Positions 1 to 45,895 of a stretch of DNA of 45,895 bases are shown here, in pieces. Under the pieces are notes generated by a model. It saw only the letters and a program-made list of their open reading frames with translations, did not search any database and was not told the origin of the DNA. Within the stretch, counting starts at the first letter, position 1; every line of letters begins with the position of its first letter. Source of the DNA: Candidatus Kuenenia stuttgartensis. Its GTDB lineage: Bacteria; Planctomycetota; Planctomycetia; Planctomycetales; Planctomycetaceae. Position numbers and translations under genes: made by a program. The stretch lies in NCBI GenBank assembly GCA_945861465.1, contig CAMAVB010000031.1, forward strand, positions 1 to 45,895. The letters are read 5' to 3'.

Positions 1-109
1 GACCAAAGAACGGTTGAGCCCTTCGATTACGCACGACGACTTCGACGAAATCGTTACCCGGCTCAGATGCTTCGATAACGATTGAAGGCACAACTTCCTG
101 ATCAGACAT
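1..109 (-). CDS. Partial hypothetical protein (N-terminus only)
   Basis: A leftward reading frame starts with ATG at 107-109 and stays open to the window edge, giving about 36 residues (MSDQEVVPSIVIEASEPGND then a Val-rich stretch). It starts 4 nt after the stop of the response-regulator gene, so the two are probably one transcriptional unit. No domain can be recognised from the visible part. It could be a component acting with the response regulator, but that is inferred from spacing alone. Confidence 0.55.
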   Translation of the reverse strand, partial: MSDQEVVPSIVIEASEPGNDFVEVVVRNRRAQPFFG

Positions 110-113
110 TTTT

Positions 114-590
114 TCAGCCATCACCGCGCAGAATGCGATGTTCCATTTCTTCAAGGTAGGCGAGAAGGCGATCACGTTCATTCGCCAGATGACGAACGCG
201 CAGCAATGAACGCACACGAGTGCGAAGTTCCAGACGATTCACAGGCTTCGTGAGAAAGTCATCGCAGCCGGCGTTGACGGCCTTCTCAATATCCCCGGTT
301 TCGTTCAAAGCGGTAACTATCAGCACCAGGATACCTCGGCGCGCCGGGTCGCCTTTGATTTGTGAGCAGACTTCATAGCCACTCATCCGCGGCATCATAA
401 TGTCCAGCAGAATCAGATCGGGCTGATGCTGATCCACCAGTTGCATCGTTTGCTGTCCGTCCGATGCCATCAGAATCTCATATCCTTCATCAGCAAGGTA
501 CGCTTCCAGCAATTCACGATTCTGCTGAATGTCGTCTGCAATGAGGACGCGAGAGGAAGTGACATCAATGTCTGAACTGCTGGTGCTCAT
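114..590 (-). CDS. Stand-alone response regulator (receiver domain)
   Basis: 158 residues containing one CheY-like receiver domain and a short C-terminal helix without a DNA-binding domain. The acidic pair is D19/D20 (IADD), the phospho-acceptor is D63 in LLDIMMP, the switch Thr is T93 in IVTAL, and the conserved Lys is K115 in LTKP, so it should be phosphorylatable. The C-terminus (VRHLANERDRLLAYLEEMEH) is helical and coiled-coil-like, as in the receiver modules of hybrid kinases or PAS/HD-GYP effectors. The frame remains open upstream to 719, but that part crosses a hairpin repeat and is low-complexity, so ATG at 588-590 is chosen. The partner kinase is not in the window; the partial gene at 1-109 follows after 4 nt. 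Confidence 0.88.
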   Translation of the reverse strand: MSTSSSDIDVTSSRVLIADDIQQNRELLEAYLADEGYEILMASDGQQTMQLVDQHQPDLILLDIMMPRMSGYEVCSQIKGDPARRGILVLIVTALNETGDIEKAVNAGCDDFLTKPVNRLELRTRVRSLLRVRHLANERDRLLAYLEEMEHRILRGDG

Positions 591-1094
591 CTGGTCTGCC
601 TGATGATCGATGCGTAAAGGTTTCGGGCTGCGGATGGCAACCGCCCTGCCCTGCTGACTGCGATGGCAAGTTCCGGCGGGCTGACACCCGCCGCTCGCCG
701 GGACGAACTGCACTGCCAACGACGGCGGAAGTATAGAGGAAGCAACGTGCCGAGAAAATCCCCAGCGGTAAGCTCCGCATTTATGGCGAATCAGAACGAT
801 CTTATCAGCAGTGACCAGTCAGCAATGCACCGCACGGCCCGATTTTCACCGGCATCGTCGGTATTTGCAGTTTCTGCGGATGCTGTCGGAAGAGGAGCCC
901 AGAAGCCTGCATCAGTCAACGATTTGTGGCTGAGCTCCCGCAGAGCCTTCGCCTGCGCTCCCGAAGTCGTATCCAGCAGGAGCACCGAGTGCCCTGGTAC
1001 GTGGTCCGACTGACTTAAAAAACACAGGACCAAATCATCTGCCATATTGGGAAGTGTTGATTCAATACTTTCACCCACGGAAACAGTTGAAATG
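591..1094. other. Gene-poor gap with a hairpin repeat and one doubtful frame
   Basis: No convincing gene is seen. A leftward frame at 791-1150 could encode a 119-residue protein with a signal-peptide-like start, but it overlaps the decayed IS110 transposase antisense and has no recognisable domain. It may be the remnant of a secreted protein whose 5' end was cut by the IS. A 7-bp inverted repeat (CGGCGGG...CCCGCCG) lies at 674-693, upstream of the response regulator. Confidence 0.4.
674..693. repeat. Short GC-rich hairpin
   Basis: A perfect 7-bp stem (CGGCGGG at 674-680, CCCGCCG at 687-693) with a 6-nt loop. It resembles the short intergenic palindromes scattered through this window. No T-run follows, so it is not called a terminator. 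Confidence 0.5.
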
Positions 1095-1842
1095 GTCACA
1101 ACCAGCAAAACCCGGACAAAGCGAAATCGTAGTCGATCGCAGAAATTCAAAAAGGCGGTGCTCGGCAGACCGCAGGGAATTATTCAGAAGCGAGTGCAGG
1201 CCGTCGGGCCGGAGAGGTTTGGTGTCGTCGCCATTGACTGTGCCAAAGCGCGATCCACATGGAGGCTCACCGATTTCTATGGCACCGTGCTCACGCAGTC
1301 TGCCAACGTCGAACACAACCGCGGCAGTTTTCAACTCGCCGTGTTGACGCTCAAACAAGCGATCGAAAAGCATGGCATCAAAGATCTCATCGTCGCCGTC
1401 GAAATGACTGGCACGTATCATAAGCGATCTGGTGAAGAAGAAATCAAAACTGCAATGTCAGATTCGACATCATCTTGAACAGGGACTGCCGGGATTCGGT
1501 GCGATTTTCGATGGCGATGACTTGTGGACTCAGGTCACTCCTATGCCGCTGCTCGAAGCGATTGCCGCGCGGGGAGGCACAGTCGATGTCGTCAAACAAG
1601 CCGGCCAGAAAGGCGTTACGAAGTGGCTTGAAGACGTGAAGATTCGCTTTCACAAAGCGACGATCGAACGAGTCGTCGTGTGGGCCGCAAACGCAGCGAA
1701 TGCCGATCCGAAGGCCACAAGTCAAAAGATAGCCGTTGTCGCATCGCCAATCGAATGACGCGAATCGTGTTCAAAATGGTCTCTCGCAGGCAGCCCTTCG
1801 TAAACCAGGTTGGCGAGAACAACTCATCCATTCGGCAGAGAT
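1095..1842 (+). pseudogene. IS110-family transposase, decayed (two frameshifts/deletions)
   Basis: Three pieces of one transposase lie in order in different frames. Piece 1 (1095-1424) has the RNase H-like DEDD N-terminal domain: VVAIDCAKAR carries the first Asp and VAVEMTGTYHK the acidic residue before the usual His/Pro. Piece 2 (from GTG at 1432 to 1758) begins KLQCQIRHHLEQGLPGFG and reaches VVVWAANAANADP, matching the linker region as I recall it. Piece 3 (about 1737-1842) reads CRIANRMTRIVFKMVSRRQP, like the extreme C-terminus of planctomycete IS110 transposases. The expected Transposase_20 (IS116/IS110/IS902) domain between pieces 2 and 3 is missing, and sequence is also lost between pieces 1 and 2. 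It cannot make an active enzyme. IS ends were not located. Confidence 0.85.
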
Positions 1843-1895
1843 GAGCCAACTGTCTTCATCCCTTCATTTCCTTGTTCCATTTTTTTCGAAAGGCT

Positions 1896-2155
1896 GTAGT
1901 TTCCAAACCTGCGGTCCACCGGCGTGAAGCCGGATGGGGCCGTGTAGGGACATTTTGTCCGTGGTGGTTACCAAACCGATACATCACTGGCACGGGGCCA
2001 GCGGGGTGAATATCCTTATGGAATCGCGAAACGGTCGATTGGCCCCTACCGACCCTGCGTCGGTAAAGCCTCGGTTTGGCAACTACAACAGACAAACACA
2101 CGTAGAGCTGGCCCCCAACCGGCTTCACGCCGGTGGAGCCCCGGTTTGAAAACTA
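1896..2155. repeat. Cluster of four palindromic modules in mirror arrangement
   Basis: Four related modules occur at 1896-1939 (+), 1964-2010 (+), about 2041-2096 (-) and 2113-2155 (-). Each has a flank like GTAGTTnnCAAACC, a short spacer and a stem-loop, the plainest being CCGGCgtgaaGCCGG in a TCCACC...TGGGG context. The stem sequence changes between modules (CCGGC/GCCGG, CACTGGC-type, ACCGAC/GTCGGT) while the flanks persist, which points to selection or copying of structure. The cluster sits directly before the Y1-like gene, and the last module overlaps its possible start. Four more modules are at 42831-43082. Confidence 0.8.
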
Positions 2156-2598
2156 CAGAACCTCTCTCCACTTCAAAAAATGTCTCACCGGCCTACCAAC
2201 TCAACTGGGGCCTGACAGTCTACTGGCGACGGCAGCCGATCCCGGACAGCGAATGGTTGACTCAACTGCAATCTGCCACCGAAGCTGACGGAGTTCGCAT
2301 CCTCAAACACCGTACCACCACCGGTGACTGCAGCCAGTTCTTCGTCAGTACGAAACCGCATGTTTCGCCCTCAGCAATGATTCGCAGCGTGAGAGGCCGA
2401 CTGCAGTACCTTGTCCGGGAACAGCACCCCAAAGCATTGCAACGCAACTATGCAGTTCGCAGCATCGGTGCTGCGACACGCACCGTGGTCGAAGATTATG
2501 TCGCGAAACAGATGGACCGTCACCGCATGGCCGATCCGCGAAGAAGGAAAAAGGGGACATTGTACTTATCGATAAAAGTAGAATGTCCCCTTTTCTGA
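2146..2598 (+). CDS. Y1/IS200-like (RAYT-related) protein, HUH motif not visible
   Basis: About 150 residues resembling the single-strand transposase fold of IS200/REP-associated tyrosine transposases. YQLNWGLTVYWR fits the first strand, SPSAMIRSVRGRLQYLVREQ fits the SP..(I/V)R.(L/V)KGR helix, and RSIGAATRTVVEDYVAKQ fits the C-terminal helix with a candidate catalytic Tyr. Where the HUH nuclease motif should lie, the sequence reads GDCSQFFVSTKP, with no His pair, so nuclease activity is doubtful. I recall related planctomycete proteins with a similar SQF motif, so this may be a family trait rather than decay. The start is uncertain: TTG at 2146 is the first option and lies within a palindromic module; there is no ATG before the domain. 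The reading frame ends inside the palindrome at 2549-2594, as for a gene abutting its element's end. Confidence 0.65.
   Translation: MKTTEPLSTSKNVSPAYQLNWGLTVYWRRQPIPDSEWLTQLQSATEADGVRILKHRTTTGDCSQFFVSTKPHVSPSAMIRSVRGRLQYLVREQHPKALQRNYAVRSIGAATRTVVEDYVAKQMDRHRMADPRRRKKGTLYLSIKVECPLF
2549..2594. repeat. Palindrome at the 3' end of the Y1-like gene
   Basis: Arms AAAAGGGGACATT at 2549-2561 and AATGTCCCCTTTT at 2582-2594, with further pairing around the centre TATCGATA at 2567-2574. The final codons of the Y1-like gene run through it. It may be the structured end recognised by that protein family, or a bidirectional terminator between two converging genes (T and A runs lie on both sides). Confidence 0.75.
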
Positions 2599-2606
2599 TT
2601 TCGTTT

Positions 2607-3665
2607 CTATGCCTCGCACTTTATTTGTCGTTGAACCACATTTTGTGGCTTGCTGCCGCCACGAAACCTGACGTAGCAACTCGTCACGAGGGTTGCCAGG
2701 ATGAGCAGGACAAGGCTGGAAGGTTCCGGCACCGATGCGACAGGAGTGAATTCAAATTGGACGAAACCATTCCCCATCTGCATCGGTGACATACCCGCCA
2801 TCGTGGAAGCGCTGGTGAGTGCGCCGAGAAACGAAGAACCACCCGCCCCAGATGCTCCCGTTAAAGAACTGGTGGCAGGTGGCACGGGTACCAATACTGC
2901 TCCGTTCAGACCGATAAGTCCCCCGCCCGCTCCACCACCCGGCAAAGCATTCGTGCTTGCGAGTTGATTAAGCATTATATCATTCCCTCCGTCACCACCT
3001 AAACCAAGAGTCCCTGCAAAACCATCATTACCAGATGGGGCCAAGGTAGCATTAGAAATTCCACCTGAACCGCCATTGGACTGAGTGCCACCGGTAGGCA
3101 AACTAAATACAACATTTGGAATTCCGTCAATAAAAGCAGCACCAGACAACCTGGCAGCGGACCCACCGCCGCCGCCATAATACCCGCCGCCGCCGCCACC
3201 TGTGCCGCGTCCACCCGTCGTGGAACTGACCCGATTTCCGCCTGCCCCGCCACCACCGGCGGCCACGATCACCCGATGTGACAATGAGCTCCCGCCAACA
3301 CGAACATCCGAAGCACCTCCGCCGCCGCCGCCGCCAACACCAAGCAAAGAAGTGCTTGTCCCCGCATTACCCCCGCCATTAAAACCGCCCATCGCAGAAA
3401 TGTTTCCGCCCCCTCCCACACACACAAACAGCGTTTGCCCCGGAGTCACGGCCAGAATACCAGTGGCAAAACCACCCAATCCACCTAGAACTCCCCCCGC
3501 ATTCTGTCGGCCTTCCGCTCCCCAGGCACTGATTTTGATTAAACTCACCCCGCCAGGAACGGTGAAATTCTGGACGCCACCCGTGTATGAAAACATGACG
3601 ATGTCAGCCCGCGCACCTGTAGTCATGGTGAGAGCAATGAACACGCTAAGTACAATTTTATTCAT
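2607..3665 (-). CDS. Glycine-rich secreted protein with PEP-CTERM signal
   Basis: 352 residues from ATG at 3663-3665; a Met two codons upstream at 3671 is an alternative start. Residues 1-20 form a signal peptide (MNKIVLSVFIALTMTTGARA). The body is a Gly-rich module with many GGGG runs and alternating GGxGG and short hydrophobic strands, like the ALK/receptor-type glycine-rich domain. The C-terminus has VPEPSSLVLLILATLV followed by RFRGG: the PEP motif, membrane helix and basic tail of a PEP-CTERM exosortase substrate. It is therefore expected to be exported, sorted by an exosortase encoded elsewhere, and released or anchored at the surface. It converges on the Y1-like gene. Confidence 0.85.
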   Translation of the reverse strand: MNKIVLSVFIALTMTTGARADIVMFSYTGGVQNFTVPGGVSLIKISAWGAEGRQNAGGVLGGLGGFATGILAVTPGQTLFVCVGGGGNISAMGGFNGGGNAGTSTSLLGVGGGGGGGASDVRVGGSSLSHRVIVAAGGGGAGGNRVSSTTGGRGTGGGGGGYYGGGGGSAARLSGAAFIDGIPNVVFSLPTGGTQSNGGSGGISNATLAPSGNDGFAGTLGLGGDGGNDIMLNQLASTNALPGGGAGGGLIGLNGAVLVPVPPATSSLTGASGAGGSSFLGALTSASTMAGMSPMQMGNGFVQFEFTPVASVPEPSSLVLLILATLVTSCYVRFRGGSKPQNVVQRQIKCEA

Positions 3666-3969
3666 GAACATTGCCTGGCAGCAGAAGGTCGAACGAGTCG
3701 AAGAATTTGAGCGTCAGGCCGTATTCGATAACAGACTTAAAGTTTGTCCACGGCTTGAGACCAGAAAAACAACAAAAATTTGAAACTTCTTTATTGTGTA
3801 AAGTGTGGGAACAACCACAACGAGCAGGGGACAGCCACCGGGCGGAAATATCCCACGTACTATGGGGGTGACGTCAAATTACCAGAAACACTCTAGGACA
3901 GATCGCCCACAGGAATAAACAGACGCTATACCTCAGGCGGTTGAAGATGGGACTGTCGTTTCACCGTAT

Positions 3970-4054
3970 GGGCAACGCCCCTCGCTTTGTATTTCAAATC
4001 TCAAATTTCAAATTTCAAATACGAACAATCGCAGCCCGCTGGGCACGCGTTTAA
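3970..4054 (+). repeat. Dispersed 85-bp repeat, copy 1
   Basis: Begins GGCAACGCCCC, continues with TTTCAAATCTCAAAT-type AT-rich repeats and ends GAACAATCGC...CTGGGCACG...TTTAA. The copy at 39271-39355 matches almost throughout and has the same orientation. No coding frame runs through either copy. Confidence 0.8.
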
Positions 4055-4070
4055 GGACTGAGACAGAAAT

Positions 4071-4136
4071 ACGTGGGGTACGATTTCATCGTACCGGGCA
4101 CGTTAAAAAAGGGCACGTTAAAAACGTGCCCCACGT
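4071..4136. repeat. Nested palindromes and a 15-bp direct repeat
   Basis: An outer pair ACGTGGGG (4071-4078) and CCCCACGT (4129-4136) encloses an inner hairpin GGTACGAT/ATCGTACC (4077-4084 and 4088-4095). A GGGCACGTTAAAAA unit is repeated at 4096 and 4111, the second forming a hairpin with AACGTGCCC. No gene lies in it. Confidence 0.7.
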
Positions 4137-4232
4137 CCGGGGCGAGTCAATGCCTATCGAGCGAGGTATAATGCGTACCGGCTGACGAAGCTGTTAAGTA
4201 TTTGATAGCGTCAGAACCAGCGAATAGCCGTC

Positions 4233-4274
4233 TCATCCGGCCATCTGCTCCCCCTTGCAAGGAGGGAGACGGGA
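4233..4274 (+). repeat. Fragment of the CTCCCCC-type intergenic repeat
   Basis: CATCCGGCCATCTGCTCCCC followed by CTTGCAAGGAGGGAGACGGG resembles the block at 5332-5380 (CATCCGGCCTGTCGGCCACC then CTTCTCCCCCTTGCC and its complement). It is an imperfect copy, and an inverted repeat can form around TTGCAA. Confidence 0.55.
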
Positions 4275-4373
4275 CTGCTGCGAAAATCAGCGGCACGGCA
4301 CTTGCACTTTGGTGGTCGGGTCGCAATGCTGCCGTTTGGGCAGCGAGCTGGATCCGGAAGGTGAGGAATTAAC

Positions 4374-5069
4374 ATGTTTTTTGATTTGAAATACATCCTG
4401 ATTGTACTGATTCCCGGTCTGATCATGTCCGGGGTTGCAAGCATGCTGGTCAAATCGGCATTCAACAAGTACTCCCGAATTGGGACTCGCCGCGGGTACA
4501 CTGGCGCTCAGGCTGCAAAAGTTTTGATGGACAATGCGGGAATCCATGATGTAAAAATTGTGCCCACCAATGGATTTCTGAGCGACCACTACAATCCATC
4601 GACGAAAACGCTGGCATTGTCCGAGCAGGTTTACGGCAGTCAATCAGTTGCTGCCATTGGTGTCGCGTGCCATGAAGCAGGACATGCGATTCAGCACGCT
4701 CGGGGCTACGTTCCGTTGGGACTTCGATCGGCAATTGTCCCGGTCGTAAGTTTCGGAGCGCCGTTATCCAATACACTATTGATGCTTGGGATATTCCTGA
4801 GTATCAAGCCATTGCTGATCCTGGGCATCATTGCGTTTTCAACGGTCGTTGTGTTTCAGCTCATCACATTGCCGGTTGAATTCAATGCCAGTTCTCGTGC
4901 AAAGCGACTTTGTGTAGAGGCCGGGATCATTGATGCTGACGAACAAATCGGGGTTGATCGCGTGCTGAACGCAGCGGCGCTGACGTACGTCGCTGCATTT
5001 GTCAGCAGCCTGTTGACGCTGCTGTATTATCTCTGGCGTGCCGGACTACTGGGCGGTCGGCGTGAATAA
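4374..5069 (+). CDS. Neutral zinc metallopeptidase, YugP family
   Basis: 231 residues, the usual length for the family (Zn_peptidase_2). The zinc motif HEAGH is at H100-H104, and E169 in LPVEFNAS is the probable third ligand. Membrane helices lie at about 5-26, 127-145, 146-167 and 204-225, with the active site between helices, so it is an integral membrane peptidase. A good ribosome site (AGGTGAGG) is placed 8-9 nt before ATG 4374. It stands alone among repeats, with no operon partner. The substrate is unknown for the family. Confidence 0.93.
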   Translation: MFFDLKYILIVLIPGLIMSGVASMLVKSAFNKYSRIGTRRGYTGAQAAKVLMDNAGIHDVKIVPTNGFLSDHYNPSTKTLALSEQVYGSQSVAAIGVACHEAGHAIQHARGYVPLGLRSAIVPVVSFGAPLSNTLLMLGIFLSIKPLLILGIIAFSTVVVFQLITLPVEFNASSRAKRLCVEAGIIDADEQIGVDRVLNAAALTYVAAFVSSLLTLLYYLWRAGLLGGRRE

Positions 5070-5113
5070 TGCTCTGACAAGACTGGTTTGGGGCAGGCCG
5101 GACCAAGCGGAGC

Positions 5114-5453
5114 GTTGATTTAGTGGTTTTTACGGCTCATGGTCATACCAACCCGAAGCGCCAGTTTTGAAGTTGCGCATTTTGGGTCGCATGGCCGAGT
5201 TTTGTCCCCTCTCCCCCGAATCGTTTGCGGGATTGCACACTCGAATTACAAAGCCAGCTCGCCGCAAACGATTTGGGGGAGAGGGTAGGGTGAGGGGGAT
5301 TTTCTCGCACGCTGCCTTGCTCAAAAGCCCCCTCATCCGGCCTGTCGGCCACCTTCTCCCCCTTGCCAGGGGGAGAAGGGACAACATAGCGCAACTTCAA
5401 AACTGGCGCTTCGGGTTAGTATGACTTTGAGCCCCGATAATCACTAAATCAAC
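5114..5453. mobile_element. MITE-like element with 65-bp terminal inverted repeats
   Basis: The left end 5114-5178 (GTTGATTTAGTG to GAAGTTGCGC) is an imperfect inverted copy of the right end 5389-5453; the inner 37 bp match at 36 positions. The interior has a second inverted pair (CTCTCCCCCgAATCGTTTGC at 5211-5230 and its complement near 5266-5288) and a CTTCTCCCCC/GGGGGAGAAG hairpin near 5352-5379. It encodes no protein. Target-site duplication was not clear. The same core motif (CTCTCCCC..GGGGAGAG, then AGGGTGAGGGG) occurs in the 27410-27520 element. Confidence 0.8.
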
Positions 5454-5519
5454 AGACCGCTAGCCGCCGGTTTTTGCAGGCGAATTACCCGCTCAGCGGT
5501 CAGTTGATTTAATCGTAGG

Positions 5520-5834
5520 GTGCGTGAAGCGGATGGAGATACGCAGCTGACTAGCGAGTCAAATGGCGAGCCGGTTGTTCGCCTGGGGTTCCCCGTCAGT
5601 GTGTCATCACTTGCGGCCACATCTGACGGAAGAAATATCGCGACACTCACAACAGTAGGTCAACTCACGATCTGGGACGTATTCCTCGTGGCGTTTGTTG
5701 ACTCTGCGGCTGCAGCACGGGTATCATGTGTCCTGACCCTTGACTCCAGAATCGAGACGCCATTTTCCTGCTGCCTTCAGAGCGATTCAAATTCAACATT
5801 TGCCCTCCTCGGCCCGTGCTGGACTGGGCTCTGA
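5520..5834 (+). pseudogene. WD40-repeat remnant
   Basis: A frame with a single WD40-like blade: SLAATSDGRNIATLTTVGQ followed by LTIWD. Before and after it the frame has no further blades and becomes unlike protein, so this is read as a fragment of a WD40 protein. A second WD40 fragment is at 43219-43485, near other mobile DNA. It lies between the MITE-like element and the start of the large operon and is unlikely to be part of the operon. Confidence 0.45.
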
Positions 5835-5853
5835 TCAAGGGGATGTCTGACCA

Positions 5854-7203
5854 ATGCCTGAGTCCGAACGATCCATCTCACTCTTACCACTGGTCACGTG
5901 TCCGACCTGCTGGTTCAGGTTTCCGCCGGAGGAAATTCTGTGGGTGGCGACTCATGGCAGTCTGATGGGTGATTCTCGCGCCGGTGCTGCAGAATATCGC
6001 AGGTTTCTCCCGACGCTCTTCACTGTCGATGGGCGAGCGCTGGATGAGAAGGGAGAAACTTGTCAGGAACTGGCCTGCCCCCGTTGTCATGCGATTGTGA
6101 ATCGCGGCCTGCTGGAAATGGAACCGTTGTTTCTGTCGATCCTGGGGGCTCCATCATCGGGCAAGTCGTTTTATCTCGCCACGATGATTCACTCGGTGGG
6201 CGCGATCCTGAGCAAGCAGTTTCATCTGCGGTTTGAAAATGCGGCACCTCGTGCCAATCAGTTGATGACCGAATATGTAAAGACGCTGTTTGACTACGAA
6301 GATCACACAAAGCTCGTCAAACTCGAAAAGACCGACAGGACGGGAAAGTGGTATTACGAAACGCATGTCGGCGAGCAGGACCTGCTGATGTCGCGTCCAT
6401 ACTTGTACTCGGTTCAGCCGGACGAAACACATCCGCTGCATGGCCGCCGCCGCGAAGTGTCTCGCATGGTCTGTCTGTACGATAATGCCGGAGAGCACTT
6501 TCTGCCGGGCGCCGTGACGTCGCAAACGCCGGTGATCGATCATATGGCGAAATCGGAAGCGCTGCTGTTTATTTACGACCCGACTCAGGAATCAGCGTTC
6601 CGCCGCGCGTGCCGCGCCTGCCGCGACGCCAGTCTGGATCCGCAGCTGGAATCCGTCACCACCACCTATCCTCAGGCGGACGTCCTTTCGGAAGCTGCCG
6701 CCCGAGTGCGGCAATTGACGAGTATGCCCGTCACGGAGAAGTTCGATCGTCCTCTGATTGTCATCGTGCATAAATTTGATGCCTGGCGTCCTTTGCTGAG
6801 AAAGTCTCCCAAACCTCTGGACGATGTGATTCGCGCCGGTCATGATGGAGTTTCCTGTCTGCAACTGGATGTGTTGATGGAAGTCTCCCGGGACATCGAG
6901 GAGCTGCTCCTGGAGCATGCGCCGTCGATCGTCACGGCTGCCCGGGGATTTGCCAGCGAGGTTGTCTTCATTCCGGTCACGGCCACCGGGCGAAGTCCGA
7001 TCGTGGCGGGATCAGATTCCAATGGTCGCGTGGATCTGCGATTCGACCCCAGTCAGATTGCTCCCCGTTGGGTCGAACTGCCCGTGTTCTATGCTTTGCA
7101 CCGAGCCGGGTTACGAAACGGCAACGCATCCCTGATTCCTGCTGCGGAACCGACGACTGCAGCGCCCGTGAAAAATAACGGCCGAAAGGAGCGCGGACCG
7201 TGA
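5854..7203 (+). CDS. Zinc-ribbon P-loop GTPase-like protein (DO-GTPase2-like), operon gene 1
   Basis: 449 residues. Two CxxC pairs (C16/C19 and C75/C78) suggest a zinc ribbon before the NTPase core. The core has Walker A GAPSSGKS (98-105), a Walker-B-like/switch segment CLYDNAGEHF (D210, E214) and VIVHKFD (303-309) in place of the NKxD guanine-specificity motif. This order fits TRAFAC-type GTPases, and I recall the 'double-GTPase' (DO-GTPase2) family defined with GAP1 proteins. The next gene encodes a GAP1-N2-like protein and overlaps by 4 nt (GTGA), so the two are probably coupled in translation and function. There is no membrane segment, so it should act in the cytoplasm as a switch. HKFD rather than NKxD makes strict GTP specificity uncertain. 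Confidence 0.8.
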   Translation: MPESERSISLLPLVTCPTCWFRFPPEEILWVATHGSLMGDSRAGAAEYRRFLPTLFTVDGRALDEKGETCQELACPRCHAIVNRGLLEMEPLFLSILGAPSSGKSFYLATMIHSVGAILSKQFHLRFENAAPRANQLMTEYVKTLFDYEDHTKLVKLEKTDRTGKWYYETHVGEQDLLMSRPYLYSVQPDETHPLHGRRREVSRMVCLYDNAGEHFLPGAVTSQTPVIDHMAKSEALLFIYDPTQESAFRRACRACRDASLDPQLESVTTTYPQADVLSEAAARVRQLTSMPVTEKFDRPLIVIVHKFDAWRPLLRKSPKPLDDVIRAGHDGVSCLQLDVLMEVSRDIEELLLEHAPSIVTAARGFASEVVFIPVTATGRSPIVAGSDSNGRVDLRFDPSQIAPRWVELPVFYALHRAGLRNGNASLIPAAEPTTAAPVKNNGRKERGP

Positions 7204-9791
7204 GTCAGGAGATCGTGTTTACATCGGCGCGTCATGGTCTGCGGACCGGCAGTACGGGGTTCTGCACGGTGCGGAGCACGCGAGGCATGCCGGGAAATCT
7301 GGCCCAGTTGCTGGAACGACTGACGAGTTACTCACATGTATTTGACGCCTACGGAGATCAGGCGAATCTGAATCCGGTGAACTTCGCGCATTACATTGCC
7401 CGACTCGGCGATCAAAAATTTCATATTCTGGCCCGAGTCTCAAATGCTCCGCTCGACCACACAAATCGATCCAATAAGCTGGCCCACCTGCTGGCTGTCG
7501 ACAGCAGCCAGCTTGAAACCGCACATTCCGAGGGCCCGGCTGCGGAATCTTTGAAAGTCCCGTGGATCAGAGAATGGAGCAGCGACACGGAACCGTACGT
7601 GCTGCCGGATGAAAAGCAGATCGACCTTCCCATGCTCGACCAGCCAAAGTCGGGCTCCTGCAACGCCTGGAAGGAAGCGACGGGCGATGCAGGCTGGGCC
7701 GCCGTGCTGGCAACTTCTGCTGGCGACACCAGCGATGCCATGCAGGTGATTATGCCTCGCGACACCGGAAGTCGCCAGCAGACTTGGGCGCTGCAGCTTG
7801 TTCACGAAGCGCTTTCACTGATTCCGCCTGCCCGCCGCTGGGACGTCTCCTACAGCACATTCTTTGGCGGTAATCTGCCTGTCAGTATCAATTGCCGGTG
7901 GCAGTTTATTCTTGACGGAACAGACGCGGCGAAACGAGCTCGGCTGGACCCACGCGCCAAGACCATTGATATCCCGGGAATCGCCGCGAGGAAGATCCCG
8001 GCACCGCAGCTTCCGCTGACTCCACTGACGAACGTTGCAACTCGTCCGTGGGACGATAGCCAGGAAGATTCGATCGCCAGAAGGCGCACGCGCGTCAGTG
8101 CGGATCCATCTATTCCGGATCGATCAACTTCGGAAGCATCGGGTAATATTCCTCACGTCGAGACTACGGACGCTGTGATCGACGAGAAACCCGCCTTCGC
8201 TATTGTCCCAAAACGGAAGGCGACAGGCGCGGGCGTTTCTGATCGACGACGTCGGTCGGCTCGAGGCCCGTTTTTGCTGCATCCTGCGAGTCTGCTGACG
8301 TTGGGGGTCATTATTGTCGTCACGCTCGTCATGGCGGTGCAGCAGTTGCCGGTCGAAGAAAGCAGCGCAGCGGCGAAGATTATGGCCGAGGCGAATGAAA
8401 AAGCCCTAAGCCGCGAACAACAAGAGAAGAAACAGGAAAAACTGGCTCTGAAGAAGCAAAGAGACCAGGAAGCACGAGCGAGGCTAACGGAAGAGGCAGA
8501 AGAGCAAGCGAGGCTTCTGGCATCCTCCAGCATTCCTTTAAAAAATGTCGCCGCGCAGGATTCGACGGTGGAAGCTGAACCACAGCCGGCTGAGGCCCCC
8601 ACGTCGAGAGAACCCGCATTGCCGCCGCTGCAGGACGTACGGGACCGAGGCAATCGGTTGCAAATAAGCCTTCCGAGTGTTGGTCTGAATTCCGGTCCTG
8701 ATGGCCCAATCCAACTTGCCAGGATTTATGTGGATTCGCTCAACGATTTTATGTTAAAGAAGATTATTGGTGGCCGATCCGTGCTGAAGCCCGGTCTGGA
8801 TTTTTCGCTTGAACAGAGAGACATCGATGAGCAAACATTCCGGGACTGGGACGTGATCCGGCGGTCCACGACAGGAGTGGATTTAGGGGGCAATCCGGAT
8901 ATCGTGGGCACATTTCGGCTGGATCAGAATTCGGAACTGTCGTTCCGGTGGCACAAGGGTAATGAAGGATTTGAGATCATCAACTGCCTGCTGGAAATGG
9001 AAGCAGGCGATCCGGACGCAAAACCAGAGCGGGAAAAATGTACGCTTCGCGAAGTGCGTCTGGTTAAGCCGATGAGGTTTGATCCGGCCAATGCGGAGTG
9101 GCTCGAAACATTGGTAGGTCGAAAGGAGTTGGCAAATACCGAGGTCCTTGAGTTGCATTGCGATTTCGTCAATTTGCCCGGCTTGGTCCCCAAAACAGGA
9201 GCGAGAGTTCTGCACGTTGATGATGCGGTGATGTATCACATGCAGGGAATATCGAGTGAAAAGTATCCTCGAAAGGTGGAAATCAGGCTCGAGCTGGTGA
9301 AAACGGAACAGGATGTTCGCATCGCAATCGGAATGACTTTGGAGATGCCCGTTCTCAATCAGGGCAACGGGAAAGTCGAAGTGAAGCAAGTTCCGTTTAC
9401 GCCGAAGCTGATGGGTAAAATGGATGACGATATCGGGGTCCTTTGCGCGGAGATTGAGAAAGGCCGAGATGCTTTGAAGAGAGCCCGCGTGCGGTTAAAA
9501 ACTTTGAGAGATGACCTCCCGGATCACCGCAACAAGAAAGGCGAAGTGGAAGAAGAGTTCCAGAAATCGTTGGATCAGCAACAAAAGACAGTGGATAACA
9601 CACTCGATTTCGTGAAGGCAGGAGATGCCGAGGTACTGGAATTGAGATCGCTTCAGAAGGATCTGAACACCATGTTGGTCGATATCGCGATGCATGGTCA
9701 ATTACAATTTTCATTGCGGTTGATGATTCCGGACGCTGGCGCGGAGGGAATAGAACTGGTGAAAACAGACGACGGAGTCGCAGCCGAGTAA
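7200..9791 (+). CDS. GAP1-N2 domain protein with membrane helix and coiled coil, operon gene 2
   Basis: 863 residues from GTG 7200. Residues 1-270 fit the 'GTPase-associated protein 1, N2' domain as I recall it: FTSARHGLRTGSTGFCTV, RGMP, LNPVNFAHY and NRSNKLAHLL. One membrane helix lies at about 364-384, followed by a charged coiled coil (about 390-440) and a large outer domain with more coiled coil near 745-830. The N-terminal domain should therefore face the GTPase in the cytoplasm and the C-terminal half the periplasm. The C-terminal half is paralogous to the next protein: GTFRLDQNSELSFRW against GEFLLKDQQFRFRW, with similar last strands. The fusion of a GAP1-N2 sensor to a trans-envelope anchor is notable. 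Function is inferred from context only. Confidence 0.78.
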   Translation: MSQEIVFTSARHGLRTGSTGFCTVRSTRGMPGNLAQLLERLTSYSHVFDAYGDQANLNPVNFAHYIARLGDQKFHILARVSNAPLDHTNRSNKLAHLLAVDSSQLETAHSEGPAAESLKVPWIREWSSDTEPYVLPDEKQIDLPMLDQPKSGSCNAWKEATGDAGWAAVLATSAGDTSDAMQVIMPRDTGSRQQTWALQLVHEALSLIPPARRWDVSYSTFFGGNLPVSINCRWQFILDGTDAAKRARLDPRAKTIDIPGIAARKIPAPQLPLTPLTNVATRPWDDSQEDSIARRRTRVSADPSIPDRSTSEASGNIPHVETTDAVIDEKPAFAIVPKRKATGAGVSDRRRRSARGPFLLHPASLLTLGVIIVVTLVMAVQQLPVEESSAAAKIMAEANEKALSREQQEKKQEKLALKKQRDQEARARLTEEAEEQARLLASSSIPLKNVAAQDSTVEAEPQPAEAPTSREPALPPLQDVRDRGNRLQISLPSVGLNSGPDGPIQLARIYVDSLNDFMLKKIIGGRSVLKPGLDFSLEQRDIDEQTFRDWDVIRRSTTGVDLGGNPDIVGTFRLDQNSELSFRWHKGNEGFEIINCLLEMEAGDPDAKPEREKCTLREVRLVKPMRFDPANAEWLETLVGRKELANTEVLELHCDFVNLPGLVPKTGARVLHVDDAVMYHMQGISSEKYPRKVEIRLELVKTEQDVRIAIGMTLEMPVLNQGNGKVEVKQVPFTPKLMGKMDDDIGVLCAEIEKGRDALKRARVRLKTLRDDLPDHRNKKGEVEEEFQKSLDQQQKTVDNTLDFVKAGDAEVLELRSLQKDLNTMLVDIAMHGQLQFSLRLMIPDAGAEGIELVKTDDGVAAE

Positions 9792-9815
9792 AGTATATTT
9801 GTCGGAAATTCAGAT

Positions 9816-11357
9816 ATGAATATCAACGTCACCAAAACGCAGCCTGTCAGTTTCTTCGTGCCCGTAGGCATCGGAGTCCTCGCGCTGATGTTTTGTGCGG
9901 GACTGCTGACAGCGATCACAGCGATTGGATTTTCCTCACCGAGGGGACACAACACGATTGCGCAAGCGTCCGACCCAACTGAGATCGAAAATCTGAATCC
10001 TGCAGGCACTGTGGCGGATTCGTCGTCGATTCCAAACAATGAACCTCCGTCAGCCGCGAGCACAGAGCCTGTCGTCAGGGCTGAACCGAATGCCGATGCG
10101 CCACTGGATCCCGGCACCAGCGACTCTGCGGCAAAGTCCGGAGCCCTGCCTGAGTCAACCCCGTCAGAGTTAACAGCAGCGACAGGCGATGCACCAGCCG
10201 AAGTGCCGCCGGTTGCTGCGGGGAAACCACTGGATGATGTCCGCAACCGGTCACGAAAGTTGCCGCTCGCGGGAGAAGGCGTCCCGGACGATATTGCCTT
10301 GTGTCTGATTCAGGCATCCGATCCGACAAAAGTGGATCTGGAACTGCTTGGTGGTGAGTTCTCCGCGCCGCAGGAACTCAAAGTCCAGCTTGATCCGCCG
10401 TCTCAGGCCGAGAAGTCGCGTATCTGGAGCGTCCGACAGGTCGCTGCTGCCGGGTTCGATCGAACGCAGGATGTGGGCGAATTCCTGCTCAAGGATCAGC
10501 AATTCCGCTTTCGCTGGAAGAAGGATGCGGACAAAGGGAAATTACCGTTTTGCCGACTTAAGATTTCCGTCGATTCAGACACCGAGGTCTGCGATCTCTG
10601 GTCGTCAACGCATCCGCCCGCGTTAAGAGTCAGTTTCAACAACAGCAGTCAGAAGATGGCGACGTTTGTGGCTCCCGGTGTAAAACTGCCTCCCGTCGAA
10701 TTGCTGCAACTGGAGCTTACGTTTGAGGGATGGCCGGAACATGAACGGTCTGGCGATACGCTCGTATTGAATGAGCCCCTGGAGATGCTCTTCCCGGAAG
10801 AAGAGTCGGATCGGAGCCTCCTGAAAATTGAACTGACACTCAAAACGGAGGGTGGTCAACTTGCTGTCGATGCGTTGTACTTCACCAACGTTCCAAAACC
10901 ACCGGCACGGACCGACAAAGGCGAGGTTACATACTCCGAGAAAAAACTAAGCCACAAGGAGTTGGAAAAATTCACCAGGGATGTTGCAACCGCCGTTGAG
11001 AAGTACCAAAGAGAACTCAGCACTTTCGATAAGGAACTTGAAAAGTCCCAGACGGTACTGGACAACCTGGATCGTCAATTGGCAAATGGCTTCGCGCCAG
11101 GTCTGGCGAACGAACGGGATATCCGTCAGCGCCGGATGGAACAAATCGAGGAGCAGAAGTCCGTATCGGCCGGTCTGTTCGACTCTTTTACCAAAGCCCA
11201 GACGGCAATGACGAAACTTTCAGAACTGTGTGAAGAAATCGAAAAGAAGGGACGTATTCATTTTCGGTTAATCCGCTCCATGGGAGCCCCAGGCTCTGAG
11301 ATCGTGATCTCGTCCAGTGTCGATGGCGCAGCGGGACAAGCTGGGAGAGTTCCGTAA
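9816..11357 (+). CDS. Membrane-anchored coiled-coil protein, paralogue of gene 2 C-terminus, operon gene 3
   Basis: 513 residues. One membrane helix at about 11-31 is followed by a Ser/Ala/Pro/Glu-rich linker (about 45-130), then a domain starting LDDVRNRSRKLPL that parallels QDVRDRGNRLQISLP in gene 2, and a coiled coil near 385-490. No enzyme motif is seen. N-in/C-out topology would put the domain in the periplasm beside that of gene 2, and the shared fold suggests hetero-oligomers. Gene 4 starts on its stop codon (1-nt overlap, TAATG). Confidence 0.75.
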   Translation: MNINVTKTQPVSFFVPVGIGVLALMFCAGLLTAITAIGFSSPRGHNTIAQASDPTEIENLNPAGTVADSSSIPNNEPPSAASTEPVVRAEPNADAPLDPGTSDSAAKSGALPESTPSELTAATGDAPAEVPPVAAGKPLDDVRNRSRKLPLAGEGVPDDIALCLIQASDPTKVDLELLGGEFSAPQELKVQLDPPSQAEKSRIWSVRQVAAAGFDRTQDVGEFLLKDQQFRFRWKKDADKGKLPFCRLKISVDSDTEVCDLWSSTHPPALRVSFNNSSQKMATFVAPGVKLPPVELLQLELTFEGWPEHERSGDTLVLNEPLEMLFPEEESDRSLLKIELTLKTEGGQLAVDALYFTNVPKPPARTDKGEVTYSEKKLSHKELEKFTRDVATAVEKYQRELSTFDKELEKSQTVLDNLDRQLANGFAPGLANERDIRQRRMEQIEEQKSVSAGLFDSFTKAQTAMTKLSELCEEIEKKGRIHFRLIRSMGAPGSEIVISSSVDGAAGQAGRVP

Positions 11358-14305
11358 TGGAGACGATCCGCAAAGACGACGTCCAGGACATCGTCGGCGA
11401 AATTCGCGCGATGCTCGAACTTCGCAATGATCCATCTGAAGCAGAACTGAAACGGCTTTCCGAAAAGTATGTAGCCGTGATCCAGCAGGTAAATTCCATG
11501 CTGAAGACGTGTCTGGAGTTGGTTGAGAAAGGTTTGAAATCAGAAGCCATCATGCGGGCGGACGAATACCGTCTGCTGGAAATCGTCTCCATCCTCGACT
11601 TTCCGGAACAGCAGGTCTGGGTTGACCATCTGAACCAGTTCGGTTTCCCGACACCTCCCGCAGCGGATCAGTTTGCGTCTCGCCAGATCAACGCCTGCTA
11701 CGCGCCGGCCCGGCGACTGGAGCCGTTGTACCGTCTGAACCGACAACACGCGCTGGCGAATAGTCCGCTCAGCGTGCGATTGGGTGTCATGCGGCGGATT
11801 TATAAGACGGAAGTCGCCAGTGCCAAAGAGGTGGCTGGTCGGCAGGTCGAACTGTTTGAAACAGAACGCATGAAAGGGGTCCGCAAAGAACTGGCCGATG
11901 CGATGCAGGCGCAGGATCACCGCAGGCTGCATTTGCTTTGTGCGGAACTCAGCAGTAAAGATTGGCTGAAAACTCCGGACGCCGGGCTGGTGCGGAGTGC
12001 CGTCCGTGCACTGAAACAAGACGAAGCTCGACGCGCACGTTTGCAGATGCAGGGATTGGTGTCCAGTCTTCAGGACAAATGGTCGGCTCACGACGTGGCT
12101 GCGGGAAGACAGATTCGTGAGATCTGGAACGCCTGCCAGCAAAAGGCACAGCTTCCTGACGACGACCCGATGATCCAGCAGACCCGTGCGGCATTCGGCT
12201 GGCTGCAGGAAATTGATGAGGAAGAATCAAGGAAGCAGAAGTACGACGAACTGGTCGGTCAGCTTCGGGACGGGCTTGACCAGCGTCACCGCCGAGAATC
12301 GCTGGAACTGCTGGAGCATGCACTCGAAGTCTATGACGATGGTGTCCCGGAATCGCTTCGCAGTCGCCTGCAGACAAGGTACGACGAACTCGAAACGGAG
12401 TCACGAAGGAAAAATGTACGTCGACTTGTGGTGGCATCATTGTCAGTGATCAGCATTGCCGGGCTGGCTGTGTTCGTGCTCCACAACCGAAACGTCAGCA
12501 GCAGTATCGAAGCACACGTCACCGCGATGACGACGCTGCTGGAGCGGGGTGATGTGGAGTCTGCCAAGTCCTATGCAGACACAATCCAAAAAGAGCAGCC
12601 GGACCTGCTGGTGGTTCCGCAGATCCAGGTGTTACTGCTCGATATTGAGCAGGCCGGGCGTGATGAAGATGCCCGACGTGAAGCATTTGAGACCGGCGTC
12701 GCCACGATCACGGAGCGCTTGGATTCCGTGACAACTTTGGCTGATGCCGGAAGTCTCCAGGCACAACTGGATGGCTTGAAGTCACGGGGTGACGAAGAAA
12801 TTGACGACGTGCAGGAGCTGACGGAGAGCATTGAAAAGAAGCAAAAACAGATTCAGGAGCAGAATGATAAGGCCTTCACTTCAGCCCTTGCGAAATTGGC
12901 AGCGGAGTTACAGGACTATGAGGGCAGTGATCAAAAAGACATTAAGCGTTTCGAAGAATTCCGAACCACTCTCGTGCAACTTGGTGAAACGCCAGACGTC
13001 AGTGCAGAACTGATCTCGAATCCGACTGGACCGGCGGCATTGGCCGCGCGCTGTGCGACGCATATTTTTGAAATGAACGTTCAGGTCAGACGTGATCAGA
13101 TGCTCCGGCAGATCACGGCCAGCGTTGGTTCTGTGCCTCAATACAGGACCGCAATCGATGCTTACGTGAAGGAGTTCCCGAAGGATGACGTGCTCGCAAT
13201 CCGTTTAGAAAATCTGTTGCGCACCGAAGCGGATTTCTGGCCTCAGGTTGACGCTCAGAACGAGTTTGTGAGTCAGCACTCCATCGATTGCACACGCCTC
13301 AAACCACTGGAAGCTCGCAAGTATCTGGCCGAATCCGAAGCGTTCCTGATATCGCATCCACAGTTCGCGCGTCGGATGGAACTGACAAAGATTTGCGAAT
13401 TTCTGCGGTTTGTCAGCCAACGGCTTGATGAAGACGGTCAGCCAGTTCACGCCAGAATCATGGAACAGCTTGATAAGGCCAATCTGCAGGATTTATACAC
13501 AGTGCTGTTGCTCACGGAACAACGATACTACACAGACAAAGAGCCAGAGCTTCGGAAAGAGGGTGGCGCGGTTCAATTCTCCCGGCTGCCGGACTGGCTT
13601 GCGGCTGAGCGCCAGCGTGAACCCGTAGCCCGCAATATCGCGCAGGGTACGGTGAAGATTCATAATCGAGATGGCGAACCAGACTGGGAGGCACCGGAAT
13701 CTGTTTTGCTCCGGGAAATTGAACGGGAACTCAGTGGGATTGATGAACACGATTGGGAAAGAGTGATGGTCGATATGCTGGAACGTGTGTACGGCGAGAC
13801 TCGTCAGGATCCCATTTTTCGACTCTTCATGTTACGGACAATTCTCGAAACTGCCGTGTCTGGAAGTCCGGTGATCAGTACACACTACACGCGGGTTCTT
13901 GCACAACTGAAGGATGAGCCACTGAACAATATCAACCCGTTCGATCCGGACGACGAAGCCACGAATCTCAAGAGAAAGCGTGTGTCGGATCTCTTGAAAC
14001 CGATCCGCAATCCAGCCACTGTGCTGCCGGAATTGATGCCTTATCGGGAATCCATGAGCAAACTGTCCATCGGGGGACGATATCGCTGGTTCGGTTGGCT
14101 GAATCGCGGACCGGCCGGATGGGTTTGTCTTTCTGACAAGCCGCTCGCTGCAGATGTCAACGGAAGTTTGTTTATCTATGCAAAAGGCGGGGCCGATGTT
14201 CCTCGCTTTTATCAGATCGGGACACTTGGTGGCGGAACATCGGTCGTTTCGGATACATCCGCGTTTTTGGCCGAGGGGCAACCCATCTATGTTTATGAAG
14301 AATAA
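11357..14305 (+). CDS. Large coiled-coil membrane protein, operon gene 4
   Basis: 982 residues, strongly helical. Residues 1-350 form a cytoplasmic helical region rich in Arg/Glu/Leu, a single helix at about 356-378 (VVASLSVISIAGLAVFVL) crosses the membrane, and residues 380-900 form a long helical or coiled-coil part. The last 75 residues (RYRWFGWLNRGPAGWVCLSD onward, ending GQPIYVYEE) look like a small beta domain. I do not recognise a named family. Its size and topology suit a structural or scaffold part of an envelope complex. Translation is coupled to gene 3. Confidence 0.75.
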   Translation: METIRKDDVQDIVGEIRAMLELRNDPSEAELKRLSEKYVAVIQQVNSMLKTCLELVEKGLKSEAIMRADEYRLLEIVSILDFPEQQVWVDHLNQFGFPTPPAADQFASRQINACYAPARRLEPLYRLNRQHALANSPLSVRLGVMRRIYKTEVASAKEVAGRQVELFETERMKGVRKELADAMQAQDHRRLHLLCAELSSKDWLKTPDAGLVRSAVRALKQDEARRARLQMQGLVSSLQDKWSAHDVAAGRQIREIWNACQQKAQLPDDDPMIQQTRAAFGWLQEIDEEESRKQKYDELVGQLRDGLDQRHRRESLELLEHALEVYDDGVPESLRSRLQTRYDELETESRRKNVRRLVVASLSVISIAGLAVFVLHNRNVSSSIEAHVTAMTTLLERGDVESAKSYADTIQKEQPDLLVVPQIQVLLLDIEQAGRDEDARREAFETGVATITERLDSVTTLADAGSLQAQLDGLKSRGDEEIDDVQELTESIEKKQKQIQEQNDKAFTSALAKLAAELQDYEGSDQKDIKRFEEFRTTLVQLGETPDVSAELISNPTGPAALAARCATHIFEMNVQVRRDQMLRQITASVGSVPQYRTAIDAYVKEFPKDDVLAIRLENLLRTEADFWPQVDAQNEFVSQHSIDCTRLKPLEARKYLAESEAFLISHPQFARRMELTKICEFLRFVSQRLDEDGQPVHARIMEQLDKANLQDLYTVLLLTEQRYYTDKEPELRKEGGAVQFSRLPDWLAAERQREPVARNIAQGTVKIHNRDGEPDWEAPESVLLREIERELSGIDEHDWERVMVDMLERVYGETRQDPIFRLFMLRTILETAVSGSPVISTHYTRVLAQLKDEPLNNINPFDPDDEATNLKRKRVSDLLKPIRNPATVLPELMPYRESMSKLSIGGRYRWFGWLNRGPAGWVCLSDKPLAADVNGSLFIYAKGGADVPRFYQIGTLGGGTSVVSDTSAFLAEGQPIYVYEE

Positions 14306-14332
14306 TTGTGTGACGAAAGGCAAGGTCCGGAT

Positions 14333-15031
14333 TTGACCGATCCACTCTATATTCGTTTGGGACTCACCGTTCGAGGCCCCTATTCACTGTCGGATCTGCA
14401 TGAATTGGCGGTTCGAGGCAGTTTCAGCAAGTCGCATGAAGTCTCGGCGGACAAAAAATCCTGGACCTCCGCTTCAAATCATCCAGAGTTGTTTCCCGTT
14501 CCGCGGCGGCAGTCAGCCGATGGGAAGCAGCAGAACGCAGAAACCACCGATGCAGGGAAGGGCAGCACGGCACGGCCAGTCGATGCGGAGACCCTGGAAC
14601 GATCGCAGGTTCAGCCGCGTGCTCACACGGCGCCAGATCGGACGTCGCAAATGACGGCGGACGAGGCTTTACGACTGACGGGAAGTTCTGGTCCCGCCCC
14701 GAACTTATCAAAGCAAGCTGTCTGGGTTGCGATCACAGGGCCAGTGGGCTTCATGCTGCTGCTCGTGTGTACGGCCATGATTGTGTTGAGCCTGCGTTCG
14801 TCGCCGTTCAGACCTGCTGAGAACATTGGCTTGATGATCCTGTTGAGTATTGACCTCGTGCTTGGTGGAGTGGCAGTCGCACTGGGATCTTTCGCAATCC
14901 GGCTGTTTCATCAGCATTCGGGAGCAATTCGGGAACGCAATCTGATTGTGATCGGCCTCAGTTGCGGCTACACCATTCTGATTCTGTGTATTCTGTATTC
15001 CGTTGTGCTGCTGATCAGTGCTGTTGGTTAA
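14333..15031 (+). CDS. GYF-domain membrane protein, operon gene 5
   Basis: 232 residues from TTG 14333, which has AAGGCAAGG upstream; a TTG directly after the previous stop (14306) is the alternative. Residues 1-50 (LYIRLGLTVRGPYSLSDLHE to SWTSASNHPELFP) match the GYF_2 domain, a small peptide-binding module. A Ser/Gln-rich linker follows and then three membrane helices (about 135-160, 168-195 and 205-231), like the GYF_2-DUF4190 proteins common in this phylum. The GYF domain faces the cytoplasm, where it may bind proline-rich segments of partners. Confidence 0.78.
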   Translation: MTDPLYIRLGLTVRGPYSLSDLHELAVRGSFSKSHEVSADKKSWTSASNHPELFPVPRRQSADGKQQNAETTDAGKGSTARPVDAETLERSQVQPRAHTAPDRTSQMTADEALRLTGSSGPAPNLSKQAVWVAITGPVGFMLLLVCTAMIVLSLRSSPFRPAENIGLMILLSIDLVLGGVAVALGSFAIRLFHQHSGAIRERNLIVIGLSCGYTILILCILYSVVLLISAVG

Positions 15032-15074
15032 CCGCACATTGAAAATCTGGATTGTCCCCTGTTCGGAAATCTTC

Positions 15075-15935
15075 ATGAGTTCTTCTGAGTCGTTACCACC
15101 GCTTTGCTGGAACCGCATGGACATTGAGCAGCGCCTGTACGGAGGTGGTTGCCGCTTCACTGGCGTCAACATGTTCAGGACCTCGATCGTCGGATTGTTG
15201 CTGTCGGTGCTGTTCTATCTGCCTCTGATCGCATTTCCGAAACTGACGATTTCGCAGATGTTTCTGGAGCGGGGATCGACGCCATATGCCATCGTTTTTC
15301 TGTCCGCGTGGGCAAGTGTCGCACTGATCATCAAAGGGCAAAAACTAGCGCTGCAGCGGCGTTGTCTGCTGGAGGAATATCGAGTCGTTCCCGCTAATCC
15401 CAGCTTCATTCTGGCAGCTTCGACGGTAGAAGTGGTGATGAATAACATCCACCGCACTGTTGATGATCCACGTCATTTTATCCTGTTCAATCGTATTCAG
15501 ATTGCGCTGTCAAATCTGCGCAACCTGGGTCGCGTCGGCGATGTTGAGGACATTCTGCGGGCACAGGGAGGCCACGATGAATCATCTGTGGAGACCAGCT
15601 ATTCCGTGATCAACGCCTTTGTGTGGGCGATTCCTGTGCTGGGGTTTATCGGAACGGTCCTGGGGCTGTCACAGGCGATCAGCCAGTTCGGCGGAGTCCT
15701 GCAGGGGGCAGGCGAGATGGACGCGATCAAGACATCCCTGCAAGGAGTCACTGCTGGACTGGCGACTGCATTTGAGACCACGCTGGAAGCACTCGTCGCA
15801 GCGCTGTTGATTCAGTTACGGCTCGCGTTTCTGAAGAAAGCTGAAGAGGAGTTTCTGGATGAATGCACCGAATACTGCACGCGAAATGTCGTGAACAAAC
15901 TTCGGATCATGGTTTTCGAACGCGATGGTGAGTAA
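15075..15935 (+). CDS. MotA/TolQ/ExbB-type proton-channel subunit, operon gene 6
   Basis: 286 residues from ATG 15075; the frame is open back to 15018 (GTG), but that would overlap gene 5. Two N-terminal helices (about 34-52 and 70-90), a cytoplasmic helical stretch, then VINAFVWAIPVLGFIGTVLG (the GxxGTVxG motif of ExbB/TolQ/MotA) and GVTAGLATAFETTLEALVAA (the Thr-bearing pore helix) identify the MotA_ExbB family. It should form a pentameric inner-membrane stator around an ExbD-like dimer. The two partner candidates are genes 8 and 9. A MotA-type channel with a nucleotide switch in one operon recalls Zorya, but no ZorC/ZorD-like gene is present. Confidence 0.88.
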   Translation: MSSSESLPPLCWNRMDIEQRLYGGGCRFTGVNMFRTSIVGLLLSVLFYLPLIAFPKLTISQMFLERGSTPYAIVFLSAWASVALIIKGQKLALQRRCLLEEYRVVPANPSFILAASTVEVVMNNIHRTVDDPRHFILFNRIQIALSNLRNLGRVGDVEDILRAQGGHDESSVETSYSVINAFVWAIPVLGFIGTVLGLSQAISQFGGVLQGAGEMDAIKTSLQGVTAGLATAFETTLEALVAALLIQLRLAFLKKAEEEFLDECTEYCTRNVVNKLRIMVFERDGE

Positions 15936-15940
15936 TTCCT

Positions 15941-16879
15941 ATGACAAGCTCGACCTCAGTCATTCCTGCAACTGCGGCCGCAACAGGTCAGCGGACCACA
16001 GCATCAACAGGTACCGCTTCGACTCGAACTTCTGTGTCACAGGCAAAAGAGTTTCTCACACCGACACTGGTGTCGATCGGAGTCGAGATTGGCACTGCGG
16101 CCTTTCTGATGGCCTTGCTTCTGCTGATGATCTCGACCCGACCGGGTGACGGCGGAGATGATGGTGGTGGTTCCGGCAACGGGACGTCCGGGCAGGGTGG
16201 GACAGGGGATTTTGCGGCCACAGGCTCCGGAAGCGGAACAGGACAGGACCAGACAAAAACGACAACCGGCGCTTCAGATGCGTCTCAGGAAGTCACAACA
16301 GTCGAGGAGAATCCCGGAACTTCCAGCGCGCAGCTGAAATCGGCACCGTCACGTTCGAACGTCGGCACTCCATTATCACCGCCGGAAAAGGAATCAAACG
16401 TATTCATTGTGCAGGACTTGCCACAACCTGCGGCGAACAACGAACCAGCAGGTGCTGGCGGTGGCAATGGATTTTCTGATCTCGGTGACCGGCTGCTTGC
16501 GGCTGGTGCGAAGACTGGAGATGTGCAGATTTCACTGGCATGGAACAATGGCAACGACCTGGATCTGCATGTGGAAACGCCGGGCAATGAAAAAATCTGG
16601 TACAACCAGCGGCAGTCAAGCTGTGGAGGCGAACTGGATGTCGATATGAATGCCGGAGGACCAGCGTCTCAACGGCCTGTCGAAAATGTCTACTGGCCGG
16701 CAGGAGAATCTCCGACCGGAAAGTTTCGCGTCCTCGTGCATCACTTCGCGAATCACGGAGGCCGCGACCCGACAAGGTTTCAGGTCACCATCAAAGTCAA
16801 AGGCAAGTCTGAAAGCTTCTCCGGATCACTGCGGTCCGGTGATGCTCCAAAGCTGGTTCATGAGTTTACATTTCCATAA
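15941..16879 (+). CDS. Membrane-anchored protein with DUF2135/YfaP-like domain, operon gene 7
   Basis: 312 residues. One membrane helix at about 43-65, a Gly/Ser/Thr-rich linker (70-190), then a beta-rich domain (about 200-312): VQISLAWNNGNDLDLHVETP, CGGELDVDMNAG, PVENVYWP and RVLVHHF. This is the pattern of the DUF2135 / YfaP-like domain, which is often exported. It should sit in the periplasm on a flexible stalk. It starts 5 nt after gene 6. A palindromic repeat follows it. Confidence 0.72.
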   Translation: MTSSTSVIPATAAATGQRTTASTGTASTRTSVSQAKEFLTPTLVSIGVEIGTAAFLMALLLLMISTRPGDGGDDGGGSGNGTSGQGGTGDFAATGSGSGTGQDQTKTTTGASDASQEVTTVEENPGTSSAQLKSAPSRSNVGTPLSPPEKESNVFIVQDLPQPAANNEPAGAGGGNGFSDLGDRLLAAGAKTGDVQISLAWNNGNDLDLHVETPGNEKIWYNQRQSSCGGELDVDMNAGGPASQRPVENVYWPAGESPTGKFRVLVHHFANHGGRDPTRFQVTIKVKGKSESFSGSLRSGDAPKLVHEFTFP

Positions 16880-16920
16880 CGCGAGCTTTGCTGGCCGATT
16901 CGTTGATTGACAGAAGAAGT

Positions 16921-17005
16921 AGGGTGGGACCAGCGGCTGATAAGCCGCGCCGGCCCACCATTGATGAAACTAAACGTGGGCCTGCGCTGTCGCTGGTCCC
17001 ACCCT
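16921..17005. repeat. Palindromic repeat inserted between operon genes 7 and 8
   Basis: A perfect 15-bp inverted repeat (AGGGTGGGACCAGCG at 16921-16935, complement at 16991-17005) encloses a second pair (GGCCCAC/GTGGGCC). At 161 bp, the gap between genes 7 and 8 is by far the longest in the operon. The element could form an mRNA hairpin that tunes expression of the ExbD-like genes relative to the channel subunit. Confidence 0.8.
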
Positions 17006-17040
17006 GCAAATCAAGTCGAGGCACCACAAAAGAAAATCGT

Positions 17041-17838
17041 ATGGGCAGACGCAAACAAGCCGCAGTGCCTTTTTCCCTGTTCGCATTCCAGGACATCATC
17101 ACATCGGTCACAGGCATCATCCTGTTGATCACCATGATGATGGCTGTGGAACTCGTGCAGAATCTCAGCCGCGCTGCCGCCGCACCCCAGGAAGAAAAGT
17201 CGTCTCAAGTGGCACACACGCTGCGACAGGCCGTCAGCGAAAGCACGTCGGAATTGGATCGTCTGCAGAAGATTCTGGACGAAACGACAACCATTCGTTT
17301 CAATGCGGATTCACTGCGACGACGGCTGGCAGAACTCAAGGCGGCCGCTGGAGAACTTGAGTTGCAGAATGAGCAGATTCGAACGACTCAGGAAAAGATC
17401 GATGCGCGCAAGGCACAGCAGAACCTGGACGCGAAGGATCTCACACCGGAAGCCGTTGAAGCACTGGCGAAAGAGCAGGAAACAATCGCCCGACAAATCG
17501 CAACGATGAAGCAATCCAATCGCGTCATTTTCAATCGCCCCGCCGGCGCAGCAAAGACGCCGTGGCTGGCCGAATTGAACGAAACGTCGATCGTCGCGGC
17601 AGAAATGGGGCAGGTTCAGCCGCCGCAGTCGTTTGCAACTCCCGAAGCATTTCTGCAGTGGGTGCAGGATCAGGACCGGGATTCACGGTACTTCGTACTT
17701 CTCGTCAAGCCGACCACGATTGAAATGTTTTCGACGATCCGCAAGGCGCTTCAGGATCGACGCTTTGACGTCGGATATGACCTGCTGCCATCCGACCAGA
17801 CGGCAATTGATGCGCAGACAGGAGCGGGTGTGCAATGA
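17041..17838 (+). CDS. ExbD-like channel partner A, operon gene 8
   Basis: 265 residues from ATG 17041; the frame is open upstream through the palindromic repeat, which is not coding. A short cytoplasmic start leads into FAFQDIITSVTGIILLITMM, a single helix with D18 placed like the essential Asp of ExbD, TolR and MotB. A coiled coil (about 50-160) follows, then a small alpha/beta domain at the C-terminus (RYFVLLVKPTTIEMFSTIRK and DRRFDVGYDLLP) reminiscent of ExbD/TolR periplasmic domains. Gene 9 overlaps by 4 nt (ATGA). It is not called exbD because overall similarity is limited to topology and the Asp-helix. Confidence 0.75.
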   Translation: MGRRKQAAVPFSLFAFQDIITSVTGIILLITMMMAVELVQNLSRAAAAPQEEKSSQVAHTLRQAVSESTSELDRLQKILDETTTIRFNADSLRRRLAELKAAAGELELQNEQIRTTQEKIDARKAQQNLDAKDLTPEAVEALAKEQETIARQIATMKQSNRVIFNRPAGAAKTPWLAELNETSIVAAEMGQVQPPQSFATPEAFLQWVQDQDRDSRYFVLLVKPTTIEMFSTIRKALQDRRFDVGYDLLPSDQTAIDAQTGAGVQ

Positions 17839-18746
17839 GTCGTAAAGCTGCTCCCTCCGGCGACAGCCTGGATCTCCTGCTGGACACGATCTGCAACACG
17901 TTCGGCGGAATTCTGTTCATCGCCATGCTTGTCGTGATTCTGACGAATCAGGTCAGTCGCGATGCTGCGCCGTCCGCCCCCAGCGCAGAATCCAGCCGCG
18001 CGCTGCGTCGGCTGCGCGGGGAGCTGACAGAATCGGAAGCGAGACTGACAAAACTCCGCCAGGCCGTGCGGCAGAAAGAAGATCTGGAACGGCAATTTGC
18101 CGATCCGGAAAGTCTCGGTCTGCTGGAATCACTCCGGTCGCTTGACGACAATAGTGACGAGTTACGGGATGAGCGTACACAGAAACTGGCAGATGTCGCT
18201 GACTCACAGGCGGACCTTGCGGAGACTGCCAGGGAACTGGAAAAACTCGCTCAGCGGTTGGCCGAGGCAAAGGAACGACTGCAACTGGAGAAACAAAGGC
18301 TTGAGAGCGAAGCCAGCCTCAGAAGCCGAACGTCCGAAGTCCCCCAACAGCGTGCGACGCAGAAAGCTGCGATTCCCTTCTTTCTCAAAGCAGGACGCTT
18401 CAGCGCTTTCGCGCATCGTAATGAGGACGGCCAGATCGTCCACAATGAGGCGGAGTCGAAGATCGTGGAAGAAGCCCCTGGGAAGAAATACATTGAACTG
18501 GTGCCTGGTGCCGGGCTCGCTGTCGCAGCCGACGGCTCCAATGCTGCCGAGATCGCGGCGCGCCTGGCCGATTTTGACAAGTCTAAGCATTTCCTCTCGG
18601 TGTTTGTCTTCAAGGACTCGTTCGCAAATTTCGAGAGCGTCAAGAACGAAATGATCCGCGGCGGTTTTGAGTATCACCTGGTTCCGTTTCCCGACGACGC
18701 CAAAGTTTATATTGGCGACCAGACCGAACCGGTCTTTGTGCAGTAA
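17835..18746 (+). CDS. ExbD-like channel partner B, operon gene 9
   Basis: 303 residues. The same design as gene 8 with a different sequence: LDLLLDTICNTFGGILFIAM at the membrane with D17 (and D13), a coiled coil (about 50-165), then an alpha/beta C-terminal region (FLSVFVFKDSFANFESVKNE and GGFEYHLVPFP). The pair suggests a heterodimeric B subunit inside one MotA/ExbB-like pentamer, whereas classical ExbD, TolR or MotB are usually homodimers. ATGA overlap with gene 8 supports equal synthesis. Confidence 0.75.
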   Translation: MSRKAAPSGDSLDLLLDTICNTFGGILFIAMLVVILTNQVSRDAAPSAPSAESSRALRRLRGELTESEARLTKLRQAVRQKEDLERQFADPESLGLLESLRSLDDNSDELRDERTQKLADVADSQADLAETARELEKLAQRLAEAKERLQLEKQRLESEASLRSRTSEVPQQRATQKAAIPFFLKAGRFSAFAHRNEDGQIVHNEAESKIVEEAPGKKYIELVPGAGLAVAADGSNAAEIAARLADFDKSKHFLSVFVFKDSFANFESVKNEMIRGGFEYHLVPFPDDAKVYIGDQTEPVFVQ

Positions 18747-18761
18747 TCAGGGATCTGACGC

Positions 18762-20348
18762 ATGAACCAGCAGGGCGGAGCGGACATCAACGAGGAGGCA
18801 AACCCGCAATCGTTTTCCGATGAGGAGTCCGTTAATCAGTTTCGAACGCGAGTTTCCGTCGGCACGCTTGTCGGCGTTATGACCTGCCTGTTGTTCGCCG
18901 GCCTGCTGATGCTGGTGACCTGGTTGCCAAATCGACAAGGAGCCTCCCTTGCCGGAAGCATGGACGGAAGCGGCACCGGTACTGGAACCGGCAACGCAGT
19001 CGGCGATGGCACGTCATCCAGTGACGACGCCAGCGGCGATAATGACCGTACCGTCGCGGGCGAGATAGACCAGTCAACGGACGTCTCTGCTGGTCGCGAC
19101 GGTCCGGATTCCGGGGTTGATGCGCAGGCGGAAGACTCAGGGAATGCAGATCTCGGGTCAGCGAAGGATGATGCGATTGCCGCGAAGGGGACGGGATCGG
19201 TGGATGCTGAAAAACCTTCGCCGCAACTTTCCTTTACAGTTCCACCACTCGAACAGCTTCAGCCCGATCGATCAAGGGACGATGGAGCCCGCGATGCTGC
19301 CGCCGCTCGTTCGCCGGGGATGTTTGCCGGTCGTGATGCCGAGCAGCGAAAGAAACTTGCAGAATCAGAAGGCGGCAGCGCTGCCAGTGAATCAGCCGTG
19401 GAACGCGGTTTGAAATGGTTGGCGGATCACCAGGACAAAGATGGGCACTGGTCGCTGAACGAGTTTCATGCGGCGGGAGAGTGCAACGGACAATGTTCCA
19501 GTCCGGGAAGTGTGAGCGATGCCGCCGGGACAGGATTCGGCCTGCTGCCGTTCCTGGGCGCAGGGTACACCCATCAGAGTGGCAAGTATAAAAAGACAGT
19601 GAAGACTGGTCTCGACTGGTTGATCGCAGACCAAACGAAGGAAGGCACGTTTCGTCATTGTGATGCAGGCACTCTTTATGCGCACGGAATCGCATCGATC
19701 GCGTTATGCGAAGCCTGGGCCATGACAAAGGACCCGAAGCTCAAACAACCCGCACAGCGATCAATCGATTACATCGTGAAAGCACAACATGGGCAGGGCG
19801 GCTGGAGATATTCGCCCGGTATGGCGGGCGACACCAGTGTGACCGGCTGGCAGGTCATTGCCCTGCGAAGTGCTCAGCAGGGAGGACTCCATGTTCCCAA
19901 AGGCGTCATGACGAAAGTATCAGTTTTTCTGGATTCTGTGCAGACCGACAGGAAAGGAGGTGGTTACGGATACACGCCGGGCGGCGGCGGCTCCGACGCC
20001 ATGACGGCCGAAGGCCTGCTGTGCCGCATTTACACATCCTGGAATTCAAAACGCCCGGGTCTCGAGGCCGGAGTCCAATATCTGCTGTCACATCCGCCGC
20101 AACAGGGCGGAGATCTTTACTACTGGTATTACGCAACTCAGGTCCTGCATCATTATGGCGGCGAGCCGTGGGAGGAATGGAATCCTGTCATGAGAGATCT
20201 GCTGATTGATTCGCAGTCCACTGAAGGTCACGAATCCGGCAGCTGGGCTCCTCAGGGCGGACACGATGGCGCTGGCGGACGAGTCTACGCAACATCGCTG
20301 TCATTGCTCACGCTGGAAGTTTATTACCGTCATAAACGGATGTTCTAG
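18762..20348 (+). CDS. Membrane-tethered alpha/alpha-toroid protein (prenyltransferase/squalene-cyclase-like), operon gene 10
   Basis: 528 residues. A cytoplasmic start, one helix at about 33-55, an acidic Gly/Asp/Ser linker (60-200), then a toroid domain (207-528) with repeats such as RGLKWLADHQDKDGHWSL, IDYIVKAQHGQGGWRYSP and the motif GTGFGLLPFLGAGYTH. This is the squalene-cyclase / prenyltransferase-like repeat fold frequent in planctomycete secreted proteins. The DxDD motif of squalene-hopene cyclases is not seen, so it is more likely a binding or structural domain than a cyclase. It is the last gene of the operon; a hairpin with T-run follows. Confidence 0.8.
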   Translation: MNQQGGADINEEANPQSFSDEESVNQFRTRVSVGTLVGVMTCLLFAGLLMLVTWLPNRQGASLAGSMDGSGTGTGTGNAVGDGTSSSDDASGDNDRTVAGEIDQSTDVSAGRDGPDSGVDAQAEDSGNADLGSAKDDAIAAKGTGSVDAEKPSPQLSFTVPPLEQLQPDRSRDDGARDAAAARSPGMFAGRDAEQRKKLAESEGGSAASESAVERGLKWLADHQDKDGHWSLNEFHAAGECNGQCSSPGSVSDAAGTGFGLLPFLGAGYTHQSGKYKKTVKTGLDWLIADQTKEGTFRHCDAGTLYAHGIASIALCEAWAMTKDPKLKQPAQRSIDYIVKAQHGQGGWRYSPGMAGDTSVTGWQVIALRSAQQGGLHVPKGVMTKVSVFLDSVQTDRKGGGYGYTPGGGGSDAMTAEGLLCRIYTSWNSKRPGLEAGVQYLLSHPPQQGGDLYYWYYATQVLHHYGGEPWEEWNPVMRDLLIDSQSTEGHESGSWAPQGGHDGAGGRVYATSLSLLTLEVYYRHKRMF

Positions 20349-20365
20349 CCTCTGAAGAAGAGACC

Positions 20366-20400
20366 TTTGGAATGCGGTGACTCGTCACCGCTTTCTTTTT
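20366..20400 (+). terminator. Terminator of the ten-gene operon, also a dispersed repeat
   Basis: TTTGGAATGCGGTGA-CTCG-TCACCGC followed by TTTCTTTTT: a 7-bp stem (20374-20380 with 20385-20391), 4-nt loop and T-run, 26 bp after the last stop codon. A related hairpin (TTTGGAGTGCGGCGA...TCGCCGC) lies at 20513-20538 in the opposite orientation, so the sequence belongs to a repeat family that seems to double as a terminator. Confidence 0.85.
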
Positions 20401-20904
20401 AAGGTAATTTGGCTCTGCGCAAGAGGATTGTTTGTTCTGTCGGCTTCACCTGAAATGGCATGTTCGCTGTTTCTTAAGTCGATTGACACGAATGCTGTGT
20501 TGGAAAGGCAAAGCGGCGAAAAGTCGCCGCACTCCAAATGACTGTCGCTTGTTTCAGCTGCAGTGCTGGGTTTCCCACCGGCGGTGTGAAACGGGAATTT
20601 TCGCGCAGGCGAAATCGAAAGAGTAACGATGCACAACAAAGAGCCTGTGTTGCTGACGATCGTGATTGAAACGGCCCGCATGAGGCGGCTTGCTGGGAAG
20701 AAGAATCCCGGGGACACAGCTTGATACTTCGTTGGCTTTCCACCCTGGCTCGCTCAGGTGGAAGCGAATCTGGTTGCCTGACACGTTGCTGACCCAGACG
20801 AGGCTACCATCGAGGCAAGCTGCGGTGGCGTGCAGCAATATGGAATGCACGTCGCGATCTGGTGGCCAAACGGGGGCTTCCATCCACGCAGGGTGGACAG
20901 ACTC
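20401..20904. other. Convergent intergenic gap of 500 bp
   Basis: Separates the operon from the leftward thioredoxin-like gene. It holds the inverted second copy of the hairpin repeat (20513-20538). Frames on both strands are open for 60-110 codons but show no domain or ribosome site, so none is called. Confidence 0.5.
20513..20538 (-). repeat. Second copy of the GCGGnGA hairpin repeat
   Basis: On the minus strand it reads TTTGGAGTGCGGCGA, CTTT loop, then TCGCCGC and TTTGCC. The stem is 7 bp. It faces the copy at 20366-20400 and lies downstream of the leftward thioredoxin-like gene, so it could terminate that transcript, though the T-run is weak. Confidence 0.7.
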
Positions 20905-21999
20905 CTACGGCTCGACGAGTAATTGCTGCACGGCCTGTTCGATCGTTTTGTCGCCAGTGGCTCCCTTCCAGTTCAATTCTCCCTGCCACCATTGGCGAAG
21001 GTAACCGTTCTTATCGACAACGTAGACCGTTGGCCACATCGTGTTCCCCCACGCCTCCCAGTTTTTCGATGCAACGTCAACCATGATCGGAAACTCCAGT
21101 TTGCGTTCTGCTGCAGCAGACTTCACCGCGACTGGGTCACGCTCCTGCGTGGTTTCTGGAGTTTGAATGCCGACAACCACGACACCTTTCTCACGCCATT
21201 GCTCGTGCCAACGCCGATAAATTTCGAAGTTCGCGTGGCAGTTGTGACACTGGAATGCATAGAAGTGTACCAGCACAACTTTACCTCGAAGTCCCTTTAA
21301 CGTCAGCGGCTTTGAGTTGAGCCAATCCTCGACCGCCACAAACTCGGGTGCCATCGGATAGATGCGTTTCAATTTGGCGATCTCAAAGGACTCGCCAAGC
21401 ATTTCCTGCAAACGCCGGGCTTGCTCAGGTTTGAGCACCTTCCCGACCGCATCATGCTCCGCTTTTGCCGCTGCCTTTGCTTTCGACTGCAGCTCGTCAC
21501 TCGGTTCGCCACTCATGACTGCTTTTTGCAGTGCTGACTGCGCTGCTTCGGTTGACCTGGCCAGTTTTGCGAAACGCTCCTGCTGCATCGAGTCCAGTTT
21601 CAATTCCACCGCCAAGTCATTGCCGAGCAGCATTCTGACGCTCTGTGCCTGCAACTCGATCTGCCGCAGTCGTTCTCGCTGCTCGGTCGTTGTATTCTCT
21701 GCCAGCCAACTGTGGACACGTAGATCCAGAGAATCGAGGATGGGAAGCTGCTGTTGCGGTGACTGATTTCGCAATTGAAACCACGGCCCGTCGATTTGCG
21801 CGAACAGGGACTCCAATTCGGTGACCTGCTTGCTGCTCAGCTTCAGTTCCTGATGAATCTCGGGCGCGTGCAGCAACGCCATCAGTTGGCGCGGTACGAG
21901 CGAGCGATTTTCACTGGAGACGGATTCCAGCTGCGTCCCGATCGCTGGCGGCAGGAGTGCTAACGCAATCAGCAGGAGATAAACGATTCGAATTGTCAT
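20905..21999 (-). CDS. Exported thioredoxin-fold (redoxin, DipZ-like) protein
   Basis: 364 residues from ATG 21997-21999, with GAGG 9 nt upstream; the longer frame to 22182 lacks a ribosome site and would bury the signal sequence. Residues 1-21 (MTIRIVYLLLIALALLPPAIG) form a signal peptide. Residues 30-210 are helical, of unknown role, with a Spy/CpxP-like style (ELKLSSKQVTELESLF, MQQERFAKLA). Residues 215-364 form a thioredoxin fold with the redox pair C251-H-N-C254, GVQTPE-type strands and the cis-Pro segment TMWPTVYVVD. It should act in the periplasm as a disulfide reductase or thiol-dependent sensor. Confidence 0.87.
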   Translation of the reverse strand: MTIRIVYLLLIALALLPPAIGTQLESVSSENRSLVPRQLMALLHAPEIHQELKLSSKQVTELESLFAQIDGPWFQLRNQSPQQQLPILDSLDLRVHSWLAENTTTEQRERLRQIELQAQSVRMLLGNDLAVELKLDSMQQERFAKLARSTEAAQSALQKAVMSGEPSDELQSKAKAAAKAEHDAVGKVLKPEQARRLQEMLGESFEIAKLKRIYPMAPEFVAVEDWLNSKPLTLKGLRGKVVLVHFYAFQCHNCHANFEIYRRWHEQWREKGVVVVGIQTPETTQERDPVAVKSAAAERKLEFPIMVDVASKNWEAWGNTMWPTVYVVDKNGYLRQWWQGELNWKGATGDKTIEQAVQQLLVEP

Positions 22000-22341
22000 A
22001 ATAAGTTCCTCAAACGCGACGTCGCCGAACCATGGCCTGCTCGCAGGAAATGGGTCCACGAAATCGTTACTATGCGCCTTGTTTGCCCAGACAACATCCC
22101 GAGTAGATCCTGAAAACCTTTCGTTACGGTGTGTACCATCGCGGGGCAGCGACTTCAACACAAAGCCGTTATCGCGAAGCACGTACCTTTATCAATAACT
22201 TGTCATTGACCCGCCACAGGCAAACCATCAACTTCGCGTTGTGTTCATCAGCCGCTGAGCGTTAGCCCACATCGGGGCTCGTACATCATTACGGTTTTTC
22301 ATTTGCCGAAAGTGAACCGAAACTCCAACAGTGCAGCGGGC
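22000..22341. other. Leader of the thioredoxin-like gene
   Basis: About 340 bp with no convincing gene, containing the promoter region of the leftward thioredoxin-like gene and, at its right end, the terminator of the next leftward gene. No operator was recognised. Confidence 0.4.
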
Positions 22342-22342
22342 C

Positions 22343-22385
22343 ATTGAAAAAAAACAGGGCTGATCTTTCACCGAAAGATCAGCCC
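22343..22385 (-). terminator. Rho-independent terminator of the leftward secreted-protein gene
   Basis: A perfect 13-bp stem (GGGCTGATCTTTC at 22357-22369, complement 22373-22385) with a 3-nt loop. On the minus strand it is followed by TGTTTTTTTTC. It lies 56 bp beyond the stop codon of the gene at 22442-24202. Confidence 0.9.
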
Positions 22386-22441
22386 ATTGGCTTTAACCTC
22401 TTCGGTCGCGGCAACATGCTGATGCCAGCGACCTGACTGTG

Positions 22442-24202
22442 TTATTCTGCCTTCAGGGTAAACTGTTCCATCAAGACGCCGTTTTCGTCACCGACCCAGT
22501 AACCGCCCGTTGGGGCCATATACTTTTCGATGACATCAAACGATGGCAGTTTACCGAAATCAATCTTCGCGAACAGGTCTTCCATGCCGGGGAAATTCTC
22601 GGCTGCTTCGCCGTCACGCAGCATGTCATACAGACGCCGGTACTGTTCGGCGGGACGCGAAAACGTCACCGCCAATGCACCATCCGGAAAGTGTCCTGAG
22701 ACGGATTTAAAGTCATCAGAATCAGCCAGCGGACGCACGTCGTTATCGTTCCTCAGAGCCTGCTCAAGCTGATTTCCACCGATCGCGACCAGCAGCTGGC
22801 TGTTGGCCACGGTGAACGAAATTTTCTGGCCAGTCCCCGGATCAATTTCATAAACCGTGACACCATTCACTTCACGTGTCTCGCTGGGAACACCCGGCTG
22901 TGAAGCCAGCTTATTCAGCAGATCGGCAAATGCCTGGTTGTCCTTGACACCGATGGCAAACAGCATGTCATCTGAAGCTGCTTTCGACGTACGGTCGCCG
23001 GGCGATATTACGACCTGCATTTTCCCATCGAGTTGATCAATCACGTCCTTCTTGATGTGAACCTGAGGTTCCCGCTCAGAAAGTGAATCGATGGTGCTTT
23101 CAAACGCACCGGCACCCTGGAACATATCTACCAGTGTTTCAATAGCCGTATAGGCTTCTCCAGCTTTCCACTTTGTCGCCATCCATACACTGGCGTCTTC
23201 TTTGACCCATGATGGCGGGACGGCGTCGACTGCATCCAGCTGAAACACCTGCATGGCTGCCTGAGGAGGTTGCTCGCAATACAGAAACGAGCGGGACACG
23301 CCGTCAAATTCATCACCACCCATTTCGCCGGACGAACCAATGCCCTTGAGCTGATCGATGCCCAGCGTCGGGAAAAACCCGATCGCCATTCCGGCAGCGG
23401 CACCATTTGGACCGAGCGAACCGGTCTGAACCAATGCCGTAAACATTCCCACGGGATCAACGAAAGTCGTCATCTGGCCGGCACCGGGAGTTGATTCGCA
23501 CTTCTCCATGATGTAGGCGTAGACGGCGTTACTCTTCAAAGTTTTTTCGGAACCGCCAGCCCAGTTGTCGAGCGTCAGCTTCAACAGCGCGCTGCTGTTT
23601 GAAACAACCAGGCGTTCGTCTTTCAGAAACCAGCCAAATTCTTTAGCCAGCGGAGTCTGCTTTGCGATATCGCTGGTGACGGTGTACATCGTCAACTCGG
23701 TGCCATCGTGCTCAACGTTGGCGGCTTCAAGCTGATCGTTGTCGTTCAGTGCAGCGCTGGCTTTTTCAAGCAGACCTTTGACTTCTGATTCGTGCGAACC
23801 GTAGTCCATGAACATAATGACACCCATTTTGTTCGACGAGGCTTTCGAAACGGCAATGGTGACTTCGCCGGTTGGAATTGCCATCAACTCGTCTGCGGTC
23901 AGACCCAATGCGTCGTTGATCTGCGACAGACTGTCCTGCATTTCACTGCTGAACGCATTGGACACTTCAGCTTTGAATTCTTCGAGAGCAGGATCAGCAA
24001 ACAACCGACCGCTCGACGAATTCTCGAACGATTCTTTGAATCCCTGCACGCTGGGCATGGATAGGTAGAAATACGTGTCCCGTGGGAGAATCTCACTACT
24101 CAACACCTTAGTGTCAGTTGTCTGAGCAGAAGCAACACCACTCAGGCCACCCAGCATTACGGCAGACGCGAGCAGCAGTTTTTTAAATCGGGCCAAAAAC
24201 AT
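22442..24202 (-). CDS. Exported protein of unknown function (DUF3352-like, weak)
   Basis: 586 residues from ATG 24200-24202, chosen because residues 1-27 then form a clear signal peptide (MFLARFKKLLLASAVMLGGL then SGVASA). The mature part begins with LPRDTYFYLSMPSVQGFKES, a pattern of planctomycete secreted proteins that resemble DUF3352 (repeats of substrate-independent alpha/beta units with 'D...Y' starts and 'LLVAIGGNQLEQALRN'-type segments). No catalytic motif is seen. It is monocistronic, with its own strong terminator. The assignment to DUF3352 is a guess from style. Confidence 0.7.
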   Translation of the reverse strand: MFLARFKKLLLASAVMLGGLSGVASAQTTDTKVLSSEILPRDTYFYLSMPSVQGFKESFENSSSGRLFADPALEEFKAEVSNAFSSEMQDSLSQINDALGLTADELMAIPTGEVTIAVSKASSNKMGVIMFMDYGSHESEVKGLLEKASAALNDNDQLEAANVEHDGTELTMYTVTSDIAKQTPLAKEFGWFLKDERLVVSNSSALLKLTLDNWAGGSEKTLKSNAVYAYIMEKCESTPGAGQMTTFVDPVGMFTALVQTGSLGPNGAAAGMAIGFFPTLGIDQLKGIGSSGEMGGDEFDGVSRSFLYCEQPPQAAMQVFQLDAVDAVPPSWVKEDASVWMATKWKAGEAYTAIETLVDMFQGAGAFESTIDSLSEREPQVHIKKDVIDQLDGKMQVVISPGDRTSKAASDDMLFAIGVKDNQAFADLLNKLASQPGVPSETREVNGVTVYEIDPGTGQKISFTVANSQLLVAIGGNQLEQALRNDNDVRPLADSDDFKSVSGHFPDGALAVTFSRPAEQYRRLYDMLRDGEAAENFPGMEDLFAKIDFGKLPSFDVIEKYMAPTGGYWVGDENGVLMEQFTLKAE

Positions 24203-24579
24203 CGAAAAGTCTTTCACTATTGAGAGGAACCGCGGATATCGAACACAATGAGCCAAACCGAGCCAATTCGTGGCCTTTGAAACATTCCTGGCGAGATTGT
24301 CTGTAAAATGCCAAAAAATACCAGGGATTCAACCGAAATGGGGGGTATTTCTCACTCGGAAACGCTGTTTGACGCTGACTTCAAAGATCGATATTCTTCC
24401 CAGTTCAAATTCCCGGGACCCGTGGGGGTCTCGCCGGATTCTGTCACCTCCGGATTTTTGGTGACGTGCTGCGTGTCGAATCACGACATTGTGTTTCGAC
24501 ATTCACACAATTGTTCTGTGCGAGTCCCCTATTGGGCTGCTCGCTGCGGCATGCCGCCGCAGATCACAGGAGATCGGCA
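24203..24579. other. Divergent promoter region of rpsB and the leftward secreted-protein gene
   Basis: About 380 bp between divergent genes. The 3' part is the rpsB leader, ending in AGGAGAT eight bases before ATG 24580. A leader structure for S2 autoregulation may exist but was not identified by eye. Confidence 0.5.
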
Positions 24580-25338
24580 ATGGCTGAGATTGTGGTAAAA
24601 GAGATTCTGGAAGCGGGTGTTCACTACGGACACCGATCCAGTCGCTGGAACCCGAAAATGCGACCGTATATTTACGGTCGTCGTAATCAGATTCATATCA
24701 TCGACATCAAAGAAACCATCCGCGGTCTGATCCGAGCAAAGAAGTATCTGCTCAAAGTCGCTGCCCAGGGTGGGCTGATCCTGTTTGTGGGAACCAAGCG
24801 TCAAGCCGGTGCTGCCATCGAAGAACTGGCTCAGGACTGCAAAATGCCGTACTGCACCGAGCGCTGGCTCGGCGGTACGCTGACGAATTTCCGCACGATT
24901 CGTACCCGGCTGAAACGTTTGGAAGAACTTGAGACTCTCCGCGAAAACGGTGAGATTAAGAACTACTCCAAGAAGATGCAGTCGACACTGAATCGTGAGT
25001 ACAACAAGATCTACCGCAACCTGAACGGCATGCGGGAAATGAATCGCTTGCCGGAATGTCTGGTGATCGTAGATCCGACCAAAGAAAAGAACGCCGTCCA
25101 TGAAGCTCGCCTGCTCGGCGTGAAAATTGTGGCGCTGATCGATACCGATTCCGACCCGGACATGGTCGACCTGCCGATCCCGGGCAACGACGATAGTCTG
25201 CGCTCGATTCGACTGGTGATCCAGCACCTGACCGACGCGATCAAACAAGGACGCAGCATGCGTCCGGACGATCCGAAGAAGAAATCAGACGACGCGCCTG
25301 CATCGAATGAGCCAAAGGCAGTACCTTCAATTCGGTAA
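24580..25338 (+). CDS. rpsB: 30S ribosomal protein S2
   Basis: 252 residues from ATG 24580, preceded by AGGAGAT; the frame is open further upstream to 24466 but that part is unlike S2. Family signatures are clear: [18 protein letters not shown] near the N-terminus, [22 protein letters not shown], and [14 protein letters not shown] with [10 protein letters not shown]-type ending (here [14 protein letters not shown]). It is part of the small subunit platform. It is followed by tsf and pyrH, the common bacterial order. Confidence 0.98.
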
Positions 25339-25404
25339 TTCGATTCGGCGAACTCGTACGGCTTGACACATGTCCCTTCTCCCCGAGGGGACTGCCGTCG
25401 TAAT

Positions 25405-25471
25405 CGTTTAACGGCAAGCCGCAGGCGTCGGTGCCAGGATTTCGCCTACGCCTTCGGCTCGCCGTTAAACG
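25405..25471. repeat. Inverted repeat between rpsB and tsf
   Basis: CGTTTAACGGCAAGCCGCAG then GCGT (25405-25428) pairs with 25448-25471 (22 of 24 bp), loop about 19 nt. The CGTTTAACGGC-AGCCG motif looks like a dispersed planctomycete palindrome. It may weaken read-through from rpsB into tsf, but lacks a T-run. Confidence 0.75.
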
Positions 25472-25486
25472 ACCTCAGGCCACGTC

Positions 25487-25505
25487 CGAATTCTCAGGAA
25501 TTCGG
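25487..25505. repeat. Short palindrome before tsf
   Basis: CCGAATTC-TCAG-GAATTCGG: a perfect 8-bp stem with a 3-4 nt centre, ending 74 bp before the tsf start. A small intergenic palindrome, role unknown. Confidence 0.6.
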
Positions 25506-25578
25506 CTACAAACCAGTGTCTTTGTCGCTGAGCTGCGACTTGAAACCTGACACTTGATTCATGTCTAAGGAGATTGTG

Positions 25579-26415
25579 ATGGCGGAAATTACAGCCGCTG
25601 CGGTTAAAGCACTTCGTGAGAAAACTGACCTTCCAATGATGGAATGCAAGAAAGCCCTGACTGAAGCCGGTGGCGACGAAGCCAAAGCCATGCAGATCCT
25701 GCGTGAAATGTTCAAAAAGGTTCAGGAAAAACGGGCTGACAATGTCACTGCCGAAGGGCGCATCTTTATCGCTGCGAAGCCAGATGCGTCCGAAGCCGCC
25801 ATGGTTGAAATCCAATGCGAATCATCGCCAGTCGCCACTGGCGAAGTGATGCAGAAGTTCGGCCAGGCAATGGCCGATCAGCTTCTCGCCGGACCGGGCG
25901 CTGCCGATGCTGCCGCCTTGATGGCTCAGAAAGGCGCTGGTGCCAGCCAGACGTTTCAGGAGCAGTACGAAGAGATCGTGAATAAGATTCGGGAAAAAAT
26001 TGTTGTCAACCGTATCGTGCGGGTCAACGGACCTGTCGGTGGCTACGTGCATCACGACTTCAAGACCGGCGTGCTGTTCGTGGCATCCGGGACTCCGAAA
26101 TCCAGCGACATCCTCAGAGACGTCGCCATGCACATCGCCGGGATGAGTCCTTCAGTGACCAAACCTGAAGATCTGGAACCGTCGATTGTGAAGGCAGAAC
26201 GTGACCGCTTGACGGCCGAAGCGCGAGCGTCAAAGAAGCCTGAAAACATTATCGAGAAGATGGTCGATGGCCGGATGAAAGTGTTCTACGCCGACCAGGG
26301 CGTACTGCAGATGCAGCCGTTCGCAAAGGACGACAGCAAGACCGTCAGCCAGGCACTTGCCGAAAACGGTACCGACGCCGTTCAGTTCTACCGATGGAAA
26401 GTCGGTGCTCGCTGA
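25579..26415 (+). CDS. tsf: Elongation factor Ts
   Basis: 278 residues from ATG 25579. AAGGAG at 25567-25572 decides this start over ATG 25561. The N-terminal UBA-like domain (ITAAAVKALREKTDLPMMEC) and the TDxP-type motif are followed by the coiled-coil insert and the core (VEIQCES, VRVNGPVGGYVHHD, MHIAGMSP). It is the nucleotide-exchange factor of EF-Tu. In VEIQCESSPVA the residues differ a little from the usual VElNCETDFVA, a mild deviation in the conserved core loop. Confidence 0.97.
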   Translation: MAEITAAAVKALREKTDLPMMECKKALTEAGGDEAKAMQILREMFKKVQEKRADNVTAEGRIFIAAKPDASEAAMVEIQCESSPVATGEVMQKFGQAMADQLLAGPGAADAAALMAQKGAGASQTFQEQYEEIVNKIREKIVVNRIVRVNGPVGGYVHHDFKTGVLFVASGTPKSSDILRDVAMHIAGMSPSVTKPEDLEPSIVKAERDRLTAEARASKKPENIIEKMVDGRMKVFYADQGVLQMQPFAKDDSKTVSQALAENGTDAVQFYRWKVGAR

Positions 26416-26425
26416 TCCGATTTTA

Positions 26426-26503
26426 CGTCGCACTTTCCTGTGCGACGCATGACAAAAATGAAGCCCGTCATTTGCAAGCAGATGCCGGGCTTCTTTGACT
26501 TCT
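26426..26503 (+). terminator. Two hairpins after tsf, the second terminator-like
   Basis: Hairpin 1: CGTCGCAC (26426-26433), loop TTTCCT, GTGCGACG (26440-26447), no T-run. Hairpin 2: GAAGCCCG (26460-26467) with CGGGCTTC (26486-26493), 18-nt loop with inner pairing, followed by TTTGACTTCT. It lies between tsf and pyrH and may separate or attenuate the two. Confidence 0.65.
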
Positions 26504-26573
26504 GTAATCCTCTCAGGAGGACTGCAGAGGATTCCGTCTCCGTTCCTTAGCTCAATTCTCCAGGAGCTTGTTG

Positions 26574-27323
26574 ATGTCCGTTTCCAGTCTGCGACCTGCC
26601 TACAAACGTGTGCTGCTCAAGATCAGCGGCGAAAGCTTTTGTCGCGAGGGCGAATCCGGCATCAGCATGGCCGAACTGACGTCTGTGGCTGAGCAAATCC
26701 GGGATGTGGTCAGGAACGGCGTCCAACTGGCGATCGTGTGCGGTGGGGGCAACATTCTGCGTGGCAAACAGTTCGCTGATATCAGTCAGCAGATTGTCCC
26801 ATCGACGGCACATTATATGGGAATGTTGGCAACCGTGATCAATGGACTGGCGTTGCAGGATGCATTGGAAAGCGTCGGCGTTGCCACGCGTCTTCAAAGC
26901 GCGATTCGCATGGAAGGCGTAGCGGAACCTTTTATTCGACGTCGGTGCCTGCGCCATCTGGAAAAAGGTCGCGTGGTGATTCTCGCCGCTGGCACGGGAA
27001 GCCCGTTTGTCACGACCGACACCGCAGCGGCATTGCGCGCACGTGAGATTGACGCGGACGTGGTTCTCAAGGGGACGAAGGTCGATGGAGTTTACTCCGA
27101 AGACCCGATGAAAAATCCGCACGCAATCCGCTACACGGATATCTCATTCCGGGAAGTGCTTGACCAGAATCTGCAGGTCATGGACGCTCAAGCCATGCAT
27201 CACTGCATGGAACACAACATCGATATCATTGTGTTTAACTACAAAAAGGTCGGCAACATCGCCCGAGCCGTCTCCGGCGAACGCATCGGAACACGAGTTT
27301 CCAACGAAGGCCGTGCGTCCTAA
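26574..27323 (+). CDS. pyrH: UMP kinase
   Basis: 249 residues from ATG 26574, with AGGAG at 26562-26566. Amino-acid-kinase fold: [11 protein letters not shown] at the phosphate loop, [29 protein letters not shown] and [15 protein letters not shown], typical of bacterial PyrH. It makes UDP from UMP in pyrimidine nucleotide synthesis. The frr gene, which often follows pyrH in bacteria, is absent; a MITE-like element and a leftward wall-protein gene follow instead. Confidence 0.97.
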
Positions 27324-27409
27324 GTTGCCCCGGTTCCGACCGCTTTCAATTCGGCGGAGTTGCGGCATGACGACGGAGACAGCACAAAAAAACAACAGCC
27401 CGCTGCAAA

Positions 27410-27520
27410 GCTAAGGACCGTTCGAGAAATAATTGACCGCATCCTCCTCTCCCCTGGCAAGGGGAGAGGGCAGGGTGAGGGGCATAAAAAGAGACAGTTA
27501 TTTCTCGAGCGGTCCTAAGC
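27410..27520. mobile_element. Small MITE-like element with 25-bp inverted ends
   Basis: Ends GCTAAGGACCGTTCGAGAAA (27410-) and its near-complement ending at 27520, 25 bp with about three mismatches. The core CTCTCCCC-TGGCAA-GGGGAGAG and the following CAGGGTGAGGGG are shared with the larger element at 5114-5453. It carries no gene. Confidence 0.75.
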
Positions 27521-27682
27521 TGAGGAATTCGCCCGTACGCCACCGTCAATACGACGTTTTAGGAGCGAGGACGTTCGGGGCAGAAAAATGTATGGGCAGA
27601 AAAATAGCAGCCATTTTTGCCCAACATCTTTTTGCCCATGATGTTGAGGCCCGACGATAAATCTTGGCCCGGCGGCGGATCG

Positions 27683-27722
27683 TTGCAAAAAAAACACCTC
27701 GGGAATTGCTTCCCGAGGTGTT
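27683..27722 (-). terminator. Strong terminator of the YTV protein gene
   Basis: A 13-bp perfect stem (AACACCTCGGGAA at 27693-27705 and its complement at 27710-27722) with a 4-nt loop. On the minus strand it ends in TTTTTTTT (through 27687). It may also work on the plus strand (TTCTTGTTTT). Confidence 0.9.
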
Positions 27723-27768
27723 CTTGTTTTCAAATCGAATCAGCAGCGAACTGCCATTTCGCCTTGAA

Positions 27769-29790
27769 TCACTGAGTTACAGCTGCTGCTGGAGCAACTT
27801 CTGCTGCTGGAGCTGCTTGACATCCGCCACACGCTGGAGCGGCGGGGCGGTACACCTGTGATGTACAAACCTTTTCGACCATCTTGCAGACCTGAACCTG
27901 TACTTCACGCTGTTCGGGGTGCATCACGCAAACAGAATAGGTATAAGGTACCTGCTCTGAAACCTGACGTGCAACTTGAACTGTGCGAGTTCGACTTTCT
28001 GGTTTGCATGCTGTGACAGAGTATGTGTAAGGCACTTGCTCTGAAACCTGACGTGCAACCTGAACCGTACGGGTCCGGGCTTCTGCCTTGCACAGATTTA
28101 CGGTGTAGGTGTAAGGCACCTGCTCCGAAACCTGACGGCAGACGTTGACTGTCCGTGTTTTGGTTTCTGGATGGCAAACCGTAACATGGTAGGTGAAAGG
28201 CACCTGTTCTGAAACCTGGCGAGCAACCTGAACTGTACGGGTCCGAGCTTCTGCCTTGCACAGGTTTACGGTGTAAGTGTAAGGCACCTGCTCTGAAACC
28301 TGACGGCAAACGTTGACTGTGCGTGTTTTGGTTTCTGGATGGCAAACCGTCACGCTGTAAGTGTAAGGAACCTGCTCTGAAATCTGACGAGCAACCTGAA
28401 CCGTACGGGTCCGAGCTTCTGCCTTGCACAGGTTTACGGTGTAGGTGTAAGGCACCTGCTCTGAAACCTGACGGCTGACGTTGACTGTGCGTGTCCGGGT
28501 TTCAGGGTGGCAAACAGTCACGTTGTACGTGTAACTTTCCTGAGACTGCTGATTTTCGTAGGCCGTGTACTCAACTGTGCGCTGAACCTGATTGGAAACC
28601 CAGACTCGGCGAGTTTGAGCGCAGCCACCTGAAACAGCACCAGATCCATCGCCTGCAACACCGTTGCCGCATCCACCGCAACCGTTGCCGCATCCACCGC
28701 AACCGTTGTTGCATCCACCGCAACCGTTGTTGCATCCACCGCAACCGTTGCCGCATCCACCGCAACCATTGTTGCCATTGTTGCTGCCACCGGATCCGAT
28801 GTTGCTTCCGTTGCCACCAACAACCTGTTCTTCCCAGTGCCCCTGATCTTCACAAACCATGCGAGTCTTCGTGACTGGAACCTGATGCCACACAGTGCGG
28901 GTGCCAGTGCGTGCTTCTGTAGAAGGCACCATGACGGTGTAAGTTTCTTCCTTTGGCTCGGTGACCGTCTTGTAGACAGTGCGAGTTGCTTCGCGCTGTT
29001 CTGTGTATGGAACCATCACGTTGTAGCCTTGCTCGACCGAATCGTAAACCGTCTTGTAGACAGTGCGAGTTGCTTCGCGCTGTTCTGTGGATGGCACCAT
29101 GACGGTGTAGGTTTCTTCTTTCGGCTCGGTAACCGTCTTGTAGACAGTGCGAGTTGCTTCGCGCTGTTCTGTGTAGGGAACCATGACGGTGTAGGTTTGC
29201 TCTTTTGAGTCGTAAACCGTCTTGTGGACAGTGCGAGTTGCTTCGCGCTGTTCTGTTGTTGGCACCATCACAGTGTAGGTTTCCTCTTTCGGCTCGGAAA
29301 CCATCTTGTAAACAGTGCGCGTTGCTTCGCGCTGTTCTGTGTAGGGAACCATCACGTTATAGGTTTCCTCTTTTGGATCGAAAACCGTCTTGCAAACAGT
29401 GCGGGTTGCTTCGCGCTTTTCTGTGTACGGAACCATCACGGTATAGGTCTCCTCCTTCGGATCGTAAACCGTTTTGCATACAGTCCGCATTCCTTCGCGT
29501 TGTTCCTGAGTAGGAACATTGACAGTTACAGTCCGAGTCTCGGTTACCATTTGCGGTACCATGATCGTGCGGGAAACAGTTTCCCATGTGCCACATGCAT
29601 CGGCAGCACCAAAGGCACCGGAATTCGAGCCGCCGCCCGAATTGCAACCGCCACATGAGCTGGCACCGCACGGGTTACAGCTGGTCGCACAAGGTGCAGA
29701 GCAGCAGTGGCTGACTCGATGGCGGCAATGACCAGCGTCCGCCGACGCTGTTAGGGCGACTACTGCCGCCAACGACAAAAAGAAACGCAT
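27769..29790 (-). CDS. Exported tandem-repeat cell-wall protein of the planctomycete YTV type
   Basis: 673 residues from ATG 29788-29790, with GGGAGGAG nine bases upstream. A signal peptide (MRFFLSLAAVVALTASADAG) leads into a Cys/Gly/Ser-rich stretch. N-terminal half: about nine 26-residue repeats of the form TYTVMVPYTEQREATRTVYK followed by TVxxPKEE. Middle: a Gly/Cys/Asn tract of GCGGCNNGCGGCGNG type (about residues 340-390). C-terminal half: about nine repeats VSEQVPYTYTVNLCKAEART then RTVQVARQ, each with one Cys. It ends in a Pro/Ala/Cys tail. YTV-repeat proteins were described from Rhodopirellula baltica as cell-wall proteins; I recall paired cysteines as their hallmark. It probably forms disulfide-linked wall material. 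Repeats are near identical at DNA level, so copy number may vary. Confidence 0.88.
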   Translation of the reverse strand: MRFFLSLAAVVALTASADAGHCRHRVSHCCSAPCATSCNPCGASSCGGCNSGGGSNSGAFGAADACGTWETVSRTIMVPQMVTETRTVTVNVPTQEQREGMRTVCKTVYDPKEETYTVMVPYTEKREATRTVCKTVFDPKEETYNVMVPYTEQREATRTVYKMVSEPKEETYTVMVPTTEQREATRTVHKTVYDSKEQTYTVMVPYTEQREATRTVYKTVTEPKEETYTVMVPSTEQREATRTVYKTVYDSVEQGYNVMVPYTEQREATRTVYKTVTEPKEETYTVMVPSTEARTGTRTVWHQVPVTKTRMVCEDQGHWEEQVVGGNGSNIGSGGSNNGNNGCGGCGNGCGGCNNGCGGCNNGCGGCGNGCGGCGNGVAGDGSGAVSGGCAQTRRVWVSNQVQRTVEYTAYENQQSQESYTYNVTVCHPETRTRTVNVSRQVSEQVPYTYTVNLCKAEARTRTVQVARQISEQVPYTYSVTVCHPETKTRTVNVCRQVSEQVPYTYTVNLCKAEARTRTVQVARQVSEQVPFTYHVTVCHPETKTRTVNVCRQVSEQVPYTYTVNLCKAEARTRTVQVARQVSEQVPYTYSVTACKPESRTRTVQVARQVSEQVPYTYSVCVMHPEQREVQVQVCKMVEKVCTSQVYRPAAPACGGCQAAPAAEVAPAAAVTQ

Positions 29791-30348
29791 ACTCTGTAAC
29801 TCCTCCCAAAGAAGATTCTGGATCAACCGAAACCACCGAAATGCCCGACACCTCGTCAGACATCAAATTCAAAAAATGATTTGCGTATGCTTCCCACGCA
29901 TCACCGATGGAAAATACACCACAGTTATCCTCAACGCCACAAATTACTCATTGTGTTTAGTAGAATCAGCAAAAATTGCCGAAAGCACCCAACGTTTCCG
30001 GCAAAGTCCAAAAGATTCACAGACTTCAAGAACCGTAAAAATCACACAATTTGCGAGATATCGTGGTCAAGAATCGTGGGAATTCCGGATCAGGAGGTCA
30101 GCGTACTTTGGGGCACTTGAGTAAACAACGACTTCATTGTAGATTCTGAAAGAATTGGTTGACTTTGCCATAAGTAGTTCGAAGACCACCCGAAAGTTTG
30201 CATCCGTTTTTTTTCTCCAAAATGTCCCATGGGGATTGTCGCGGATTTTGTAGTCAGCAGTGGACCTTCTACACTAGGGCTCACGGTGGCACGATTTCTC
30301 GGCGGCTGTATTTGGGCAGGATTTTTTAGGCTTGCAGGCAAAGGTTCC
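29791..30348. other. Divergent AT-rich intergenic region
   Basis: About 560 bp between the YTV gene and the fatty-acid cluster. It is clearly more AT-rich than its surroundings, consistent with two divergent promoters. A frame from 30229 is in phase with the dehydratase but unlike that family. No defined operator was recognised. Confidence 0.45.
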
Positions 30349-30822
30349 ATGAAGTTCTGTCTCGTCGATCGCATCACATCACTTGTACCTGGTCACAGCA
30401 TTTCTACGATCAAGCACGTGTCGATGGCTGAAGAATATCTGCAGGATCACTTTCCGGGGTTTTCGGTGCTGCCTGGGGTCATGATGGTGGAGTGTCTGGT
30501 CCAGTCATGTGCCTGGCTATCTCGTGTGACCGATGATTTCAAGTTCAGTGCGTTGTTGTTGAAGCAGGCCCGTGCGGTGAAGTTCAATAACTTTCTGAAG
30601 CCGGGGCAGACGCTGGAAGTTACGGCGACGATGAGATCGACCGATGATACTTCGGCAGAGTTTATGGCGTCCGGGACAGTTGGTGGATTATCTGCAGTGA
30701 GTGCACGGTTGATTCTGTCGAAAGAGAATCTTGCTGGTCGCAACCCGCAGTTGGCGGACAAAGATGCCCGACTGATTGCGTCGATGAAGGAACTTTTCGA
30801 GCAGATCAAAGGCGTGCAATAG
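30349..30822 (+). CDS. 3-hydroxyacyl-ACP dehydratase, FabZ-like (first copy)
   Basis: 157 residues from ATG 30349. The hot-dog fold signature DHFPGFSVLPGVMMVECLVQ carries the catalytic His (H34) and Glu (E48). The family normally uses L(A/P)xxHFPGxPVxPGVLxxEAxAQ. It opens a same-strand set with FabG-, ACP-, FabZ- and FabF-like genes. A second dehydratase at 32353 has H and E at the same positions. The two may form a heterodimer or act at different chain steps. Confidence 0.85.
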   Translation: MKFCLVDRITSLVPGHSISTIKHVSMAEEYLQDHFPGFSVLPGVMMVECLVQSCAWLSRVTDDFKFSALLLKQARAVKFNNFLKPGQTLEVTATMRSTDDTSAEFMASGTVGGLSAVSARLILSKENLAGRNPQLADKDARLIASMKELFEQIKGVQ

Positions 30823-30879
30823 TCGACCGCGCGGATTGGCAATGATACTGCATTTCATTTACCTTGAGGATTTGGACAC

Positions 30880-31632
30880 ATGACAGTTCAGGGCAGAATT
30901 GCTCTCGTCACAGGCGGCAGCCGGGGCATTGGTCGCGCGATTGTGGAGACGTTGGCGCGCAACGGAGCCAAAGTTGCATTTGTCTATAGCTCCAACTCTG
31001 CGGCGGCGGAAGACGTGGTCAAGGCGCTGACAAGCGAAGGTCATGAAGTGTGGGCCATTCAGGCAGACGTGCGTTCCAAACCGGCGGCGGACAAAGTCAT
31101 CGCAGACGTCGTCGAAAAATGGGGCAAGGTCGAGATCCTGGTGAACAATGCAGGCATCATTCGCGACGGACTGCTGGCCACGATGGACGCTCAGCAGTGG
31201 CAGGATGTCATTGACACCAATCTGACGAGCGTATTTAATTTCTGTCAGGCCGCGACGCGCCAGATGATGTCTCAACGCTATGGTCGCATTATTAATATGT
31301 CGAGTGTCGCGGCGGACGTTTCAAATCCCGGACAAGCGAACTATGCGGCCAGCAAAGGCGGCGTGGAAGGATTCACGCGCTGCGTTGCCACTGAACTTGC
31401 ACGACGTGGAATCACAGCCAACGCGGTGGCACCAGGTTTTATTGAGACCGACATGACGGTGGCCGTGGTCAATGCGGCAGGCGACCAAATCAAAAAGAAA
31501 ATCCCCGTGAGGCGACTTGGACGCCCAGACGATATTTCGAACGCGGTGCTGTTCTTTGCAGCTGATGAGTCGTCGTACGTGACCGGCCAGATCCTCAAAG
31601 TTGATGGCGGGTTGACGTTGGGAGGCATGTAG
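30880..31632 (+). CDS. fabG: 3-oxoacyl-ACP reductase
   Basis: 250 residues from ATG 30880 with TTGAGG upstream. SDR signatures: TGGSRGIG (11-18), NNAG (89-92), the catalytic S142, Y155 and K159 (YAASK), and the C-terminal VTGQILKVDGGLTLGGM of FabG. NADPH-dependent reduction of 3-oxoacyl-ACP. The context with ACP and ketosynthase supports the assignment over other SDR roles, though this may be a second FabG for a specialised cluster. Confidence 0.92.
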   Translation: MTVQGRIALVTGGSRGIGRAIVETLARNGAKVAFVYSSNSAAAEDVVKALTSEGHEVWAIQADVRSKPAADKVIADVVEKWGKVEILVNNAGIIRDGLLATMDAQQWQDVIDTNLTSVFNFCQAATRQMMSQRYGRIINMSSVAADVSNPGQANYAASKGGVEGFTRCVATELARRGITANAVAPGFIETDMTVAVVNAAGDQIKKKIPVRRLGRPDDISNAVLFFAADESSYVTGQILKVDGGLTLGGM

Positions 31633-31951
31633 AAGTCTGTTCCGATATTCGAGGACCGGTGTTTTTGGTTTGTTTTCAGACATCAAGAGTGGTTCTCGCT
31701 TCCAGCTGACCCGGCAAATCGAGGATCTTTTTGGATGTGTCGGGATTTCGACACCATGACGTCTGGAACAGTTTGACGTATGTCGCCACAATAGAGCGTG
31801 GCGGAATTCAGCAATGTCCGGGAACTGGGTCTGTGACATTGATGTATGTTGTGCTTCGGGATCGGTCGCCAGCCGGAGCATATGACTGGGTTTTCTGGCG
31901 ATCGTCGTCTTTGCCAATTTGAAAGTCGGCAGAGACCGGGAGTAACTGTTA
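31633..31951. other. Gap inside the fatty-acid cluster
   Basis: 319 bp between fabG and the ACP gene. Frames on both strands are short and lack family likeness. GGGAG about nine bases before the ACP start (31940-31952) is the only clear signal. It may contain an internal promoter. Confidence 0.4.
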
Positions 31952-32338
31952 ATGGCATCTGCTGATGAAATTCTGGTTAAGGTACAGGAAACCCTTGTCG
32001 ATGCTTTGGGAGTTGATGACGACGAGGTCACGCCGACCGCAACACTGATCGGTGATCTGGGCGCGGAGTCCATCGATTTTCTCGACATCGTGTTCCGTCT
32101 GGAAAAGAACTTTGACATTAAGATTCCTCGCGGTGAACTCTTCCCGGAAAATCTGGCAACTGCCGATTCTGGTTTTGTGGCGGATGGCAAGGTGACTGAA
32201 GAGGGCATTGCCCAGCTTCGAACCAAAATACCGCACGCGGACATCGACGCATTTGCGGCAAATCCACTGGTGTCAAAACTTTCCGACTTGTTTACAGTGG
32301 ACATGATTTGCAGGTTCGTCGCCACTCGATTGAAATAA
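31952..32338 (+). CDS. Acyl carrier protein, extended
   Basis: 128 residues, longer than the usual 75-85. Residues 1-75 form an ACP fold with the phosphopantetheine Ser S40 in LGAESIDFLD. The insertion between helices II and III (about 58-105) and the DMICRFVA end are unusual and resemble the longer ACPs of planctomycete and polyene-type clusters. It should carry the acyl chain for the surrounding enzymes. It ends 14 bp before the second dehydratase. Confidence 0.87.
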   Translation: MASADEILVKVQETLVDALGVDDDEVTPTATLIGDLGAESIDFLDIVFRLEKNFDIKIPRGELFPENLATADSGFVADGKVTEEGIAQLRTKIPHADIDAFAANPLVSKLSDLFTVDMICRFVATRLK

Positions 32339-32352
32339 TGAGACCGTGAATT

Positions 32353-32832
32353 ATGCGTTGGTACTGGATTGATCGATTCATCGAATTTGAATCAGGCAAA
32401 CGGGCAAAGTCTGTGAAAAATGTGTCGCTGGCAGAGGAACATCTGCACGACCATTTTCCAGGCTTCCCGGTCATGCCGGGTTCTCTGATGATCGAAGGCA
32501 TGGCGCAGACAGGCGGTATTCTGCTGGGCGAACACTATAAGTTCGAATACAACGTGATTCTGGCCAAAGTACCAAAAGTAACCTTTCATAGTTGGGCGTG
32601 TCCGGGAGATCAGTTGATTTACGCAGCTGAGCTTCAGGACGCTCGAGAAGAAGGTGGCAGCGTGACGGTGACAGCGACAGTCGGTGAACGACTTGTTGCG
32701 GAAGCGGAGATCGTATTTGTTCATCTGAATTCAGATGATCCTCAGCTGAGTCGGATTGACCAAAAGAACTTTGTGTTTCGGACGAACCTGCTGGATATTC
32801 TCACCGTCGGTCAAGCCGGGGTCGGCGGCTGA
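32353..32832 (+). CDS. 3-hydroxyacyl-ACP dehydratase, FabZ-like (second copy)
   Basis: 159 residues. DHFPGFPVMPGSLMIEGMAQ has H34 and E48, so the active site is complete. It is closer to canonical FabZ than the first copy (PVMPG and AQ are kept). The start is MRWYWIDRFIEFESGKRAKS. It is placed between ACP and ketosynthase. A partnership with the first copy is inferred. Confidence 0.88.
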   Translation: MRWYWIDRFIEFESGKRAKSVKNVSLAEEHLHDHFPGFPVMPGSLMIEGMAQTGGILLGEHYKFEYNVILAKVPKVTFHSWACPGDQLIYAAELQDAREEGGSVTVTATVGERLVAEAEIVFVHLNSDDPQLSRIDQKNFVFRTNLLDILTVGQAGVGG

Positions 32833-32909
32833 CCGGAGGCCGGCGACTGTTGGCGTCTGGTGTCCGAGTCTGACCAAACTGACTTCTCTAAGATGCAGGA
32901 CTGACTGAA

Positions 32910-34199
32910 ATGATGAAACGTCGTGTCGTTGTGACCGGAATGGGCTGCGTGACTCCGCTTGGAAACGACATGGAATCCATGTGGCAGGCGCAGAAGGAAT
33001 GTCGCAACGGCGTGGGGCCGATTACGCACTTTGATGCGTCTCATTTCCCGACCCGTTTTGCTGCTGAAGTTCGAAACTATGACTTCGAATCACTGGTCGA
33101 AGATCCGCAGCGATTCGCAGACGCCGGACGCAATATTCGTTTTGCCATCGGAGCTGCGAAACAAGCCGTCGAAGCGTCCGGAATTTACGATGACCGTGAG
33201 TTCGACCCCGCGCGATTCGGCGTCTACCTTGGGGCGGGCGAAGGCCAACAGGATTTTTTGCAGTTCATGAATCTGGTAGCCGATTCCAATAATCACGGCG
33301 AGCCGGACCTGCAGCGATTCACGCACGACTTCATCGAAAAAATGAATCCTCGGTTCGAACTGGAACTTGAACCAAACATGCCTGCAGCGCACCTGTCCAG
33401 TTTGTTCAACGCGCAGGGGCCAAATCTCAATTGCCTGACCGCTTGTGCAGCGTCCAGTCAGGCGATTGGTGAAGCGACTGAAATTATCCGCCGCGGCGAT
33501 GCGGAACTCATGCTGTCAGGCGGAGCCCACAGCATGATTCATCCGTTTGGAGTTACGGGCTTCAACCTGTTGACAGCTCTGTCCGAACGAAATGATTCAC
33601 CCACGACGGCATCACGTCCGTTCGACCTCACGCGCGATGGATTCGTCCTTGGTGAAGGTGCCGGGATGTTGATTTTGGAAGAACTGGAACATGCCAAAGC
33701 ACGTGGAGCGAAAATCTACGGCGAAATTCGCGGCTATGGGTCCACGGCTGATGCATATCGGATCACCGATATCCATCCCGAAGGCAGGGGTGCGATCAGT
33801 TGCATCAAGATGGCATTGCGGGATGCTGAAGTCAATGCGGAAGAAATTGGCTACGTCAACGCACATGGGACAAGTACCAAAGTGAATGATCAGGTCGAGA
33901 CGATGGCGATCAAAGGCGGGCTGGGGGATCACGCACGAAACACGCCGATTTCCAGCATCAAGAGCATGATGGGGCATCTGATTGCAGCTGCTGGTGCGGT
34001 CGAAGCAATGACATGTCTGCTGGCGATTCGGGATGGCGTGTTGCCGCCGACGATCAATTACGAAACGCCCGACCCCGCCTGTGATCTGGACTATATCCCC
34101 AATCAGCCCAGGGAAAAGAAAATTAAGGCAGCGCTTTCCAATAGTTTTGGTTTTGGAGGCCAGAACGTCGCTTTGATTGTTTCGGAATTTAAAGCTTAG
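32910..34199 (+). CDS. fabF: Beta-ketoacyl-ACP synthase (KAS II type)
   Basis: 429 residues. Thiolase fold with the full Cys-His-His triad: C179 in LTACAASS, H319 in NAHGTST and H356 in GHLIAAAG, plus K351. Start MKRRVVVTGMGCVTPLGND is typical of FabF. It performs the chain-extension step. It closes the fab-like set; the hydrolase gene follows within 80 bp. Because genome-wide copies cannot be seen, it may be a paralogue for a special product rather than the housekeeping FabF. Confidence 0.93.
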   Translation: MMKRRVVVTGMGCVTPLGNDMESMWQAQKECRNGVGPITHFDASHFPTRFAAEVRNYDFESLVEDPQRFADAGRNIRFAIGAAKQAVEASGIYDDREFDPARFGVYLGAGEGQQDFLQFMNLVADSNNHGEPDLQRFTHDFIEKMNPRFELELEPNMPAAHLSSLFNAQGPNLNCLTACAASSQAIGEATEIIRRGDAELMLSGGAHSMIHPFGVTGFNLLTALSERNDSPTTASRPFDLTRDGFVLGEGAGMLILEELEHAKARGAKIYGEIRGYGSTADAYRITDIHPEGRGAISCIKMALRDAEVNAEEIGYVNAHGTSTKVNDQVETMAIKGGLGDHARNTPISSIKSMMGHLIAAAGAVEAMTCLLAIRDGVLPPTINYETPDPACDLDYIPNQPREKKIKAALSNSFGFGGQNVALIVSEFKA

Positions 34200-34276
34200 C
34201 TGATTTGACAAATCGGAGTGACCTGGACGGCCCTGACTCAAATCCTGAGTTGCCAGCATTCGGGAGTTCTCAAGTG

Positions 34277-35266
34277 ATGTGGGTTTGGACCTCACTCTTT
34301 GTGGTTTGTGCTCTGATGGCGTGCAATCTGGCATTTCGCCGATATGTGACGCCGCGCATTGTGGACATCTTCGAAAGTGTGCCGCCGTTCAATGTTGTGA
34401 CTGCAAAACCCCACCCGCACGACGAACGCCTCGTGATCCCGACGACCGATGGTGTGACGCTCCGGGGAAGTCTACTCAACGGGGACAGGAAAGATGCCCG
34501 AGGGCTGATCCTTTTTCTGCCGGAGCTTCGCGGAAATCATGGGATGGCAAGACGCTACTGCGAGGCACTGATCCGGCATGGCTATATCGTGATGGCGGTA
34601 GATTTTCGCAGTCAGGGAGAAAGCGGCGAGATGCCCGGCTATACTCCAATCCACTGGATTACAGAATACGAAATGACCGACGTCGAAGCGATGCTGGAAT
34701 TCATCGAATCGCGGCCCGAGTTGAGTACATTGCCCACGATTGCCTACGGCGTGAGTCGCGGCGGTGTCGCAGCGCTGGTGGCAGCCTGCCGATATCCACG
34801 CATTCGAGGCGTCGTGGCAGACAGTGCGTTTGGCACCATGTCCATGACGAAATATTTCGTCGATCGCTTTGTGCATTATGTGATTCCGGTATGGGTGTAT
34901 CGATTGCAGCCGAAATGGCATGTGGACCAGGTTTTGCGGAATGCGATGCTGCAGAGCGAGATTCGCCGCGGTTGCAAATACGTGCATCTGGAACGCGAAC
35001 GCGATACCCTCGACAGCGAAATGGTACTGCTGATTTCCGGCGGCCGCGATTCCTATGTGACGCCTGAGATTGCCGCCCGGCTGCAGTCCATCGTCGGTGA
35101 ACATTGTCAGCTCTGGATCGCACCGGGCGCCAAACACAACATGTCGCGCGGTGTCTGCACAGAAGAATACGATCGCCGTGTGCGGAACCACTGCGACGCC
35201 TGGTGTGAAAAGACACTCGATCCCGTGTTGATCAAATACGACCCAACGCTGGCCAGATCCGCCTGA
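34277..35266 (+). CDS. Membrane-anchored alpha/beta hydrolase
   Basis: 329 residues from ATG 34277, with GGGAG ten bases upstream; TTG 34205 is an alternative. An N-terminal helix (MWVWTSLFVVCALMACNLAF) anchors it. The hydrolase core has a nucleophile elbow GVSRGG, an oxyanion strand LILFLPELRGN, the acid region LLISGGRDSYV and a His near APGAKHNMSR. It belongs to the BAAT/S9-like serine hydrolases. Following the fab cluster, it could release or transfer the acyl product at the membrane, but this is inference. It converges on the PSD1 gene with 13 bp between stops. Confidence 0.85.
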   Translation: MWVWTSLFVVCALMACNLAFRRYVTPRIVDIFESVPPFNVVTAKPHPHDERLVIPTTDGVTLRGSLLNGDRKDARGLILFLPELRGNHGMARRYCEALIRHGYIVMAVDFRSQGESGEMPGYTPIHWITEYEMTDVEAMLEFIESRPELSTLPTIAYGVSRGGVAALVAACRYPRIRGVVADSAFGTMSMTKYFVDRFVHYVIPVWVYRLQPKWHVDQVLRNAMLQSEIRRGCKYVHLERERDTLDSEMVLLISGGRDSYVTPEIAARLQSIVGEHCQLWIAPGAKHNMSRGVCTEEYDRRVRNHCDAWCEKTLDPVLIKYDPTLARSA

Positions 35267-35279
35267 TTCATTCCCGATC

Positions 35280-38243
35280 TTAATCCACGTATCGAAAATC
35301 CACCGACGCGAACAGACTGTGAAACAACGCGCTCCAGGCACTCACGGAATCCGGCTGTTCGCCGACCGTTTGAAGTGCCGCCGTTAATTCCGCGCTGGAA
35401 GGAATGCGTCCCAGGCAAATACGCCACGCCGTGCGAACACTTTGAGATGCATCCCCCGGCTGGAAAGACGACGACTTTAAGAACGTCGCTGCTGCCTGTT
35501 GGGCCTGATCCATCACAAACGGACTGTTGAGCATGAACAGGGACTGCGCGGGCCGCAGACTGTTCGTACGCTTTCCGGTAACGACATTCGGGTTTGCCAC
35601 ATCAAAAACCTCGAACAGATCCAACATCGTATTTCGAAATGAGGGCACGTAAACACTGCGGCAGGATATCGGATGTTCGTCGTGATGGAATTCGTTATCA
35701 TATGTTGACAGCTTTGCAATGGTGCGACCGGACTGAATCGACAGATCCAGACTCCCGCTGATCTGTAGCAGCGAATCGCGAATGGACTCCGCATCCAGTC
35801 GCCGACGGAATCCTCGAGTCAGACTCTGGTTTTCAGGATCCACACTCCCGGATTCGCTCGAAACCTGAGACGCCATCCGGAACGCCGACGTCAAACACAG
35901 CCGACGCACCAGCTTCTTCGTGGACCACGCATCTGCCGTAACGAAAGAATCGGCCAGATATTCGAGCAGCTCCGGATGTGTCGGACGTTCGCCTGTTTCG
36001 CCAAAATTGTCCGGAGTGCGGACAATGCCTTCACCCATCACATGCATCCAGACACGATTGACATAAACGCGGGCCGTCAACGGATTATTGGGTGATGCAA
36101 GCCATTCAGCCAGCTCCCGACGTCCGCTGGATGATTTCGCCGCAGAGGCAGGCACCGTGGAGGAATTCGTGGTCGGCGTCGCGACGGTGAGAAAGCCGCG
36201 CGGCACAACAGCTCCCAGATTGCGAATCTCGCCGCGAATATGCACATGCCAGTCTTCAGGCGATTCTTCGTCGCGGACGCACATCGCCGTCGGCACAGTG
36301 GGTTTGTGTTTCTGATGCTCCGCACGCCTGGCTTCGAGCGCTTTAAGTTGCCCTTTCAGACTGGCCACTGTTTCGTAGCGTTTTGGCAAAACTTCTGTCG
36401 CGATCTGGCCTGTGGTTCCCAGGTCGGGCGATGCTGTGACAACGGCCATCGAAGAATCAACAAACTGGATGGCATCCGCAATGACATACCCCGCCGAAGC
36501 CTCCGCTGCTTTCACTGTGACTCTCGCAGGCGTGTCTGCTTCAAACCGAAATCTTCCGAGTTCCGCGAAGACGCTGTTGTCAGGCGGTGCGGTCTTCTGG
36601 CTGACAGTCACGATGGATTCGCCGTCTGCATGCACAATCAGGACAGGCACGCTGTTCGAGCGACTCTCGCCGGAATTGATGACCATCCGAATCCGATACT
36701 CACCATCCACAGGCAGCGTTGCTTCATAGTGCACGGCGAGTCCCGTTCTCGGCTGACCGCAGTGCCTGTACCCGTCGCCGACAAACGGCTGCTGAAACGA
36801 AGATGCAATCCAGGTGCCCTCAAACGTTGCCGCATGGTCATCGACGACCACGCCTGCCAATTCCTCCAGCTGAGGCGACTTTGACAAAGCCACGGCGGCA
36901 TTCCGCGTGCTTTTTGGGATTGATTTCTGCAATGCCGTGATCTGTTGCTCCAGTTCCTTATCTCGCGCGGTCCAGGCATCCAGCGCGGATTGATCGTAGC
37001 CGACACGCAACGGGGCTGTCACAAAGTCGCTCACGTTGTTCGGCAGCAGCGACTTCGTGCTGCGAAAAATTCCCGCCAGCGCGTAGTAGTCTGTGGTCGG
37101 GATCGGATCGAATTTGTGATCATGGCATCGGCAACAGCCCAGCGTCATCCCCAGAAAGGAACGCCCCATCGAATCGATCTGTTCGTCCACGACATCCATG
37201 CGAAGCTGCTCTTTGTCCTGTTCTTCATAGTTGATCGCTCCCAGCATCAGATAGCCCGCGCCGATGATGTGTTCGTCATGCTCCTGATCACTTGCAGACG
37301 GAAGCAGGTCGCCCGCGATGTGTTCCCTCACGAGCTGATCAAACGGCTGATCCGTATTGAAAGCACGAATCACGTAGTCTCGAAATCGCCACGCATCCGG
37401 CAACATCAGACTACGACCACCGCCAGTGGATTCCGAAAACCTTGCCACATCCAGCCAGTGACGTCCCCAGCGCTCACCGAAACGCGGCGACGCCAGCAGT
37501 CGATCGACGGTCGTTTCCATCGCCGTCCGGGAATTATCTGCCCAAGCGATGGCAAAGTTCTCCTGTTCCTCGAGGGTGGGCGGGAGACCTGTCAGCACAT
37601 ACGTCAGCCTTCGAATCAGGGTCTCCGGCGAGGCATCCGCAGCACGCACAAGCTTGTGACCGTCATCTGACATCGTCATTTGCCGGGCCACGATCAGCCG
37701 ATCAATATCAGTCGTTGCCCATGCATCTTCAGTTGCAGGAATTTGCGGTCGTTGAACCGGCCGAAAACACCAGAAATCCCGCCCCTGTTCGATGTCGATC
37801 GTCCGCTTGTTCGCAGCCACCTGGCCGTCACGAGGATCAGCTGCACCGTCCCGAATCCATGCGGCAAAGTCGTCAATCACACCATCCGGCAGTTTTCGAT
37901 CCGGCGGCATTTCGAGCTCTTCATGCCGCAAGGCTTTCACGAGCAGGCTGGTGTCAGGTTGCCCCGGCACAAAAGCCGCCCCCGAGTCTCCGCCAATGAG
38001 CATCCCCTGTCGCGAATCCAGCAGCAGGCCACCTTTCACATCCTTTGCGTCAGTGGAATGACACGCATAACAGTGTTCGACCAGCGCCGGACGAATCCGA
38101 GACTCAAAGAATTCCACCTTTGCCGCATCAGCTGTCGCCGCCTGTTGCACTCCCGCCACTGTCGATACTTCGTCTTCCCCCGCCACCGACAGGACGATAA
38201 GACTTGCACAAACCACTGTGATCACATACGTCCATCGAAACAT
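35280..38243 (-). CDS. Planctomycete cytochrome c/DUF1549/DUF1553 protein (PSCyt1-PSCyt2-PSD1)
   Basis: 987 residues from ATG 38241-38243; ATG 38256-38258 is an alternative giving five more residues. A signal peptide (about 1-21), then the haem-binding CYACH motif (C58, C61, H62) of PSCyt1, then DUF1549 (FGERWGRHWLDVARFSESTG and neighbours) and near the end DUF1553 (ELAEWLASPNNPLTARVYVN and NRVW). Between them (about 465-600) lies a golvesin/CBM-like beta domain (TGLAVHYEATLPVDGEYRIR to YVIADAIQFVD). These proteins are a hallmark of the phylum and are thought to act in the periplasm, often with a DUF1501 partner, which is absent here. It is probably co-transcribed with the isomerase-like gene 73 bp upstream. 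Confidence 0.92.
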   Translation of the reverse strand: MFRWTYVITVVCASLIVLSVAGEDEVSTVAGVQQAATADAAKVEFFESRIRPALVEHCYACHSTDAKDVKGGLLLDSRQGMLIGGDSGAAFVPGQPDTSLLVKALRHEELEMPPDRKLPDGVIDDFAAWIRDGAADPRDGQVAANKRTIDIEQGRDFWCFRPVQRPQIPATEDAWATTDIDRLIVARQMTMSDDGHKLVRAADASPETLIRRLTYVLTGLPPTLEEQENFAIAWADNSRTAMETTVDRLLASPRFGERWGRHWLDVARFSESTGGGRSLMLPDAWRFRDYVIRAFNTDQPFDQLVREHIAGDLLPSASDQEHDEHIIGAGYLMLGAINYEEQDKEQLRMDVVDEQIDSMGRSFLGMTLGCCRCHDHKFDPIPTTDYYALAGIFRSTKSLLPNNVSDFVTAPLRVGYDQSALDAWTARDKELEQQITALQKSIPKSTRNAAVALSKSPQLEELAGVVVDDHAATFEGTWIASSFQQPFVGDGYRHCGQPRTGLAVHYEATLPVDGEYRIRMVINSGESRSNSVPVLIVHADGESIVTVSQKTAPPDNSVFAELGRFRFEADTPARVTVKAAEASAGYVIADAIQFVDSSMAVVTASPDLGTTGQIATEVLPKRYETVASLKGQLKALEARRAEHQKHKPTVPTAMCVRDEESPEDWHVHIRGEIRNLGAVVPRGFLTVATPTTNSSTVPASAAKSSSGRRELAEWLASPNNPLTARVYVNRVWMHVMGEGIVRTPDNFGETGERPTHPELLEYLADSFVTADAWSTKKLVRRLCLTSAFRMASQVSSESGSVDPENQSLTRGFRRRLDAESIRDSLLQISGSLDLSIQSGRTIAKLSTYDNEFHHDEHPISCRSVYVPSFRNTMLDLFEVFDVANPNVVTGKRTNSLRPAQSLFMLNSPFVMDQAQQAAATFLKSSSFQPGDASQSVRTAWRICLGRIPSSAELTAALQTVGEQPDSVSAWSALFHSLFASVDFRYVD

Positions 38244-38316
38244 CGTATCCAGTTCCATTTCATAGTTTTGACGCAGTGATCGCCGCCAAAAACCGGCGAT
38301 TCAACTTCTGTGACAG

Positions 38317-39138
38317 CTATCCACGCAACCCGGCCTTTTGCATCAACGCCGCCGTCGCTGTAAACGCTTCCCGAACCCAGTCTTCGATACGATCCGGTTC
38401 CGGTGAGTACTCAAGTTCAATTGACATGGTACCACCCATGTTGAGCTTTGCAATTTCTTTCAAATACCCATCGAAATCCACTACACCTCGCCCCGGCGGC
38501 AGGTCGCCGTGACGTACTCCGTCGCAGTCGGAAATATGTGCATGAATCGCGAGGTCCTTGAGGCGACTGACTTCTTCCGGTTTCACGTTCGCCAATTGCA
38601 GATGCGACACATCGATATTCGCACACAGCGCCGGATGCTTCGCATTCTCCAGAAATCGCACCATGTTGTCCACGTTGTTGACGAGCGACAATTGAAAAGG
38701 TTCCAATTCCAACGCTATTCGTAATCCGAGCCCTGCCGCATAATCGGCGAGCCGACGACAGTTTTCGATACCGGTCTTCCACTGTTCTGCCGGGGGAATC
38801 ACTTCCTGATTCCAGATGTATTCACCCAGCACCAGCAGCAGGTTTTCCGCTTCGAATTCGTAACACAGATCCAGAAATTTCCTGCAGCGTTCGATGTGAA
38901 ACCTCTGCACCGATGGATTGAAGTCAATCAGCCCGGTCGCCACGCAGCAGACAGAAATGATCGGCAAATGGGCCTTTTGACACGCGCGGCGAATCAACTG
39001 CCGTTCGCGAACGTCGATGTCCAGCGGATCCGTAAAGATGTCAATGGAATCAAATCCGATCTCGCGCGTCTTTCGAATTCCCCATGACGTATCCCGCCCC
39101 GCCTGCGCCCAGGCGCTATTGATCAGTCCAAGCTTCAT
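38317..39138 (-). CDS. Sugar phosphate isomerase/epimerase-like TIM barrel
   Basis: 273 residues from ATG 39136-39138 with AGAGGA upstream. The AP-endonuclease-2/xylose-isomerase-like barrel has the metal-ligand pattern: E in ALELEPFQ, D/H in NIDVSHL, H and D in HAHISDCDG and E in MSIELEYSPE. Substrate unknown; related enzymes act on inositols or keto-sugars. It precedes the PSD1 gene in the same direction, suggesting a role in sugar use. Confidence 0.87.
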   Translation of the reverse strand: MKLGLINSAWAQAGRDTSWGIRKTREIGFDSIDIFTDPLDIDVRERQLIRRACQKAHLPIISVCCVATGLIDFNPSVQRFHIERCRKFLDLCYEFEAENLLLVLGEYIWNQEVIPPAEQWKTGIENCRRLADYAAGLGLRIALELEPFQLSLVNNVDNMVRFLENAKHPALCANIDVSHLQLANVKPEEVSRLKDLAIHAHISDCDGVRHGDLPPGRGVVDFDGYLKEIAKLNMGGTMSIELEYSPEPDRIEDWVREAFTATAALMQKAGLRG

Positions 39139-39270
39139 GTTCGTGTCCTCTTTCCGGTTCAGCTCTGTGACCTTTCAAAAAATAACGCATAGCAGGCCTG
39201 ACGTCGATCGATTCGCCTGTGCCAGACTGTACTGCTGAGGGTCCAAGTTGGCACATTCCGTTGACCGCGT

Positions 39271-39355
39271 GGACAACGCCCCGCGAATCGTATTTCAAAT
39301 CTCAAATATGAAATTTCAAATAGAACAATCGCGGCCTGCTGGGCACGTAGTTTAA
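39271..39355 (+). repeat. Dispersed 85-bp repeat, copy 2
   Basis: Matches 3970-4054 in order: GGACAACGCCCC, TATTTCAAATCTCAAAT, GAACAATCGCGGCCTGCTGG and GCACG..TTTAA. The copies differ at some 12-15 positions. It lies in the 400-bp gap between the isomerase gene and tRNA-Leu, which otherwise shows nothing. Confidence 0.8.
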
Positions 39356-39547
39356 CGAGGCCACGCTTCCACAGGTCCTGCTCCCCGCACTGTGACGCCT
39401 TTCAACGCGAAAAGATTCCGTCTGCGACGAACTTTGTCGTCTCGTATCCGGATTCTGAGATCTCTTACAGTCCCATCAACTTGCGAACGGATTTCGCATC
39501 GATTAGTCTCCGCTTCCTGCGACATCTCCGCAGTCGATCGAAGTGCC

Positions 39548-39632
39548 GCCGGAGTGGCGGAATGGCAGACGCGCCGGATTCAAAATCCGGTATGGGTAAT
39601 TCCATGTGCGGGTTCGACCCCCGCCTCCGGTA
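39548..39632 (+). tRNA. tRNA-Leu (anticodon CAA)
   Basis: 85 nt with a complete cloverleaf. Acceptor GCCGGAG/CTCCGGT with discriminator A, anticodon arm CCGGA-TTCAAAA-TCCGG giving CAA, a long variable arm (TATGGGTAATTCCATG) as expected for class II Leu, and T arm GCGGG-TTCGACC-CCCGC. CCA is not encoded. A terminator follows. tRNA-Leu genes are common integration sites, and an integrase fragment lies 360 bp downstream. Confidence 0.96.
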
Positions 39633-39636
39633 CTTC

Positions 39637-39665
39637 AAAAACCCAGCATAAATGCTGGGTTTTTG
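39637..39665 (+). terminator. Terminator of tRNA-Leu
   Basis: AAAACCCAGCAT-AA-ATGCTGGGTTTTT: a near-perfect stem of 9-12 bp starting five bases after the tRNA, ending in a T-run. Confidence 0.9.
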
Positions 39666-39728
39666 CATTGACTGGCTGCAGTTTAATTTTTTTGAGACCA
39701 GTCGGCTTCACTCCGAAAAACCCTCTAT

Positions 39729-39747
39729 TACACCCTTCAAGGGTGTA
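39729..39747. repeat. 19-bp perfect palindrome downstream of tRNA-Leu
   Basis: TACACCCTT-C-AAGGGTGTA, with a loose half-repeat GTTACACC right after. It is too short-looped to be a terminator. It could be a protein-binding site, for example for the neighbouring recombinase or a repressor. Evidence is symmetry only. Confidence 0.45.
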
Positions 39748-39988
39748 GTTACACCACAGGTTTTTCCAGAATTCTGACTTCAGACAGTAGCGGTGACGAA
39801 GCGGCGGCTGAGTGTTTTTTATGCGGCGCCTATCCCTGGCTACTCAAATATCCGGTCCAACCCGGCTCAATCGGGTGGACAGGAACCCGTTTCGTTGCGG
39901 AGTACCATTGCGCGGTTGAGGGCGGTCTGGCACTCTGGAGAACACGTCATAACGTCCTTTATGACGTTGACTCTTCCCCTCATTTGAA

Positions 39989-40294
39989 ATGCTTCCTTCA
40001 GACAGTGACTACACCACCAGAATCATCAGTCGTCAACTTTCCACGGCGATCACTCAGGCGGCCGTCGTGTCGGCTCTGATCCAAAACGAAGGTGCCGACA
40101 CAAAACACCGGTTTGTCGAGTTTTTTACCGCCAACATTTCGAACCCGAACACTCGGTCCGCGTATCTGCGCGCGGTCACACGATTCTGCCATTGGTGCGA
40201 AGCACGGGAGATCACACTTCACCAGACCGAGCCGACTCTACTGGCGTTTTACGTCGAAGAGCTTGGCCAGAAACCAGCAATTCCCGGTCAGTGA
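39989..40294 (+). pseudogene. Tyrosine recombinase (phage integrase), N-terminal fragment
   Basis: 101 residues containing only the SAM-like core-binding domain: FVEFFTANISNPNTRSAYLR, FCHWCEAR and TLLAFYVEELGQK. The catalytic domain (R, H-x-x-R and Tyr) is missing: the frame stops at 40294, followed by unrelated sequence that includes a truncated DoxX-like frame on the other strand. It is therefore a broken integrase, consistent with a former integrative element next to tRNA-Leu. Confidence 0.8.
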
Positions 40295-40575
40295 CGTGGG
40301 ACGCATCTTATTCGGCCCAGTTTAACGCCGATTTCCGCAGCCAATTTGCTCATGACACTTTTGCTGGGATTACGAGCATTCGACACAGAAGCCCGAAGGT
40401 CCAGAATCGACTTGGAACGGCTTCGAAGCGATTGTTCCTCATCGCCGAATTGATTTTGTGGAGGCAATGGCGGCATGATTTTCAGGAAGAAGGCCGGATT
40501 CACGAAGTGCATAGTGCCAGCATTCATCATGAAGATCGCCAGCACATACTTCGAAACGACTCTGATCTGACTCAT
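40288..40575 (-). pseudogene. DoxX-like protein fragment
   Basis: 95 residues. The first 40 (KYVLAIFMMNAGTMHFVNPA then FFLKIMPPLPP) match the N-terminal helix and loop of small DoxX-like membrane proteins. The rest is unlike the family and lacks the three further helices. The 3' end overlaps the integrase fragment by 7 bp. It is read as a truncated gene joined to foreign sequence. Confidence 0.55.
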
Positions 40576-40632
40576 TGGATTTCTTCAGCCTTCACATACA
40601 ACTCTGCCGCATAATTTCACTCCTTCTGTCTG

Positions 40633-40665
40633 ATTCTATCCGGCGAATCCGGCAGAGGATAGAAT
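40633..40665. repeat. Inverted repeat upstream of the unknown gene set
   Basis: ATTCTATCC (40633-40641) and GGATAGAAT (40657-40665), 15-nt spacer with inner CCGG pairing. It lies 51 bp before the first gene of the set at 40717. It could be a terminator-like or operator-like structure; there is no T-run. Confidence 0.55.
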
Positions 40666-40716
40666 TTGACGCCGCTTTCGATGAGAGCATCTGTAACCAT
40701 CAATGAGAACACAACC

Positions 40717-40959
40717 ATGACTCGATCAAAGAAATTCAAGTCCTCGACCAAACGTAAGTTGTCAGAAATGATCTCGGAAATGGCGGCAGGCTTCTTGGGG
40801 GTGGGTGATACGATTGGAGAGAGGCAGAAAGGAACACTATGCTTCTCGAACCCCATCATGTCGAACTTTTTCCGGCTGCACCGGACGCTCGTGTTCTTCG
40901 TGAAAGCCATTGAACGGCGACGTGCTGAATTGATGAAGAAACTTGACGGACAAGAATGA
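40717..40959 (+). CDS. Small basic hypothetical protein
   Basis: 80 residues from ATG 40717. Lys/Arg-rich at both ends (MTRSKKFKSSTKRKLSEMIS and ERRRAELMKKLDGQE) with a hydrophobic middle. No recognised domain. It starts a set of four same-strand genes separated by 6, 3 and 1 nt. The leftward frame on the opposite strand (40617-40910) is judged to be its shadow. Confidence 0.55.
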   Translation: MTRSKKFKSSTKRKLSEMISEMAAGFLGVGDTIGERQKGTLCFSNPIMSNFFRLHRTLVFFVKAIERRRAELMKKLDGQE

Positions 40960-40965
40960 CAAGAA

Positions 40966-41406
40966 GTGGCCGTGAAGACACATGAGAGTTTTGGAGAATC
41001 AATCTACCATCTCACCTTGAAACAACGACAGGAAAAGGAAGCGGCAACCGTGAAACAAATGAAGCAGAAAAAGAAACCAGCAGCAAGGACGAAGGCTCCG
41101 ATTCGATGGGAATCCGACCCGGACATCCCGACCCTCGATATCTTTGAGGAAGGTCCTCTTAATGAATCGTGGAATCTTCAAGAGGCGGTTGACAGATTTG
41201 TTTACTGGTTGGAAGAAGACCGCTTCCTGATCTGGGAAGCTGTCGTTTGTGAAGAACAAGGAATCACTCTTACCCCCAAACAAAAGAAGTTGTTGGGCAG
41301 CCTGTTGGACTTCAATGACGAAGGTGACGACCAAATCCTATACATCGACGAGGTCCCACGTCCCAGCGAACCGTGGCACATCATCCTCAACAGGATTGTC
41401 CCCTAA
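40966..41406 (+). CDS. Hypothetical protein, Lys-rich N-terminus and acidic C-terminus
   Basis: 146 residues from GTG 40966 (the start is uncertain; GTG 40972 is equally possible). The first 50 residues are Lys/Gln/Glu-rich. The rest (WESDPDIPTLDIFEEGPLNE, AVDRFVYWLEEDRFLIWEAV, PKQKKLLGSLLDF) looks globular. No family recognised. Part of the four-gene set. Confidence 0.6.
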   Translation: MAVKTHESFGESIYHLTLKQRQEKEAATVKQMKQKKKPAARTKAPIRWESDPDIPTLDIFEEGPLNESWNLQEAVDRFVYWLEEDRFLIWEAVVCEEQGITLTPKQKKLLGSLLDFNDEGDDQILYIDEVPRPSEPWHIILNRIVP

Positions 41407-41409
41407 CTG

Positions 41410-41709
41410 TTGATCGAACCATTCCAAACCTTTGATTGTCAGGATGAAGTTAAATGTGAAGGCTGGAATCAGATCGTGGACGCACTGCAAGAGCATGGGA
41501 AGGGCTTGTCTTTACCTCTTGGTGTGGAGGAAGTGACGAAGGTGGTCCCTGCGGAAATGCGGCACAAGCTCTGGCTGCAATTCTGTTTCAACGATCTGAG
41601 TGGCTTGGGACAGGAAGAGAGTTTGACTCTCGACGCACCCGAAGAATGCGATCGTATCGAAGGCTTCATTGATCATCTGCGTAAATTCAAGAGGCATCAG
41701 GGATATTGA
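41410..41709 (+). CDS. Hypothetical protein
   Basis: 99 residues from TTG 41410 (a weak start). Contains LPLGVEEVTKVVPAEMRHKL and CFNDLSGLGQEESLTLDAPE. No recognised domain. Three nt after the previous stop and 1 nt before the next start, so co-translation is likely. Confidence 0.55.
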   Translation: MIEPFQTFDCQDEVKCEGWNQIVDALQEHGKGLSLPLGVEEVTKVVPAEMRHKLWLQFCFNDLSGLGQEESLTLDAPEECDRIEGFIDHLRKFKRHQGY

Positions 41710-41710
41710 G

Positions 41711-42451
41711 ATGCTGATTAAAGACGGACTCGACCCAGTTCACGCCGCCTACGTCTACATCCAGCAAATGAGTTCTTACTTCGCTGAAGGGGTATCTCGA
41801 CTTCCCGAATTGAAACCATATTCGAAGCTGGTCAGCTATGTTGAGGACGAGTACATGCCTTCCGGCCCGCCCATGAGTCCGCTGACCGGCAGCTACTTCA
41901 CCTGCTGGGCGTTCTACGATCTGCGGTTTGGAAAAGACGGCGACACCATCGGAAAATGCCAGATCGACGCCAATGACCTCGTTCTGATGAACCCTGACCA
42001 GCTGAACGCCCTCAAGAAGCTGTCCGAATCCCGGATGGGAATTTACGAGTATATTGGGTTTGCAGATGGCTTGGTGCGTCTCAGGGAGTTAATTACCGGC
42101 GACGAGTTTTCTTGCCTTTGCCCTGCGGGTTATCGGGGAAGATCCGGTGAACTCTGGTATGTCAGGAGACTTCCCCCTCTGATGCCGGAACTGGCGACGT
42201 TCCATGTGCTCTTCACAACGCCGTACATCCTGATCGAATCTACGAAAGATGACTGGATGCAGTTTCTCAAACGGACGCTGCTCAAGGCGGACGGCAACGA
42301 TGATCGTGAACGACTCCACCAACTGCTGAAATTCGGCCTCAGCACAAACTACTGGAACGAGTTTGTATTCACGGCGTATCATCATCACCAAGCTCAGGCC
42401 ATATTTCCTGCCGGAATTCCTGATCTGAAAGCCACGCTTCCACATGCCTGA
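41711..42451 (+). CDS. Hypothetical protein, last of the four-gene set
   Basis: 246 residues from ATG 41711 (TGAGATG junction with the previous stop). Mixed alpha/beta composition, with FTCWAFYDLRFGKDGDTIGK, YEYIGFADGLVRLRELITGD and LLKFGLSTNYWNEFVFTAYH. No signal peptide, membrane helix or known motif is seen. The 3' end overlaps a leftward gene by 58 bp. Confidence 0.65.
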   Translation: MLIKDGLDPVHAAYVYIQQMSSYFAEGVSRLPELKPYSKLVSYVEDEYMPSGPPMSPLTGSYFTCWAFYDLRFGKDGDTIGKCQIDANDLVLMNPDQLNALKKLSESRMGIYEYIGFADGLVRLRELITGDEFSCLCPAGYRGRSGELWYVRRLPPLMPELATFHVLFTTPYILIESTKDDWMQFLKRTLLKADGNDDRERLHQLLKFGLSTNYWNEFVFTAYHHHQAQAIFPAGIPDLKATLPHA

Positions 42452-42681
42452 TGAAACCGCCCACGATGCTTCAGCACCAGGTGCTGTAATTGTTGTAAAC
42501 CGCGTAGTCTGGAGTTTTCCTCATCAAGCGAAAGAGTCTCGGCAAGTTCCTCGGTCGTCAGCGCGTCGAGTTCAACGAAAAACCAATCCTTCACAGGATC
42601 GTTCGGCGGAAGCTCTTTGATGAGCCGGTCGACTTCTTTTGTATGGAAGGTCAACTGCTGTTTAAGGGATACGTTGTTCAT
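42394..42681 (-). CDS. Hypothetical protein overlapping its convergent neighbour
   Basis: 95 residues from ATG 42679-42681, with GGAGG about 12 nt upstream. The N-terminal 60 residues (FHTKEVDRLIKELPPNDPVK, FFVELDALTTEELAETLSLD) are helical and protein-like. The last 20 codons overlap the end of the gene at 41711-42451 on the other strand. Function unknown. Confidence 0.5.
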   Translation of the reverse strand: MNNVSLKQQLTFHTKEVDRLIKELPPNDPVKDWFFVELDALTTEELAETLSLDEENSRLRGLQQLQHLVLKHRGRFHQACGSVAFRSGIPAGNMA

Positions 42682-42830
42682 TGAGAATACTTGCCTCCAT
42701 TTAACAGCTTAACGCGGGCTTTGCCCGCAACCCATAGTTGCCCGTCACTCCGTGGCGGGAAGACTCGCGTCAGAGACACGAGCAAGAGTGTGGGTTTGCT
42801 GAGAACGACGTAGAAACTGACCATCGATCG

Positions 42831-43082
42831 GCCCCACTGTCCCTGTGCCAGTGGACCGAAGGTTTGGAAACTATGTGAATTTGCAACATGCTGACACAGC
42901 CCCACTGGCCTCGTGCCAGTGGACTGCGGGTTTGACAACTCACTGCGAAGTATCAAAGGCTCATGGTTGTAGTTGTCAAACCCGCGTTCCACCGGCATGA
43001 AGCCGGATGGGGACGACGCGGTGAAATGGAATCGTCCTTAGTTTTCAAACCTCGATCCCACCGGCGTAGAGCCGGTTGGGGG
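42831..43082. repeat. Second cluster of four palindromic modules
   Basis: Modules at 42831-42875 (-), 42899-42941 (-), 42965-43012 (+) and 43040-43082 (+), sharing the TTTnnCAAACC flank, spacer and GGGG end with those at 1896-2155. Stems again vary: CCACTGGC/GCCAGTGG in one and CCGGC/GCCGG in two others. The order is -,-,+,+ instead of +,+,-,-. The gap 42682-43218 otherwise holds no gene. Confidence 0.8.
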
Positions 43083-43218
43083 TCGCCGGAATTCAAAACT
43101 TGACTCATCTGCAACATGTTTTGAAAAGTAAGTGTAGCTAAACCGCGGACCATGACGTAGAGAGTTCACTTCGCCCGGCGAGTTGATTTGAGCTCCGCTG
43201 TTTACCCGGCAGCTCCGA

Positions 43219-43485
43219 TTAGTTCTCGGGCAATGGCTCGTAGGTCGGCGTTTCCGCCAACGGCGTGCCGTTCCAGATTTTCACCGAACCATCCGCACCC
43301 GCCGTTGCCACCCCGTCCATTAAGAACCTGTCACGAGTCATTCCTTCGGTCGCTTGATGGATCACTCGCGCATCGTGACCTGATGACGACCAAACCATCA
43401 AGAGTCGGTTTTCCGTTCCAGCGACAACCCGCGAACCGTCGGAACTAAAAGCCACGGAGCGGTCGTCTTTGAGCGGAAGCCCAAC
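43219..43485 (-). pseudogene. WD40-protein C-terminal fragment
   Basis: On the minus strand: SVAFSSDGSRVVAGTENRLL then MVWSSSG (one blade) and VATAGADGSVKIWNGTPLAE (another), ending EPLPEN and a stop. The 5' part of the frame reads antisense through the IS3 OrfA remnant, so the gene was cut at about 43485. A typical WD40 protein would have many more blades. Confidence 0.7.
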
Positions 43486-43489
43486 TCGG

Positions 43490-43626
43490 CCAATGTCAAA
43501 CGGCAGGAGGATACCAATCTCGCCAAAATCGAAGTGCTGGAAAAGAAGCTCCAGCAGAAGAACGAAGTCATCGCCGAGCTCCTGCAGGAACATGTGCAGC
43601 TAAAAAAAGCCAATGGGGCACCCTAA
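43490..43626 (+). pseudogene. IS3-type OrfA remnant
   Basis: The visible frame encodes NVKRQEDTNLAKIEVLEKKL then QQKNEVIAELLQEHVQLKKA before TAA 43624-43626: the C-terminal leucine-zipper coiled coil of an IS3-type OrfA. The N-terminal HTH is absent, because upstream sequence belongs to the WD40 fragment. OrfB lies downstream in the same frame after the stop. Confidence 0.65.
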
Positions 43627-43680
43627 GCCACAAGTGGCCGGATTGCTCAGAGCGAACAGGGCCATGAAATTCGCGATCAA

Positions 43681-44700
43681 GTGGTCGATTACGTCCGCAA
43701 GTGGTCTGAGAAAACGGAAGTCACTGTCGGACAGATCCAGAAGTGGATCGGAATCTGGTCGTCCACGTATTGCAGCTGGGTTAAAAACTACGGTCGAGTC
43801 TACGATCACAACGGCTGGATTCCGCGAGATCACTGGCTTGACGAGTGGGAAAAGCAGGCCATCCTGCAGTATCACTTCGATCATCCGCTCAACGGCTATC
43901 GACGCCTGACGTACATGATGATTGATGCTGATGTGGTCGCCTGCAGCGCGGCCACCGTCTATCGGATTCTCAGTGACGCCGGGCTGCTCAAACGCAACAA
44001 TCAGCGATCAAAAAAGGGAACCGGATTTCAGCAGCCACTCGTGGCTCACGAACACTGGCACATCGACATTTCGTACATCAACATCGCCGGGACGTTCTAC
44101 TTCATGGCCACAATCCTGGATGGATTCAGCCGCAGTATCGTCCATTGGGACATTCGTGAAAAAATGGAGGAGGCCGATATCGAAATCATTCTCCAGGCAG
44201 GTCGCGAAAAGTACCCCGGCGTGACACCCAGAATCATCTCTGACAATGGGCCTCAGTTCATCGCCAAGGACTTCAAGCACTTCATTCGCCTGTGTGGGAT
44301 GAAACACGTTCGCACCAGTCTCTACTATCCGCAGAGCAACGGCAAAATCGAACGCTACCATCGCACGATCAAGAGTGACTGCATTCGGCCTTTGTCGCCG
44401 CTCTGCCTGGAGGATGCAAAACGTGGCGTGGAAAAATACGTACTCGAATACAACACCATTCGCTTGCACAGCGCCATCGGCTATGTGACCCCTCTGGCGA
44501 TGCTCGAAGGCAGGCAGCAGTCGATCTTTGATGAACGAGACCGCAAGCTCGAAGAAGCTCGGGAACTCCGAGGACGCGTCGCTGCCGGAGAAAAGAAGGC
44601 GGCTCTGGCACGGGAGTTCGGTATCAGCCGCGAGACGCTCTACCAGTATCTGCGGCAATCCGCCGCAAGTGAAATCTTGCCCCCCACGGCCGCAATATGA
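43681..44700 (+). CDS. IS3-family transposase OrfB with extra C-terminal helix-turn-helix
   Basis: 339 residues from GTG 43681; the start could lie further upstream because translation usually couples with OrfA. HTH_21-like region (HPLNGYRRLTYMMIDADVVA), then the rve integrase core with DDE triad: D in HIDISYI, D in ISDNGPQF and E in NGKIERYHRT. The C-terminal tail (about 290-330: RVAAGEKKAALAREFGISRE, TLYQYLR) looks like a resolvase-type HTH, unusual for OrfB. The gene is intact although OrfA is truncated, so autonomous movement is doubtful. Confidence 0.88.
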   Translation: MVDYVRKWSEKTEVTVGQIQKWIGIWSSTYCSWVKNYGRVYDHNGWIPRDHWLDEWEKQAILQYHFDHPLNGYRRLTYMMIDADVVACSAATVYRILSDAGLLKRNNQRSKKGTGFQQPLVAHEHWHIDISYINIAGTFYFMATILDGFSRSIVHWDIREKMEEADIEIILQAGREKYPGVTPRIISDNGPQFIAKDFKHFIRLCGMKHVRTSLYYPQSNGKIERYHRTIKSDCIRPLSPLCLEDAKRGVEKYVLEYNTIRLHSAIGYVTPLAMLEGRQQSIFDERDRKLEEARELRGRVAAGEKKAALAREFGISRETLYQYLRQSAASEILPPTAAI

Positions 44701-44718
44701 ACCCAGGAAAGGAATCCC

Positions 44719-45051
44719 ATGGACAATCTTTTGAATATCGTACTTGAAGCCCACAATGTCGAACGAAACCATCATCGCCAGTACGAAATCACGCTTGGCA
44801 AGGATCTTCTTGACGAATGGACCGTTAAGATTCGTTTCGGCAGAACGGGGCAATATGGTCGGGTGCAGCAGTTCGCATCGTCCGACATCGAAGAAATGCG
44901 TTCTGTGATCTGCGATCGACTTCGGCGACGGCTCTCGGCACCAAAACGGATCGGTTGTGAATATCAATTGTCTGGTTTCAGTGAGTCGCACGGAATTGAC
45001 GCCGCCAATTGGCTGCCGAGACAGTTGCTGGGAACGATGCACAAACTCTGA
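44719..45051 (+). CDS. WGR-domain protein
   Basis: 110 residues with a good ribosome site (AGGAAAGGA) before ATG 44719. HRQYEITLGKDLLDEWTVKI and FGRTGQYGRVQQFAS match the WGR domain (here W-x-V and FGR), a small nucleic-acid-binding module seen in PARPs and in bacterial mobile DNA. It starts 18 bp after OrfB, so it may be co-transcribed with it. Possible roles as passenger or regulator are inferred. Confidence 0.78.
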   Translation: MDNLLNIVLEAHNVERNHHRQYEITLGKDLLDEWTVKIRFGRTGQYGRVQQFASSDIEEMRSVICDRLRRRLSAPKRIGCEYQLSGFSESHGIDAANWLPRQLLGTMHKL

Positions 45052-45198
45052 ATTCCAGAGTGATGTGACGCTCCGATTCAGGGTGGTATCGAGGGCGATC
45101 GTCAGATTTCCGGAAGACTCAAAGCAACGCTCGAAGTTCTTCAAAGCGATCCTAAACCCGATCCCATTTTGGAAATGGTCCAAAGCACAGTATGCCGG

Positions 45199-45630
45199 TC
45201 ATTCGGCCGGTTTTCCATTGTTTGCCCGTGGCTTCCTGATTGTGATCTTCTGCACGACCGGTGCACCAGGCTCGGCGGCCATGACCGACGAGAGATTACG
45301 TTCAACGAGTTCTGCCAGCCGCTGGTCTCGCAGATAACGAAAACAAATCGTCAGTGACGTGCCCTCAATCAAAATTTCACGCCCCACGAATTCCATCAGG
45401 AAACCTTTGTCGGGTTCATTCGTGGTGATCGAACGCAAATCCGCATAGGGCAGCACGAGATGATGGCCATCGCATTTGACGAAGGTGAGCATCAGCTGCG
45501 GTCGCTGGCCAACGCGGCCGAAGCTGAATCCCTGAATGACTTCCGTTTCTTCAGTGGGGCGCAGTTCGTCGGTGAACCGCTTGGCGGCCCCCTCTTCCCG
45601 CAGCATGTCTTTCAGGCTATTCCCGCTCAT
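45199..45630 (-). CDS. Hypothetical protein downstream of the relaxase gene
   Basis: 143 residues from ATG 45628-45630. MSGNSLKDMLREEGAAKRFT at the start and a beta-rich middle (PQLMLTFVKCDGHHLVLPYA, GFLMEFVGREILIEGTSL). The start overlaps the relaxase end by 14 nt, so the two are one unit. No family is recognised. It may be an accessory gene of the transfer module. Confidence 0.65.
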   Translation of the reverse strand: MSGNSLKDMLREEGAAKRFTDELRPTEETEVIQGFSFGRVGQRPQLMLTFVKCDGHHLVLPYADLRSITTNEPDKGFLMEFVGREILIEGTSLTICFRYLRDQRLAELVERNLSSVMAAEPGAPVVQKITIRKPRANNGKPAE

Positions 45631-45895
45631 GGATCCTCTCCTGTGTCCTTGATTTGACTAGCTCTTGCTGCCGACGAATGGTCTTTGCACGCCGCGCCTG
45701 GCGGGCGGCAGTCGTTACTCGGTTGTCGAAGAGTTCGGTGGCACCCATGCGCCGGTCGCTCTTTTCGACCGCTTCGGCCAGTGCAGCCTGATTGTCGGTA
45801 AAAATGGTCGCCGATTTCTCTCCTCTGCTGATGCTGACATAGAACTGTTCGCGCCCGGCGGCCGGGTAACTCATGGAGGATTCCGCGACCAGCAC
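45617..45895 (-). CDS. MobF-type (TrwC/TraI/TraA-like) relaxase-helicase, C-terminal part
   Basis: The last 92 residues of a gene that continues past the window edge. SSMSYPAAGREQFYVSISRG and KSATIFTDNQAALAEAVEKS followed by DRRMGATEL match the end of the helicase region of MobF relaxases as I recall it. The protein nicks and unwinds DNA for conjugative transfer. The N-terminal relaxase domain is not visible, so completeness is unknown. Its presence supports a conjugative or mobilisable origin for the region right of tRNA-Leu. Confidence 0.8.
   Translation of the reverse strand: MLVAESSMSYPAAGREQFYVSISRGEKSATIFTDNQAALAEAVEKSDRRMGATELFDNRVTTAARQARRAKTIRRQQELVKSRTQERIHERE

What the first reader, a model, noticed from the sequence alone, without database searches (positions are those of the whole stretch)
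5854..20348. Ten-gene operon linking a GTPase/GAP1 switch to a MotA/ExbB-like channel and envelope-spanning proteins
Seen in sequence: ten same-strand genes over 14.5 kb, most junctions with overlaps (4, 1 and 4 nt) or short gaps, ending at a hairpin plus T-run. Products in order: zinc-ribbon P-loop GTPase-like, GAP1-N2-like with a membrane helix, paralogous coiled-coil protein, large coiled-coil protein, GYF protein, MotA/TolQ/ExbB, DUF2135-like, two ExbD-like, toroid protein. Known: GAP1 and DO-GTPase families were proposed as parts of NTP-dependent conflict systems, and MotA-type channels act in Zorya defence. Inference: a trans-envelope machine in which a nucleotide switch gates an ion-driven motor. 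It may be defence, wall remodelling or transport.
Basis: partly seen in the sequence, partly recalled or inferred. Interest (0 to 1): 0.88.

Follow-up and report, generated by a model that had tools for sequence, protein, structure and literature searches.

The report
GTPase-switched trans-envelope motor operon
A ten-gene operon in a planctomycete bacterium joins a GTPase switch to what looks like a proton-driven motor in the inner membrane, and its core recurs in the same order in many other bacteria, so it is probably one machine that acts on the cell envelope.

Summary
Ten same-strand genes run from 5854 to 20348 and end at a clear terminator. A seven-gene core recurs in order: zinc-ribbon GTPase, GAP1-N2 protein, large helical membrane protein (g4), GYF-TM protein, MotA/TolQ/ExbB subunit, two single-TM stator-like subunits. 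It occurs in records labelled Planctomycetota, Verrucomicrobia/Lentisphaeria and Desulfamplus. Genes 3, 7 and 10 are accessory; relatives carry vWA, GYF, trypsin or HSP70 genes there. GTPase motifs, two motor threonines and the membrane aspartate of both stator-like subunits are nearly invariant. Those two subunits are paralogues, not recognisable as ExbD by sequence; the gene-8 model matches TolR best, but unrelated folds score almost as well. The operon is patchy (6 of 12 genus genomes); one congener has it elsewhere with lower synonymous divergence than nine other genes, suggesting lateral exchange. Two published lines each describe one half: GTPase/GAP1 conflict systems (Kaur 2020), and PVC tolQ + paired-tolR + vWA clusters (2025). 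My searches found no paper joining them. Best reading: a GTPase-gated, ion-driven trans-envelope force machine working like TonB/Tol or myxobacterial Agl-Glt. The gating and the role (adhesion, antagonism or defence) are unproven.

The parts
5854..7203 (+). g1: cytosolic zinc-ribbon TRAFAC-type GTPase, DO-GTPase2-like (449 aa)
   Evidence: Pfam DO-GTPase2 0.0016 in the window, below cut-off, 34 of 42 set members; G1 K104 43/43, G3 DNxGE and KxD 44/44, zinc-ribbon Cys 42/42 and 43/43 where aligned
7200..9791 (+). g2: GAP1-N2 + GAP1-M in the cytoplasm, one TM (362-380), large C-terminal part outside (863 aa)
   Evidence: outside part fast-evolving (58.6% id, dN/dS 0.39 against 92.9%, 0.09 for GAP1-N2)
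9816..11357 (+). g3: accessory N-anchored protein, paralogue of the exoplasmic part of g2 (513 aa)
   Evidence: profile matches in only 7 ORFs of the mapped loci
11357..14305 (+). g4: core helical solenoid, cytoplasmic N-half, TM 357-375, exoplasmic half with C-terminal beta domain (982 aa)
   Evidence: 44 of 50 loci; AF2 pLDDT 85.6; 41 members gave one marginal Pfam hit only; no significant PDB fold match
14306..15031 (+). g5: GYF domain (17-62) + C-terminal TM helices, probable adaptor (241 aa)
   Evidence: GYF_2 7.9e-5, below cut-off; GYF gene upstream of g6 in 51 of 67 loci
15075..15935 (+). g6: MotA/TolQ/ExbB-family subunit, four hydrophobic segments; start inferred from relatives (ORF from 15018)
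   Evidence: PF01618 1.7e-10; T213 84/84, T245 82/84; 98.3% id to congener G285, dN/dS 0.022
15941..16879 (+). g7: accessory TM - Gly-rich linker - C-terminal domain, TonB/TolA-like layout (312 aa)
   Evidence: no Pfam hit
17041..17838 (+). g8: stator-like subunit A: TM with FQD motif, coiled-coil hairpins, TolR/ExbD-like domain (265 aa)
   Evidence: AF2 pLDDT 89.3; best VIA match TolR 5by4 Z 8.1; D18 74/75
17835..18746 (+). g9: stator-like subunit B, paralogue of g8: TM with LLLDTxxNxFGG motif (303 aa)
   Evidence: hhalign to g8 99.6%, E 1.1e-23; D17 66/67 where aligned
18762..20348 (+). g10: accessory N-anchored protein with alpha/alpha toroid domain (528 aa)
   Evidence: SQHop_cyclase_C 8.2e-8; TM 33-51
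20374..20391 (+). intrinsic terminator stem-loop followed by a T-run

Best explanation
The operon encodes one inner-membrane-anchored, trans-envelope force machine whose ion-driven motor is under a GTPase switch. Shown by sequence: a GTPase with all its motifs, a GAP1-N2 partner that crosses the membrane once, a GYF membrane protein, a MotA/TolQ/ExbB-type subunit, two paralogous single-TM subunits each with a near-invariant membrane Asp, and a large helical membrane protein, kept together across phyla. Inferred: g6 forms a pentamer around one g8 and one g9 (5:1:1), and ion flow past the Thr ring and the two Asp turns the pair. Their long coiled coils and TolR-like domains, with the exoplasmic half of g4, carry force to N-anchored accessory arms (g3, g7, g10 here; vWA or GYF-vWA proteins elsewhere). 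A ligand or mechanical state outside is read by the fast-evolving exoplasmic part of GAP1 and changes the GTPase state inside. GTPase-GAP1, through the GYF adaptor and the cytoplasmic half of g4, then permits or stalls the motor. Most likely role: a laterally exchanged accessory system acting at the cell surface (contact, adhesion or antagonism), not housekeeping.
For: Core gene order around the g6 anchor, k of loci long enough to show each gene: g8 71/77, g9 54/61, g4 44/50, g2 37/43, g1 32/40, GYF 51/67 (map). Pairwise distances of the six core families correlate, r 0.65-0.86, 0 of 500 permutations as high for each of 15 pairs. Near-invariant GTPase and motor residues. GAP1-N2 in 47 of 47 members of the g2 set. 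g8 model best matches TolR (Z 8.1), ExbD Z 7.4; g8/g9 paralogy. Positive-inside charge bias for g2, g4, g8, g9. GYF in the same ORF as the GTPase in 2 of 42. In this genome a second GTPase-GAP1 locus has GYF fused to a T2SSE ATPase, which fits GYF as the link between switch and an envelope motor. Accessory behaviour: 6 of 12 genus genomes and 32 of 134 family genomes. In congener G285 the same ten genes sit in another context with dS 0.35-0.71 against 0.64-1.48 for nine other genes. Precedent for a GTPase acting on a TolQR-type motor: MglA with AglR/GltJ (PMC12288465, passage).
Against: No experiment. No complex was modelled, so contacts between switch and motor are inferred. GTPase-GAP1-g4 also occurs without a motor in reach (L023, L024, L026/L027, L028), so the switch is not always motor-linked. 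Eight of 40 long loci lack a detectable g1 and 6 of 43 a detectable g2; Desulfamplus L108/L109 show the motor subunit without the GTPase. Profile comparison does not link g8/g9 to ExbD (0.6% and 0.15%). TolR's Z of 8.1 is within 1 of unrelated folds at 7.5, and Foldseek gave nothing at E <= 0.001. The low-dS signal holds for G285 only: against G294, dS of g1, g6, g8 is 2.4-3.2 and g9 is saturated, while rpsB is 0.92 and tsf 1.59. A proline motif that might bind GYF is in only 12 of 45 GAP1 linkers and not in the window. dN/dS stays below 1 in every gene and region tested, so no positive selection is shown. Distance correlation can come from common descent alone.
Confidence: 0.5

Rival explanations
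1. Anti-phage or anti-competitor defence in the manner of Zorya: the GTPase-GAP1 pair senses invasion and opens the motor, whose ion flux or rotation drives a cytosolic or membrane effector.
For: The GAP1-N2/DO-GTPase family is proposed as a conflict system (PMC7159879, passages). Patchy presence, different genomic context and low dS to one congener. Fast-evolving exoplasmic part of g2. Accessory vWA, trypsin and HSP70 genes resemble variable components listed there.
Against: PADLOC gives only weak ZorA matches to g6 (6.3e-5); NCBIfam ZorA scores 10.3 bits against a cut-off of 100. No nuclease, toxin or ZorC/ZorD family among the ten genes. Among 118 flanking genes of 23 loci the most frequent PADLOC families at 1e-15 are kinase-type models matching 3 genes each (25 of 34 families shown, no background control). 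g1 has no match on plasmids or phages, the g6 profile none in viral contigs. Flanks in the window are mostly housekeeping.
Confidence: 0.25
2. A surface adhesion or gliding machine of the Agl-Glt sort, with a GTPase polarity switch, TolQ plus two TolR-type subunits, a GYF adaptor and vWA adhesin-like arms.
For: Same composition logic: AglR + AglQ + AglS (PMC3169522, passages); MglA acts on AglR and GltJ (PMC12288465, passage); CglB is a vWA adhesin (title in the reference list seen). vWA Pfam families in 10 of 124 accessory genes. A GYF domain in GltJ is recalled, not seen in any call.
Against: AglQ/AglS match PF02472 (6.7e-18, 3.1e-15 in the paper's table) while g8/g9 do not. No TonB-type or outer-membrane barrel family among the ten genes. 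The window itself has no vWA. No motility gene was searched for.
Confidence: 0.25
3. A non-motor envelope scaffold or export complex in which the ExbB-like subunit acts as a passive channel or anchor, for example for wall or matrix assembly.
For: Toroid domain in g10, TM-linker-domain layout of g7, large g4 solenoid.
Against: Near-invariant Thr and Asp residues of the presumed ion path in g6, g8 and g9 are not expected of a passive scaffold.
Confidence: 0.12

Closest known systems
[quoted passage not shown] 2020, PMC7159879; passages seen)
   Same: Zn-ribbon DO-GTPase followed by GAP1-N2/GAP1-M with a TM; variable accessory genes; planctomycete examples with GYF proteins; vWA, trypsin and HSP70 among partners.
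   Different: Its main text has no occurrence of ExbB, MotA, TolQ, TolR, ExbD or proton channel, so the motor and the paired stator-like subunits are not described there under those names. Supplements not seen.
PVC clusters of vWA force transducers with tolQ-like and paired tolR-like genes (PMC12204202, section 8 read)
   Same: [quoted passage not shown] several of my relatives look like this.
   Different: No GTPase or GYF in the text (0 hits). The SHLS motif reported there is absent from all 18 pattern-selected vWA-like candidates here. The window has no vWA. Whether their loci are the same family was not tested.
Myxococcus AglRQS-Glt gliding machinery (PMC3169522, PMC12288465, PMC9389320; passages seen)
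   Same: One TolQ-type and two TolR-type subunits; a Ras-like GTPase acting on the motor and a transducer; vWA adhesin.
   Different: Different GTPase family (DO-GTPase2-like), no MglB-type family in the operon, g8/g9 not PF02472, one contiguous operon here.
Zorya (ZorAB)
   Same: MotA-family subunit with an Asp-bearing single-TM partner (Zorya features recalled and from PADLOC descriptions).
   Different: No ZorC/ZorD match, no family-level ZorA match, two partners instead of one.

Membership tests
GAP1-N2 GTPase-centric system | GAP1-N2 and GAP1-M domains | tested here: met
   5.1e-19 and 9.2e-8 in the window; 47/47 and 43/47 members of the g2 set
GAP1-N2 GTPase-centric system | TRAFAC-type GTPase with N-terminal zinc ribbon and Glu in Walker B, next to GAP1 | tested here: met
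   DNxGE 44/44, zinc-ribbon Cys conserved; DO-GTPase2 34/42 of the set, though below the curated cut-off in the window
GAP1-N2 GTPase-centric system | FNIII-repeat component | tested here: inconclusive
   No FNIII match in the ten genes at E <= 1; the g2 set shows Ig-like families in one member each; the repeats are said to evolve fast, so a sequence search may miss them
GAP1-N2 GTPase-centric system | role in biological conflict | not testable with these tools
   no experiment possible
MotA/TolQ/ExbB ion motor | PF01618 domain with polar Thr in the two pore helices | tested here: met
   1.7e-10, over cut-off; T213 84/84, T245 82/84
MotA/TolQ/ExbB ion motor | single-TM partner with conserved Asp at the membrane | tested here: met
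   g8 D18 74/75, g9 D17 66/67, TM by hydropathy
ExbD/TolR (PF02472) | sequence-family membership of g8/g9 | tested here: not met
   no PF02472 hit at E <= 1; hhalign to five own-genome ExbDs 0.6% and 0.15%; that ExbD profile was small
ExbD/TolR (PF02472) | TolR/ExbD periplasmic fold | tested here: inconclusive
   g8 best VIA match TolR Z 8.1, 84 residues, rmsd 3.1; ExbD Z 7.4; unrelated folds up to 7.5; g9 not modelled
Zorya | ZorA family score and ZorC/ZorD partners | tested here: not met
   weak ZorA scores; no ZorC/ZorD model matches the ten genes
Agl-Glt | PF02472 AglQ/S, MglA/MglB, TonB-like GltG/J in the locus | tested here: not met
   no such Pfam family among the ten genes; MglA elsewhere in the genome not searched
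PVC vWA force-transducer cluster | TM with SHLS motif followed by vWA | tested here: not met
   no vWA family in the window's ten genes; 0 of 18 vWA-like candidates in relatives carry SHLS

The most novel reading that the evidence does not exclude
GTPase-GAP1 switches of the conflict-system type have been wired, through GYF adaptors, to different envelope motors (a TolQ/paired-TolR-like ion motor here, a T2SSE-type ATPase at a second locus in the same genome), giving a widespread, laterally exchanged class of GTPase-gated trans-envelope force machines that arose separately from myxobacterial Agl-Glt.
Probability: 0.4. Interest if true: 0.86.

Novelty: new variant of a known kind. Interest (0 to 1): 0.72.

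Why it matters
Few ion-driven envelope motors are known to be switched by a GTPase; the myxobacterial MglA case is the one I found in print. If this operon is one, it gives a second, separate example in another part of the bacterial tree, with a fixed pair of different stator-type subunits, and it gives the GAP1/DO-GTPase 'conflict' families a concrete output. It also joins two literatures that each describe half of the locus, and makes a testable statement about what controls the motor.

Tried and rejected
Zorya membership: only weak ZorA scores. Straight ExbD membership of g8/g9: not supported by Pfam or hhalign; kept only as fold and topology analogy. Defence-island test: 118 flanking genes from 23 loci against PADLOC; the most frequent families at 1e-15 were kinase-type models (PD-T4-6 and the like) matching 3 genes each; 25 of 34 families were printed and there was no background control. 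Of the 154 genes listed I gave 118 (A10): L023, L028, L105 and L135 were left out whole, and a few genes of the window and L088, to stay under the size limit. Accessory-gene Pfam scan: 124 of 200 candidate genes, 25 of 125 families shown; vWA assignments gene by gene are regular-expression leads only, and one of the 18 (L047:14212) is probably a kinase. GYF-ligand idea: proline motif in 12 of 45 GAP1 linkers against 2.9 by shuffling, motif chosen by me without prior test, absent in the window. Mobile carriage: g1 no match on plasmids; g6 two weak cyanobacterial MotA-family matches; g1 none in phages, g6 profile none in viral contigs. Fold of g4: no PDB match at E <= 0.001. Positive selection: none seen. 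Lateral exchange tested against a second congener, G294: operon genes are there more diverged at synonymous sites than rpsB and tsf, so the signal is limited to G285. In the phylum-wide search the cut between system members and a paralogue family was drawn by eye at 228 against 224 bits, giving 33 of 393, less clean than in the family search (379 against 224 bits, 32 of 134 genomes; one short contig-edge match, G284, was not counted). Row dropped: L083, the same contig as L021. The GYF count used a profile built from the same loci.
Full report
Observation. The stated overlaps are real and the operon ends in a strong stem-loop with a T-run. Relatives show two start corrections: g8 at 17041 and g6 at about 15075. 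Promoter- and terminator-like sites inside the operon are no more frequent than in shuffled sequence. Upstream of g1 lies a MITE-like repeat, then a zinc peptidase gene. Downstream are an AhpC-type gene, DUF3352, rpsB, tsf and an amino-acid-kinase-family gene taken as pyrH.

Families. In the window, g2 carries GAP1-N2 and GAP1-M, g6 MotA_ExbB, g10 a toroid domain; g1 and g5 match DO-GTPase2 and GYF_2 below curated cut-offs; g3, g4, g7, g8, g9 have no match above a curated cut-off. With relatives the picture firms up: GAP1-N2 in 47 of 47 and GAP1-M in 43 of 47 members of the g2 set, DO-GTPase2 in 34 of 42 of the g1 set, the window included in each. Two g1 ORFs also carry GYF and six carry FHA. 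The 41 members of the g4 set gave one marginal hit only.

Conservation of the neighbourhood. A profile of g6 found 298 relatives in the genome collection; the best 80 were returned. Their record titles name Planctomycetota, Verrucomicrobia, Lentisphaeria/Victivallales and Desulfamplus, mostly MAGs. The order g1-g2-g4-GYF-g6-g8-g9 recurs. Counted over 84 loci (79 of these 80, the window and four loci), each gene among loci long enough to show it: g8 71/77, g9 54/61, g4 44/50, g2 37/43, g1 32/40, GYF 51/67. The set is not dereplicated and was chosen by similarity to g6. Misses include Desulfamplus L108 and L109, where g6 stands with a short g8-like ORF and no switch. In the converse direction some GAP1 loci found carry GTPase, GAP1 and g4 with no motor gene in reach (L023, L024, L026/L027, L028); others end too early to tell. 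So the GTPase-GAP1-g4 module can stand without the motor. Distances among the six core families correlate at r 0.65-0.86 with 0 of 500 permutations as high for each of 15 pairs; common descent alone can cause this.

Residues. The GTPase motifs and zinc ligands are nearly invariant: K104 43/43, DNxGE 44/44, K307/D309 44/44. In g6, T213 is 84/84 and T245 82/84; both lie outside the peptide patterns used to find the loci. g8 D18 is 74/75 and g9 D17 66/67. g6 has four hydrophobic segments with a long loop between the second and third, a MotA-like rather than a three-TM layout (the MotA and ExbB layouts are recalled).

The two stator-like subunits. g8 and g9 are full-length paralogues (hhalign 99.6%, E 1.1e-23). 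They do not resemble ExbD by profile (the ExbD set had five members). The AlphaFold model of g8 (pLDDT 89.3, pTM 0.52) has one long TM helix, coiled-coil helices and a small alpha/beta domain. VIA-align ranks E. coli TolR first (Z 8.1, 84 residues, rmsd 3.1) and the ExbD periplasmic domain sixth (Z 7.4), but unrelated folds reach 7.5, and Foldseek had nothing at E <= 0.001. I take the TolR/ExbD likeness as probable because topology, the near-invariant Asp and the place beside a MotA/TolQ-family gene agree with it. The g4 model (pLDDT 85.6, pTM 0.48) is helical on both sides of the membrane with a C-terminal beta domain and has no PDB match at E <= 0.001.

Accessory genes. g3, g7 and g10 are matched in only some relatives. 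g3 is a paralogue of the exoplasmic part of g2. In relatives, Pfam on 124 of 200 neighbouring genes shows GYF (13), vWA (10), trypsin (8), toroid (4) and HSP70 (2) among others. Kaur et al. list vWA, HSP70, trypsin and GYF among partners of GAP1-N2 systems.

Spread. In the family, 32 of 134 genomes have the system, 6 of 12 in the window's genus (genomes at least 90% complete); across the phylum about 33 of 393 (cut by eye). The congener G285 has all ten genes in another context. Its operon genes have dS 0.35-0.71 (mean about 0.51) to the window, while nine other genes have 0.64-1.48 (mean about 1.03); two of the nine lie below the highest operon value. This is not so for G294, where dS of g1, g6 and g8 is 2.4-3.2 and g9 is saturated against 0.92 and 1.59 for rpsB and tsf. 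G295, whose rpsB protein is 97% identical, has no g6 match; there DUF3352 stays beside rpsB, but other genes lie beyond it and beside the zinc peptidase. This suggests exchange of the operon between the window's species and G285's; a lower local rate is not excluded. Within g2 the cytoplasmic GAP1-N2 domain is 92.9% identical to G285 (dN/dS 0.09) and the exoplasmic part 58.6% (0.39); g6 is 98.3% (0.022). Fast change outside with a frozen motor fits a sensor or arm facing something variable, but relaxed constraint would look the same.

Second locus. The same genome has another GTPase-GAP1 pair on C83 with a short g4-like ORF and a GYF domain fused to a T2SSE ATPase. With the two GTPase-GYF ORFs this suggests that GYF is the plug between switch and envelope motor. 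That is inference from gene fusions.

Literature. Kaur et al. (PMC7159879; passages) describe the GTPase-GAP1 half; the main text has no ExbB, MotA, TolQ, TolR, ExbD or proton channel. PMC12204202 (section 8 read) describes PVC clusters of a TPR gene, tolQ-like gene, two heterologous tolR-like genes and vWA transducers, without GTPase or GYF. It may describe the motor half of some of the same loci; I could not test that. Searches for papers joining both halves found none (listings); the library holds open-licence PMC papers only. For Myxococcus, passages show AglR with AglQ and AglS, MglA acting on AglR and GltJ and the open question whether AglQ/AglS form heterodimers. A GYF domain in GltJ is recalled and appears in no call.

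Verdict. A real, conserved operon: a new variant of GAP1-N2 GTPase systems joined, probably, to a TolQR-type motor. How the parts act together is inferred; the biological role stays open between surface force or adhesion and conflict.

Noticed in passing
window 5106-5461: MITE-like element with 73-nt inverted arms (85% complementary) just upstream of the operon; 63 matches to it were reported across the genome, about 40 of them separate places.
   Followed up: partly
L033 (G000:C14:14001-34000), 6125-10856: Paralogous MotA/ExbB protein (468 aa) followed by two coiled-coil ORFs (722 and 386 aa); similar long proteins make a second score band in many Planctomycetota.
   Followed up: partly
L032 (G000:C83:1-16000), 454-6248: Second GTPase-GAP1 locus with a short g4-like ORF and a GYF-T2SSE ATPase fusion.
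   Followed up: partly
window 43681-44700: Transposase-like gene with rve integrase core and resolvase-type HTH.
   Followed up: no
rpsB matches in G324, G327, G293, G326, G287 (TGA) and G286 (TAG): rpsB in six congeners aligns to the window protein through one in-frame stop codon.
   Followed up: no
L108 and L109: Desulfamplus loci with a g6 relative and a short g8-like ORF but no GTPase-GAP1 match; L108 has an aminotransferase and a GTPase with KH domain downstream.
   Followed up: no
L087 and L088: Planctomycete loci (record titles RUG14274 and goat ileum) where g8 and g9 are turned to the opposite strand from g6.
   Followed up: no
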